Origin: Diphasiastrum complanatum
Lineage: Eukaryota; Streptophyta; Lycopodiopsida; Lycopodiales; Lycopodiaceae
Direction: 5' to 3'
Assembly (NCBI GenBank): GCA_029204225.1
Contig: CM055110.1
Span: 32,730,240 to 32,794,239 of the forward strand
DNA length: 64,000 nucleotides
Part shown: positions 1 to 64,000 of the stretch, in pieces
Layout: the number at the start of each line of letters is the position of its first letter
How positions within the stretch are numbered: the stretch's first letter is position 1
The notes under the pieces: generated by a model
The model's input: only the letters and a program-made list of their open reading frames with translations
Database searches by the model: none
Told to the model about the DNA's origin: nothing
Position numbers and translations under genes: made by a program

Positions 1-781
1 AGAAGTTCAATATGTTGAATTGTAAGAGTATAGAAACACCTATGGTGGAAAATGTAAAGGACTCTAACAAAGGTGATGAAAGATCCTTTGTGGACATCAC
101 ACTTTTTAGAAGTCTTATAGGCTCCTTAATTTGGCTCACAATAACTAGACCTGACATAAGCTTTAGTGTTCATACGTTGAGCTAGGCTATGCAAAATCCT
201 ACTATCTATCATTGGAAAATGGCCAAGAGAGTGCTTAGATATATATCTTCAACTTTTGATTTTGATTTATTGTATAAAAGTGAAGATCTTTCTATTATTG
301 GTTATTCTGACTCGAATTTTGCAAGTGATAGAGCAGATCAAAAATCTACAAGTGCCTATGTCATATATCTTGGAGGAAACTTGATATCTTGGCTTTCCCA
401 AAATCAAGATATTGTATCACTCTCTTCATGTGAAGCTGAGTACAAGGCACTCACTACAACAACAAAGGAAGTGTTTGGATCAAGAGGTTACTAGTGGAAC
501 TAAAGATAATCTTGGAATAGGATCTACCTATGATCATTTGTGACAACATTTCAGCTCAAGCCCTTGCCAACAACCCAATATTCCATGCAAGGAGCAAGCA
601 TATCGAAGTTGCACATCACTTCGTGAGAGAGAAGCTCATTGGAGGGGAAATTAATTTGGAGCACATCGACACATCATCTTGTATTGCTGATATGCTCACC
701 AAACCGTTGAGCAAAAGTACCTTCATCAAGCATAGAGCCAATCTTGGAGTTATACCAAGATCCATGTTCAAATCGTTATAG
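1..781 (+). pseudogene. Copia pol 3' end (RT tail and RNase H), decayed
   Basis: This is the C-terminal part of a Ty1/copia polyprotein, cut off by the window start. The translation runs through the hallmark ITRPDISF segment (about 130-170), then the RNase H segment with SDSNFASD, SSCEAEYKAL and, after a break, HARSKHIEVAHHFVRE and ADMLTKPLS, and stops at 779-781. Three lesions are visible: a TAG at about 184 where relatives have Gln (LSQ), a one-base loss near 475 where relatives read LLWLRRLLMEL or similar, and an in-frame TAG near 519. The order of motifs and the PPT plus LTR directly downstream make the family call secure. It cannot encode an active enzyme. Confidence 0.93.
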
Positions 782-790
782 ATCATTTTT

Positions 791-798
791 AGGAGGAG
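791..798 (+). other. Polypurine tract of copia element C
   Basis: AGGAGGAG lies directly before the LTR start TGTTAATATT. This is the expected position for the plus-strand primer of an LTR retrotransposon. Confidence 0.75.
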
Positions 799-1591
799 TG
801 TTAATATTGGAAAAACAATCCATATTGATTTCTTGGCGTGCTACAAATGTTGTACCATGCAAGTATGTAGCTCATATATGAAACATGCCAAGTTTTGCCT
901 ACATAGAACTCGAGCTACATGGTTATGTAATGTCTAGATTGAAGAACACAACTTGCATATAGTTTGTAGACATACAATTAGCAAAGTCATGCTTGTAGGA
1001 ACTCGTGGCAATTCACATGCATTAATTGTAAGTGATCCATAGTGACATGCAAGGTATGCACAAAGTGTAATGGATACATGCATGATGATTTGTAATTTGC
1101 TAGTTAGAAGTAGCACACTTGTAAAGTTGGTAGAATCTCATGCATGGCAAGTGACAAATGTCACATAGACTCTAGATGTCACTTTAGTTGTCATTTTCGA
1201 ATAGATGGATGTGGTTCTACCTTGAGCTACTTCAAACTCCATAAATATGTGTAGCTCTCCTCATAATCAATGATGAAGAACCAAAGTCTTGTAGCTACCT
1301 CATGCCATTTTGGATCTAAACTATTTTGCTTGTTATCTCTCTAGCTTTCTCTCTCTAACTCGTGTTGAAGCTAATGCTAATACACTGAAATCTTGTACTT
1401 GTGCTCATTATTTGATTCATTGCTATCATATTCAGTTGCTTAGCATGCTAGATTGTGGTTAAGCCATTTCTTCTGAACTAGATCTTGCTAATCAATCTAG
1501 AATCAGGTTACTGTGCCAATCACAAAGCTTAATCAAGATCAATCATACGTGTGGACATTCTCCACACGTGTGAATTCTGGAAATTTTGTCA
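799..1591 (+). repeat. LTR of copia element C
   Basis: The 793-bp segment starts TGTTAATATT right after a polypurine tract and ends TTTTGTCA right before a tRNA-Met primer-binding site. It is therefore bounded like a genuine LTR on both sides. On its left is the end of pol and on its right a leader and gag start, so it serves as 3' LTR of one copy and 5' LTR of the next, or marks a recombinant. A TATA-like CATAAATATG lies near 1249, and a CACACGTGTG palindrome near 1563. I saw no second LTR of this family in the window. Confidence 0.85.
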
Positions 1592-1603
1592 TGGTATCAG
1601 AGC
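1592..1603 (+). other. Primer-binding site, tRNA-iMet type
   Basis: TGGTATCAGAGC abuts the LTR. It is the usual plant copia site complementary to the 3' end of initiator methionine tRNA. Confidence 0.9.
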
Positions 1604-2360
1604 CAAATTAAGCTTTGCATGCTAACATCTATGATTGTACAAGAAACTGAGAGCTAAATCAAGCAAAAAAGTAGTTCTGCACTTTTTCTCATCTTTCTCT
1701 GAAGTGTATTTGGATCCAATCGGATTGAAACTGATCTTTCAGACCTGAAATGTGGTAGTACGGAATTCTGGAATTCCGCACGTGTGAAAACCAGAGATTT
1801 TTAGTCCCTTTGTTCTCCTTGCTTATAGATACAAAGATAGTAGTGTTATAGCTTAATGGAAAGCTTATGATATGTACTTTCCATATAAATTGAGACCAAA
1901 TCAATTTGATGTGTCTATCAAGAGTTATAAGCTCTTAAAGAGGATAAGGATAGGTCCAAAATCCGAGTGACAACATTTTGATTTGATTCAATCTTGCTTT
2001 GTTCTGAATCCATTGTTTTGAGCATCCTACACAAGAAACTGAAGATCAAGACTGAATTTGAAGTGATGAACACTTTTTGAGCCTTTTGAAAGTCAATTGT
2101 GTTTTATTTTGAAGCATTGCACACGTGCCAAAAGTAGGATTCAAACTAGCCAATGTGTCTCAATCCACTTTGTGTGTCTGATCTAGATAACTTGTTTTGT
2201 GGAATATTTGAGTGTCATCTCAAATATAGTTGCAAGTGTTTCACATAGGAAGGTAGTACATCCTTGAAAATACCTATAGGGAAAGAGAGCATCAACTTTA
2301 AGTCTAATTGGAACAAGCTCAAACATATCTCAGTGCAATAACTAAGAAGATTTCATTAAA
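1604..2360 (+). other. Untranslated leader of copia element C
   Basis: This 757-bp AT-rich stretch between primer-binding site and gag start has no convincing reading frame. It holds two further ACGTG-containing palindrome relatives (near 1778 and 2121). Packaging signals would be expected here but cannot be seen by eye. Confidence 0.6.
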
Positions 2361-2495
2361 ATGGCATCTCAGCGAGGATATCTTCTAGAAGCTAGTGAAA
2401 GACTAAACACTTCTAATTACTCAATTTGGAAGTTCATAATGGAGTCTATTTTGATACTCCAGGATGTTATGGATATTGTGCTTGGTGTTGAGGAG
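2361..2495 (+). pseudogene. Copia gag N-terminus, truncated after 45 codons
   Basis: The ATG at 2361 opens a frame starting MASQRGYLLEASERL and containing SNYSIWKF.MESILILQ and VMDIVLGVEE. It aligns by eye to the Gag N-termini of elements A and B in this window (MESNDRLTS/NYSTWKVRMESLL type). The frame is cut exactly at 2495, where the LTR-like TGTGGGG sequence begins, so a later insertion or rearrangement removed the rest. No continuation was found on the plus strand. Confidence 0.85.
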
Positions 2496-3311
2496 TGTGG
2501 GGTCGAAGATCTCTCATAGTATAACCCTTCCACCTGTCAACAAAGGTTAGATCACTGGATAGGTGCCTAACTATGCATAGATGCTACTTTTAGTTAATTT
2601 CCTACTTTCTCCCTTAACTCTACTCAGCACTATACTACTCCTCTTTAACTCTACTCCTCTACACTAACATTCAGCATAGTTCTGGTTTAAGGGAAGGGAT
2701 GGAGAAGAAGAGATTGAGAAGAGAAGAGAAAGGGAGAGAAAGAGAGTGAGGGTGGAGGTTAGCTCAAATGCTGCTTATGCTTGCTAATGGAAAAACATTC
2801 ACTATGGCAAACAATAAAACATGGAAATGGAAAGCAATAGAAAACACAACCAAGAGCAATAGCAAGTAGTGAATAGCAAATGAGGATGCTTCTCTTCCAA
2901 AAATGGTAGAGTTTCCTCCTTCTCATTAAGCATGGAAATAGTGTACAAATGGTGCCTTTTTATAAAATGGGGAAGGCCCTTGCCCCTCAATCTTATTGTC
3001 TAATATTCACAATGATCCTAACCGTTCATCTTGGACCCAACTTGATCCAAGGGTCCACAAAAAGTACATTAGAAATCACAAGATTCATGTGAGTCCCAAT
3101 TCGGACCCAACTCTAAAAAGTGAAGTTTAAAAATGACATTGGGCCTCTAGTTTTATTTAAATTACAAGGCCCAAGTCAAGTTTATTTTATTTACAACTTC
3201 AATTGCGTGCTCATTAAGTCATGGGCTTATACATGCAGGATGCCATACCCTCGCAACACATTTTATTGGAGAATATTATTTATTTATTCTTTGTTGGGAA
3301 TACCCCCAACA
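2496..3311 (-). repeat. Probable LTR flanking the unknown decayed gene
   Basis: The 816-bp block begins TGTGGGG and ends CCCCAACA, imperfect inverted ends of LTR type. It interrupts gag at its left edge, and the neighbouring minus-strand gene runs about 30 bases into it. It contains a purine-rich GAGA stretch (about 2700-2760). I did not find a matching second LTR near 5900-7000 and no clear polypurine tract, so the LTR call is tentative. Confidence 0.4.
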
Positions 3312-5880
3312 GGACCCACGACCTGAAGTAGTGTCGATCCCTCGGCACTCTGCCGGTTTAGTAGAGCGTTCTCTTGGACCGCCTCTGGTGGATGAGATAT
3401 CCCGTAACGTCTTCCATGAAGTTGAGATGGTCCAGTTTCTTCAAGTCCTTTGGCATGTGAAAGAACTTGTGAACTCCTGTCAACCATTCCCGATCCACCC
3501 ATGCTTGGAATCGTTTTGTCTAGGGATCACCAAGGAATGCAGCTCGGTAATAGACACGAGCGATTGGTAGCTGGTCTTCGACTTTGTCGGAAGCGAGCGT
3601 CTTATTTGGATAAAAAAATATGGAGGGAAGAAAATCATCCCATTTCTGTCTGCCCTTGGTCCTGGCCTTCGGACCCTTGATCTGGTTGAAATCCCCCTGC
3701 TGCCTGCTGGCTCTGGTCTTGGCTGGTACTAGCCTGTGCAGCGTCAAAATTAGGTGGAAGTGGAGTTACCAAGGGGGAGGGCTGGACCTTCAATTTGATG
3801 TATTTCTGGCATGCCTTGAGGGCTTGCTTGGCCTAGGCGAGCTCTTGCGTTGCGCTTTCCCGATACTTATTGAAGTCCGTCTGGTAGCTGTTCAGGATTT
3901 GGCTATAAATCTGCACCTGACACCGTAGAAGATTCATCTCTGATTGGGAAAGCGGCCTTGTGTCCGGTGCAGATTGAGCTAACCAGACAAGCTTCTCATC
4001 TTGTAAGGCTTTAACCTCCATCCCCAGGCACGTGTTCTCTGCTTCCAAAAGTGTAAGTTGCACCTGGATGGGGGCAAGCCATTGGGATGCTTCAGTTTGA
4101 AGCTCCCGCACCCTTGTGGAGGCCTTTGTCAGCGCTTTGGAGTGGCTTTGAATATATTTGTTTAGGACCTCCTCCTTCTACTGCAACTTGGCAATCTCCT
4201 GGTGCCTTGCTTGTTTGTGCTGTTGAGCTAGAATCAGCTCTTACTGCAGCTTGGTGAGGTCTGTTTGCAGCTGTGTATTATTTGTTGCCAACTATGGTAC
4301 CCTGCTTTCCAGAATAGCTTTGGCTGCTACCGCATCCAGGAGGTATTTTCCTAGGGTTTGGTACACCGTCGTTAGATCCGTGGGAGCAGCTGGTACACTG
4401 GCACTGACAGGGGCTTGTGTTGTATCGGCCCCGATGACTTGTGGAATTCTGTCGTCATTGTCTTCGATCAGGTTTTCATTTATGCTGATGCCATCTGGGG
4501 CGGTAGGGTCAGTCCGATCTGGTGACTCTACAAAAATTATTTGTACAAATGTGTCATTAGGCAGCAGTTGGCTGCCCTTGACAACCTTTGGCGAAGCGGG
4601 TGGGGTGTGAGAAACAACTTTGGAAACAGGGGCGAGGACGGTTTGTCCGAACGAGAGGATGGGAGGAACAGTGGGGAACTGAAGGGTGGTGTGGAGTATG
4701 GAAGAAGGTGAGGATGGAGTGGAAAGTGTCTGGCGTGGGGGTGAAAAATTGATAACTTGCATTCATGCCAGAGTGTCGGAGGACAGTTGCAAATCGGAAG
4801 GGTTGAATGTGAGAGGAGCAACGGTGGTGGCAGGAGTAATGGAGGATGCGATGGTGATGGATGGAGCAGCGGACACTGGAAGAGAAGTAGGAGTGGTATC
4901 AACAGAAGAAACGGGGATGGAGACAGAAACAGATGTGGATGGAATAAGAAGAGAGGTAGCGACAACAGAAATTGGAGTGGGGGTTTGCACGGAAGACGAA
5001 GTGGCGATGGTTGATGGAGTAGTTAATGCGGCAGTGGAGACATGTCATTGGGTAACCAGTGGAGATGTGGATGTAGAGGCAGCGCCACACATTTGTTTGC
5101 TGGCCGCTGTATTAATGACTGCAGGTTGGGATGAGGTAGATGCTTGAGATGGTGGGTAAAGGTTAGTATGTGGCACAAGGGTAGATAGGAGGGATGAGCA
5201 TTGGAAGCCATGCACTTTCACCTCGAGAAATACGCAGGCAAAGTTACACAACAGGGGGCCTGTTGCGATTCGCTCACGATTGTTGGGTTTGATGGAGTTT
5301 GTTAGTTCTCGAATAAGGAAGCTATGCCAGTCGTATGGCACAACGGAGGGATTAGGGAATTCCATAAAGGATTCCACTATTTGACTCAGTAGCGTAGACT
5401 GGATTCTGTCCTTGCGAATTGTGAAAATAACCAAAAAGTTATTCAACAGATGTGCAGCTGTCTGGATGACGGGTTCCGTGATAGCTTTTATCAGGTAACC
5501 ATTGTTAGTCTGGATGGAGATTTCTGGTGTAGTTTGGGTGACGAATGGTTTGATCAGAGCTCTGGCGTGGCGATGGGAGATGGGTTGACGACACCGGACA
5601 TAATGTCAACCGTGATCATCGAGTCGGCGTTAATCCTGACCTTGTACGTGGTACCTTGGTACAGGAGTGGAAACGAGCCTTGTCCTCGTCCCAGGTGGCA
5701 TAAGCGTGAAGGGCGAGGCCATGTTAATCTCAGAATGGAAGAGCGCCAAGTAAAAACCCATTGCTTCAAGGAGGGGCCCAGCTGTCTGCAGCCATGGTTG
5801 GATCAAAGTGTCAGAGGGTAGAGGATGTCATCCTGGATCATCTGTTTGGCGCCAGAGTCTTCAGAGGATGAGGAGGCCAT
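3280..5880 (-). pseudogene. Unrecognised long gene, decayed, coiled-coil and S/T/P-rich
   Basis: I do not recognise this protein. Reading on the minus strand from the ATG at 5880 (MASSSSEDSGAKQMIQDD), one can follow about 860 codons with several frame changes and stops. An N-terminal folded part includes INADSMITVDIMSGVV, PYDWHSFLIRELTNS and ATGPLLCNFACVFLEV. A Ser/Thr/Pro-rich linker follows (about 4760-5200), then a charged helical, probably coiled-coil part (about 3840-4300: LQTEASQWLAPIQVQLTLLE), a Gln-rich stretch, and a tail with KFFHMPKDLKKLDHLNFMED. Stops at about 4238, 4178 and 3526 fall where CAA or CAG is expected. The gene runs into an LTR-like block, so it may be the cargo or gag-like ORF of a non-autonomous LTR element. 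No reverse transcriptase or protease is present. The opposite-strand frames here are antisense artefacts. Confidence 0.6.
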
Positions 5881-6960
5881 GTTTGCAATGATGATTAGTG
5901 GTCGAAAAAGTCAAAAAAGTAAAAAACGGTGGAAAATGGAAGGAAACAGTAGAAAATTGAGAATAATGAGTGTTGGATGACAATGATTGCAGTTCAGAGT
6001 GCAGATCGGTGTTTGATATGAGCAGATGACAGCTGGTAGGAAGTTTGGTTGAAAACAAAAAACTTGGTATTTTCAGTGGAAATTTTGGCAGAGCTTTGCT
6101 AGCAAAGGTGACAAATGACTTGAATTCAGCCCTTGTATAACGGACTTTAGAGTGCGTATTAGGTGAAATTCACTTTTCCTTATTCAGTTCCACCCAAATT
6201 TTGGAAGGCACCTTCTTCACAAAATTCTAAGACCTCAGGGAAGTCTGCGAGAGTTCATAAGGTGATTTGACTGCTATGCGAAGGTTCTGCGAGGGTTCAG
6301 ACTGTCTGCAAGGGTTCAACTCTCGTAGGAAGTGATCTCTCACACAACTTGTTCTTGTAATTGGATTTTCAAGATCAAACCATGTAGGCAGGCTAATTTC
6401 ACTGCTCTGATTCCATTTAGGCACCTTGCGAGAGTTGGTAAGTTGATCTTGATGCTCTGCAAGGATTTTGAAAATTCTGCTTCTGGAAACTCTCGCATAC
6501 ACTAAAAAATTATGATTCCTCCATCAGAACATCTTGCAGAGATTTTCATGGATGCATCTAGGTCAGATCTGGTGACTGTCCAATTTTCAAGAGCTATCTT
6601 CCAAGGGATTTCAAAAAATCATGAAAAAAGTGCTTCTTCAGAGTGTTTTCTGACAAGATCTCGAGATTTTTTGATTTTTAACTTTTGTAAACTGGTAATC
6701 AGCTTCATCCAGGCTTGATCTGACTGTTGGTAGTGCTCTAGAAGTTTTGATGGATTCTTGGTAGTAGATCCCTTAGTCAGTCTGATGATCTGCTTCCTTT
6801 TTGATCCTATCAGGATCTGGATCCTCCTTGGATTCTGATGGATTTCTCCGATCCTGCCAGATCTGGCTGAATCTTGATGGATTTAGCTTGATTTGGCTTG
6901 ATCTCCTTAGATCTAGCGATAATGGCTGAGCAGATAAGCTTTTTGTAATGTGCCACCCCC
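5881..6960. other. No gene seen; imperfect short direct repeats
   Basis: This is upstream of the unknown minus-strand gene and may be its leader. Short words recur, such as TGCGAGAGTT / TGCGAGGGTTC (6245-6490) and GATCTGGAT / GATTTGGCTTGATCT (6780-6920). No protein family is recognisable in any frame. Confidence 0.4.
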
Positions 6961-6977
6961 AATCTGGATCTGTCTTA

Positions 6978-7990
6978 CTATGGTGGCCAGTACTTGTGCA
7001 ACCGGCTACCATTGATGGGTTTGTCGAAGGGCATCCCATCAAGCTTAAAAGGAAAAGATGAAAAAGTAGACATCATTAATGAATCCTCTCTTTCACTCTC
7101 TACACCCTCACACTCATCCTCATTAATAAGGTTAGCTTGCTTAGATTGGTTCTTCTTCTTGAAACAGTTTGATGCATAATGTCCTTTCTTTCCACAAAAA
7201 AAACACTTGATCTTTGACAACTTCTTCTTGCCACTGGATGTTGCACCTTGTGAGGACTGATCCTCACCACCTTCTTTGGCTTTGTCCTTCTTGAAGTGTT
7301 GTTGTCCTTTGCCCTTGCCTCTTGACTTGTATCTGATGAAGAGTGCTTTGTAATCTCCACCATCTTTCAATGAAAGTCTGTTGATCCTTAGCATCTTGTT
7401 CTCTTGCCTGCTTTCTTCAGCAATGAGACCACCTTGCAGTGTCTCCAAGGATGGAAGATCCTCTCTGACAACATAAGTCTACACAATATTGTCATACTCA
7501 TCTCTAAGTCCATTTAGGACTACTTTAACAAGTTCAGTGTTCTTAAGAGCATCACTAATACTAGCTAACTCTTGATGAAGATCCTTAACTCTCATGACAT
7601 ATGATGAAGCACTCTCATCTACTCTCTGATAACTTAGAAATATTTGGTTCCTAAGTGTAAGCAATCTAGAAGTATTTTTGATTTCATAGATTGTTTTTAG
7701 AGTATCCCAAGCTTCCTTGGCAGTGGTGCATGTACTGATCTCTCTTAACACTTCATTGGTAACATTCATTTTTATAAAATGAAGGGCAATTCTGGTTCTT
7801 TTGTGGAATGTTGCAGCTTCATTAGGTGCAACAGGCTCTTCTTCAGCTCCACTCACAATATCCATTACATCCTGTAGAATCAACAATGATTCCATTCTGA
7901 TCTTCCACATTGCATAATTGGAAGATGTTAATCTCTCACTGTTCTCTAAGAAATGTGAAGACGAAGACTTCTTCTTGGTGAGAAATTCTA
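6978..7990 (-). pseudogene. Copia gag, decayed, with CCHC zinc knuckle
   Basis: This is the Gag of a third copia family. In one minus-strand frame it reads SERLTSSNYAMWKIRMESLL, then the UBN2-type Gag domain (MNVTNEVLREISTC, EAWDTLKTIYE, TSRLLTLRNQIF, LVKVVLNGLRDEYDNIV). A TAG at about 7477 stands where Gln is expected. The frame then continues through ETLQGGLIAEESR, a basic linker and the nucleic-acid-binding knuckle CFFCGKKGHYASNC (about 7160-7205). No ATG is visible at the expected start near 7985. The frame runs off into unrelated sequence below about 7030, so protease and pol are missing. Confidence 0.9.
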
Positions 7991-8705
7991 GTAATGATAA
8001 AAAATGGAGTTGAAAGGATGTCGCTTGCTATCTCAATCTAGGATCTAACATAGATGTTGATCCACCCTATGAAATCTAGCAACAAATTTGAGAACAAATT
8101 CTCAATACAAAAAATCAATCTATCTTGAATTTGGATTTTGCTTGTCAAAAAAGAAGAAGCACATGCAAGCAAGAAGTCTACTGATAAACTCTCTACGAAC
8201 TTACTTTCAACTCAAACATAGTAATATGTGTGAAATGAAAAGTCTAAGACCTCAGAACACTCACTTCTATTCAATCCTATTTGATTGACAATGAAAATTG
8301 ATGAAAATGGTGAAAAAGATAGATGTGTGCTCACTTTGGCATATCCCACGAGTTGAGTACCCTCTCAAACTCTGATTGCCTAAAACTCTTCTAAAAACAA
8401 ATCAAATTGATTTAGAAACAAAAGCAACACATTCTACTCTCCAATACTTATCCAACAAGCTATAGAACATCAAATTTGGATCATTTCTTGAGAAGTAGCA
8501 CTCATTAATGAGGGCTGATTTCACACGTGTGAGCTCTCTGTCCATACAGAGCTCCGCTGGATCATATCAGCCTTGATTTTATCCACTTATGGTCCACAAA
8601 TTGCTTGTTTCTCAGCAAGTTTGAATCCTTCTCCAAAATCCGAGTTCTTGCAAGCAAAAACACTAATGATCTGATGTATATACCCTCACCTCTTCAAATC
8701 ATGAA
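7991..8705 (-). other. Untranslated leader of the minus-strand copia relic
   Basis: This AT-rich sequence lies between the degenerate primer-binding site and the gag relic. A TCACACGTGTGA palindrome lies near 8520. No reading frame looks coding. Confidence 0.5.
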
Positions 8706-8717
8706 GCTCTGAAACCA
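8706..8717 (-). other. Primer-binding site, one mismatch
   Basis: On the minus strand this reads TGGTTTCAGAGC. It matches the tRNA-iMet site of the other copia elements except for one base, and it abuts the TG of an LTR. Confidence 0.75.
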
Positions 8718-9440
8718 TGTGAAGTTTTTAGCATGTGTGAACTTCACTACACACCCTACAAGATCTTACTGAGGTGTTGTGATTCACAAGATTGATCAAA
8801 GAACAGTATGCTTGAAAAATCTAAGGCAAGAGCACAATGGCATACATCTGATGAAAAAATCTAACTCTTCACTATGAGAAATGAATGTCATAAATAATTC
8901 TAAGTGTTCAGTATGGGAAAAAGAGGCCGCTCTTGGGCAGAGAGAGAAAATCATACATAGGAAACTTGCGTAGAGAGAGAATGAGTCCAAAACACCAAAA
9001 TCTCAATATTCACTATATGGCAAAACATGCCCAGCTTTCCCTACATGAGAGAGACTCAAATTCCTATAGTGGAGTTGCATGGAAAGTCCTCTTAACTGAA
9101 CTAATTCACCTACCAGAGATCCACATGTGTAACTGCATGCATGTATGGTGCATGTATTGCATGTCAACTCATAAAATTGCCTAGACATGTGTAGATCACA
9201 GAAACTACTTTGCATGTTGCATGCACTGATTGCATGTGGCTTGCATGCATACAGTAAGACTTTGCATGCTATCAAAACATCTGCATATCATCATAATGGA
9301 ACCTATCAAACTCAAATCCGAGCTACACTAGAAGCATATGTGCTCAATTCACACTCCTTATATGTACAACATGAAATCTAGTGGAAATTATCATGGACAT
9401 GACCCCAAACCCGAGATAGGAAGATAATATTTTAATAATC
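8718..9440 (-). repeat. 5' LTR of the minus-strand copia relic, outer edge uncertain
   Basis: The inner edge (TGTGAAGTTTTT at 8718) is fixed by the adjoining primer-binding site. The sequence is rich in TGCATG words between 9130 and 9270. The outer edge was not found; the inverted-duplication arm begins at about 9449, so the LTR may be truncated there. Confidence 0.55.
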
Positions 9441-9448
9441 TTCACAAG

Positions 9449-12377
9449 ATCTACATGTAATTGACATTACCTTCTTTTGGTAGTCATGTCATACGAGAAA
9501 TATAAAGCACCACAATGCTTGACCACTTGGGAGTGCTTTATCCATCTAAGCTATGCTCCTTGATCAATATGGTTTTACTAGGATCATATGAACATGATCA
9601 CATCCATGGAGGGTGTGGGTGTCTCCACGATCTCATGCTAATTGACCTCCTTAGAGTGATAAGATTTGGTTAGTGATACCTAGATTGATCAAAAAATAAT
9701 GTCTAATGATATGTCTATACTCTTCTCATAGATTTGCTACAATATCTGCTATGACAAGGGATAAGTTCTCATGCGAATACTTTAGTAATGGATCTAGATG
9801 TCGATAGTGTCGACTACTGATAGTGATGATAGTGCCGATAGTTCCGATAAAGCCTATTGTATTGATTTTATTTCATTGACTATTTGGTAGCTTGACTTAA
9901 AACTAGAATATAGCTTGACTAGAATCATTTTTAGAGTTAACTAGCAATTTTGGCCAATATAGCTAGTCTCGGCCAAGCGGTTGTATTGGCCAATAAAGCA
10001 CCAAATGGATAGATTGTGGGGCCAAACCACCCAACTAGCTAGAAGCTAAAGATCAACCCATGACAATAGTTTCACCCCCAAGCCATGGTGAATGAATGTT
10101 AATCAGGAGAGGATTTTGGTACCAAGCATTGAAACTTGGAAGTGTATGATGGTGAGCTCTTGCAAGGTACTTATAGCACACAAGATGTATGTGCATATGT
10201 CATGCAACCTTAAATAGTCGATCATCTGGAGCACTGCTAGTCAGTATCTAGATAATTACTTCTGTTAACATTGATAGGAGATTCTCGCGCTAACATTGGC
10301 GCCAGTTGCCATTGACAGTCTTCTTGCATTTCGATCCATAGGGCTCATTTTACCAGCCCATCTTTCAGTTCTGTTCATTTTCGTTTGTGTTGTTTGCTCT
10401 CCCCAATTTCTATTTTTCACAAGCACGCATTCTATATTGTTTGTCAGATCGTGATTGTTTCAAATCTGTGCAAACTCACCCCAGAATTTCAAAAAACTCC
10501 ACCGTCGCACCACCAATTTTCGACCGTCATTTTTTTCGCTTTTTGATTTATTCGATTTTTTGAGTTTCTCAAGTTTTTTTTTGAATTGCCTCAGTTTCCA
10601 TCTGCCATGCATCCGCCAAACACTTCAAACATAAAAATTCAAAAAATCCCATCCGACGATCCCATCCGACGATTCCATCTGAAGATTGCATCCGACGACT
10701 ACAAAAAAACCCAAAAAATAGCATAAATTTTCTCTCAGACAACTACATCCGTCATTTTTTTTTTCAAATCACTATTTCCTATTTTTTTGAGTTTCTCAAA
10801 AAAAAATTTGAGTTTTTTGAATTTTTTGAGTTTATCTATTTTTTCGAATTTAAAAAAAAAAACTTGTGTCCGATGATTGCATCTGACAAACTGAACAAAA
10901 AGACTTTATTTGACGATTGCATCCGACAACTTGCCAAAAAAATCTTCTTTGATGTTTGCATCCGACGAGTCTGATTTTTTTGAGTTTCTTAACTTCCGAA
11001 TTTTTCGTAATTTTTTAATTTTTCGAGTTTCTCAATAGATTTTTTTTATCCGACGCTGCATTGCCGTTGGTGGCCATCTTCTCACTTTTATGCTCCAAGA
11101 ATTCAATTATAACAGTGATCTTCCAATTCGTTCGGTTTTTTATTGTCTGTTCCATGTCTTGCCATGATTTTTTTTAAAACACACGCATTCAATCATGTCT
11201 TTGCATTTCGATTTGCATCAGAACACCACCAACAGATGTTCAAGAAAACCACTGACACACTGCTCTCAAACGTTTCTTGAAACCACACACGTTTCGATTA
11301 CAGTCCATTTTCTAAGGGAGAACCGACGAGCTATTCTCTCTAGAGCTGACGAATCCATCCCCTAGTGCATCCCAAAATTCCATCCGACACCCTTCATCTG
11401 CATTTGCATTCGTCGTCCTCATCTGCAGATTGCATCCGACGCCCATCTCCAATGTTTCTGACACCCATTTCCATTTGCATCTGCCACATTTGCATCAACT
11501 GTCCTGATCTTCAGATACATCTAACGTCTTTTCTAATTTTTTGAGTTTTTCAAATTTTGGATTTTTCAATCCCTTGTAAATTTTTTTTCTTTTTCGATCC
11601 TTGTAAATTTTTCATACTTTCAATTTTTCAATACTTGACTCTAATTTTTCAGAATTTTTTGAGTTTTTTAAGTTTTTTAGATTTTTTCGATATTCAAATA
11701 TTTTTGGAGTTTTTCAAGGTTTTTCGAGGTTTTTCCAGTGTTTTTTTCAAAAACGTACATTGTTCCATCCTCTGTAATTTTTCCATCCAATATATTTTTT
11801 CGACCCAATTTTTGCATCCGCCTCCTTCCCAGTTCCATCTAACGGACTTCCTATATTTTCTCTCCAATGAGCATTGAGTTTATTGACAAGTAGACATGTC
11901 TTAGGCCTATGTGAAATTTTGTGTAAGGAAGGTTCCAAATAGATTAAAAATCACTATTGTCTTTTATAGGGCGGGGTCCTGGTCGGCTCTATGGGCCGGC
12001 CCCCAACACTCCAAAGCCTTAATATGTATCATACCTCGTCTTCACGCAAACGATGACCTCTTCGTGTGTGAGTAGTAGTAGTAGAAGAAAAAGATTGAAG
12101 ATGTTGCAGATTGCTCTTATCACTGCTCTTGTACTGCTATTCATCACCTCCATAGCAATAGCTGCTCGCTCCAGAAAGAGTATTAATAATGTGCAGATCA
12201 ACAACTTGCATGGTGCACAGTTGCCAAAGGGAAACTGGTCTTTGCCATGGATCGGCGAAAGCTTCACTTTCTACAGCCAGGGTCCATTCCAATTCTACTC
12301 CCAGCACATCGCCAGGTATATATTGTTCGCTCCCTTTTCAACTACATGATCAATATTATAACTTACCTCATTCTGAA
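9449..12377 (+). repeat. Left arm of large inverted duplication
   Basis: This segment matches 35775-41968 in reverse complement, with scattered differences. Good anchors are 9450-9660 versus 41750-41968, 9780-9900 versus 41500-41600, 10330-10500 versus 40760-40930, and 11300-12377 versus 35775-36790 or 39420-39960. The arm carries AT-rich upstream DNA with many GCATCCGACG-like words and TTTTTTGAG runs, then P450 exon 1. It ends inside intron 1, where a copia fragment begins. The right arm is about twice as long because of extra DNA at about 36770-39890 and 41053-41233. Confidence 0.88.
12053..12315 (+). pseudogene. Cytochrome P450 exon 1 fragment (CYP85-clan-like)
   Basis: The 263-nt exon begins MTSSCVSSSSRRKRLK, followed by a membrane anchor (about residues 17-37: LQIALITALVLLFITSIAI). 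The proline-rich hinge region of microsomal P450s follows (LPKGNWSLPWIGESFTFY, about residues 56-73), ending at SQHIA. A good donor (CAG|GTATAT) follows at 12316. In this copy the WIG glycine, typical of the family, is kept. About 60 bp into the intron the match to the other copy stops and copia sequence begins, so exon 2 and the catalytic part (I-helix, ExxR, heme Cys) are absent. The parent enzyme would be an ER-bound monooxygenase; clan assignment is from motif similarity only. Confidence 0.78.
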
Positions 12378-12998
12378 TTGTGAGGTTTGAGAATAGGTTC
12401 TTACATGGTCTCATGTGTTGTGAAGCACCTAGATCAAGATACCATTCGCAAGCATTTTGCTTGGTTGATCTTGTAATATCAGTGCCTTCTCATCTTCTTG
12501 GGAATTTTTGACAGAGTTAGAATCTCCATCTTGGTGCTGCTGCATCTTCTTCCTCGCCTCATTGTGCTTGAGGATACAACAATTTTTGATGTCATGATCT
12601 CTTGCAATTTATAAGCTTTATACTTGTGTGATGTCTAATTAAAGGGCTTTGATGACAAAGGAGGTGACACCAAGTGCAAATTATAGAGCAAAAACCATGC
12701 TTGAAGTGGACATCATAACCATTATCCACATCAATTGACTAGCACCAAGCAAGTTTTTGGTGATAGATGGAACATAAAGCACATTGTCTAGATTAAACCT
12801 TTTAGAAGATTCTAGACATAAGGGGATGGTTCCAACACCAACAATCCTAAACTCTTGGTCACTTGTTGTAAAAATTGACTTTTTAGCACCATTAATAGAG
12901 AGTAGAGTTGAAAATGGTTCCCTTTGGAATGTCATCATACTTAGTGGAAGGAAGGTAAAGTACATCATCTTCAAAGGAGCTTGTACGGTTTGAAGCAA
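12378..12998 (-). pseudogene. Copia Gag/protease fragments, rearranged and decayed
   Basis: Two minus-strand pieces lie side by side. The piece at 12681-12998 reads SINGAKKSIFTTSDQEF and FNLDNVLYVPSITKNLLGAS, the second half of a copia protease region. The piece at about 12378-12680 reads KNCCILKHNEARKK, part of a zinc-knuckle region, and then WYLDLGASQHM, the protease active-site motif with Ser changed to Leu. Relative to an intact element the order is swapped, so they come from different copies or were rearranged. Frameshifts and stops are frequent. Confidence 0.8.
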
Positions 12999-14073
12999 GC
13001 ACCAAGGTCTTGGAATTCAAGACTCAATGATTTCTTAGTTTGTATTGAATTCACTCAAAGTGAATATGATACAAGCTTGTACATAATGTTTGATGTAAAT
13101 GGCATTGTACTATTATTGATCTATGTAGATGACATCATACTTAGTGGTGATAACATTGATGGCATTTTGAGAAAACCAAGAAAAGTCTATCTCTAGAATT
13201 TAAGATGGTAGATCTTGGTCAACTTCACTTTATATTGGGCATAGAAGTACTTAGAGGTTCATATTTCATCTTCATTAGTCAATCTGAGTATGCTCAAAGT
13301 TTTTTCAATAGATTTAAAATGCAAGATTGCAAGCATGTAGAAACACCAATGAAGCAAGATGTAAAAGTGCTCAATGAAAGTGATGAAACATCACATCACT
13401 CTTTATAGGCAGCTTATAGGCTCCTTAATGTGGATCACCATAACTAGGCTTGATCTATTCTTTAGTGTGTGTAGGCTAAGTCAATATATGCAAGATCCAT
13501 TGGTCATACATTGAAAAAGTGCTAAAAGGATCTTAAGATACATCTTGAGCACTCGAGATCATGGAATTCTCTATAGAGGAGATGTTATTGATTTGCATGC
13601 CTTTAGTGACTCAGATTTTGTAAGTGACAAAAGGGACAAAAGTCCACCACAAGTGCCTATGCAACATTCATTAGTGGAGGAGTTGTTTCTTGGTTGTCAA
13701 AGAAACAAGAAACTATCTCACTTTCTTCAACCAAGGCCGAGTACAAAGCTCTCACTACCACCACAAAGGAGCTTCTATGGATCAAAAGCTACTTATGGAG
13801 CTGAAGATCATGAGTTTACATGTTGTTCCAACTCTTTATAATCATGACATTCCAGCCCAACACCTTGCAACCAATCCAATCTTCCATGCAAGGTCAAAGC
13901 ATATTGAGATCTCTCTCATTTTGTGAGACAAAAGGTGCAATCTAAGGAGATATCTTTGGAGCATGTGGCAAGTAGTGAATGTGTTGGTGATATACTCACT
14001 AAAACACTTCAAAGAGCTGCATTTGTGAAGGTAATATCAGCCCTAGATTTGTCTATGTTATCTTCAAACTAGT
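12963..14073 (+). pseudogene. Copia RT/RNase H fragment, decayed
   Basis: The plus-strand frame enters abruptly at LYGLKQAPRSWNSRLNDF. It continues through the reverse transcriptase catalytic motif LLLIYVDDIILSGDN (about 13110-13155), VDLGQLHFILGIEV, a broken ITRLDL segment, the RNase H segment with FSDSDF, and the tail HARSKHIEI and DILTKTL. At least four frame changes are needed (near 13190, 13410, 13640 and 13800). A polypurine tract and LTR start follow. Upstream, the sequence switches to a minus-strand copia piece without a gap, giving a head-to-head junction near 12960. Confidence 0.9.
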
Positions 14074-14085
14074 TGTGAGGAGGAG

Positions 14086-14410
14086 TGTTAAAATTACACA
14101 AGCTAGTTTGCATAATTTCCACTTGTAAATGACTTTGAGGCCATGTTGTGGGATGTCACACATGCCAAAAGCATAGGATACCTTATTCTAAGTCAAATCA
14201 TTAACCTGGCTTTGGAATGGTACCTTTGGAATGTGGCCAAAGAGTGCATGGATAGGGTAGAGAAAAAATGGGAGCTTAAAATAGCAATTTTCTTACTGTT
14301 TTTGGATCTCAAGATATTGGCCCTAATTAGGGTTGATCAAATGGATCTTTAGACTAGATGTTAGGGTTAGGATGTGATGAATGCATTTGAGTGAAGAGAG
14401 ATCTAATGGT
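14086..14410 (+). repeat. 3' LTR start of the 12963-14073 copia relic
   Basis: GAGGAGGAG (14077-14085) is a polypurine tract, and TGTTAAAATT at 14086 is the LTR start. It resembles the start of LTR C (TGTTAATATT), suggesting a related family. The far end is not defined; the sequence changes character near 14410, where a minus-strand gene relic begins. Confidence 0.6.
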
Positions 14411-14429
14411 TTTTTATTTACAAGCTTTT

Positions 14430-15133
14430 TAGCTTCAAAATCCGAGTTGTGGTCATCTCAAGAGTAGCTTGCATCTGAAAGGGATTCAGAAGCAATACTT
14501 TCAGGAGTAGGCCACTCGTCACTCTGAAAATTTCGCAACGGAATTGCTTCGAGCTTGCCAAAACCTCCATTTGTTTGTGGTATATATGAAGATTCATAAA
14601 AATATATACCACTATCTGCAAATTCCTTTGGACTTCTTCTTCTGTATTGCAACTTTCCAACATCAGAGTGAATCACATCCAATATTCATGCAAGTGTGCT
14701 AGATCTCATTCACTTATGTTTGATGGATATAAATATGAAAAGACGAAATACGTTGAATAATTTAAATAAAAAAAGAAACACCTATGATTGCAGTAGAGTG
14801 CATATGTTTTGATATACTTACAGTGATATTTTCGATGATCATGAGGATTGATATATTGTATTGTTATTTTTGAATGCATATAAACATGTTGTACTAATAC
14901 TTCTGATATAGAGTGACCTCTGGGAGTTGTCTTAAACTCCAAATTTTTTGTTTTCCAATAAGATTTGTATGTCATTTTTGCCCATTTCTTCTGTTGAGAA
15001 TTTCCCTTTGATCGGATGGATGCAGCAACACCCATGAATTCTTCGTATATTTTGTTGGCTTTCAGTTATCAGCGTCATCTTTCTCATTGTAAAGAATCAC
15101 AGACTCAACTATAGATCTTGGTCTCCTTGCCAT
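14430..15133 (-). pseudogene. Unrecognised host-like gene fragment with a probable intron
   Basis: I do not recognise the protein. From the ATG at 15133 the minus strand reads MARRPRSIVESVILYNEK. After a one-base loss near 15064 it continues ANKIYEEFMGVAASIRSKG and YKSYWKTKNLEFKTTPRG, to INPHDHRKYH. A consensus donor (T|GTAAGTAT) follows near 14822. The frame resumes in phase at about 14650 if TTGGAAAG is the acceptor, reading LQYRRRSPKEFADSG, IPQTNGGFGKLEAIPL and SDEWPTPESIASES, then TGA at a position that could have been CGA. The composition looks like a real protein, not a transposon family I know. Confidence 0.45.
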
Positions 15134-16186
15134 TGCTATTTTCAAAGCTTAGGCGACAAAAATCTCTTTGATATTATATGATAATTCAATTTTTCGTCTC
15201 ACATTTAATCTCATGAGAATGCCACAGTAGTCATAGTTACTATGCATACTATATTTCTAGTTACTATGCATACTATATTTCTATAACTGTAACTAGTCTA
15301 GTTAACAAATTTCATTATACTAACCAGTATAGTTAAATAAATTTAATTTGGAGTATTGTCGTCGGGCAGATTCGGGCAGGAAGAGCGACCCAATGGGATA
15401 TGTCCATGCTGCCCGACGCAAATTTCAAAGTTTGGTGTAATATATTTTTATTTTTCAGTTTATTTGAGCTACGTTGCGTAGATTTGAAATTTGTGCATTT
15501 TGATTGGGCCGGGTGGTGGTAGAAACTAAAGAAAAAATATTAAAAGTATCTTTACAAAGGGTCTTTTTTAATTTGGAATTCCTCAATGCATCCTTTTATT
15601 TAGTATCAATAATTGATGTTTTGATATTGATTGGCTTGCAAATTTTGCCTGGTGATTACACAAGCTACCATGTACAAATTCAGGCAGGAGTTAATCTTTA
15701 GCATCCTTGGTAGTACCATATGTTGTACTCCCACAGGGGCACTACAGCACTAATGATGTACATATAGAGAGCTATAGAGAGCAAAGAAGAGAGATTTGAT
15801 AACGTCCCAAATGCATTAATTACACTATATAGATAGAAATAGATTCATGAAGAAAGACATTTGTACAATTGTACTAAAGCTTAACTTGTGGCTTTCTTTT
15901 ATTGAATAAATTCATGAATATATAGATGTTCTTCTGCAATGTCAATTGTCGATAGAAGATCTTTGCAACTTGTGATCAGCACTTGTCTTTTTCTTACGTG
16001 TAAGAAAATCAACGTGCTAATGTATACATTCATTGCATGTAGTTTTATCTGCAATGATAATAGTGCTAGATCCATGTTTGTAGAGGTAAAGCTACCAAAG
16101 GGATTTTTGTTTGAAGCTTGCAATATCACAGTTTATCTCCAAATTAGGAGTCCTACCATTGCGATACCAAAGTTAAAACTAGAATA
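15134..16186. other. No recognisable gene; 24-bp tandem duplication
   Basis: A 24-bp unit is perfectly duplicated at 15235-15258 and 15259-15282, within an AT-rich run with TAGTTA words. Short frames at 15504-15701, 15899-16129 and 15939-16187 do not resemble known families. The sequence at 15360-15420 is more GC-rich and contains CCCGACG. Confidence 0.4.
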
Positions 16187-16340
16187 AACATTCACCAACA
16201 GGAAGCCAAAAATGAGTCACTTGAGGATTTTTGGACAAAAGCCTTCGCTCACATTCCAAAGGAGAAAAGAGGTAAACCTGATGTAAAAGTATTAAAGTGC
16301 ATCTTCCTAGGTAATTACTAACACTACATAATGAGTATTG
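16187..16340 (+). pseudogene. Copia integrase C-terminal scrap
   Basis: With one frame change the sequence reads RKPKMSHLRIFG, then KAFAHIPKEKRGKPDVK and LKCIFLGNY. This is the segment after the copia integrase core (SHLRVFGC...HIPKEKR...CIFVGY in relatives). Nothing of the element remains on either side. Confidence 0.75.
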
Positions 16341-16731
16341 AGACCTGCCCTCTTGGAATTACAATATGTTTTAAATCTTGTGAAGTGGTTGAGCCTAAAA
16401 AAATTTGATTTGCCAACTTAAATTATCGTCCTATTGACTAGACATTCATACTCATTTGTTGGTCAACTAGACTACGTCACTATGTTTGATTTATTCATTG
16501 ACCCAAATGCGAGCTAAAACATTGGACTCACTTAACTCATCTTCTCTCTCTAAAAGTTTATTGAAACTTGCATGTTTGACTGAAATCTCCACGTAATATA
16601 ATCTTGTATTTTTTTAGGAGGACAAGTCTAATTGAGAAAGTTGAAATTTTTGTGCCATGTCATTTATTTACCTACATCTGGAACTAGTTCTAAGTAACAT
16701 GTTGAAAACATGTCATCGCTTAATCATTATT

Positions 16732-16798
16732 CTATCTTTATAAAGTTTCTATATACATCATCACTTTGATCTAATATCCATTTATGTGATTTCCATTT
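16732..16798. repeat. 67-bp direct repeat, copy 1
   Basis: The sequence starting CTATCTTTATAAAG and ending TTCCATTT is repeated exactly at 17162-17228. The spacing (430 bp) and exact identity suggest a recent local duplication. Confidence 0.85.
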
Positions 16799-17161
16799 AT
16801 GTGAATCCTAGTCTTGACCCCTCTAGGCCTCACCTATCTATATGTCGAGCTCTTTCCATAATACCCAAAAATAGGCAGCCAAAAAAAAGTGAATTTCCCT
16901 TTCCAGTTTAAATGCCTAATCATGTTGGAAAATAATAATTTTTACAGTCAAATGTGCTAAATTCACTGACATTTTTGCACAAGGTTTTATTAAACTTTAT
17001 TTTTGCTGCAATAGCAGCTAGATATTTTGATCACATGTTTATTTTAGTTTACCTTTTTTTTTTGGGTTGAATCCTTTTGAGTTCCAATGCCTTTTTTTTT
17101 ATTCTTTCCAGCATCCACGACAAGGGTGCTTCCAATCTTTCAAATGACCTTTTTTTTATTC

Positions 17162-17228
17162 CTATCTTTATAAAGTTTCTATATACATCATCACTTTGAT
17201 CTAATATCCATTTATGTGATTTCCATTT
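17162..17228. repeat. 67-bp direct repeat, copy 2
   Basis: This is the exact second copy of 16732-16798. Confidence 0.85.
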
Positions 17229-18589
17229 CATCAAGCGTGAGCCCACTCAAGTTTGACGACTCCTCATCATCAATCTATATCAAATGTAATTCAACCATTA
17301 AAAAACTCATATCTAGTGACATGTAACCCATCTGATCACCAAGAGATAATATCCATACAATCATTTACACGTACAACAAATGTGATTCACATAATTGAGA
17401 TTTGAATCTATCAAGATTGAATAATGACATAGTAAGAAAGAGGTGACTTAAAGAGTTGTCTGATTGAAGAGGGGCGATTTTTGTGTCCAAAAAAGTTGAA
17501 ATAGCTGAGCTTGGTATGTGTTATTTTTTTCACGAGTAGTTTGCTATACCTAATTATGATTGGTCCATATTTTATGATTCGTTGTTCTACACGTTGTTTC
17601 TTCATTCTACCATTTATGCTACAAGGTTTTTTTACTTTTTCCCATTGTTATGAGAATTTCAGGGGCAAAGCACCTCCTTTTGGGATTCTAGTTTGATATG
17701 TTTGTTAGACTTGTGAGCTAAATGACAAAAAGCATAAGTGAACATCATCCGAAGCGTTAGGCATACCAATATTATTCTCTTCTTAGAGACAAGCTAGTCA
17801 ATTTTTTGAGCTTTCTTGAAACAATTTCTATTTAAAAACACTTTACAATGTTGCCTTGGTCATGAAAGCTATTATAATCAACATGTATGGTCCTAGTCGA
17901 CTTCTAAAATTCAATGCTTTTGATCGGAAAATTCTACTATGAAATTGTAGACACATATTTCTAGGCTTATTTTTTTGTCTTAATCATTACTAATTTTTGC
18001 TAGTCAAGTAAATTTTTGATTGTCTCTTTGGTGAAGAAATGAGACTTTACACTGTCACTCTTATTAGGGAGCTTTGAGCCCTCCACTTTTTTGGCAAAGT
18101 TTGGGTGGATGGACTTAATCATAACCAAGCTTGGTGGGTCATTGAAGTTTTTTGAGCGCTACAACTTTGTACTTTAACTTTAGAGCCTAGAGTAGAACTT
18201 GTAAAAGACGCTATAACAAATGTGTAACAATCGATACATATCAAATAAAACCCAGGCTAGCACAACCAAAGTTAAAATATGGACCTCTAAAAAAGTGAGA
18301 TCCCTACCTACCTACATGCTATCCAAAGTGAACATGAATTATTTGCGTATGGATGAGCAAAGGCAAAAGTGTGGACAGAGGTCTGAGTGAAACGAAGAGT
18401 GGGCTGAACCGGAAGCACATGCGCATGTTATCCCTACACTGGCGGAAGTGAGAGGTGATCGCTGCTCGGTTGCCCCCGCCTCACGCATTCCCCTCTACAG
18501 CATCCCCATGATAACAAACCCTCCCTCCGGAGGATCGTGTTCAGCGACTACCGCCTTGGAGTGGACAAGATGCATAGTGAATTTCAATT

Positions 18590-18800
18590 ATGTTGTGTGA
18601 TAGGGATAAATTTCATTGACAAGGGCTTGAAGTCGAGCTATCTTAATGTCCTAGAGTTGGGATAGGTTGAGTTTGATCACTTGATGAGCCATGTTAGATG
18701 ACAAGTCGCAAAGTAGCACATTAGCATCAAATTTTGGCTTTCCCGAGTGGCACCAAATTTGATCTATTTAAGTTTTGTAAGCTCAACATAACTCAAAGTC
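18590..18800. repeat. Isolated unit of the GAGCTATCT satellite
   Basis: This closely matches 25495-25665, starting TGTGATAGGGATAAATTT and ending near GTTTTGTAAGCTCAAC. It is an outlying piece of the satellite that fills 24200-25730 and 31592-33760. Confidence 0.75.
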
Positions 18801-19287
18801 TCTATTGGTCAGTATCTTACAGTAGCTATAATTCTTTTACCCAGTCTCAGTTGCATGATCACCTCACTTTCATTCAATTGATTTCTCCCATACAGTTTCC
18901 TTGACTCTCGTTGAGTTTCCCCCTAAAAGTGACTTAGATTTCGTTAGAAGATGCCTTTAGTATCCACAAGTGTATACTCAAGTCCAATGTACTGGGGCTT
19001 TCTGAGAAAGTGCCATTACAAGGGCATAATCATGTTAGATATTTATTCATGATCACGAGATTTGCATCATAAATTTTATCCTTTCATCAATAGGAACAAC
19101 TCACAATTATGTTGCAACATCCAGCAGTTCGTGGCGGATCAATCTTTTAGGCAGATTAATCTGGACCAGGTGGCACAACGCATTTCCTGTCAACGTTGTG
19201 GGTGCAGGCTAGATTGATAGTGCACCTACTTTTGTTCAGATTCACCATCAATTTGATCTCACTTGCTAACTGTCCATGCAATTTATC
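18801..19287. other. No gene seen
   Basis: This is AT-rich sequence between the satellite unit and the GA microsatellite. No family or clear repeat was recognised. Confidence 0.35.
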
Positions 19288-19293
19288 AGAGAT

Positions 19294-19378
<85 letters not shown>
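19288..19378. repeat. (GA)n microsatellite, about 90 bp
   Basis: This is an almost pure GA dinucleotide run with an early GATAGA interruption. Frames across it (Arg-Glu repeats) are artefacts. Confidence 0.97.
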
Positions 19379-19380
<2 letters not shown>

Positions 19381-20072
19381 TCATGTAGTTCCTCTTGACA
19401 AAGCAAGACTAAACCCTTTGAAGTCTTTCTTCATAAACCAACAAGGTACAGTATAGCTGAAAAGCAAAATACAGTCACTGTAAAGCACCATAATTCATAA
19501 CCACTCTCAAAACATCTAGCTGATACCTATCACCATCCCACAACACAAAACCACACGAGTTAGTATAGTGGGGAAGACATGTGTCATAGTTGAGCATTAG
19601 TTGTTATCCATGTCCAAAAGAAGTTATACTACTTAATAGCATAAATAGCATTTTAAATCATCGTCCAGTCTTCCCAAATGTAAAGAAAGTTTTTTTAGTG
19701 ATAGGTCAAGCCTTGCCATTACCGTATCAAGGCAAGTGCCATGCTCAGTTTTTGGGCATTGGTCCATATCAATTTATTTTGTTTAAAGCATAAGTATGAA
19801 TAGTTTTTGTATATCACTAAAAGAAATGGTGTGGACACGTGTGCAGGTGTTAGAGAAAATCCATGCCATGCTAACCCTGGTGACTCAAAAAAATGTCACA
19901 CACTACTGTCCATACTCCTGAGCAGATCCATGCTTTCCAATCGTATCTCACCATAATCTGATATGACAACTGAATGGGTAATAGATTTGTAAAAGCCATG
20001 ATTGAATAGTGTAGTTTTGAATAAACTTGCATTTATCGTAGATCCGTATTCAACTTGTGGTTTTTAAGACCT
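19379..20072. other. No gene seen
   Basis: This AT-rich stretch has no recognisable reading frame. Phrases such as AGATCCATGC near 19925 resemble wording in repeat E just downstream (AGATCCGTGCC), so older E-related sequence may be present. Confidence 0.3.
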
Positions 20073-21212
20073 TGTTTTGGATAGGTTATATCTTATTGGT
20101 GAGGTTTTTGTGGTTTTTACAAGGTATTAGGGTAGATCCGTGCCATTCTAATCCTTTTGTAAGAACTGTTTATCTTACGCAAATCCATGTTGTCCAAGAT
20201 AATTTGAAAAAAAAACCTTGTTACAGGACAACATAGGTGTAATCATTATCAGAGTTGTTACATCGTTTACGAATTGGTAGAATCTAAATAGGTAAGAAAA
20301 GACATATTTCAGCAATTAGAATTATTACTAGTCAACGAGAATTGAATATATTCGTAAAGAGACACCTTCCCTTTTGAGCGTAAGTGGTGTATGCAGAGTC
20401 TAAAATTTGTTTCGAGAACTCATACATGGATGATCGTAGATGTGTTTTCTTGTGAACATGCCATGTTAATCCTTCGAGTGCTCTTGCCTTCTTTAGAATC
20501 AAATCATTCGTAATGTTATTGTCACATAATGTGAAAACAGAACTCCACACATTAAAGAAAGCCTTTTATTGATCGCTTACATCAATCAGGAGCGAATGGT
20601 TTTATGTGCATACCTATGTAGACGCTTATAGTCTTATGGTTCAAAATCAAACCTAATCGAAAAAGAAGGTCGTAGTAATATTCGATGCTACAAGAAGCGT
20701 TTGTTATATCTATTAGTGATTGATCACACTAGTATTTTTTTTGAAATAGCAACCAGTCAATAGCATGATAGCAGTCAGGTTAAATCATGAGATTTACTAA
20801 TTAGAACCAAAACGTGCAAGTATCTGAGTTGTAACTTTTCTATGATAAAATGAAAGTAGAGCAACTCCATCTCTGGACTTTGTACGTAACCTTTTGTTAC
20901 TCATAAAACAACCGAACAGTCATGCTATCCTTTGAAGGATAGTAGTGACCATTGTGTACTATAGTTAACAAAACAAGTTATCATCCTTTCATATTTATAA
21001 TAAAGAGTTTGAATATAAGCAACCATTTGTAGAGCATGAAAGTGCTTCATCGCTAGTCATTCAGATCAAATCTAGCTTCTGAAACTACACACAATATGTG
21101 ATGGATGTCCATCACTATCATGCACAAAAAATGTATGTGGAAGATAGCTTTGGTACATCGCGGACATCATACCATTCATACCCATTTTTCAAGTACACAA
21201 CTTAAGAGGGTT
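20073..21212. repeat. Dispersed repeat E, fullest copy
   Basis: The first about 320 bp recur in the same orientation at 48782-49098, and the remainder recurs inverted at 57293-58088, with about 95 percent or better similarity by eye. A minus-strand 72-codon frame (20332-20550, MWSSVFTLCDNN to FTNIFNSR) spans the point where the two other copies break. In the inverted copy the first about 45 codons are open with two amino-acid changes. The right edge meets the Penelope-like element. Function unknown. Confidence 0.75.
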
Positions 21213-21232
21213 CATCGCTGGACAGCGGACCG

Positions 21233-21531
21233 TATATTGTCAAATGATTCATACTATACTGAGCATGCTTCCTCGGACAGCGAACAATATTTATGATAAA
21301 AAACCATGAAAACACAAGTGTGATCCCTCGTTGATCCATCACTAGACAATGGATCAACACCATCATATTTATCACTCAAAAAAGGTTGATATCATTCATA
21401 TAATGAAAGAGATGAAGGCGAAGATATGAAATGAGCAAAACCATATACCGTAAAGTAGAAAAGGATGACTTCAAGCCAGGTAGGGCGCATTCTCTGTCAT
21501 GAGTGGATTTCCAAACCTTCTCCCCACCGCA
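21233..21531 (-). repeat. Downstream pLTR of the Penelope-like element
   Basis: This repeat matches 23429-23734 from TATATTGTCAAATGATT through to CCAAACCTTCTCC and ACCGCAT, with scattered differences. In element sense it begins right after the RT motif C block. It contains short hairpins of the form CATCRCTRGACARYG. Confidence 0.82.
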
Positions 21532-23170
21532 TCATAGGCTATTAATGAAGCTAATGTCATCAATGTATCTAAAAGAGTGACAAAAGTCACTCATACCTGT
21601 TCTGAGCCCTAACTTGGCTAGTCTCTTAATAAATTGAGCTTCAAAGAACACAAGACACCAGTTACACCATGTAGGTGAGCATGAAAAACCCATTGGTATA
21701 CCATGAATCTGTCTCCAAGTTTTGTTTCCTAGTCTGACAATACAATTGTCTATTAAGAAGGCATTCCCACAATCATAAGAAGTCTTTATCGATATTGTAC
21801 CATCCCTCAGACTTTTTATTAGCCCATGACCACTTAAAGACTTCTCTTTCCTATTCTCACTTGAAACTCAGAAGCATCTTATTAGAATGTTTGAAAGCAT
21901 AAGTAACGGATTTATTCATGATAGTATTCAACCCATTAGTGCCTTCTAAAGGTATGTTTTCATAGCATTTAGAAATATTCGCAACCCATACATTGGTAAT
22001 CTTTGATTGTAGATTGAGATAAAAATCAATAGAGGACTCGCATTGCCAAAATAAGCATGTATCCACATTTAGGATACCCTTGTATGTTTTCGCCTTAAGG
22101 CCTGCCCCTTCCTTGAGGAACGGTGACAACATACCAAGAGCTCCTGTTAGGAATTTTGCGAGTCTAGTAAAGCAACAATCATGCGCATTGGTGATCCACC
22201 TAAAAGATTCCTTGTGGGCTTTGTAAGTACATAGTAAATTCGACAAAGAGTCGTTCCCCAAGAAGATGTTGCGTAAAAAACCGATTAGTTTTTCCATTAC
22301 TTATGTGATAGTTTCCGTAACTGAGTTTTCTTGATCATTAGGAAAGGGGCTGAAGTTAGGACTGTTAAGTCTATCTAGGGCAAGCTTCCGTACAAGGAAT
22401 TTACATATAAAACTAGGATTGTGTTGTGCCTTGTCAATGCCATTGATGTAGAGCAAATTTGTGAGCCATTGTCTTTCATTTTTAGTAGTTTGTATTTTTG
22501 CAGTTGTGTCCTTATTGCCATATAGCCAAGTTCTTTTTTTGATATTTTCTACGGCAATGTTTTTACAAAAAGTCGCATGCTCCCTTATTGTTGTGTGTGG
22601 GCAAGAGTTTGATTAGTTTGAACCATCCATCATAAAGTTCAGAAGCCACCTCATTAACATTATTCTTTCTCAAAGTAATATGATTGAGACACATTTCTAA
22701 AGATTTACGTAAAATAGGGCTTTTAACAATATTGTTATTTATAGAAATGATATGCCCAAAATTTTCATCAACAAAGTTCTTCAATCTATTAAGAGATAAG
22801 CATTCACAAGTATGCAAGTTTTCTATGTCAAAATCACAAAAAACATCAAAGGGAAAATGCCAAACACTTTTGACACTTGGTAGGTATGTCCAACTGAACG
22901 TAATATCATGAAAGCATTCATCTACAACACCGAATAGTCTGAATAAAACATGAGTGTAAAAAGTCTTCACATGGATTGCTTCAAAAACTCTATTGCGGTA
23001 GCATAAATGTAAAAAAGAGCTCCCTGAATCACTGCTAGTAGTCAGTTGAAGATGTCCTGTCGCCGAGAAACTGACTTCTCTCCTTTTTGTCCTTTTTCCA
23101 TCCTGCACATCAATTATTCTCGGTAGAAATTCAGCCTTTTGATAGGTAGGTCGCTCTTTGCACTACTTTG
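21532..23170 (-). pseudogene. Penelope-like reverse transcriptase, decayed
   Basis: This is reverse transcriptase of the Penelope/telomerase lineage. In minus-strand order the sequence reads TYQKAEFLPRIIDVQDGKR, a long N-terminal region, LPTHNNKGACDF, a one-base excess in a T run near 22571, and NERQWLTNLLYINGID. After a TAA near 22299 it reads TYKAHKESFRWI, LAKFLTGALGMLSPFLK and NISKCYENIPLEG (RT motif A, whose usual catalytic Asp is Asn here). After further stops near 21850 it reads QIHGIPMGFSCSPTW (motif B) and FRYIDDISFIN (motif C, YIDD at 21556-21567). The ORF then meets the pLTR, so the thumb and any endonuclease are missing. The motif series is convincing; the exact PLE subgroup is not determined. 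Confidence 0.8.
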
Positions 23171-23428
23171 TCCTTCCTTTCCAGTGAACCGTCTTTTCTT
23201 TCCTGTCCCTCACCCTGATACAATTGAGTTTGGATTGTTGAGCTTAAAATTGCCCATTCTTTTGCTTGTGTTCTGAAAGTATTTATCATGGAGTGTGAAA
23301 AAGCTTGGTCATTTCAGAAGGCATTCTATCTCATGTATGTTTTCAGCATCTCCCAGGTATATTGTCAAACACGTATGTATTTTCATGTACTATCTGAAAA
23401 CATATGCTGAAAACACATTCTGTCTCAC

Positions 23429-23734
23429 ATATATTGTCAAATGATTCCTACTATACTGAGCATGCTTCCTCACTGGTCCATCGCTAGACAACGAACAATA
23501 TTTATGATAAAAAAGCCATGAAAACATAAGTGTGATCCATCCCTGGATAGTGGACCAACACTATCATATTTATCACTAAAAAAAGGTTGATATCATTCAT
23601 ATATTGTAAAGAGATGAAGGCAAAGATATGAAATGAGCAAAACCACAAATCGTCAAGCAGAAAAGGATGACTTCAAGCTAGGTAGGGCACATTATCTGTC
23701 ATCAATGGATTTCCAAACCTTCTCCGCACCGCAT
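23429..23734 (-). repeat. Upstream pLTR of the Penelope-like element
   Basis: This is the second copy of the direct repeat. The boundary with the upstream sequence falls at the same base (ACCGCAT) as in the downstream copy, which supports a defined terminal sequence. Confidence 0.82.
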
Positions 23735-23938
23735 AGTAGGGAAAACTCCTTCGAAGACAACTGATATATAGTGATTCCGGAGGAAGCTTCTTGGAAGAGC
23801 CCTTTTAACCAAATTTGGTGGAAAACTATTTTTTGAAAAGTGCAATAAATGGTTGGGTTGGGAAAAACAGTTTAGGACCCTCAAATTGGATATATTTTTC
23901 GTGACTTGACCAAGGGTAAGATAAAGAAGAGTCCATGA

Positions 23939-24194
<256 letters not shown>

Positions 24195-24199
24195 GTTTA

Positions 24200-25730
24200 G
24201 TTCCAAACATTACTATGACATTAATCAACTGTCCTCAAGGACAAGTTTTTGTGCACACCCCCATCTCTTGTAGTCGAAGGAGACAAACTTGAGCTAAACT
24301 CAATGTTGGACAATAAGTATGAATCAAATTTGCCTTTCAAAGCAACGCAGACCAAAATTGACTTTTCTGATATGTACACATCATACTCCAACTGTTGCGG
24401 GTGATCTACGTCAAGTTTTAGCTACATGGAGTGATTTCTCAATGGGCTAAGCCGAGTGACAAGTGATTGGTACCAAAATCAAGCCATTTTAAATGTCTTG
24501 AAGTCAAAATTCTGCTAATTTCATCACTCAGTGGACAATCATGAGTGATGAAGGCCAAAAATCCAACTATCTTGAATGCTAAGTAGCAACATCGGGCTAT
24601 CTCATGTGATAGGAATCAAATTCTATCAACAAGTCGTGGAACGCGATCAATTTGGATATACTAAACTTGATGCTGGACAATAAGGATGGATCGATGAGCC
24701 ATGTAAAGTAACATGGACCAAAATTGACTTTTCTTATATGTATACATCATACTCAAACTGCCACGGGTTGTTGACATCAAATTCAAGCCATCTTGTACGA
24801 GACAATTCCATCTGTAAGGGTCAAAACGTATTGTCCCAAACTTTAGATTGATCAAGTCTAGTCACTCAATCACTTTGATTACTTCAACATCAAATCTAAA
24901 GTTATCTTGTGTGATGGGAGGTCCGAAGTCGACAAATCTTGATATACTGGACTTGAAATTGGTTGAGTCTAATCATTTGATCAGCCATGTCAATTGATAA
25001 GCACCAAAATCACATGTTAGGCATCTAATTTGATATATGTTGAGTGATAGGCACCAACAAATACAATCATTCAATGTCTTTAAGTCAAAATTCAAGTAAT
25101 AAGCACCAAAATCACATGCTAGGCATTGAATTTGAGCTATTTGAGTGATAGGTACCAAATTCGAGTGACAAGGGCCAAAATGGCGCTATTTACTTTGATA
25201 GACATCTAGTTTGAGCTATCTCATGTGATGTTGGTCAATTATGATCACTCAATGAGCTATTTGAAGTGATAGACACCAAGATCAATTTGTCTCGCATGTA
25301 AGCATCGAATTCAAGTGACTTGAATGTTCTAAACTCATGATTCCACTAACTTGATCTCTCAATGGACTAGCTATAATAAGGGCCAATATTGCAGTATTTC
25401 AAGTTGTCTATATTTTGAGATATATCATGTGGTCCCTTGTCTATTCCATTGATAAGGGATAAAAAAATTATCCATGCACAATGAATTCCAGTTATCTCTT
25501 GTGATAGGGATAAATTTCATTGACAAGGGGTTGAAGTCGATCTATCTTAATGTCCTAGACTTGGCATTGGGTGACAAGCTGCAAAATCGCACGTTAGGCA
25601 TCAAATTTTGGCTTTCCTGAGTGATAGGCACCAAATTTGATCTATTTGAGTTTTGTAAGCTCAACCTAAATCGGAGTCGGTCACTCTATTTTGCAACGTG
25701 GAGTGACAAGTGCCAAAATGGGATTGTTTA
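24200..25730. repeat. Degenerate satellite array, left part
   Basis: The sequence is built from variants of modules such as TTTGAGCTATCTCAAGTGAT, GATAGGCACCAAATTTGA, CACTCAATGGGCAATCTTGA and TGAGCCATGT. Larger spacings recur, for example about 362 bp between the CAATAAG...GACTTTTCT blocks near 24310 and 24672. Similarity between units is low, so the array is old. It continues beyond element A at 31592. Confidence 0.8.
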
Positions 25731-26383
25731 TGTGAAAAACTCAGATCCAAAAGATGCTAAAGTTTCATAAAGATCTTGGCCATGGAAGTTATGCACATCT
25801 AGATTGAAAAAATGATAGAAATTGTGATGTTAAGCATACTAAACATCAACTAAACATCAAAATCTGATCATAAGCTTCCACAAACAGAAACTTGCTGTCC
25901 CTGTCCGTACTTCAGAGCCTACAACCTGCATTTCACACGTGTGAAGCCATAGCAACAAAGAAATCACAATTCTAGTGGCTAGAATGCAAGATATGAACAA
26001 AAAAGTGAGAGAGAAGAAGATGGACCTTCAAAGAGCATAACATTCATTCAATAGAATGAAAATGAGATGTGTACATACTCGTGGAGATGGCTATTTATAG
26101 CAGCCATAGTGCCTCTTGGCCACTTGTCTTATGATAGGCTAAAATTGGGGTCCAATAGGATTCACCCATATACCTAGAAATTTGGTCAAATAGGAATGCA
26201 CCAAATTATGAGCCAATAGAAGAGCTCCACACTCGACCTCCTCTAATTAATGTGACCTCAAAAGTAGTGTACACATACTTTGGGCCTCTACATACATGTA
26301 TGAACCTATCTCTAACTTTTATTTGGCCATAGGCCTACAAAATCTCAAGTTAGGAAAATACTACTAGTTGACAATTTTTCACA
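25731..26383 (-). repeat. 3' LTR of element A
   Basis: The 653-bp LTR starts TGTGAAAAAC and ends TTTTTCACA in plus-strand coordinates. It holds the palindrome TTCACACGTGTGAA (25932-25945) and, on the minus strand, CTATAAATAG (26091-26100). The stop codon of the polyprotein lies inside it. Confidence 0.98.
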
Positions 26384-29300
26384 CTCCCTCTTCAACTAGT
26401 TTTAGCATAGATTTAGAAAGTACACCAAGACTTGTTCTATGCTTGAAAAATAAGTCCTTTCCCAATGCTTTGGTAAAGATATCAGCCACACATTCCTTTG
26501 ATGGGACATGTTCAAGCTTGATCTCTTTTGCCAACACTTGTTCTCTCACAAAATGGTAAGCCACCTCGATATGTTTGCTCCTTGCATGGAAAACCGGATT
26601 GCTTGCTAGACTTTGGGCTGAAAGGTTGTCACAAAAGATGATTGGACTCTCTGAAAAATCCAGCAAATGAAGCTCCATAATCATCCTCTTGATCCACACC
26701 ATCTCCTTTGTGCATGATGTCAAAGCTTTGTACTCGGCCTCACTAGAAGAAAGTGATATAGTTGCTTGTTTCTTCGACATCCATGAGATAGCTCCATCAC
26801 CTATGAAAATAGCATGTGCATTTATGGATTTTCTATCCATAAGGTCTCCTGCAAAATCTGAATCTGAAAAACCAAATAAGTTAGGTGATGAGCCTCTATA
26901 AACAATGCCAAAATCTTTTGTTCCCGAGATGTATCTCAAGATCCTCTTTCCTAGTTTCCAATGTTCTATGCTAGGATCTTGCATGAATTGGCTTAATCTA
27001 CCAACACAATAAGATAAATCAGGTCTTGTGATGGTTAGATATATAAGAGAACCTATTAGCTTCCTATAGAGAGTAATGTCCTCGAAGGATCTTTCATTAC
27101 CTCTTATAGTTAGCTTTACATGTGATTCCATAGGTGTATCAATAGGATTTGCATCTACCATATGAAATCTATTGAGAATAGAAATAGCATACTTCTCTTG
27201 TGAAATAAAAGTGATTTGAGAAGTTCTAATTACTTCTATTCCTAAGATATAGCTCAAAAGACCAAGATCATGCACTTCAAATTCCTTTTTTAGTGCTTTC
27301 TTGATATCTTCTATATCTTCCTTGTTCCCTCCACTTAAAATAATGTCATCCACATAAATTAGAAGGATTGTAACATCATTAGCACTAATTCTAAAGTAAA
27401 GTGAATGATCATACTCACTCATAGTGAAGTTTTGAGAAAGTAGAAAAGAGTTAAGCCTAGCATACCAACTCCTTGGTGCTTGCTTAAGACCATACAAACT
27501 TTTTTGTAGAAAACACACATGATTAGGCTTGCTATGAGAAACATAGCTCTCGGGTTGCTCCATGTAGACTTCCTCTTCAAGATCACCATTCAAGAAAGCA
27601 TTAGAAATGTCTAATTGCCAAAGATCCCATCCATAAAGAGTTGCAAGGGAAATGATTACTCTTATGCTCACCATCTTTGCCACGGGTGCAAAGGTTTCCT
27701 CATAGTCAATGCCATGCTCTTGAGCATAACCTTTAGCCACCAACCTTGCCTTCAACTTGTTGATAGATCCATCTTGATTTGTCTTTACCTTGAAGATCCA
27801 TTTGCATCCAATTGCACTTTTGCCCTTTGGAAGCTCCACTAATCTCCATGTGTTGTTCTTCATAAGTGCTTCAAACTCAAGATCCATTGCTTGGATCCAT
27901 TCCTCTTCTTGCCTTGCTTCATCTACACATGAAGGTACATCAAAAGAAGTTAGGAAAGCATAGTTGGATCCATCCACCACTTGCTTACCTTTGCCATCAT
28001 AAGTGAGCCTTGAGGGTTTCACTTTATGCCTTGGAGTTCTCCTTGGAATTTGACTTGAAGAGGCTTCTTCAACATCCACATCCAATGTGTCATCAACTCC
28101 ATTGTCATCAAGCACATTAGTTGCAACAACACCATCATCACTTGAAACAACTTTTGGAATGTTACTTTCATCAAAAATGACATCCCTACTTGTGAACACT
28201 TTCTTGATTGAAGGAACATAAATCCTATATGCTTTGCTTACTTCACTATAACCAACAAAAATGCCCTTTCTTGAAGATGGATCCTCCTTAGTTCTATCAT
28301 CAAGAGTAATGTTGAAGTAGCAAATGCATCCAAAAGTTCTTAGAAACTTGACATTAGGCTTCGTACCAAACAAAGCTTCAAAAGGGGTTTTTCCTTCCAA
28401 TACAACACTTGGCCATCTATTGCATAGGAAATTTGCACACAACAAAGCATCACTCCAAAAAGGTTTAGGAAGATTAGCATTCAATCTCATTGCCTTTGCA
28501 CTCTCACACAAGGTTCTATTCTTCCTCTCGGCCACTCCATTTTGTTGTGGTGTTCTTGGACATGTGTACTCCCTCTTGATCCCATGCTCATCGCAAAAGG
28601 CTTTGAATTTGTTAGAAATGTATTCACCACCATTGTCGCTCCTCAAGCATTTGATTTTGGTTGTAAATTGAGTCTCAATAGCAACTTTGAACTTGACAAA
28701 CACATCAAACACCTCATCCTTGCTCTTTAGTAGATAAACCCAACAAAATCTACTAAAATCATCAATGAAAGTTACATACATCTTAGCACCTCCATTGCTA
28801 ATTGTAGTAACACCATGAATATCCGAATGCAAGAGAGAAAAAGGCATCTTAGATCTAGATATAGATCTAGTATATGGCAATCTATGTGATTTAGACAAAG
28901 CACATTCTTCACAAACATGATTCAAGCAAGTAAGAGACTTGGGAAGTCCCCTTACTACCTCCTTTTTGGCTATTACCTCCAAGGCCTTGTAGTTGAGATG
29001 TCCCATCCTTTTATGCCATACCTCTTGAATTGACATTTGTTCATTTGCCATGCATCCAACTTGGTTAGCAACAACACATGCATCAAGCTTGAACAATTTC
29101 CCTTGCCTTTTCCCTTTTGCAATGATACTACACCCCTTTTTGATCAAGCAAGCATCACCATCAAACTCAACTTTGAATCCTTTGTCAAGCATTTGGCTTA
29201 CACTAAGTAAGTTCTTGGTAATGGATGGAATGAGCAAAACATCTTTCAATTCTATATTCCTATTTGTAGAAAGTGAAATAGGAATTGTGCCAATCCCCTT

Positions 29301-30329
29301 GATTGCACACTCACCATCATTTGCGGTATAGATTACCTTCCTATCACCATCAAATGCCATTAAAGATGAAAAATACTCTTTATGATATGTCATATGAGAA
29401 GTGGCTCCACTATCAATCCACCAAGGATCAATGTCTCCATGATTAGCCAACAAGCAAGATGACATAACAAAAGCATCATTTGAAAGAAGCTCATCCCCAC
29501 CCTCATCAATAGTTAGATTGGTTTGCTTTTCCCCTTGATCCCTCTTTTTCTTAAAACAATCACTAGCAAAATGCCCTTTGACTCCACAATAGAAACATTT
29601 TAGCTTAGATCTATCCTTCTTTTTGCCAAAAGTAGAGTGCTCACCTTGGTCTTGCCCTTTAGACCAATTGCTTTTACCTTTGCCCTTGAACTTGCCTTTA
29701 GAGAACATTGCCTCCTCTTCTCCTCCTTGAGATGTAGAAGATGCTCCCACTCTTGCTTGCAACCTGAATTCTTCAGCCAACAAGACCTCTTGCAAGTCTC
29801 CAACACTTGGTAAACATTTTTGGATAGCATAACTTTGAACAAGATTAGCATGATCATCCAACAAGCCATTGAGAATCACTTGAACAAGCTCCTCATTATT
29901 TATGCCATCATTAATGCATGCTAACTCATCATTCAATGCTTTAACTCTCAAAACAAAAGCATGTCCATTCTCACTCTTCTTTTGCATACAAGAAAAGATT
30001 TGCCTTCTTAAAGTCAACACTCTAGAAGTAGACTTGGATTCATAAACCTTCTTCAAGGCTTCCCAAGCTTCACTAGATGATGTGCACTTACCAACCTCTT
30101 TGATAAGCTCATTTGTCACATTCATCTTGATCATGTGAAGGGCTTTCTTTGCCCTCTTGTCATACCTCAATTGTTCTTGAGGTGCCAAAGGTCTCTCCTC
30201 CACACCTACAACAATATCCATCAACTCATTCATCTCAAGCAAAGACTCCATCCTTACTTTCCAAGTAGAATAGTTGAGGGAGGTAAGCCTATCATTGCTT
30301 TCCAACATGTAGCCTCCATTTGTAGCCAT
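26379..30329 (-). CDS. Copia Gag-Pol polyprotein of element A, intact
   Basis: This single 1316-residue ORF encodes all copia functions. Gag occupies the N-terminus (SNDRLTSLNYSTWKVRMESL), with the zinc knuckle CFYCGVKGHFASDC at 245-258. Protease follows with IDSGATSH (Asp306). The pre-integrase zinc segment has its paired His (HKRMGH) and Cys (CEEC). The integrase core carries the triad Asp503 (HSDIHG), Asp565 (RSDNGGEY) and Glu601 (VAERKNRT). Reverse transcriptase has YVDD at 992-995, and RNase H has SDSDFAGD and SSSEAEYKAL. No stop or frameshift is present, so it could be active. The ATG at 30329 matches the MxxxGGYxxEsxxRLT start of the family. The stop codon lies three bases inside the 3' LTR, so the polypurine tract is translated. 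Gag and Pol share one frame, as is usual in copia. Confidence 0.97.
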   Translation of the reverse strand: MATNGGYMLESNDRLTSLNYSTWKVRMESLLEMNELMDIVVGVEERPLAPQEQLRYDKRAKKALHMIKMNVTNELIKEVGKCTSSSEAWEALKKVYESKSTSRVLTLRRQIFSCMQKKSENGHAFVLRVKALNDELACINDGINNEELVQVILNGLLDDHANLVQSYAIQKCLPSVGDLQEVLLAEEFRLQARVGASSTSQGGEEEAMFSKGKFKGKGKSNWSKGQDQGEHSTFGKKKDRSKLKCFYCGVKGHFASDCFKKKRDQGEKQTNLTIDEGGDELLSNDAFVMSSCLLANHGDIDPWWIDSGATSHMTYHKEYFSSLMAFDGDRKVIYTANDGECAIKGIGTIPISLSTNRNIELKDVLLIPSITKNLLSVSQMLDKGFKVEFDGDACLIKKGCSIIAKGKRQGKLFKLDACVVANQVGCMANEQMSIQEVWHKRMGHLNYKALEVIAKKEVVRGLPKSLTCLNHVCEECALSKSHRLPYTRSISRSKMPFSLLHSDIHGVTTISNGGAKMYVTFIDDFSRFCWVYLLKSKDEVFDVFVKFKVAIETQFTTKIKCLRSDNGGEYISNKFKAFCDEHGIKREYTCPRTPQQNGVAERKNRTLCESAKAMRLNANLPKPFWSDALLCANFLCNRWPSVVLEGKTPFEALFGTKPNVKFLRTFGCICYFNITLDDRTKEDPSSRKGIFVGYSEVSKAYRIYVPSIKKVFTSRDVIFDESNIPKVVSSDDGVVATNVLDDNGVDDTLDVDVEEASSSQIPRRTPRHKVKPSRLTYDGKGKQVVDGSNYAFLTSFDVPSCVDEARQEEEWIQAMDLEFEALMKNNTWRLVELPKGKSAIGCKWIFKVKTNQDGSINKLKARLVAKGYAQEHGIDYEETFAPVAKMVSIRVIISLATLYGWDLWQLDISNAFLNGDLEEEVYMEQPESYVSHSKPNHVCFLQKSLYGLKQAPRSWYARLNSFLLSQNFTMSEYDHSLYFRISANDVTILLIYVDDIILSGGNKEDIEDIKKALKKEFEVHDLGLLSYILGIEVIRTSQITFISQEKYAISILNRFHMVDANPIDTPMESHVKLTIRGNERSFEDITLYRKLIGSLIYLTITRPDLSYCVGRLSQFMQDPSIEHWKLGKRILRYISGTKDFGIVYRGSSPNLFGFSDSDFAGDLMDRKSINAHAIFIGDGAISWMSKKQATISLSSSEAEYKALTSCTKEMVWIKRMIMELHLLDFSESPIIFCDNLSAQSLASNPVFHARSKHIEVAYHFVREQVLAKEIKLEHVPSKECVADIFTKALGKDLFFKHRTSLGVLSKSMLKLVEEGV
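26384..26393 (-). other. Polypurine tract of element A
   Basis: The minus strand reads GAAGAGGGAG directly before the 3' LTR. It also encodes residues of the polyprotein C-terminus (EEG). Confidence 0.85.
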
Positions 30330-30926
30330 GTTGCAATGATTGATCTCTGATCTTTGACCTGTTCCAATGCACTAAGCACTCTCTTGAATCAACAAATGAA
30401 ACACAAGAAGAAATCACAAAGATTTGGAACCTAAAACCTTACTTTTTCTCTCTTTTCCTCACTTTTTCCTTAATTTTAGCCACTAGTTTTATGATTTCTT
30501 GATCAAACCAAGACCAAACCTCAATATACTTGCTTTTCCCTCACTCCTAAGATTGAAATACACTCTTGAATCATTCAGCAAACTGAAAATCAGAGGGTTA
30601 CATCAATTTTGAAGTTTTTGACATGAAGAAGCAAGAAATTGAATCAAAAAACTATATGCTAGAATGGAAAACTAATAGGATCTTGTTGGATCTTGCATCT
30701 CCCTCTTTCCAAAACAATTTTTGTCTCCTTATTCTGATAAGTACAGAGGGAATTCGCCCTACTTCAATTGAAATGCATACAAATGATGTTTTGATCACAA
30801 AGATCCAATTTCTACACATAAATCAACAAGATTTTTAGCTAGAAACTTGATTGGAATGCTACAAAAGCAAACTCGCCCACAAATCTCTTCTAAATCTGGC
30901 AAAACCTGCACATTTGGCCGCCTAAT
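30330..30926 (-). other. Untranslated leader of element A
   Basis: This is about 600 bp between primer-binding site and ATG. It is AT-rich and no convincing ORF is present. Confidence 0.75.
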
Positions 30927-30938
30927 GCTCTGATACCA
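30927..30938 (-). other. Primer-binding site of element A
   Basis: The minus strand reads TGGTATCAGAGC immediately next to the 5' LTR, matching initiator tRNA-Met. Confidence 0.95.
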
Positions 30939-31591
30939 TGTGAAAAACTCAGATCCAAAAGATGCTAAAGTTTCATAAAGATCTTGGCCATGGAAGTTAT
31001 GCACATCTAGATTGAAAAAATGATAGAAATTGTGATGTTAAGCATACTAAACATCAACTAAACATCAAAATCTGATCATAAGCTTCCACAAACAGAAACT
31101 TGCTGTCCCTGTCCGTACTTCAGAGCCTACAACCTGCATTTCACACGTGTGAAGCCATAGCAACAAAGAAATCACAATTCTAGTGGCTAGAATGCAAGAT
31201 ATGAACAAAAAAGTGAGAGAGAAGAAGATGGACCTTCAAAGAGCATAACATTCATTCAATAGAATGAAAATGAGATGTGTACATACTCGTGGAGATGGCT
31301 ATTTATAGCAGCCATAGTGCCTCTTGGCCACTTGTCTTATGATAGGCTAAAATTGGGGTCCAATAGGATTCACCCATATACCTAGAAATTTGGTCAAATA
31401 GGAATGCACCAAATTATGAGCCAATAGAAGAGCTCCACACTCGACCTCCTCTAATTAATGTGACCTCAAAAGTAGTGTACACATACTTTGGGCCTCTACA
31501 TACATGTATGAACCTATCTCTAACTTTTATTTGGCCATAGGCCTACAAAATCTCAAGTTAGGAAAATACTACTAGTTGACAATTTTTCACA
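30939..31591 (-). repeat. 5' LTR of element A
   Basis: This 653-bp LTR shows no difference from the left copy by eye. It would drive transcription towards lower coordinates. The G-box palindrome is at 31140-31153. Confidence 0.98.
31299..31308 (-). promoter_or_regulatory. TATA box in the 5' LTR of element A
   Basis: The minus strand reads CTATAAATAG, a canonical plant TATA box at a suitable place inside the 5' LTR. Confidence 0.65.
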
Positions 31592-33760
31592 GTTTACATT
31601 GATAGACATCAAATTTGAGTTATCTCATGTGATATTTGTCAACTATGATCATTCAATGGGCAATGTCAAGTGACAGGGACCAAAATCAACATGTAAACAT
31701 CATATTAAAGTTACTTGTTGTGCTAAACTTGTGATTCCTCTAACTGGATCTCTCAATGGACAATCTTGAGTGATAAGGGCCAATATTGTGCCATCTCAAA
31801 TGATAGAAAACAATTTTGAATTATATCATGTGGTACGGGTCAATTCCATTGATAAGGGATAAAAATAATCAATTTCAATGTACTAAACTCCATATTGGTC
31901 TATTTTGATCAGTCGATGATCTAAGTAAAGAGAAAGACATTGAATTTGGGCTATCCCAAGTGATAGGTACCAAATTTGAGCTTTTGCAATGTCTCAAAGT
32001 CAAAATTTTACAAATTTCATCACTCCATTGACAATCTCAAGTGAAAAAGGCCGAAAATTCAACTATCTTCAATAATAGGTAGCAAATTTGAGCTAGGTCA
32101 TGTGATAGGAATCAAATATCATCAATAAATGGTGGAACTTGAGTAAAGTTGATGTACTAAACTTGATGTTGGACTATAAGGATGAGTCAATGAGCCATGT
32201 AAAGCAACGTGAACCAAAATTGACTTTTCTCATATATGCACATCATACTCAAATTTTTCACGACCTAATTCCATTGATAAGAGATAAAAAATAATCAATT
32301 TGAATGTAATGAACTGCATATTGGTCAATTTTGATCACTTGATGAGCTTAGTCAAGAGAAAGGCATCAAATTTGGACTATTCCAAGTGATAGGTACAAAA
32401 TTTGAGCTATGTGAATGTTTGGAAGTCAAAATTTTGCTAATTTCATCACTTGATGTATAATCTTGAGTGATAAAGGCCAATAATTCAACTATCTTTTGTG
32501 CGATAGGTAGCAAATTTGAGCTATCTCATGTGATAGGGATCAAATCAATAAGTGGTGGAACTTGAGCAATGTGGATGTATTAAACTCGTCGTTGTACAAT
32601 AAGTATGAATCAATGGGCCGTGCAAAGCATTACAGACCAGAATTGACTCTTCTCAAACTGTCACGGGTGATTGAAGTCAAATTTGAGCTTTCGTTGTTCC
32701 ACATCGAATTGCATGCAACATTCATTTGCTTTCCACCCAAACACTCTCAAGCACTTATCATAAGCTATCTCGAGTGGTACGAGCCAATCAATAAGAGATC
32801 GAAACTTTGGGCAAAAATTGTGAAAAATGAAAAAATAAGCTTGGTAGAGGCCAAAAATCTTGTATATAGATAAACACACATGTGTGGAGCCTGTTCCCAC
32901 GTGTGAAACTAGTGTACTTGTCATGTACCATAATCATATAGGATGTACATATGATTTAATTCAAGTTCTAGATTGACATCTCTCGAGTGATTGGCATCAA
33001 CTTTGAGCTATCATAAGTGATTTACATCAATTTGAGCCATCTCAAGTGATAGGGGCCAATTCCATCAATGAGGGACCAAACATGCGCAATCTAAATTTTT
33101 GATCAAGTTCGATCACTTGATGAGCCATGTCAACCGGTAAGGATCAAAAATTACAACACATGCATCAAACATGAGCTATCACAAGTGATAAACATCAATT
33201 TGAGCTATTTGAATGTCCTAGATTTGAAATTCCTTTAATTTTATCACTCAATGGGCAATTTTGAGTGATAAGGTCCAAAATCAAGCTACCTTGAGTGATA
33301 GACATATAATTTGAGCGATCTCATAAATGGGGGTCAATTCCATCAATAAGGGATCAAATTCAAGCAAACTAGATGCGCTAGATTTGATGTTCATTGAATT
33401 TGATCACGCAATGGGCCATGTCAAGTGATAAGGACCTAAAGTACACGTTGCACACTGAAATTGAGCTATCTTAGTCATTTGTATGAAATTTGAGCTATAT
33501 AACTGTCCTAAACTCAAGATTCCTCTGATTTAATTACTCAATGGACAGTCTTGAGTGATAAGAGCCAAACTTAATACATGCCAAAATCTATCTCAATTGA
33601 TAAGCATCAAATTTGGGCTATCTCAAGTGATAGGAACAATTTAACCCATATTAGATCGAATTATAGCAATCTAAATGTCCTAAACTTGAGATTGATCGAG
33701 TTCGATCATTTTATGTCAAATCATAGGGACCAAAATCAAGCTTAACAATCTTTGATGTCC
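31592..33760. repeat. Degenerate satellite array, right part
   Basis: This continues the array interrupted by element A. Repeating landmarks include CACTTGATGAGCCATGTCAA (33115 and, varied, 33400) and CAATGGGCAATTTTGAGTGA (33245 and, varied, 33530), about 285 bp apart. A longer spacing of about 420 bp applies at 31910/32335, 32015/32440 and 32190/32605. Near 32700-32930 the pattern is interrupted by an unrelated segment with a CCCACGTGTGAAA word. Confidence 0.8.
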
Positions 33761-35389
33761 ATGATGCACTTCAACATTGTCGATGCCTTATTTAAGGGAG
33801 TGTACCCATTAAAAGGTGCCTTTTGAAAAGAAATCAACATGTTATTTTTTTCTCTTTAAAAAATAAAAAGGACAAGATATTTGTAACCTTTTAGATCAAG
33901 GCAAGGGCCACAAACCTTTAGCCACCTTTGAACATGCATTTGATCAATGTTGTAATCTCAATAGAGGGCCAATGCAAGCAAAATACTAGACAAGTAGAGG
34001 GCTTTTTTAATTCTAGAAGTTGTGAACATGCATTTTGTGAAAGTGTTAATTGTAATAGAGGGCCAATGAAGACAAAGTGTCGATGGAATAGTGCTTGCCA
34101 AAAACCTGTCCATTGAAAAAAGCCTACCTGATTTTTAATTCACCTACTAAGAAAATTTTTGTGGTTTTCATAACCTATATGTTTGAGCCATTATAGGTTA
34201 TGAATCTATTAAATAATATTCTATAGGTTTTCAGTTTCATATAAATTAGTTAGTTTAAGGTTTTAGAAAGAATTAGTTTGGCTCTAGCTTTAATACATTC
34301 TTTGAGTGACCCATAATGAAGTTTTAACAATATGCATGCCATTTTACAAAGATCATACAAGTATTTCTTAATCATTATTAAATTCTAATATATATGAAAA
34401 TGTACTATTTTAAAATTTTGATATTGATTATAGCATCACTCTAATTTTGTGTGTTTTATAGTTGTCAATTTTTTTTTAAATCTTGCCTTTGCATCATGCA
34501 TCTCATTTTGGACTTAATTAAGTTATGTGAACGTAAGCTCTACATGGATCTACCTACTTTACTACACATACATTTCTTGCATATGAAAACAATAAACAAA
34601 AAATTCTCTGCTTTTAAAAAAAGTTGTTGTTTTTTAAAGGGTCAACTTGTTCTAAATTTTCTACGAAGACAGTTTTTGGAGAAAGATGTCCGCTCCATTC
34701 CTATACTCTGATGGCTTTCCCAAACACATACCCAAAGTTTGAATCAATAAAAACCCTATGCCTTATTAAGATTTGTATCAAAATTTGAGCCTCGAATAAA
34801 TTTCTTTTTAGCCTTCACCTTATAGAATCAGTAGGCTCTTGGCCCATGAGTTGCTAAAAAGCCTACAATTTTTTTTTATAGGTTTTGTGTTAAGTTGAAA
34901 AAATAAATTTCGACAAGCACTCTGACTCAATGCCCATGTTGTAAATATGTTGAAAAAAAATACAAACTTGTCACCATTTAATGTTAATGAGGATAGGGTC
35001 TACCTAAAAAATATGAGTGGGATTATAATATAGAAGAAATTTATTTATAATTCAAAATGTATTTAGAAAATAAAATGTTATTAAATTGAAACATATACAT
35101 TTTGAAACTAGGAAAATTTCCTAGCTAAAAATGGTACAAACGTACCTAGAAAATTAAGGTTTTTCCAACAAAGTGATGCACATGTATTTTCTAACTAGAA
35201 AAAAAGCTTTCCTAGTTAAAAGAGGTCCAAATCCACTTTTTAAGTAGGAAAAATCATGTGCAACTAGGAAATCTTGTTTTTACCCTATATAGGATCTGAT
35301 CAAAAATTCTTTGTGTCCGTGAATGTTAACTATTGCAGCAGAATGTTATATAGGAATATCTGCTTACATTAAACTGAAGATATGCATAC
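33761..35389. other. No gene seen; possible P450 intron and flank
   Basis: This very AT-rich stretch follows the P450 exon 2 donor site in gene sense. No further P450 exon (I-helix, ExxR, heme loop) was recognised on the minus strand. Short words CTAGGAAA and TTTCCTAG recur between 35100 and 35270 and could form small hairpins. Confidence 0.4.
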
Positions 35390-36091
35390 CTTATTGGTTT
35401 CGTGGTATGTGACCACACACGGCTGTTTGTCCCATGAGCTTAGAACCCATCTCGTGATCCTATCAATTTTGCAATCTTGTTCCTTGGTAGTTCAGAATGC
35501 ATTGAATCACGAGTATTCTTCACCAATTTGGCTTTTATATCTTGTGACATGGCAGGGAGCAAGCTAATTAGACTAGATATAGACGGAGTGTAGAATACCG
35601 CAAATGACTTGTGCCCTGTAGCCAACACAAATCTGGCAGCTACTGGAGTGGACGTCACTTTAGTAGGATGGTCCATCAAGTGGGTACGAAAAGTGCCACC
35701 ATATCTGTCAAATTACAGAGCTTCATGCTTCAAATATGAGTGGATTCATGCTGCTGAACAAAACATTCGGAATGAGGTAAGCTACAAATATTGATCATGT
35801 AGTTGAAAAGGGAGCGAACAATATATACCTGGTGATGTGCTGGGAGTAGAATTGGAATGGACCCTGGCTGTAGAAAGTGAAGCTTTCGTCGATCCATGGC
35901 AGAGACCAGTTTCCCTTTGGCAACTGTGCACCATGCAAGTTATTGATCTGCACATTATTACTACTCTTTCTAGAGCGAGCAGCTATAGCTATGGAGGTGA
36001 TGAATAGCAGTACAAGAGCAGTGATAAGAGCAATCTGCAACATCTTCAATCTTCTTCTTCTACTACTACTACTCACACACGAAGAGGTCAT
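35390..36091 (-). pseudogene. Cytochrome P450 exons 1 and 2 (CYP85-clan-like), decayed
   Basis: Exon 1 (36091-35829) encodes MTSSCVSSSSRRRRLK, a membrane anchor, and the hinge LPKGNWSLPWIDESFTF. A 124-bp intron (35828-35705, GT-AG) follows. Exon 2 (35704-35390) joins in phase (AG|A) to give RYGGTFRTHL, ARFVLATGHKSF, FYTPSISSLISL, DSMHSELPRN and, after a one-base loss near 35468, RITRWVLSSWD and TYHETNK, ending at AAG|GTATGC. This matches the order of the B- and C-helix region of CYP85-clan enzymes. The WIG glycine is Asp here, unlike the left copy. No later exons with the oxygen-binding or heme motifs were found. The parent would be a membrane-anchored monooxygenase; its substrate cannot be inferred. 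Confidence 0.82.
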
Positions 36092-36300
36092 CGTTTGCGT
36101 GAAGACGAGGTATGATACATATTAAGGCTTTGGAGTGTTGGGGGCTGGCCCATAGAGCCGACCAGGACCCCGTCCTATAAAAGACAATAGTGATTTTTAT
36201 TTTATTTGGAACCTTCCTTACACAAAATTTCACATAGGCCTAAGACATGTCTACTTGTCAATAAACTCAATGCTCATTGGAGAGAAAATATAGGAAGTCC

Positions 36301-36769
36301 GTTAGATGGAACTGGAAAGACGGCGGATGCAAAAATTGGGTCAAAAAAATATATTGGATGGAAAAATTACAGAGGATGGAACAATGTACGATTTTGAAAA
36401 AACACTGAAAAAACCTCGAAAAAACTTTGAAAATACTTGAAAAACTCCAAAATATTTTAATATAAAAAAAATCCAAAAAACTTGAAAAACTCAACAAATT
36501 CTGAAAAATTAAGTATCGAAAAATTGAAAGTATGAAAAAACTATAAGGCATCGAAAAAGAAATTTTTTTTTTACAAGGGTTTGAAAAATCCAAAATCTGA
36601 AAAACTCGAAAAATTAGAAAAGACGTGGGATAAAATCTGAAGATCAGTACGGTGGATGCAAATGTGACAGATGCAAATGGAAATGGGTGTCAGAAATATT
36701 GGAGATGGGCGTCGGATACAATCTACAGATTAGGACGATGGATGTAAATGCAGATGAAGGGTGTCGAAG
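36301..36769. repeat. Internal duplication in right arm, copy 1
   Basis: This matches 39424-39863 in the same orientation. Both copies match the left arm at about 11390-11850. The shared text runs from GGATGGAACTGGAAAG to GCAGATGAAGGGTGTCG. Confidence 0.78.
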
Positions 36770-38430
36770 CTCCCTTTCTCCCTCCCCTAAAATTGTTGTC
36801 TATGGCGGTTGTTGGAATGTCCCAGTTGGTGATGGGGACCTGGATCTTGTAGCAGAAGGGGATTGCACTTGTGGTGATTGTGGTTGCTGAGTATCCATCA
36901 ATTGCAGTTGTGGTGAGGAAGTGGCAGGTGATGTTTGTCTGGTCCTACTCAGCTAGTCTGCAATCTGCGTTCCTCTTCATGAAGATTGTCTCACTACTGC
37001 ACATTTGGTGATATAGGTACATGCAGCTGCTATCTTTGATAGTATCCAAGCTGGACTTCCATTGAATGAAGGACTCATTTGACTGGTTTGTCGGTTGATG
37101 CCATCGGTTGAGCCTTTAAATAATTGCTTCGGCTATAATGCCTTGGTTGAAAATTTTTGTTGAAGTTCGATCAAGAGATTTGGCAGAAGTTGAGGTGATT
37201 GGAGCGCTCTGTAAGAGCACTTGGTCGTTGCACTCAGGTAGAACATTTGGTGGAGCGCTCAGTTGGAACAGTTGGTCGAAACACGTTGGACCAAATTTTC
37301 ACAATGTCTTTGTAGTTGACTCGAAGACCAATATCTGAATTATGTGGAGGAAGAAACTTTGAAGTGACATGGATCTCTCAAAAACTTGGATATGTACCAA
37401 TATCCTAAACTCTCTACGAGGTGATTTGGAGATGGATAGATAAATAAAAAAATTCATTCTTGAGCTATTCTACAAGTATGACTTGCCATTTACAGACAGT
37501 TGATAAATGCGGAGTGCTTGTCAAACAAAAAATTCATGCATCAGAGAGTGGATGCTATAGTGCCTATGGTGGAAAACTTCGATTGAACCCCTCAGTCGAG
37601 GAGACTCGGTTTGAGTTCCTTAGTGAAGATTCAGTTGAAGAGTTCGGTGGAAGAGAGTTGGTTCAAAACATTCGGATGGAAGCCTCGGTTAAAGAGCCTC
37701 GGTTTTAACATTCAGTGGATTTTGGAAGTATACGAACCATCATATATAGCATCAGATGTATTTTAGTCAATATGAAATAGTCAAGCATTGGACATAAAAT
37801 CGGATGTGACGAGAGATTGAGGAGTCAGATATAAAATATGAGAACTCTTAGATGGGCTGGTTGGATGTAACTTTAATAACTGTTTAAAGGCCTGTCGGAT
37901 ATTCTGTTGATTACAGTCTCATATGTACTTGGTCATGAATGGACATGTCTTCGACTGTTTTATCTTTGACTGAATCGTATACCAGAATCAGATTAGCAAT
38001 ATGGGATTCTATATTGATTGTTTTTAGATATGATTGAACTGATAAGATATGATTGATATGTCAAATCAATCATAAAAAACTGAACAATGGTGAAGAACTC
38101 TGATAACTCATCGGATGTATTCTGAAGCTCGTCGGATGCGAACTGTGGAATGCAAAGGGAATGCAGGGACAGATGTAACAAAATGCAGTAGCGGATGCAA
38201 ATGTGTCGGATGCAGATGAAGGTAGAGGACGTCAGATGCAATGGTTGGAAGACATTGGCGGATGGAATTTCGAAGGCACTGACGGATGCAAATGGTTGGC
38301 GAATGTAATGGACATCGGATGGAACTGAGATGGAGGACTTCGGATGAAACTAACGAGGAAGGGTGTCAGATGCAAATGAAGGTGGATGGTGTCAGATGGA
38401 GGTTGGAGGATGCAATGGACGTTAGATGGA
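36770..38430. other. Right-arm insert, no gene recognised
   Basis: This sequence is absent from the left arm. It starts with a GC-richer stretch encoding nothing I know, followed by many TCGGTTGA / CTCAGTCGA / AGTTCGGTGGA words (37100-37710). Then come repeated GGATGCAAATG and CGGATG words (38100-38430) of the kind seen in both arms. Confidence 0.45.
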
Positions 38431-39423
38431 ACTGGATCGGAAAAAAAAATAGACTAGATCGAAAAGACAGGGGAGGAAAAAAAATATAAGATATCGAAAA
38501 ATTTACAGGGGATCAAAAAATTATAAGCTGTCAAAAAATAAGAAATCGAAAAATAAGGGATTGAATAAAATTAGGATCGAAAAATAAAATTTGAAAAATG
38601 AAATGTGAAACATGAAACTCGAAAAATAAAACTCAAAAAATAAAAACTCGAAAAATGAGAACTCGAAAAAAGAGAATTCAAAAAAATAAAACTCAAAAAC
38701 AAAATTTGAAAAATCAGGTTTCGAAAAATCTATTATCGAAATAATCTATCAAAAGAATCTAGGCTCAAGAAGGTAATAGATCGAAAAATTAATGACTCGA
38801 AAATAGAGGCTCTAAAAAATAAGAGCTCGAAAAAATCTAGGATCAAAAATTTGATAAGTATCGAAAAATGTATAAAGGATAAAAATATCAAGATTCGAAA
38901 AAATTTACAATGACTCGAAAAAAAACTCGAAAAACTCGAGTTGATAAAGTATCGAAAAAATCTGATTGCAGATATCGAAAACATCTCGGATTGTTTGAGT
39001 CGATACATTATCGAAAAATTCTGGAAAACATTGAGTCTCGTATCGAAAAAATATTAAGTATGGAAAAAATGACAAGGGACTGAAAAATGTCAAGTATCGA
39101 AACAATCATAAGGTATCGGAAAAATTGAAAAACGTGAAAAAATCGAAAACATCAAAAAATCGAAAGAACTTAAAAAATCGCAGAAACTTGAAAATCGTGA
39201 TACAACTCAAAAAATCTCAAAAAACTTCAAAGGAACTCGAAAAAACTTGAAAAGTTGAAAAAACTCAAAAATTTTATAAAATCCGAAAGAACTCAAAAAA
39301 TTTAAAAACTCGGAAAACTCGGAAATTTTCAAAACTCGAAAAACCCGAAAGAGTTAAATACTTGAAAAAACTCGAAAAAATATCAAAAATTTGAAAAACT
39401 CGAAAAAAATCAAAATACGGAGG
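38431..39423. repeat. TCGAAAAA word array, possible curved DNA
   Basis: For about 1 kb the plus strand is built from A-tracts separated by short words: ACTCGAAAAA, TATCGAAAAA, ACTCAAAAA, ATCGAAAAAT. Dozens of TCGAAA occurrences are visible. There is no fixed unit length, so it is a cryptic simple repeat, not a true tandem satellite. Shorter stretches of the same words occur at 36390-36620, 39510-39730 and 40230-40500, and on the other strand at 10530-11050 and 11530-11760. Confidence 0.8.
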
Positions 39424-39863
39424 ATGGAACTGGAAAGGCGGTGGATGCAAAAACTGGGTTGAAAAAATATATTGGATGGAAAAATTACAGAGGATGGATC
39501 AATGTACGGTTTTGAAAAAACAATGGAGAAACTTAAAAAAGACTTTGAAAAAACTTGAAAAACTCCTAAAATGTTAAGATATCGAAAAAAAATTCAAAAA
39601 ACTTGAAAAACTCGAATTTTTTTGAGAAATTATAGTCAAGTATCGAAAAATTAAAAGTATGAAAAAATTACAAGGGATCTAAGGGATTGAAAAATCTAAA
39701 ATTTGAAAAACTCGAAAAATTAGAAAAGACGTGGGATACAATTTGAAGATCAAGACGACAGATGCAAATGGAGATGAGTGTCAGAAACATCGGAGATAGG
39801 CTCCGGATGCAATCTGCAGATGAGGGCGGCGGATGCAAATGCAGATGAAGGGTGTCGGATGCA
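39424..39863. repeat. Internal duplication in right arm, copy 2
   Basis: This is the second copy of 36301-36769, about 3.1 kb away. Its continuation towards 39960 matches the left arm, so this copy keeps the original junction. Confidence 0.78.
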
Positions 39864-41052
39864 AATTGAAATGAGAATGCTTTGTCGGATGGAATTTTGG
39901 GATGCATTGAGAGATGGATTCGTCGGTTCTAGAGAGAATAGGTCATCGGTTCTCTCTCAGAAAATGGACTTTAATGGGAACGTGTGTGGTTTCAAGAAAT
40001 ATTTGGGAGCAGTGTGTCGGTGGTTTTCTTGAACATCTGTCGATGGTGTTTAGATACAAATCGGAACCCAAAGACACGATTGAATGCGTGTGCTTGAAAA
40101 AAGAGCATGGCAAGACATGGAGCAGACAATAAAAAACAGAACGAACTGGAAGATTCACTATTATAACCGAATTCGTGGAGCATAAAAGCGAGAAGATGGC
40201 CACCAGCAGCAATGCAGCGTCGGATGGAAAAATCTATTTAGAAACTCAAAAAATTAAAAAATCAAGAAAAATTTGGAAGTTGAGAAACTCGAAAAAATTA
40301 GACTCGTCGGATGCAAACATCAAAAAAGTTTTTTTTGACAGGTCGTTGGATGCAATCGTCAAAAAAGTCTTTTTGTGCAGTTCGTCAGATGCAATCATCG
40401 GACACAAGTTTTTTTTTAAAAAATTCGAAAAAATGAATAAGCTCAAAAAATTCAGAAAACTCAAAAAATTTCTGAGAAACTCGAAAAAATAGGAAATACG
40501 GATTTGAGAAAAAATGGCAGATGTAGTTGTCTGAGAGAAAATTTATACTATTTTTTTTGGGTTTTTTTGTAGTCATCGGATGCAATCTTCAGATGGAATT
40601 GTCGGATGGGATCGTCAGATTAAATTTTTTTGAATTTTTTTGTTTGAAGTGTTTGGCAGATGCATGGCAGATGGAAACTGAGGCAATTCAAAAAAAATTG
40701 AGAAACTCAAAAAATTGAATAAATCGAAAATTAAAAAAAAATGGCTGTCAACAAGTGGCAGTGCGACAGTGGGGTTTTCTGAAATACTGGGGTGAGTTTG
40801 CACAGATTTGAAGCAATCACGATCTGACAAACAATATAGAATGCGTGCTTGTGGGAAATAGAAATTGAGGAGAGCAAACAACACAAACAAAAATGAGCAC
40901 TGAAAGATGGGCTGGTAAAACGAGTTCTATGGATCGAAAAGCAAGAAGACTATCAATGGCATTTGGCGCTAATGTTAGCGCAAGAATCTTCTGTCAATGT
41001 TAACAGAAGTAATTATCTGAATACTGCTTGGCAGTGCTCTAGATGATCAACT

Positions 41053-41233
41053 CTTTGCTTTACGGCTGTCAATGGGCTTCTAAAATGGATCTTGGCTCTA
41101 TCTGTAATCTATATACAATAAAATGCTTTGCATACAAGCAAAAGACAGTTCTATAGGATGGGAAATAAAGCTTCGCTTCCCAACGATTGTCTGGAGGAAA
41201 GTTGACTAGATCAAACACCCGATTAATCCCATT
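41053..41233. other. 180-bp segment missing from the left arm
   Basis: The left arm reads continuously through the equivalent point (about 10200-10230). The segment lies inside a minus-strand open frame (41069-41257: GINRVFDLVNFPPDNRWEAK). It could be an insertion here or a deletion on the left. No family recognised. Confidence 0.5.
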
Positions 41234-41968
41234 TAAGGTTGCATGACATATGCACATACATCTTGTGGGCTATAAGTACCTTGCAAGAGCTCACCATCCT
41301 ACACTTCCAAGTTTCAATGTTTGGTACCAAAATCCTCTCCTCATTAACATTCATTCACCATGGCTTGGGGGTGAAACTATTGTCACGGGTTGATCTTTCT
41401 AGTTGGGTGGTTTGGCCCCACAATCTATCCTATTGGTGCTTTATTGTCCAATACAACCGCTTGGCTGAGACTAGCTGTATTGGCCAAAATTGCCAATTAA
41501 CTCTAAAAATGATTCTAGTCAAGCTATCAAATAGTCCAATGAAATAAAATCAATACAATAGGCTTTATCGGAACTATCGGCATTGTCATCACTATCAGTA
41601 GTTGACACTATTGACATCTAGATCCATTACTAAAGTATTCGCATGAGAACTTACCCCTTGTCATAGCACATATTGTAGCAAATCTATGAGACGAGTATAG
41701 ACATATCGTTACACATTATTTTTTGATCAATCTAGGTATTACTAACCAGATCTCATCACTCTAAGGAGGTCAATTAGCATCAGATCGTGGAGACACCCAC
41801 ACCCTCCATGGATGTGATCATGTTCATATGATCCTGGTAAAACCATATTGATCAGGGAGCATGGCTTAGATAGATAAAGCACTCCCAAGTGGTCAAGCAT
41901 TGTGGTGCTTCATATTTCTTGTATGACTTGACTACCAAAAGAAGGTAATGTCAATTAAATGTAGATCT

Positions 41969-42443
41969 TCTTTCAGTGAGATCAGCCACTCAATGGATAA
42001 ATATTCTAACATTTTATCCCTTGCACATGGCATTAAGTGCAAGTTACATCTATAACATATTGGATACGATTCCCAGATCTTATGTATTGAGGTGAATCAA
42101 TTATGTAAAAATCAAGTTGGATGATCTAAATAGTTAGGTATAACTACCAATGCTTCCACTAAGGTTAATCTATATACTATATTAGTAATGGATATGTCTA
42201 TGTGGAAGAAGCATAAACATTAAATTCTTGGATGGAGTGATATGTGAAAATTGTGAACTAGTACTCGGTTATTTTGCTTATTTGAGGCCAACCTTGTAAG
42301 TAAAGTTCACGTGATTTCTTTAACATGTATGAAATCTGATCACATGACTTAAATCATTTTTAGAGCTATGTATTGGCCAATATAGCTAGTCTCGGCAATG
42401 GCTAAGTTAGTAAAAATGATTCTAGAGAGATGAGAGAGAGAGA
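41969..42443. other. No gene seen; short echo of the arm sequence
   Basis: The phrase TTGGCCAATATAGCTAGTCT near 42376 also occurs in the arms (9950 and, inverted, 41480), so arm-related DNA continues. The stretch ends in a GA run that is the target of element B. Confidence 0.4.
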
Positions 42444-43305
42444 TGATAAATTTTACAGTTTTTAGGACAATAATGATTGTACTTTACAATCATAGAGAGT
42501 TATTGGTTGCTTAATCAATGAATCTATCAAGTTCTACACATTAGATCTTGATCTAGATTCACTACACTTGGATTTAAGCAAGAGCAATGGATCAACACAT
42601 CATTTTTTAGTGAGAGCGGCTACACACGTGTGGAGTACTGTCCACTGTACGGCCTGCACCTGAAACAACAAGTACAATGATACTAGATAGCAATCATGCA
42701 TAAAAATCACAAGACAAATGACTAGAAATCTCACAAAAGTGTAGAGTGCAAAAGTCTCATCAATTTTCTTAGCAAAATGATGATCCTTTTATGGATCAAG
42801 TACATCCATGAGTCTGATACAGTCCAGCAGGCCTTCACACGTGTGAAGAGTGCCACATCACTCATATCTATCCATTTGATCCATCCTTGATCCTTATCCA
42901 ATAGTTGACCTTCTAGAATATGACTAAAATCCAAAAAGCTAGTCTCCTAGAATATAGGAATATTCCCTACAAAATAGGATCTAAGGAAAATGGTCAACTC
43001 TTATCTTCTAGTACTCTATACACACATGTGAACATCCACTTGCCATGTGGGAGCATTTACTCATGCACATGCAAGGAAAAGCTAATTTGTAGGTGACTAG
43101 TCAACTTGACTAAAAACTAGTCATTTCATGTTCACACTAACTAGAATGATACAAAATCAATTTGGATATATACAAAAATGAAAAGTACATCCTTTCACAC
43201 ATGGGAACATGCTCCACACGTGTGAAATCATATCATCAACATATTCTAATGTTTGATCAATATTTACATGAACCAATGTCAAGTGAGAAGTGACAATTTT
43301 CAACA
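42444..43305 (-). repeat. 3' LTR of element B
   Basis: The 862-bp LTR starts TGATAAATTT and ends TTTTCAACA. It contains TTCACACGTGTGAA at 42834-42847 and two further CACACGTGTG sites near 42622 and 43214. The 67-codon frame inside it is an LTR artefact repeated in the other LTR. Confidence 0.98.
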
Positions 43306-43318
43306 CTCCTCCTCACTT
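43306..43318 (-). other. Polypurine tract of element B
   Basis: The minus strand reads AAGTGAGGAGGAG between the stop codon of the polyprotein and the 3' LTR. Confidence 0.85.
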
Positions 43319-46300
43319 CTAACTTGGCAAATCTAGTGTACATCTATCTACAATTCCAAGAGCATATCTTAACTTAAAAAATGGATCTTTGGACAATGGT
43401 TTGGTTAAGATATCAGCTATGCATTCGGATGATGGTACATGATGTAGTTGCACTTCCTTGGATTGTACCTTCTCCCTCACAAAGTGGTGAGCTATCTCAA
43501 TATGCTTTGTTCTAGCATGGAAGATAGGATTTGAAGCAATTTGTTGAGAAGCTTGATTGTCACAAAATATGTAAGGGATCTCCTCGGCCTCTAGCACATG
43601 TAGTTCCATCAAGAGTCTTCTTAGCCATAAGAGCTCTTTGGTTGTTGAAGTCAATGCCTTGTACTCGGCTTCACAAGAAGATAGTGAGATTGTATCTTGC
43701 TTTTTGGAAAGCCAAGATATCACTCCTCCACAAAGAAATGTTGCAAATGCACTAATGGACTTCCTATCCATCTTGTCACCTGCAAAATCTGAATCCGAGT
43801 AGGCTCTCAAGTGCAAGTTAGATCCTTCATAAAGTATACCAAAAAATCTAGTACTAGAAACATATCTAAGTACTCTCTTGGCACTTTTCCAATGATGAAT
43901 TAAAGGAGCTTGCATACTTTGACTCAACTTGCTTACACAAAAACTTAAGTCAGGTCTAGTGATGGTTAAATAGATTAGAGAGCCTATAAGCTTCCTAAAG
44001 AGAGTGATGTCCTCAAAGGATGCTTCATCACCTTCATTAGTTGCTTTCACAACATGCTCCATAGGGGTGTCAATCCCCTTACAATCTTTCATACCAAATC
44101 TTTCAAGAATGGAAGTAGCATACTTAGATTGACTTATGAAAGTACAATTGCTACTTCTAGACACTTCTATCCCAAGTATAAACTTTAGGAAGCCTAGATC
44201 TACCATCTTGAACTCACTAGATAAGTCAACTTTTACTTTGCCTATGCCATCATCATCATTTCCTGTCATAATGATGTCATCAACATAAAGAACCAAAATG
44301 ATGATCTTTCCTTCATTACATTTGAAATATAAAGAAGGTTCATAAGCACTTAGTACAAAGCCAAGGGAATAGAGAAAATCATGCAACCTAGAGTACCAAG
44401 CTCTAGGTGCTTGCTTCAAGCCATATAGGCTCTTCCTTAAGTAGCACACCTTTTGCTCCTCACCAATCTTGATGAAGCCCTCGGGTTGCATCATGTAGAT
44501 TTCCTCTTCTAAGAAGCCATTCAAGAAGGCATTTGTCACATCCATTTGGTAGAGATCCCATTTGAACAAAGTAGCAATGCAAATGATTAATCTAATAGTT
44601 ACAAGCTTAGCTACAGGTGCAAATGTTTCTTCATAATCCAATCCTTTTATTTGAAGAAATCCCTTAGCAACAAGCCTAGCTTTGTATTTACTAATAGATC
44701 CATCTTGATTGTACTTAATTCTATAAATCCACTTACATGCAAGTGGTTTCTTTCCTCTTGGAAGATTTACAAGATTCCAAGTATGATTTTCTTCTAATGC
44801 ATCATACTCTACTTGCATTGCATCTCTCCAAACTTTAGATTTACATGCTTCTTCAAAAGATGATGGTTCTTCAATCAATGTAGATAAAAAAGAGTAAGAG
44901 GTAGAAGATGTAGAGCCTTCCTTTTGCTTTCCCTTGTCCACATAGGTAAGCCTTGAGGGCTCGGCCTTGCTCCTTGATGATCTTCTTGGCCCCTTTTGAC
45001 TTGGATCCAAATCTCCATCCTCGGGTTTGTCATGATCCTCCTCGGGTTTGTCAAGATCCTCCTCGGATTTGTCAAGATCTTCAATGCACAATGGGTTAGA
45101 TCCATTTGACAAGCTCTTAGCAAATTGTGACTCATCAAAAAGTACATCCTTGCTTACCTTTACTTTCTTGGATGTAGGATCATATATCCTATATCCCTTG
45201 CTATTTTCTCCATAGCCAACAAAGATTCCTTTGAAGGAGGTAGCATCTTCTTTCCTTCTAGTCTCCAAAGGAATGTGTACATAACAAGTACATCCAAAGA
45301 TCTTAAAATATTTTACATTGGGTTTCTTATCAAACAAGGCTTGATAAGGTGAGATCCCATCTATAGCACTACTAGGAAGTCTATTACACAAATAATTAGC
45401 ACATGTTATGGCTTCTCCCCAAAATGAGATGGGAAGTGATGCATCAAGCCTCAAGGACTTTGCACACTCACATAGACTCCTATTTTTCCTCTCGGCCACC
45501 CCATTTTGTTGAGGGGTGTAGGAACAAGTGTATTGTAACTTAATACCATTGATCTCACAAAAGTCTTTCATTTTATTGGAGGTGTACTCTCCTCCATTAT
45601 CACATCTTAGTGCTTTGATAGAAGTACTAAGTTGTTTCTCTACTAGAGACTTGAACTTAATGAAAGCTTCATAAACAAGATTTTTCTTTGATAGTAACTC
45701 AATCCATGTGAATCTAGTACAATCATCTATAAAAGTTACATACATCAAGGCACCTCCATTACTTGCATGTGAAAAACTATGTACATCAGAATGTATGAGA
45801 TCCAAGGGAGAGAGAGATCTTGATGAAGATTTCTTGTAAGAAGATTTGTGTGACTTTGCAAGGCCACATGCCTCACACATTTTTCCACACTTCTTGAAAG
45901 CTCTTGGTAGGCCGAGAGCTAGTTCCTTGCTTGCCATTGACTCCATAGATTGAAGATTAGGATGGCCTAATCTCTTATGCCAAAGCTCCACTTGAGTTAG
46001 CTCCTCCCTAGCCAAGTTCACACTTTCACTTGCAACATTAGCATCCAGCTTGAAAAGTCTACCTTGCTTAATGCCACTAGCTATGCACTTATCATTTTTC
46101 AAGATGGAACAAACTCCATTCTTGAAATGTACATCTAGTCCATTGTCCATTAATTGTCCTACACTAAGCAAGTTTCTTGAAATGGTAGGAACATACAAAA
46201 CATTATCTAGATCTATCCTTTTAGATGTGCCTAAACAAAGAGGTATAGATCCTATGCCATCTATCTTGCATGCTTGATCACTAGCAGTGTATATTGACTT

Positions 46301-47299
46301 CTTAGAGTCATTACAAGATAGAAGAGTAGAAAAATAATGCTTGTTAAAGGACATGTGGGAACTAGCCCCACTATCTATCCACCATGTGTCTTGACTTGAA
46401 GTTGGTGTAGATGCAACCATTAAGGATGTGTTGAATCCATCCTCATATTCTTCCTCTTGAGCAATGTTCCCTTGATCTCCTTTGGCTTGTTGATTCTTCT
46501 TCAAGTAGCATTCTGAGGCAAAGTGTCCTTTCTTTCCACAAAAGAAACACTTTAGTTTTGCCTTGTTCTTCACTTTGCCTTTGGAGGTAGATCCTCCATT
46601 CTTCATCTCGGCCTCCTTGCCTTGATTTTTCTTGAATGGATTTTGCTTTTTCTTGCCTTTAGATGTAAAGTTAGCTTTCTCCTCTCCTCCATTAAGTGAC
46701 ATGCTATCCATTCTTGTCTTGAGGTGTAGAAGCCTACTCTCCTCGGCCACAAGAACATTGTGCAACTTTTCAATGGATGGAAGAGAGTCTTGAATGGCAA
46801 ATGATTGGACTAAGTTGGTAAACTCATCACTTAGACCATTCAAAATGATTTGTACTAGTTCTTGATCTTGGATCTTCTCTCCTATTGCACTTAACTCCTT
46901 GTTAAGAGATTTGATCCTAAGAACATACTCTTGTCCACTCTCTCCACTTCCTTTCATGCTTTGGAAAACTTGATTTCTTAGCATGAGGATTCTTGAAGTA
47001 TTGTTGGATTCATAAATGCTCTTTAATGAATCCCAAGCCTCTTTGGATGAGGTACAAGAAGACACCTCTTTCAAGAGGTCATTGCATACATTTAACTTTA
47101 TGCAATGTAGAGCTAATCTTGCTCTCTTCTTGTATTTGGCTTGTTCTTGGGGAGTTTGAGGCTCTTCCTCTACTCCTTGAACTATGTCATATAGATCATG
47201 GATCACTAGGAGTGATTCCATTCTCACTTTCCAAATGGAATAATTTGTGGAAGTGAGTCTCTCACTTGGTTCCATCAAATATCCACCCATGGATGACAT
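43319..47299 (-). CDS. Copia Gag-Pol polyprotein of element B, intact
   Basis: The 1326-residue ORF has Gag (PSERLTSTNYSIWKVRMESL), zinc knuckle CFFCGKKGHFASEC at 251-264 and protease IDSGASSH (Asp309). The pre-integrase zinc segment (HKRLGH, CEAC) precedes an integrase triad of Asp505 (HSDVHS), Asp567 (RCDNGGEY) and Glu603 (VAERKNRS). Reverse transcriptase has YVDD at 1005-1008, and RNase H has SDSDFAGD and SSCEAEYKAL. Between integrase and RT there is a short acidic repeat (EEDLDKPEEDHDKPED, about 746-762) encoded by near-identical 18-bp units. No lesion is seen. The ATG at 47299 is the only start consistent with the family N-terminus. Unlike element A, the stop precedes the polypurine tract and LTR. 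Confidence 0.97.
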   Translation of the reverse strand: MSSMGGYLMEPSERLTSTNYSIWKVRMESLLVIHDLYDIVQGVEEEPQTPQEQAKYKKRARLALHCIKLNVCNDLLKEVSSCTSSKEAWDSLKSIYESNNTSRILMLRNQVFQSMKGSGESGQEYVLRIKSLNKELSAIGEKIQDQELVQIILNGLSDEFTNLVQSFAIQDSLPSIEKLHNVLVAEESRLLHLKTRMDSMSLNGGEEKANFTSKGKKKQNPFKKNQGKEAEMKNGGSTSKGKVKNKAKLKCFFCGKKGHFASECYLKKNQQAKGDQGNIAQEEEYEDGFNTSLMVASTPTSSQDTWWIDSGASSHMSFNKHYFSTLLSCNDSKKSIYTASDQACKIDGIGSIPLCLGTSKRIDLDNVLYVPTISRNLLSVGQLMDNGLDVHFKNGVCSILKNDKCIASGIKQGRLFKLDANVASESVNLAREELTQVELWHKRLGHPNLQSMESMASKELALGLPRAFKKCGKMCEACGLAKSHKSSYKKSSSRSLSPLDLIHSDVHSFSHASNGGALMYVTFIDDCTRFTWIELLSKKNLVYEAFIKFKSLVEKQLSTSIKALRCDNGGEYTSNKMKDFCEINGIKLQYTCSYTPQQNGVAERKNRSLCECAKSLRLDASLPISFWGEAITCANYLCNRLPSSAIDGISPYQALFDKKPNVKYFKIFGCTCYVHIPLETRRKEDATSFKGIFVGYGENSKGYRIYDPTSKKVKVSKDVLFDESQFAKSLSNGSNPLCIEDLDKSEEDLDKPEEDHDKPEDGDLDPSQKGPRRSSRSKAEPSRLTYVDKGKQKEGSTSSTSYSFLSTLIEEPSSFEEACKSKVWRDAMQVEYDALEENHTWNLVNLPRGKKPLACKWIYRIKYNQDGSISKYKARLVAKGFLQIKGLDYEETFAPVAKLVTIRLIICIATLFKWDLYQMDVTNAFLNGFLEEEIYMMQPEGFIKIGEEQKVCYLRKSLYGLKQAPRAWYSRLHDFLYSLGFVLSAYEPSLYFKCNEGKIIILVLYVDDIIMTGNDDDGIGKVKVDLSSEFKMVDLGFLKFILGIEVSRSSNCTFISQSKYATSILERFGMKDCKGIDTPMEHVVKATNEGDEASFEDITLFRKLIGSLIYLTITRPDLSFCVSKLSQSMQAPLIHHWKSAKRVLRYVSSTRFFGILYEGSNLHLRAYSDSDFAGDKMDRKSISAFATFLCGGVISWLSKKQDTISLSSCEAEYKALTSTTKELLWLRRLLMELHVLEAEEIPYIFCDNQASQQIASNPIFHARTKHIEIAHHFVREKVQSKEVQLHHVPSSECIADILTKPLSKDPFFKLRYALGIVDRCTLDLPS

Positions 47300-47885
47300 T
47301 TTAGAATGAATGCTCTTTTAAAAATCACAAAGATTTTTGAATTTTAAAAGATCTATGAAGTGGCCTAAAGCTTACTAGAATGCCTATAGGCTTGTCTCTA
47401 TCAAACTAACACACAAGCTTGAATGATACTCAAAGATCTTACCAAAAATTTCTAGCTTTCACTCTTACAAAGAAAAAATTGCTTTACACTTTTCTTAGAG
47501 ATTTCACTTCAACTAAGGATCTGAACAAATCAGCCTCTTAGATCTGATCTTAGACTCTAAAAAGAAATGCTTCAATGATCCAAAACACTATTTGGTCATA
47601 GGCATTAGTTAGAATGAATCTAGATCAATACTATGCTTCAAAAAGCACCAAAAATGAACTAGTATTGTGATTTTGGGACCAAAAAACACAAAGTAACTTG
47701 AATTGAAAGTTGTTGTACGGTTTCACACGTGTGAAAAGTACATACACAGCCTCCAAGTCGTTTTGATCCAAATGATTACAAGCTATCACTCTAGAAGAAC
47801 TCGCCCTCACTAGTATTGGCCAAAAAAACAAATTTTGCCAATGATCTTTACAAGATTTATGATTCAATGATCACTCTCTTACTTA
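47300..47885 (-). other. Untranslated leader of element B
   Basis: This is the region between primer-binding site and ATG. It contains one more exact TTCACACGTGTGAA (47722-47735). A 78-codon minus frame (47631-47867) has no family resemblance and is probably chance. Confidence 0.75.
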
Positions 47886-47897
47886 GCTCTGATACCA
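47886..47897 (-). other. Primer-binding site of element B
   Basis: The minus strand reads TGGTATCAGAGC immediately next to the 5' LTR. Confidence 0.95.
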
Positions 47898-48759
47898 TGA
47901 TAAATTTTACAGTTTTTAGGACAATAATGATTGTACTTTACAATCATAGAGAGTTATTGGTTGCTTAATCAATGAATCTATCAAGTTCTACACATTAGAT
48001 CTTGATCTAGATTCACTACACTTGGATTTAAGCAAGAGCAATGGATCAACACATCATTTTTTAGTGAGAGCGGCTTCACACGTGTGGAGTACTGTCCACT
48101 GTACGGCCTGCACCTGAAACAACAAGTACAATGATACTAGATAGCAATCATGCATAAAAATCACAAGACAAATGACTAGAAATCTCACAAAAGTGTAGAG
48201 TGCAAAAGTCTCATCAATTTTCTTAGCAAAATGATGATCCTTTTATGGATCAAGTACATCCATGAGTCTGATACAGTCCAGCAGGCCTTCACACGTGTGA
48301 AGAGTGCCACATCACTCATATCTATCCATTTGATCCATCCTTGATCCTTATCCAATAGTTGACCTTCTAGAATATGACTAAAATCCAAAAAGCTAGTCTC
48401 CTAGAATATAGGAATATTCCCTACAAAATAGGATCTAAGGAAAATGGTCAACTCTTATCTTCTAGTACTCTATACACACATGTGAACATCCACTTGCCAT
48501 GTGGGAGCATTTACTCATGCACATGCAAGGAAAAGCTAATTTGTAGGTGACTAGTCAACTTGACTAAAAACTAGTCATTTCATGTTCACACTAACTAGAA
48601 TGATACAAAATCAATTTGGATATATACAAAAATGAAAAGTACATCCTTTCACACATGGGAACATGCTCCACACGTGTGAAATCATATCATCAACATATTC
48701 TAATGTTTGATCAATATTTACATGAACCAATGTCAAGTGAGAAGTGACAATTTTCAACA
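47898..48759 (-). repeat. 5' LTR of element B
   Basis: This is the 862-bp copy of 42444-43305 with one visible base difference. The G-box palindrome is at 48288-48301. Confidence 0.98.
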
Positions 48760-48781
48760 AGAGAGAGTGACATGTGAAAAT

Positions 48782-49098
48782 ATTTTGGATAGGTTATATC
48801 TTATTGATGAGGTTTTCGTGGATTTTACAAGGTATTAGGGTAGATCCGTGCCATTCTAATCCTTTTGTAAGAACCATTTAGCTTACACAAATCCATGTTG
48901 TCCAAGATAATTTGAAGAAAAAACCTTGTTACAGGACGACATAGGTGTAATCATTATCAGAGTTGTTACATCGTTTACAAATTGGTAGAATCTAAATAGG
49001 TAAGAAAAGACGTATTTCAGCAATTAGAATTATTACTAGTCAACGAGAATTGAATATATTCGTAAAGAGACACCTTCCCTTTTGAGCGTAAGTGGTGT
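48782..49098. repeat. Repeat E, partial copy
   Basis: This is a direct match to about 20073-20395 (from TTGGATAGGTTATATCTTAT to TTTTGAGCGTAAGTGGTGTA) with about ten differences. It stops within the region that in the full copy encodes the 72-codon frame. Confidence 0.85.
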
Positions 49099-49119
49099 AT
49101 ATATAGACTGACTCATTGT

Positions 49120-49260
49120 TATTCCGATAGAAGTCAAGCCTTGAAGACCTCTGTTCTTGTCAATAAGGCATTACTTTGGCATTATAGATTAGGACACTTG
49201 AATCATACATCTTGTAAGATTTGACAGTTTTCACCTTGATTAAGTTATTTGTTTGATATC
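49120..49260 (+). pseudogene. Copia pre-integrase scrap
   Basis: The plus strand reads NKALLWHYRLGHLNHTSCKI, the His-containing start of the copia GAG_pre-integrase zinc segment, and then hits a stop. No neighbouring copia sequence is continuous with it. Confidence 0.75.
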
Positions 49261-49408
49261 TATGTGGATCCACACGTGTGATGACCTATCCACATGTGTG
49301 AAAATGGATGTGCAAAGTTCAGATCCATTGTACATAGCTTTCATATGAGACAAATTCCAAATCTCCTATTTTCTAAGAGGCTAAAGCATGGTTTGGTGGT
49401 GGACTTTC

Positions 49409-49967
49409 TGTCATGTGCTGCATGTAATTAGCCCATGAGCTTACTAATGAATTTCCAAACATAGCCATGCAGCTAAATTAGATTAGAACTAGTCAATAGG
49501 ATAGTTAATAAAGTGGTTCGAACAACCTCGCTAGAATTGAGAATAGAGAAATTGTAATAATGGTTGTAAGGCCCAAATTAGCTGAATAAGGCCCAAACTT
49601 ATAGTAGAGACACAAATGACCACTATAAATAGCTGATGTCGTGCTAAATTTGGAGGCTTTTGTTCATTTTGTAATTTTGAGTTTTAACAGATCTTGGAGC
49701 TTCTCTTGGAGAGCTTTCTTGATGGAGAAAATGGCTCATGTGTCTAAAATCACATGAGAGCTATGTTCATGCTCTACAGTCAGGCCCTATTTGTGAATGA
49801 TCAATAATCATGAATAAAGATACCTTACTTTGCCTATTTTGGTGAAGTTTTGCTACTTTTAGCTATCTTCTTGATTTTTGACTAGTTTCTTGATTTCTTG
49901 CATTTCCATTGTAATTGATGTTTAATGAATGGATTAGATGTTTGAATGCTAAGGTTGGCACATGAAA
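49409..49967 (+). repeat. 5' LTR of element D
   Basis: It starts TGTCATGTG. The end reads CACATGAAA where the other LTR has CACATGACA. The two LTRs differ at a number of positions, so the insertion is older than elements A and B. A TATA box (CTATAAATAG) lies at 49623-49632. Confidence 0.9.
49623..49632 (+). promoter_or_regulatory. TATA box in the 5' LTR of element D
   Basis: CTATAAATAG is conserved at the equivalent place in the 3' LTR (about 54989-54998). Confidence 0.65.
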
Positions 49968-49971
49968 ATTT

Positions 49972-49983
49972 TGGTATCAGAGC
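49972..49983 (+). other. Primer-binding site of element D
   Basis: TGGTATCAGAGC lies four bases after the 5' LTR, matching initiator tRNA-Met like the copia elements here. Confidence 0.9.
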
Positions 49984-50652
49984 ATTAGATCCTTTCTCCA
50001 TCAGATTTGGTGGATTTTGTTAAATTTGGTTGAGTTTCTTGTTTAAGCTTTCTTGATTTTTCGATTTCCAACAAGCTTTGATTCAGCTATTGACTATCTA
50101 ATTCCTTTTTTTTTTTGTGTAGTTTCTTGTTGTACATCAATAGACCTCTCTTTTAGCTTTCTGGAGGTACTGAGATTGCCTGATTTGGAGCTATAATGAC
50201 CAAGTTATGGCCATTTTAGTGTTTTCTTTCCAATTTTAGCTATTTGTAGTTTTTTGCAGTCTATTTTTCCCATTCTTGGCTGAATTTTTGGCCAAACTTT
50301 CTGACTGTAATTTTGTAAGATTGTAAATCTCATCTTAGCTTGAATCTGAGCCACTTTGCAGCCAATTTGGTTGAAAATTGAGGGAGATATGACAAATCTT
50401 GTGGAAGAGGTCAAATTCTAATTTGAGTAGAGAATTTGGGAGAGAAGCACTTCAATTCTTCATTCTTGAAGGTTTACTTCCTTGTAAATTTTTTCCCATT
50501 TCTTCATTTTGAAGATTTTTCCAACTCATTTAAAAAAAAATTATCAGCCCTAACCCTGAAGGCCTAACCTAACCTACCCTAACCCTAAAGCCCGAACCTA
50601 AATCTACTCTCTCTTCACGCTAGTTCTCTCTCTCCACGCCATCATTTGGACC
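49984..50652 (+). other. Element D leader, first part
   Basis: This T-rich sequence has no convincing frame. Near 50555-50600 it has a cluster of CCCTAA-like words (CCTAACCTAACC, CCCTAACCCTAAAG) that resembles plant telomere repeats only loosely. Confidence 0.45.
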
Positions 50653-51123
50653 TTCCTTTTCATATAGCTCTGTTAAACGTTGAACATTGAAGAACTGAAA
50701 ATCATGCAATTGAGGCATGCGAGGAATTTGAGGCTCTCTTGGCTTTTAGCTGGACCTTCGGTGTGCATTGTTTGTTTGAAATAATCTGATTCAGAGTAAT
50801 TGTGCTTCCGTTCACGCTTTGGCGGCTCAATCCAATTTTTGCAATCATCTTTTTCAGGTTGAACTTCCCTTCCTCCTTTTCATCTTTATCATCAAAGTCA
50901 TAAAAACCAGCAGCATCATCCATCTTGAATTTGATGGCATCCTCAGTAAACTACCTCATTTTATCGTCAAGCTCAGCTATGGCTTCTCCTCCTTTTGCAA
51001 TTATTCAGTCAATGTTTTCATCTGTGATTGTGCTATCTTTTGAACTGAAGACCATCACTATGTTTTTTATTATTCTTTCATAGTCTGTAAGCTCTTTGTA
51101 GTGCTCCTTGTAGCATTGCATAT
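50653..51123 (-). pseudogene. ISWI chromatin-remodeller gene fragment, antisense in element D
   Basis: On the minus strand 51056-50653 reads MVFSSKDSTITDENID, a stop, IIAKGGEAIAELDDKM, a stop, then FTEDAIKFKMDDAAGFYDFD, a basic segment, and after a one-base shift NWIEPPKRERK, NYSESDYFKQT, IPRMPQLHDFQFFNVQRL and TELYEKE. This order is characteristic of the region after the helicase in plant ISWI ATPases (CHR11/CHR17 type), leading into the HAND domain. Just upstream in the same sense, 51123-51060 reads CYKEHYKELTDYERIIKNI, which resembles the SLIDE-domain segment that lies further C-terminal in intact ISWI. So two pieces have been joined out of order. The ATPase itself is absent. The fragment is non-functional as protein and lies antisense to the element transcript. 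Confidence 0.85.
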
Positions 51124-52508
51124 CCATGAGCGCTGGCTCACTGCGTGTTACTGAGTGCTGATCCATGAGCGTTGGCTCAATGAGGTCACGAATTCTAGGC
51201 TCTGGCCATGCACGTACTTCTTCATTTGTCTATAAAAGCTGCTTTGTCAGACTTCATCCATACCTTTTGAGAGCACTGGTTCGCAAGTGGTTCAACACAT
51301 TCTAGGAACTCTGCATTGTCGTGAATTGTCATGCATTATCTCTTACATCGGCTACATCATCTCTCTCTATGTGTCGGCTATATTCGGCTACATTCACCGT
51401 CGGCTACATTCCCCGTCGTTGAGATCCTCTCTCTCTAAAAGAACGTCGGTTGAGATCCTCTCTCTAAAAAGCGTCGGTTGAGATTTTTTTCTCTTACTTG
51501 CCCCTGTGCCCATGCTGACAAAATCTTCCTAGCACCCTACTTGCCCCTGTGCTCATGCTGCCAGAATTTCTTGAGCACCCCAACTGATCGCCCAAGTAAC
51601 CAAGAAAAAAATTTGCCGTCATTTTTAGGATTTCTATGAGTATCTTTCATCAACGATCCAATGCTCCAAAGAAACCAACCTTTTCTATAAAGGTCCCTTT
51701 CTAAGTTTGTAATTTCCCTGTCTTCGTGTAGCCTTAACTTTTGCGTTTAACGTCGGAATTCAGTGCATTAAGAACAAAAATTGCTCAGTTCACTACGCTG
51801 AGTACAATGATCATCATTTTGTCATCATTATGTACTTCTTATTTTTAATTTTATTTTAGGACCCTTTGTCCTAAGTTGTTTACACCTTATGTTTTATTCA
51901 TTCAATTGACCATATCTCATTCGTTTGAGCTCGGATTTCAGTGCCATAGAAAGCAAACTTCATTAGCTCAACAAGATTGTCAGTGTATAAGTCTTATTGG
52001 GATCAAAATCTGACATTTTTCAAAAGTCCTATTTATTTGCTCTAATCGAAAAAACCATTAGAGGAGTTCTAAATCCAAAAAAGACCCTCTGTAAAGATTC
52101 TTTTTATATTTTTTCTCAAATTTTTCTTACACATGGACCAATCAAAACACTCAATTTTGAAATCTACGTAACATAACTATTTTGAGTCCACATTTTGATT
52201 CCACACTAAAAATGGCATATCTTTTTAATGGTGAGTCTGAATTTAGCGGAGTTTGGTGCATTGGAAAGCGCTCAACAAGGGCTTTCCAATGATATGTTAG
52301 ATGACATACTTCTGAGCCTTGACTAAAAGGTTATGGCAAGTCAAAAGTATTTGTGTTACAATATTTTAATCATATAAAACACATCTTGCATGAATTCTTA
52401 AAGGGTCTTTTTGGAGCTCAAATCTCCTCTAATGTCATGCCTATTGTTACTGCTTAACTACACCTTGTTAAAACTAGTTTCCATTACATCACCACTTTCT
52501 TCCCAAGA
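51124..52508 (+). other. Element D leader, second part, with short tandem duplications
   Basis: No gene recognised. Features are a near-duplicate CCATGAGCG(C/T)TGGCTCA pair (about 51123 and 51162), CGGCTACATT and GTCGGTTGAGATCCTCTCTC repeats (51340-51482), and an imperfect 43-bp tandem duplication starting TACTTGCCCCTGTG (about 51496 and 51538). A module at 52184-52370 is homologous, in inverted orientation, to the interior of the TIR element at 55380-55745. Confidence 0.55.
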
Positions 52509-54390
52509 TTGCAATCCACAATTTCAAGATTTAGTTATTCCACATCGACTCTAATGGGTTGGCATTACGAACAAGAGGATGACGATCAGTCATACTGTGA
52601 TGACGATTGTGACAATGATGTGGGGGAATATTGGAATCAAGGTGATGATTACATCGAAGATCATGATCAAGGTGACAACATCGTTGATGACAATCAATAT
52701 CAAGACCAGAACGATGATTTTGCTAATGATCATCAGTATCAGAACTACAATGACACTTCAGAACTTGACCATTACTTTGAAGATTTCAACGACGATCAGC
52801 AAAGTGAAGAACACACGAACCAGTCATTGAAGATGGCTCTACAGATGAAGCAGTTGAACCATGTGATGGTCAGGATGAACTAGAGTTCAATGATGGTGAT
52901 AATCAAGATCAAGATCAATTCCAGTTTGAAGCGACAAGCATGGATGAGCAACAACAGGTGCAAAGTGGAACAAAATATCACTACGAGCCCATGGATCAAT
53001 TCTATGATCTTGATGAACTCAAAAGACGATATCACCATGCTGTAGAACAACATTTTGATCATAATGAAGATGATAATGTTGATTATGAGGCCTATGAAGA
53101 TGCCTATGAAAGTGAAAAAATTGATTACAATGAAGGGTGTTCTCTCTATGCCACTACAGGTATGATTGGCCCTTCTCTGATGGGTACATCATTTGCTTAT
53201 GCAAATGATTTTAAGGAGGGAAGGAATATTACTATGGCTAGTGGAGCGACAATTTCCAGTCCCCATGTCAATTTTGTAGGAAGTCTAACACCATCAACTC
53301 AACAACAATGGGTCAATATTCATGGAAGATCAAATAATAGCGTAGACCCTACTATTAGTAAAGTGAGCGGTGGAACAAATGAAACAAACAGGACAACAAT
53401 TACAAGAAAGGTCAGAGCGAAGATGGGAAGAAATGTACAACAAGATGGCTGCTCATTTTGATTCTATCTTGCAATCGGCTGGTATTCCACAACAGCCAAT
53501 TGATATTCGAACTACGAATCCTGAATTGTATACCACTGTTGATGTCTATGGAACAACGCTTTCTCTAGTCCAAGCCAAAGGTCGATCGAGATGTTTTGAG
53601 CAAACAAGATCATGAATCTTCTGATGAAGCTGATGATTTCAAGGAAGAAAACAAAATTCTTAATATCGATCTATCTTCCATGGAGACAAATCATTATCAG
53701 CAAAGCACCAATGGACAAGTGGATGAAGACCAACTTGAGAATCTAGATCAAGTCTTGTCCGATAGTTGTAATGATCAGGACCAAGGTCAAAATAAGGAGG
53801 TATACTATGAGCAGAACAAACTTCTACAACGACAATTAAATTATGGAGTACAATTCGATTGCCGAGAATTATGCTCTACTCCACAAATCAGTGGTTACGA
53901 CCATATTATTGATAATGATATATATGGAATTATTGCTGAACATGGATCAAGCGAGCGATATACCATTGATGCAAAATTCAAATACCAATATAGCAACGAG
54001 CTTTTTGATGATGAAATTGTTATCAACATTGCTTCAATGAAGTCAATAATAAGAGATCCATCCAAAGATCTGAAGCAAATATGCACCGAGCTAGCAATCA
54101 ATGAATCTAATGTGATATTGATGTAAGGAGTTGGTGCAAAATCTTTGAATATTCTGGCATTGGAGAATGTCATCAATCCTATTCAAAACCGTCAAATTCC
54201 TTGTGTACAGATGACCAAAAAGATCCCTACACTGCATGGGATTTGATGAATCTGAATGTGGGATGCATGGCTCTAATAACTACTCTGGAGTTACAAATGG
54301 ATACCACTATGCTACATCAAGGAGCTATACATAAGGCTAGAGCACTGGATGCAGTGACAAAAATAGATGCATCTGGAATTGGATAGCCCA
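52509..54390 (+). pseudogene. Acidic Asp/Gln/Asn/Tyr-rich ORF of element D, frameshifted
   Basis: I do not recognise a domain. The frame starts MQSTISRFSYSTSTLMGWHY and is extremely rich in Asp, Gln, Asn and Tyr (DDDQSYCDDDCDND, NQYQDQNDDF). A shift near 52830 leads to VIEDGSTDEAVEPCDGQ and FYDLDELKRRYHHAVEQHF. A second shift near 53385 leads to a helical segment (RSERRWEEMYNKMAAHFDSI), and a third near 53580 leads to LSKQDHESSDEADDFKEEN. It stops at 54126, with coding-like text continuing to about 54390. The intact protein would have been about 600 residues, acidic and largely disordered. It might act as a Gag-like or RNA-binding partner, but there is no zinc knuckle to support this. Confidence 0.55.
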
Positions 54391-54762
54391 TCCAATCAAG
54401 GACGATACTGAGGAAGAAGACTTTCAAATGTCTGTTGCTTGGATCCTGTCAACCCATGCAGAACTAATACAACTTGAGGCTTTTCTGTTTTTCATCAATC
54501 TCTTCTTCAATGATCTTATCAAATCTATGGGATTAGTTGTAGATCAAAGGTTCTTTATGAAGAATTCTTGTTGCAACCTTGTTCTACGCTAAAAAGTTGA
54601 GACAACAAAATCTGATGTAGATGGCTACTGAAAAGAATAATACAAGAAAAGATGTTTCTTACTCAGGTCGGCCAAATATCTTCGACTACCACCAACGGAT
54701 TCATGAAGCATGGCACCAACAAAAGAGCTACATGGTCTTCATTTTTGAGGGCAAAAATACTT

Positions 54763-54775
54763 AAAGTAGGGGGAG
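54763..54775 (+). other. Polypurine tract of element D
   Basis: AAAGTAGGGGGAG lies directly before the 3' LTR. Confidence 0.85.
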
Positions 54776-55335
54776 TGTCATGTGATGCATGTAATTATCC
54801 CATGAGCTTACTAATGAATTGCCAAATATAGCCATGGGACTAAATTAGATTAGAACTAGTCAATAGGACAGTTAATAAAGTGGTTCAAACAACCTTGCTA
54901 GAATTGAGAATAGCTTCTTCTAATAATGGTTGTGAGGCCCAATTTAGCTAAATAAGGCCCCAAACTTATAGTAGAGGCACAAATGACCACTATAAATAGC
55001 TGATGTTGTGCTAAATTTGGAGGCTTTTGTTCATTTTGTAATTTTGAGTTTTAAGAGATCTTGGAGCTTCTCTTGGAGAGCTTTCTTGATGGAGAAAATG
55101 GTTCATGTGCCTAAAATCACATGAGAGCTATGATCATGCTCTAGAGTTAGGCCCTATCTTGTGAATGATCAATGATCATGAATAAAGATACCTTACTTTC
55201 CTATTTTGGTGAAGGTTTGCTACTTTTAGCTATCTTCTTGATTTTTGACTAGTTTCTTGATTTCTTGCATTTCCATTGTAATTTGATGTTTAATGAATGG
55301 ATTAGATGTTTGAATGCTAAGGTTGGCACATGACA
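54776..55335 (+). repeat. 3' LTR of element D
   Basis: This LTR of about 560 bp has perfect 9-bp inverted ends (TGTCATGTG and CACATGACA) and is followed by the target duplication CTTTC. Confidence 0.92.
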
Positions 55336-55340
55336 CTTTC

Positions 55341-55807
55341 AAGGACACTATATTTTTTGGGTAGAAATACATTATACACTATTTTAAACTAATACCTTTG
55401 ACTTGCCATAAATTTTTAACCATACCTTGAAACTATGCCATGTACCATATCATCGGAAAGCACTTGTCAAACGCTTTCTAACGCACCAAACTCCCCTGCT
55501 AAAATTGGACTTACCGCTAAAAAGTTATGTAATTTTTAATGTGGACTCAAAAAATTATGATTAATAAAATCCCCATACTTTTGACTTGCCATAATGTTTT
55601 AACTGTAGTTTGAAAGTATGTCATGTAACATATCATTGGAAAGCACTCATCAGCGCTTTCTAGTGCACCTAACTGCGCTGAAATTGGACTTACCACTAAA
55701 AAGTTGTCATTTTTAATGTGGACTCAAAACAATTATGAGTAATAAATTTCCCAAAAAGTGAAATGTACTACCAAAAGGTACAATAAAAAATGAGTTCTTC
55801 TTTTGTA
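55341..55807. repeat. TIR element interior with tandem units of about 180 bp
   Basis: Two imperfect units (about 55380-55560 and 55565-55745) share the order GACTTGCCATAA, TTGAAA.TATG, CATATCAT.GGAAAGCAC, AAATTGGACTTACC, AAAAGTT and TTTTTAATGTGGACTCAAA. The same module occurs inverted inside element D (52184-52370). Confidence 0.75.
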
Positions 55808-55830
55808 CCACCAAACCATGCTTTTAGCCA

Positions 55831-56039
55831 GGATCTATCTCCTAGAATCTAGGAATCTAGAAGGTCAACACTAGCCACCAATGATGATGTGGCAAATTTA
55901 GAATCTAAGCTAAATGGATTAGGATAAGCTCAATGAGTTGTCTCACATGTGCTGGAAGTGGCTTAGAGAGAGAAATCCACTATTGTGTACTTGATCTATG
56001 ATGGATCCATTTTGATGCCAATGATGAGCATTGGTTTGG
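55831..56039. other. Copia LTR-like text, weak
   Basis: Phrases such as CTCCTAGAATCTAGGAAT and GAAGGTCAAC recall the LTR of element B (CTCCTAGAATATAGGAAT near 42942). This is probably a diverged LTR relic. Confidence 0.35.
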
Positions 56040-56345
56040 GAGCAAATCTTGATGTTATCACTCTCTTATGCATGATATTTTGATGTGAATGTTTAAGAAC
56101 TTGTTAGTAATCATTTTCTTTGTTAGTTGTACACTCATTGGTTTTCACACGTGTGAGGATGTGTGAGGACGTAGGATCATTAATATTGATTGTTCTTGCT
56201 TGGAAGAATAGTAATTGACAATGAAAGCTAGTTTTGAGTGCTCGTCTTGATCTTTAATCATCCAAGTTGCCAATCACTCTTATTGATCTAAAATAGATCT
56301 AATAAGATCCATTTTTTTATTTTTATCACATATATGTCAAATATG
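56040..56345 (+). repeat. Direct repeat flanking the integrase relic, copy 1
   Basis: This matches 57000-57290 from GAGCAAA through ATGATATTTTGATGTGAATG to TTTTTATCACATATATGTC, with a few indels. It contains a TCACACGTGTGAGG word. It may be a diverged LTR or a leader segment. Confidence 0.78.
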
Positions 56346-56999
56346 TCTAGACAATCCTTAACACTTGATCTCGACTATCCAACCAACAAAGTCGACCTCC
56401 ATGTATGTCATAGAACATCCTTGGAAAACAGACCTTAGATCAAGTCATAGGCATGCAACAAAAGATGTTCTAGACGTTGTTCATTCAAATATATGTGGTC
56501 CAATGCAAACTCTATCATTGCTCGGATGACAGTATTTCACTACCTTCATTGACAAATAGCTCAAAAGAACAACTGTTTATTTTATTAATAGCAATCGAAA
56601 ACTTTCAAAATCTTTTGACAATTTAAGGAGCATGCAAAAATGGAAACTGCTAAGAAAATTAAAGCATTGAGGTCCAACAATGGGGGAGACTACACTACCA
56701 AATTCAAGGAGTACTACCTTAACAACGACATTGAACAACAGTTCATTACCTCCTATTCGCCTCAGTCGAATGGACTAGCTTAGAGAAAGAACAGAACCTT
56801 ACTCGAAACGGCCAAGTGTATGCTTGCTTATGCGACACATCTGAAAGTCTTATGGGCTGAAGATGTTTCCATTGCAGCTTATATCCAGGATAGATGTCCA
56901 ACTAAAGGTCTCTCAAACAAAATGCCTAAGAAAGTTTGGACAGGCTCCAAACCATCATTATCAAACCTATGCGTTTTTGGATGTATGAGCATTTGTTTG
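56346..56999 (+). pseudogene. Copia integrase core, decayed
   Basis: With shifts the plus strand reads VVHSNICGPMQTLSLLG (first catalytic Asp replaced by Asn), YFTTFIDK, KIKALRSNNGGDYTTKF (second Asp also Asn), FITSYSPQSNGLA, then TAG at the codon where relatives have the catalytic Glu, RKNRTLLETAKCML and WAEDVSIAAYIQDR. All three catalytic positions are therefore lost. A near copy with the same TAG is at 63745-64000. Confidence 0.9.
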
Positions 57000-57290
57000 G
57001 GAGCAAAAGTTATCACTCTCTTACGCATGATATTTTGATGTGAATGTTTAAGAACTTGTTAGTGAGTATTTTCTTTCTTAGCTGTACACTCACACGTGTG
57101 AGGATGTGTGAGGACGTAGGATCATTAATCTTGATCATTCTTGCTTGGAAGTGTAGTAATTGACAATGAAAGCTAGTTTTGAGTGCTCATCTTTAATCAT
57201 CCAAGTTGCCAATCACTCTTATTGATCTAAAATAGATCTAATTAAGATCCATTTTTTTATTTTTATCACATATATGTCGAACATGTCTAG
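57000..57290 (+). repeat. Direct repeat flanking the integrase relic, copy 2
   Basis: This is the second copy of 56040-56345. It ends abruptly where the inverted copy of repeat E starts. Confidence 0.78.
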
Positions 57291-57292
57291 AA

Positions 57293-58088
57293 CCCTCTTA
57301 AGTTGTGTACTTGAAAAATGGATATGAATGGTATGCTGTCTGCGATGTACCAAAGCTATCTTCCACATACATTTTTTGCGCATGATAGTGATGGACATGC
57401 ATCACATATTGTGTGTAGTTTCAGAAGCTAGCTTTGATCTGAATGACTAGCGAAGAAGCACTTTCTTGCTCTACAAATGGTTGCTTATATTCAAACTCTT
57501 TATTATAAATATGAAAGGATGATAACTTGTTTTGTTAACTATAGTACACAATGATCACTACTATCCTTCAAAGGATAGCATGACTGTTCGGTTGTTTTGT
57601 AACGAAAGATTACGTACAAAGTCCAGAGATGGAGTTGCTCTACTTTCATTTTATCATAAAAGTTACAACTCAGATACTTGCACGTTTTGGTTCTAATTAG
57701 TAAATCTCATGATTTAACCTGACTGCTATCATGCTATTGACTGGTTGCTATTTCAAAGAAAATACTAGTGTGATCAATCACTAATAGATATAACAAACGC
57801 TTCTTGTAGCATCAAATATTACTACAACCTTCTTTTTCGATTAGGTTTGATTTTGAACCATAAGACTATAAGCGTCTACATAGGTATGCACATAAACCCA
57901 TTCGCTCCTGATTGATGTAAGCGATCAATAAAAGGCTTTCTTTAATATGTGGAGTTCTGTTTTCACATTATGTGACAATAACATTATGAATGATTTGATT
58001 CTAAAGAAGGCAAGAGCAGTCGAAGGATTAACATGGCATGTTCACAAGAAAACACATCTACGATCATCCATGTATGAGTTCTTCGAAA
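57293..58088. repeat. Repeat E, inverted partial copy
   Basis: This is the reverse complement of about 20412-21212, highly similar. In this orientation the plus strand carries an open start MWSSVFTLCDNNIMNDLIL, truncated at SSMYEF by the junction to a copia relic. Confidence 0.87.
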
Positions 58089-58930
58089 TCAGTAATTCTA
58101 CTTACTGATAACAGATTCATTGAGAGTTTAGGTACATACAAAACATTTGATAGTGGTTTGATTTGATCATGTTGGAACTTCAATCTTATAGTGCCTTCAC
58201 CTTTGATAGTATGTGTGCTATCATCACCAACATGAACTAATTTCTTTGTACTATAAGGCATATAGGAGTGAAAATGCTCATGATGATTGGTCATATGTTG
58301 AGTAGCTCCCGAATCTAGAAACAAGAAATTATCAACTTGCATCTTTTGGTCTTTGATTATAAACGCTCCTTTGTCCATGTTGATTGTAGGATATTGAGAT
58401 GATACTATGACTACATTCGCCTATTGATCTGGTTGGTTATTGGCATTCTTTTCTTTTAGAATTTTGCAACCCTGAATCTCATGATTACTGCATTTGCAAT
58501 ACTTATAGAACTTCTTCTTCTTTGACTATGGATTTGATAACTGCTCTTGACTCTGTGTCGGCTTCTAATTCGATGTCGACTGCTTAGGGCTTTTCTTCTT
58601 CTGTCGCTTAGAACCTTTATTGACATATAGAGCGTGACATGATGAAGTCAAAGAGGTGTCTTGACTTCTTCGATTATCTTCCTGCAACAATATAGTGATA
58701 ACTCTAGTGAGAGTTAAATCTGAGTGTGTCGATATGATCATCACCTAGTTTTCATATGTAGAAGGCAAGCTTGATAGCAATTTCATAATTGCATCTTGAT
58801 TGTCAATGGTTGATCCGACATTTGCCATCTATTGCAAGAGATTGTTAAACTGGTTAACGTGATTTTGAAGTGAATTACCATTTCACATCTTGAGTGTGAA
58901 GTGATGCGAAAAATAATGATGGAACGCAAA
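58089..58930 (-). pseudogene. Copia gag/protease relic, another family
   Basis: The minus strand reads AIMKLLSSLPSTYEN (Gag UBN2 C-terminal helix), SDLTLTRVITILLQEDN, a Lys-rich linker, KFYKYCKCSNHEIQGC (degenerate knuckle), then NMDKGAFIIKDQKMQVDNF and FLDSGATQHM (protease active site) to NVLYVPKLSMNLLSVSRI. Stops are frequent in the gag half. It ends at the junction with repeat E at 58089. It differs from elements A and B and resembles the SLPPSY-type copia Gags. Confidence 0.88.
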
Positions 58931-59867
58931 TTACAAATATCAATCAAGCTCTGAAACAAAACGAAACGAAACGAAGCAAAACTAGGTGAAACGAAGCGAA
59001 ACTTAAACGAGTCTGATATTGACATTGCTAAAGTGAAATCAAATTAATCGTGAATGAAAATAATTCGGATGTATTTCAGATATGATTGCTGGTTACTGCC
59101 TGCTATATCATTCCTACAATCCTCCAGAAAGTAGACAGGCACTGTTGATCTACATCATAGATTAATACAACATTCAACAAAACTGAACCAGTGTGTGAAA
59201 TTGATAAAACAAGTGAGTGAGATACACATGCGATAGCAGACAGTAGTTCATTTAAGATCAGACAAAATTGAGAGTGATATGTGCGTAATAGCTATAGTAT
59301 CATCTGTTGATCCTCTTGATTTCGAGGGTTGTATGACAGACCCACACAATGCATTGGCGTGAGAGAGAATAGTGTTCTCTCATGAGTAGTGTCTCGCTTA
59401 CTAGCGGACTTCTTGGATCTCTATAGATTCTGCTTACAAAATTGTCTCGCTCATAGGCGGACTTCTATTCTGTATATTTTCTATCTACTACTGTATGTAT
59501 TTTATGCATCTAGTAATTGCATACATTCAGAGTAGCATATCTGATTGGATATATTAAACAATCTATCACTAATCATGGATTACAAGAGAGGTGGATTAGG
59601 CCTGTCCTAACGTTCTTCCTCTGACGTCATCATATCAGATCAGGATTTTTTGTACTTCATGGTACTTGCATGATCTTCATGATCCTTTGGAACGTGAAGG
59701 TCAAAAGATGTCCGGAAGATTTTTCTGTCGCTTCGAGTCGTTTGACTTTCACATCGTCTGACTTTCTCCTGTTGTATCACAAACATTTTTCTTTCACAAA
59801 CATTTCACGTTTGTGTCTTTTCGTCAGGATGTTCGCGAACATTTTTGCTTTGTGTCTTTTCGTCAAA
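58931..59867. other. Probable 3' LTR region of the downstream copia relic
   Basis: No gene seen. It contains an imperfect AAACGAAACGAAACGAAGC run near 58955-59005 and two ATTTTGCGAAC/TTTTCGTC-like words near 59815-59870. In minus sense it follows the pol tail of the 59868-62690 relic, so an LTR is expected here, but I could not fix its ends. Confidence 0.4.
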
Positions 59868-62690
59868 CTAAGAGCTGAAAGCTAGCAAAGCTTTGGTAAT
59901 AGAAACGTTTTGTTTCTTCAGCTCCCTCTTAAAGCATGGTAGCTTGATGACTCCAAGACTGCTCCTCTGTTTCTTGAATAAACATTTGTCTAAGGCCTTT
60001 GTAAAAATGTTAGCCACCATTTCCTTTGTTCCAATGAAAATAGTCTGCAATATCTTCTTCTCGATCAGATCCCTTGTCAAGTGATACTTGATTGCGATGT
60101 GTTTTGTACTTGAGTGAAACACAAGATCCTTTGTCAGATGTATTGTCCATCTGCAAAATCAAAGGCTCATTCCTTGTTTCACCCAGTTCGTCAAGGAATT
60201 GTTTGAGCCAAATGATTTCATTAGCCATCTTTGTTGCTGCAATGTACTCTGCTTCGTAGGATGACTGAGCCACAATGTTTTGTTTCTTGCTAACCCAGAG
60301 AATGGCTGCTCCTGACGTGATGGTGTATCCTCTTGAGACACTTTTGCAGTTGTCCTTGAGAGATGCCCAGCTAGCATCACTGTAGGAATGCATCTGGAAC
60401 CCTACATCACGAGAATAACACAAAAAAAAATCTTTCGTTAATTGAAGGTATTGCAAAATTTGTTTCGCAATCTTCCAATGAGTTGAGACTGGATTCGTAT
60501 AGAATTGGCTTATCCTGAACATGGCATAAGCAATGTCAAGACGTGTGTTATCTAGAAGGTACATCAATGATCCGATCATCTTCCTATATGGTGTAAGATG
60601 CATCAATTCTCTTTTTTCTTAAGTCTTCGAACAGTCTTCATTCATCACGACTGTTTCTGCAAGCATTGGAGTATTTGTTCTTTTGCAACCCAGCATCCGG
60701 AAATCTTCTGGGATTTTTTGGGTATATCTGGACTAATGAAGGTACAATTTACCCCCCTCATAGTCCAATAAGTTCTTCACTTTTGCAGAATATCAAAGTG
60801 TCGTCCACATGTACAGCTACAATGATGATCTTCCCATCTATAATTCTTACATAAACATTGGAATCAGCCATTAGTGGCTTGAATCCCATTAGTCTTTCTT
60901 ATTATACCATTGTCGCACTGATTGCTTCAGACCATAGATACTCCTGTGCATTCTACATGCATAAGTGGGAAGTGAATTTGAAATTTAGCTTGGCGGTTGA
61001 TCCATGCAGACTTCTTCGTCTAGCTCACCATGCAAAAATGTTGTTTTCTCATCCTTGACGTGAATCCTTAGATCATAAGCACCTGCATATGCAAACAGTT
61101 GACGTAGGGACGAACATTTCACGACAGGAGAGAAGGTCTCAGCATAGTCAATACCATACCTCAAAGAAAATCCCTTTGCTACAAGTCTGGCTTTATACTT
61201 AGAAATATCTCCATTTGGTCCATACTTCAGCTTGTATACCCACTTGCATTTTACAGTCTTTCGCTTGTATAGTAATGGCTACAACGTCCATACCTGATTC
61301 TTCCTCTTGGATTCCATCTCCTCATTCATGAATTGGATCCATTTGTCCTTCTCTAGACATTCAATTGCTTCTTCGAATGTTTGTGGTTCTCCACTGAATC
61401 CACAAAACTCTTCTGATGTAGAAGCTGAGCTGCCTGGCACAAATCTTGCTGGAGCTCTTCATTCTCTTGTCGATCTTCTGGGAGATCCTTCTAGAACTGC
61501 AATGCTCTTGCCTTTATCTGCTCTGCTAGGTCCAAAACCATTTTGGTTTACATGTACTGTAGCAGTAGGCTGGCTTGCGAATCTTTCTTTGTCTGATTTG
61601 TCACTCGAATGAGGTGCGACTTTAAACATCTTCGTCTGAGTGTTCGTCCTCTGCTCCCTCTGTCATAGTTGGTAGATCATAGTACTGTCTTGCAAGGACT
61701 TCATAGCTGACAAGATCATCGTTGGCCATTGTTCTGCTCTCATCAAATTTGACATCTCTGATTATCTTCATTGTGTTTGTCTCTGACATATAGACTCTGT
61801 AGTATGACGAATGATTGTCATATCCTACAAGATATCCTTGTTCTGCTTTCTCATCAAGTTTCTTTCGAAGCTTATCAGGAACATGTGCATAAGCTGCACA
61901 ACCAAAGATTCGGATGTGAGTCAAATTGGGTTCTCTACCCCACCATAATTCATGTGGTGTCATGTGAGGAACACCAAATTTTCCTATCCTGTTCTGAATG
62001 TAAGTAGCTCTAGCTACTACTTCAGCCCACAACACTCTTGGAGCCTTCGAATAGGCCATCATGCACCTGGCAGTATCCATTAGAGTATATAATACTTTGA
62101 GCCTCCTACTAAGATCACGCTGAAAGGTCCACAGATGTCTGAATGTACAAGCTCCAGAATTTTTGTAGTTCTGTAGGAGTTTTTGACAAAAGGAGTACGT
62201 GACATCTTACCCTTCATACATGCATCACAAGTCATCGAACTGGTTGCATTCGAGATGCTCACTCCTGTGATTGCTCCATGATGGCTTGCTTGATATAGTG
62301 CCATTGAATTCATATGGCATAGTCTCTTGTGCCATAGAGTATCTGGCGAATCATCATGAGTCTGATGTAGTTGATCTGCAGGTAGCGTACCTTCAAGTGA
62401 TACAGGTTGCCTTTTCTTCTACCTTGAGTGATAAGTGTACTGGTACTTACATCAACAACGTTGCGTGCTTCGTCTGAGAACGTCACAAGCATCCCTGCAT
62501 CAGCTATTCTTGCCACTGGTTGCAAGTCCTGCTGCAGCGTAGACATGAACAGAACATCTTTGAGTCGTCTGTCTCTACCGTTAGCGTTGAGCCATAGTGA
62601 ACCAATACCATTCACTTGATGCTTTGATCCATCTCCAAGAAGGATAAATCTTGATGGATCTGCACTTCGAAAATCAGACATGATCCGTCT
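59868..62690 (-). pseudogene. Copia pol relic lacking the integrase core
   Basis: In minus-strand order: the protease C-terminal half (DGSKHQVNGIGSLWLNANG, DVLFMSTLQQDLQPVARI), pre-integrase CDACMKGKMSRTPF, and the integrase start ELVHSDICGPFSV. It then jumps directly to MDTARCMMAYSKAPRVLWAE, IRIFGCAAYAHVPDKLRKK and EQGYLVGYDNHSSYYRVY, so about 100 residues with the second Asp and the Glu are deleted near 62080. The RT part is badly broken but HVDDTLIF (60800-60811, His for the usual Tyr) and RKMIGSLMYLLDNTRLDIAY are clear. RNase H (SDASWASLKDN, SSYEAEYIAATK) and the tail HSSTKHIAIKYHLTRD and ANIFTKALD follow. It belongs to a family different from A and B and is inactive. Confidence 0.92.
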
Positions 62691-62779
62691 TGATGTAATG
62701 AGTGTGAGGTAGCTCCTAAATCAAGAATTACCTCCTGTCTGTCAGGTGTTGATACTGCACACATGTCTGCATAGATGTA

Positions 62780-62912
62780 GGCGGGTGAAGGACATCTTGC
62801 GTTCGTGTCTTTTCGTCAAGATGTTTGCGAACATTTTTGCTTCGTGTCTTTTCATCAAACTGAGACCTGAAAGCTAGCAAAGCTTTGGTAATAGAAACGT
62901 CTTGTTTCTTCA
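62780..62912 (-). repeat. Copy of the pol-tail/LTR junction sequence
   Basis: This matches 59790-59910 in the same orientation (TTTTCGTCAAGATG, GCGAACATTTTTGCTT, CTAGCAAAGCTTTGGTAATA). The minus-strand frame repeats the polyprotein end (KKQDVSITKALLAF). Such a copy upstream of the relic suggests tandem or recombined elements. Confidence 0.75.
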
Positions 62913-63744
62913 TAAAGAATTTTCTTCAGAGATGCAACTTGGAAGTCACGTCCTGTAGTGCAGGCATTCCAAAAGGAGCCGGGGACCACGACTTAGCTTC
63001 TCGACTTTCAACAATTGTTGTCCGAACCCACTCGACATACAAGTAGCCAACTCGCCAACAAATATCAGACTTAACCAACTCGAAGGTCTGGCACCAACAT
63101 TGAGATCCAGCCTAGCACCATGCCAGATCGGGGGTCCCGAGCGACATGGGTACTTTTCTCCAAGCAAGCCACCTGACTTACATCAAACTCAACCAACTCG
63201 AAGCTTCGTTACAAATGAGTAATATTCATTCCAAGCAAGTCGTCTAACTTACATCAAACTTAACCAACTCAAAGCTTCGTCAGGAGTAGTGGAAGCCAAC
63301 CTGGCACCATGCCAGACTGGACAACCATAAATAGGTTACTTCCACCCAAGCAAGCTATCCAACTTAGCCAACAGGTTGGAGTCCGTTTCCCAAGAGTTCC
63401 ACGAATTAACATTCATGCAAGGAACACTCAGGACCATAATCCATGACAGATATGATGACAACCACTGGCGTCTTGGGATACGACCCTAAGCTATGTGCCA
63501 AATCAAAAAGATTTGAAGCGGCCTTATAACTGGCACTTTTATCAAACATTGAAACCTAGAAGGTAATTAGAGTTAGTTTGAGAAAAATATGAGAAGGTTA
63601 CATTTCAAGTGTGTGACTGACCCTAGTCTCCGGGGCACTGGCATGCAAAGACGAGTGCCAGGACGACATTCTAGCAAGAGGAGCTGAGATTTGGTTGGAG
63701 CTCACTTTGAGTCACAACTCGCATCCCCTATAGTTATGGTTAAG
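62913..63744. other. GC-richer unknown stretch with imperfect 74-bp repeats
   Basis: No gene recognised. The block CCAAGCAAGCCACCTGACTT...CGAAGCTTCG near 63157 recurs with changes near 63231. GCACCATGCCAGA recurs near 63117 and 63305. The wording resembles plant LTR or satellite DNA, but I could not assign it. Confidence 0.4.
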
Positions 63745-64000
63745 CAGCAATCGGAGGCTTTCAAAATCTTTTAACTCCCATTTGCCTCAGTCGAATGGAC
63801 TAGCTTAGAGAAAGAACAGAACCTTAGTCGAATCGGCCAAGTGTATGCTTGCTTATGCGACACTTCTGAAAGTCTTATGGGCTGAAGATGTTTCCATTGC
63901 AGCTATATCCAGAATAGATGTCTGAATAAAGGTCTCTCAAACAAAATGCCTTAGGAAGTTTGGACGGGCTCCAAACATCATTATCAAACCTATGCGTTTT
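63745..64000 (+). pseudogene. Copia integrase relic, second copy, cut by window end
   Basis: This is nearly identical to parts of 56590-56985 but lacks an internal piece of about 130-150 bp, so it joins AATCTTTTAA to CTCCCATTTGCCTCAG. It keeps the same TAG in place of the catalytic Glu (NGLA stop RKNRT) and adds further lesions. It runs off the end of the window. Confidence 0.88.

Follow-up and report, generated by a model that had tools for sequence, protein, structure and literature searches.

The 64,000-nucleotide stretch of Diphasiastrum complanatum DNA studied here, from now on called the window, contains a 5.9-kb LTR retrotransposon at 49409-55335. On its minus strand, at about 50653-51124, the element carries a disrupted copy of a gene for an ISWI ATPase, located between the primer-binding site and the open reading frames. 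The features of the element, with the evidence for each, are the following:

49404..49408, no strand assigned: left copy of the 5-bp target-site duplication CTTTC (read from the sequence)
49409..49967, plus strand: 5' LTR, about 94% identical to 54776-55335
49972..49983, plus strand: primer-binding site TGGTATCAGAGC (read from the sequence)
50548..50646, plus strand: CCCTAACC / CT-rich tract with direct repeats, at the end of the leader and immediately 5' of the cargo
50653..51056, minus strand: ISWI block 1, five exons of the parent gene (end of the helicase to HAND) with the introns absent (DNA and protein matches)
50707/50708, 50799/50800, 50875/50876 and 50913/50914, minus strand: exon joints of ISWI block 1 (alignment to the parent)
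51057..51124, minus strand: ISWI block 2, SANT-SLIDE linker, pieces of two exons from further downstream, out of order (DNA match)
51084/51085, minus strand: exon joint of ISWI block 2 (alignment to the parent)
51122..51323, no strand assigned: module shared with the ISWI-less family member L041 (94% identity)
52509..54126, plus strand: broken acidic ORFs, three in number, with neither a Pfam match nor pol
54763..54775, plus strand: polypurine tract AAAGTAGGGGGAG (read from the sequence)
54776..55335, plus strand: 3' LTR (alignment to the 5' LTR)
55336..55340, no strand assigned: right copy of the target-site duplication CTTTC (read from the sequence)

Since paired LTRs, a primer-binding site, a polypurine tract and a 5-bp target-site duplication are all present, 49409-55335 is an LTR retrotransposon, and the same features set its orientation. 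The primer-binding site is presumably of the initiator-tRNA-Met type, judging from its match to the tRNA, and the name SANT-SLIDE linker for block 2 is our assumption from the general domain layout of ISWI proteins. The two LTRs are separated by a K2P distance of 0.052 (555 sites). Searching the genome with the LTR gave 2583 first-look candidates, and the 40 that were scored are 94-100% identical. The leader is common to four other family members (L041, L048, L049 and L050) up to 50510-50581.

None of the three ORFs in 52509-54126 contains a Pfam domain above the cut-off. Further, a tblastn search of the element (49409-55335) with the two copia polyproteins of the window, whose domains include copia gag, integrase and RT, gave no match at E 1. 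Within this search, which covered pol of the copia type and a Pfam scan of the three ORFs, the element looks non-autonomous. The two polyproteins are encoded on the minus strand by uninterrupted ORFs at 26379-30329 and 43319-47299 (1316 and 1326 aa), and they are possibly recent insertions. There is also a dispersed repeat in the window, found within the element (52159-52354), inverted just beyond the 3' LTR (55388-55750) and again at 15467-15588. For the module at 51122-51323, no host parent with split exons was found among the scored matches (34 of 34), and nothing recognisable as a gene was seen in L045 and L047.

All six peptides named in the original prediction can be found at 50674-51100 of the minus strand, distributed over three reading frames. 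The stretch from each frame was searched singly, with X at the stops, against the sequences of solved structures. All three match human SMARCA5 (PDB 8v4y), and they do so in the correct order: residues 653-729 for the first (E 1.1e-8), 723-758 for the second (E 2.6e-4) and 758-788 for the third (E 0.028). Two unrelated chains appeared as well in the search with the first stretch, with E-values of 0.04 and 0.93. When the three frames are joined by hand into one query the E-value is 3.4e-25, and the match is far beyond chance. The HAND profile scores 25.5 bits on the block, slightly below its cut-off of 26. No ISWI relatives were found among viral contigs.

For the SLIDE-side peptide, the solved-structure sequences gave no match up to E 10. 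Despite this null result we accept the piece as ISWI, because the DNA of 51058-51087 and of 51085-51106 aligns with two additional exons of the parent gene. The SMARCA5 matches and the DNA match to the parent therefore bear out what had been proposed from the letters of the window: an ISWI fragment on the minus strand, ordered from helicase to HAND, with a SLIDE-like piece, here two exons from further downstream, joined on the wrong side.

The genome of the window (1.74 Gb in 5176 contigs) has the parent gene on contig C7. The seven ISWI pieces are 90.7-100% identical to it at the DNA level, each piece taken separately, and for the five-exon block 377 of 401 aligned bases are identical. Block 1 corresponds to five consecutive exons of the parent. 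It had been asked whether the introns are missing, as in cDNA capture, or kept: they are missing at all five joints, where parent introns of 152, 1449, 102, 3159 and 609 bp have been removed exactly, indicating that the source was a spliced ISWI mRNA. The splice signs at the joints fit the antisense strand of the element. Relative to the mRNA, block 2 sits on the wrong side of block 1, and this wrong order indicates that the copying was discontinuous. The two blocks may overlap by three bases at their joint, but this overlap is mutated and not decisive. The available text of two papers on plant Snf2 genes gives only family-wide intron counts (PMC6458923, PMC9820626).

The element resembles gene-capturing LTR retroelements such as Bs1 and gene-bearing TRIMs in that it holds an exon-only fragment of a host gene whose parent still exists elsewhere in the genome. 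The native ISWI gene lies elsewhere, on C7, and the match is thus not a native gene interrupted by the element, an outcome that would have spoken against the original prediction. The predicted antisense capture of a host ISWI fragment, by an LTR element in which no pol was detected, is confirmed.

Next, we studied how the ISWI block is distributed in the genome. A search with a 601-base query, in which 40 of 41 candidates were scored so that all counts are lower bounds, gave at least 44 matches, of which 25 are element places that contain ISWI sequence, five hit parent exons and 14 are others. The ISWI-bearing places, at least 25, are found on C19 (10), C20 (10), C24 (3), C5 (1) and C13 (1). 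Nearly the whole 601 bases are covered in 18 of them and a part in six, while at the C13 place the block alone is covered. On C20 three pairs of copies are inverted relative to each other, at distances of 9-14 kb (3151258/3160342, 3224419/3237884 and 3575960/3589419).

All 24 other copies were retrieved for comparison. The left flank of the window insertion (49100-49408) is shared by 15 of them, at 90-99.8% identity, and the right flank by one more, L016. Because they have a flank in common with the window insertion, 16 of the 24 copies arose by duplication of a single insertion; C13 is separate, and L012, L013, L018, L022, L024, L026 and L027 could not be judged. For these 16 copies we reject many independent insertions, although a duplication in the assembly could also account for the shared flank. 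Provided that the assembly is not itself duplicated in this region, most ISWI copies thus stem from one insertion that was multiplied together with the sequence around it. The expectation that other copies of the element carry the ISWI block holds in that 24 other places have it, whole or in part, but 16 of these are duplications and not separate transpositions.

Four loci (L036-L039) match the leader up to 50646 and then stop, at about 1748, exactly at the edge of the cargo. They were considered as the empty state before capture and rejected: they share the left flank of the window insertion, and beyond 50646 they run into a repeat resembling window positions 59242-59920 (seen in L036, to which the other three are 97-98% identical), which makes them rearranged duplicates.

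In the relative on C13 (L031) the end of an LTR is visible at 4116, followed at 4121 by a PBS-like TTGGTATTAGAGC, and the end of its leader is 71.6% identical to that of the window element. This relative carries the same rearranged ISWI block, whose ends and out-of-order joint coincide with those in the window, at 85.5% identity (gaps counted). To the left of this block is a piece of a KH-domain gene, with a parent at C7:36237100 and a 130-bp intron absent; the exon joint in L031 itself has been lost in a small deletion. To the right there is a COG6 piece (67 of 67 bases, within a single exon and with weak flanks), identified by Pfam COG6_C at 30.8 bits (cut-off 26.4), and two short HSP90-like pieces of 41 and 17 nt. 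The parent gene of the latter has a HATPase_c domain (31.3 bits, cut-off 26.4), and HSP90 is the name we assume for it, partly from general knowledge; on the L031 sequence itself the HSP90-like profiles stay below the cut-off (13 bits). The coding strands of the KH, COG6 and HSP90-like pieces are all opposite to the element.

With gaps left out, the K2P distance between the window and C13 is 0.378 in the leader at 50441-50646 and 0.772 at 49967-50440, where the sequences are barely alignable and the distance is rough. In the ISWI block it is only 0.092, also with gaps left out, and the distance of the block to the parent is 0.068 for the window and 0.044 for C13. As divergence is far greater in the leader than in the ISWI block, the block has probably moved between subfamilies. 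It appears to have arisen long after the leaders separated, and these distances suggest that recombination transferred it from one subfamily to another. L031 also shows similarity to a copia polyprotein at 8989-9893 (best E 8.6e-24, at 9175-9893), where the fetched stretch ends. It is a candidate for the autonomous partner of the family.

Another member, L049 (on C18), shares its leader with the window element (K2P 0.141). In its leader zone there are three collinear exons of a gene on C15, 93-98% identical, from which introns of 2.4 and 8.9 kb are absent. The antisense strand of this cargo encodes the N-terminus of a syntaxin 6/10/61 (53.2 bits, cut-off 29.4), and the single readable joint fits an antisense intron, which we take to be of the GC-AG class. 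Cargo of the syntaxin-61 type is also found at C2, C9 and, in part, C21. Three small contigs (C922, C1461 and C172) have it as well; they may represent second haplotypes. The capture of a host gene was thus correctly foreseen for ISWI, but it is not limited to ISWI: the family has also taken up KH, COG6, HSP90-like and syntaxin sequences.

Of the four other members sampled, three (L041, L048 and L050) yielded no clear host parent with split exons, and the evidence for capture therefore does not extend to all members. A 102-bp piece of the L041 cargo recurs at several loci; two of these were fetched, and neither has splice signs. In L048 and L050 the cargo consists of pieces that are also present in further loci resembling elements (of 186 and 209 candidates, respectively, 40 each were scored); for L050, two collinear pieces that lie 6 kb apart on C17 may be a host gene. 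The L041 element (3189-9363) has one 5' LTR, two adjacent copies of the 3' LTR and the target-site duplication TGGAT. A copy on C11, L040, is 99.9% identical to L041 over 9000 bases, from which C875 is probably a second haplotype.

All five assignable host genes (ISWI, KH, COG6, HSP90-like and syntaxin) are antisense to the element. By chance this would be seen with p = 0.0625 (two-sided), a value that counts genes, while the independent captures are perhaps two or three; a strand rule is therefore suggestive only. The microhomology at the junctions is at most a few bases, partly mutated.

We propose that, during reverse transcription in the virus-like particle, the enzyme would switch between the template of the element and packaged host mRNAs. 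Such a switch would most likely occur during plus-strand copying, or onto first-strand cDNA of the mRNA; these two routes are favoured because the pieces are antisense, while switching during minus-strand synthesis would give sense inserts. Recombination between packaged element RNAs would then have passed the finished ISWI block among subfamilies, and the window insertion would afterwards have spread mainly through duplication of genomic segments. The antisense capture of a spliced ISWI mRNA by template switching, followed by exchange of the block and by duplication, is the best explanation, and we consider it probable.

A different route to the same structure is classical transduction during minus-strand synthesis, with antisense inserts kept by selection, since sense inserts might disturb the translation of the downstream ORF. 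The account of switching between co-packaged RNAs, in the available text of a review (PMC13317346), speaks for this route; that minus-strand switching leaves sense inserts is our own reasoning. By that reasoning sense inserts are expected and all five assignable genes are antisense, although selection could hide the sense ones, and we regard this route as unlikely.

The missing introns and the antisense orientation are also compatible with a processed ISWI pseudogene made by a LINE, which landed by chance, reversed, inside the element. However, only internal pieces of the mRNA are present, and they are out of order; no poly(A) or poly(T) tract was found at the edges of the ISWI block; and the C13 relative chains four host genes, with a fifth in the same zone of another member. 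An origin of this kind appears improbable. A nested Pack-MULE or Helitron that captured the cargo at the DNA level is very unlikely, as five of five tested ISWI introns are absent and 50400-51700 has no long terminal inverted repeats of the Pack-MULE kind (the longest is 26 nt, at 81%).

As to the effect of the cargo, the best default is that it passively fills the leader. Alternatively, the cargo could be active: antisense transcripts or hairpins from the clusters would give rise to small RNAs that lower the ISWI mRNA, in the way that the Pxyfem loci act on Masc in the diamondback moth. The window copy has seven perfect blocks of 24-40 nt in common with the parent mRNA, and the 24 other copies have four to nine perfect blocks of at least 21 nt each. 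Counted as perfect 21-mers shared with the parent mRNA, the numbers are 79 for the window copy and 36-186 for the other 24. The copies are clustered, and transcription running through the three inverted pairs on C20, if it occurs, could produce long hairpin RNAs. Pxyfem in a moth is a precedent for loci of this kind being functional. On the other hand, indels and substitutions separate the copies both from one another and from the parent, which is what decaying duplicates would show. The perfect blocks and inverted pairs represent a potential for small RNAs in the sequence, not evidence of them, and we find an active cargo improbable. Even more speculative is a standing habit of the family, in which host mRNAs would be copied in reverse into the leader zone by template switching on the plus strand or on cDNA, antisense cassettes would be traded between subfamilies, and the clusters on C19, C20 and C24 would tune the remodeller via small RNAs in a Pxyfem-like manner.

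As the strand of an insert reveals the step of its capture, the family lets one ask when in reverse transcription capture occurs. If the antisense cargo yields small RNAs, it would be a natural route for a transposon to regulate the genes that it once copied, here a chromatin remodeller.

Several known systems resemble the one described here. In Plutella xylostella, according to the available text, Pxyfem consists of partial cDNA of a host regulator and LTR-retrotransposon sequence, occurs in multicopy clusters and produces RNAs that silence the parent (PMC9674220). The likeness lies in the presumed template switching that linked cDNA from a host regulator to LTR sequence, and in the clustered copies. 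In contrast, Pxyfem is found in a moth, is W-linked and involves a single gene with silencing shown, whereas here five genes were taken up by one family, known from sequence alone, and the window copy has intact LTRs and a target-site duplication.

The soybean TRIM GmaRetroS15 is also a small LTR element carrying exon-only fragments, in this case of three host genes, one represented by exons 5-9 without introns, as far as the available text describes it (PMC4717578). The gene-bearing TRIMs of soybean measure 1,172-1,449 bp, compared with 5.9 kb and remnants of ORFs here; the strand of the soybean pieces is not readable from that text, which describes no movement of a block between subfamilies (PMC4717578).

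Maize Bs1 is likewise an LTR element that took up pieces of several host genes, three in number, and it became a transcribed and translated chimeric gene (PMC13317346, available text). This translation implies that its pieces are in sense orientation. Here, no sense segments contribute to an ORF in the manner of Bs1, as the captured pieces of all five genes are antisense to the element.

In rice and sorghum, 672 and 1,343 LTR-captured genes, some with small RNAs, have been reported from annotated genes; in the available main text of that study the words 'antisense' and 'introns' occur zero times, and no strand rule is given there in those terms (PMC3726574). Keyword searches of one open-access library found no plant LTR family with chained antisense capture and exchange of the cargo. 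The capture of host genes by LTR elements is known; what is new here is its recurrence, in antisense, within one leader zone.
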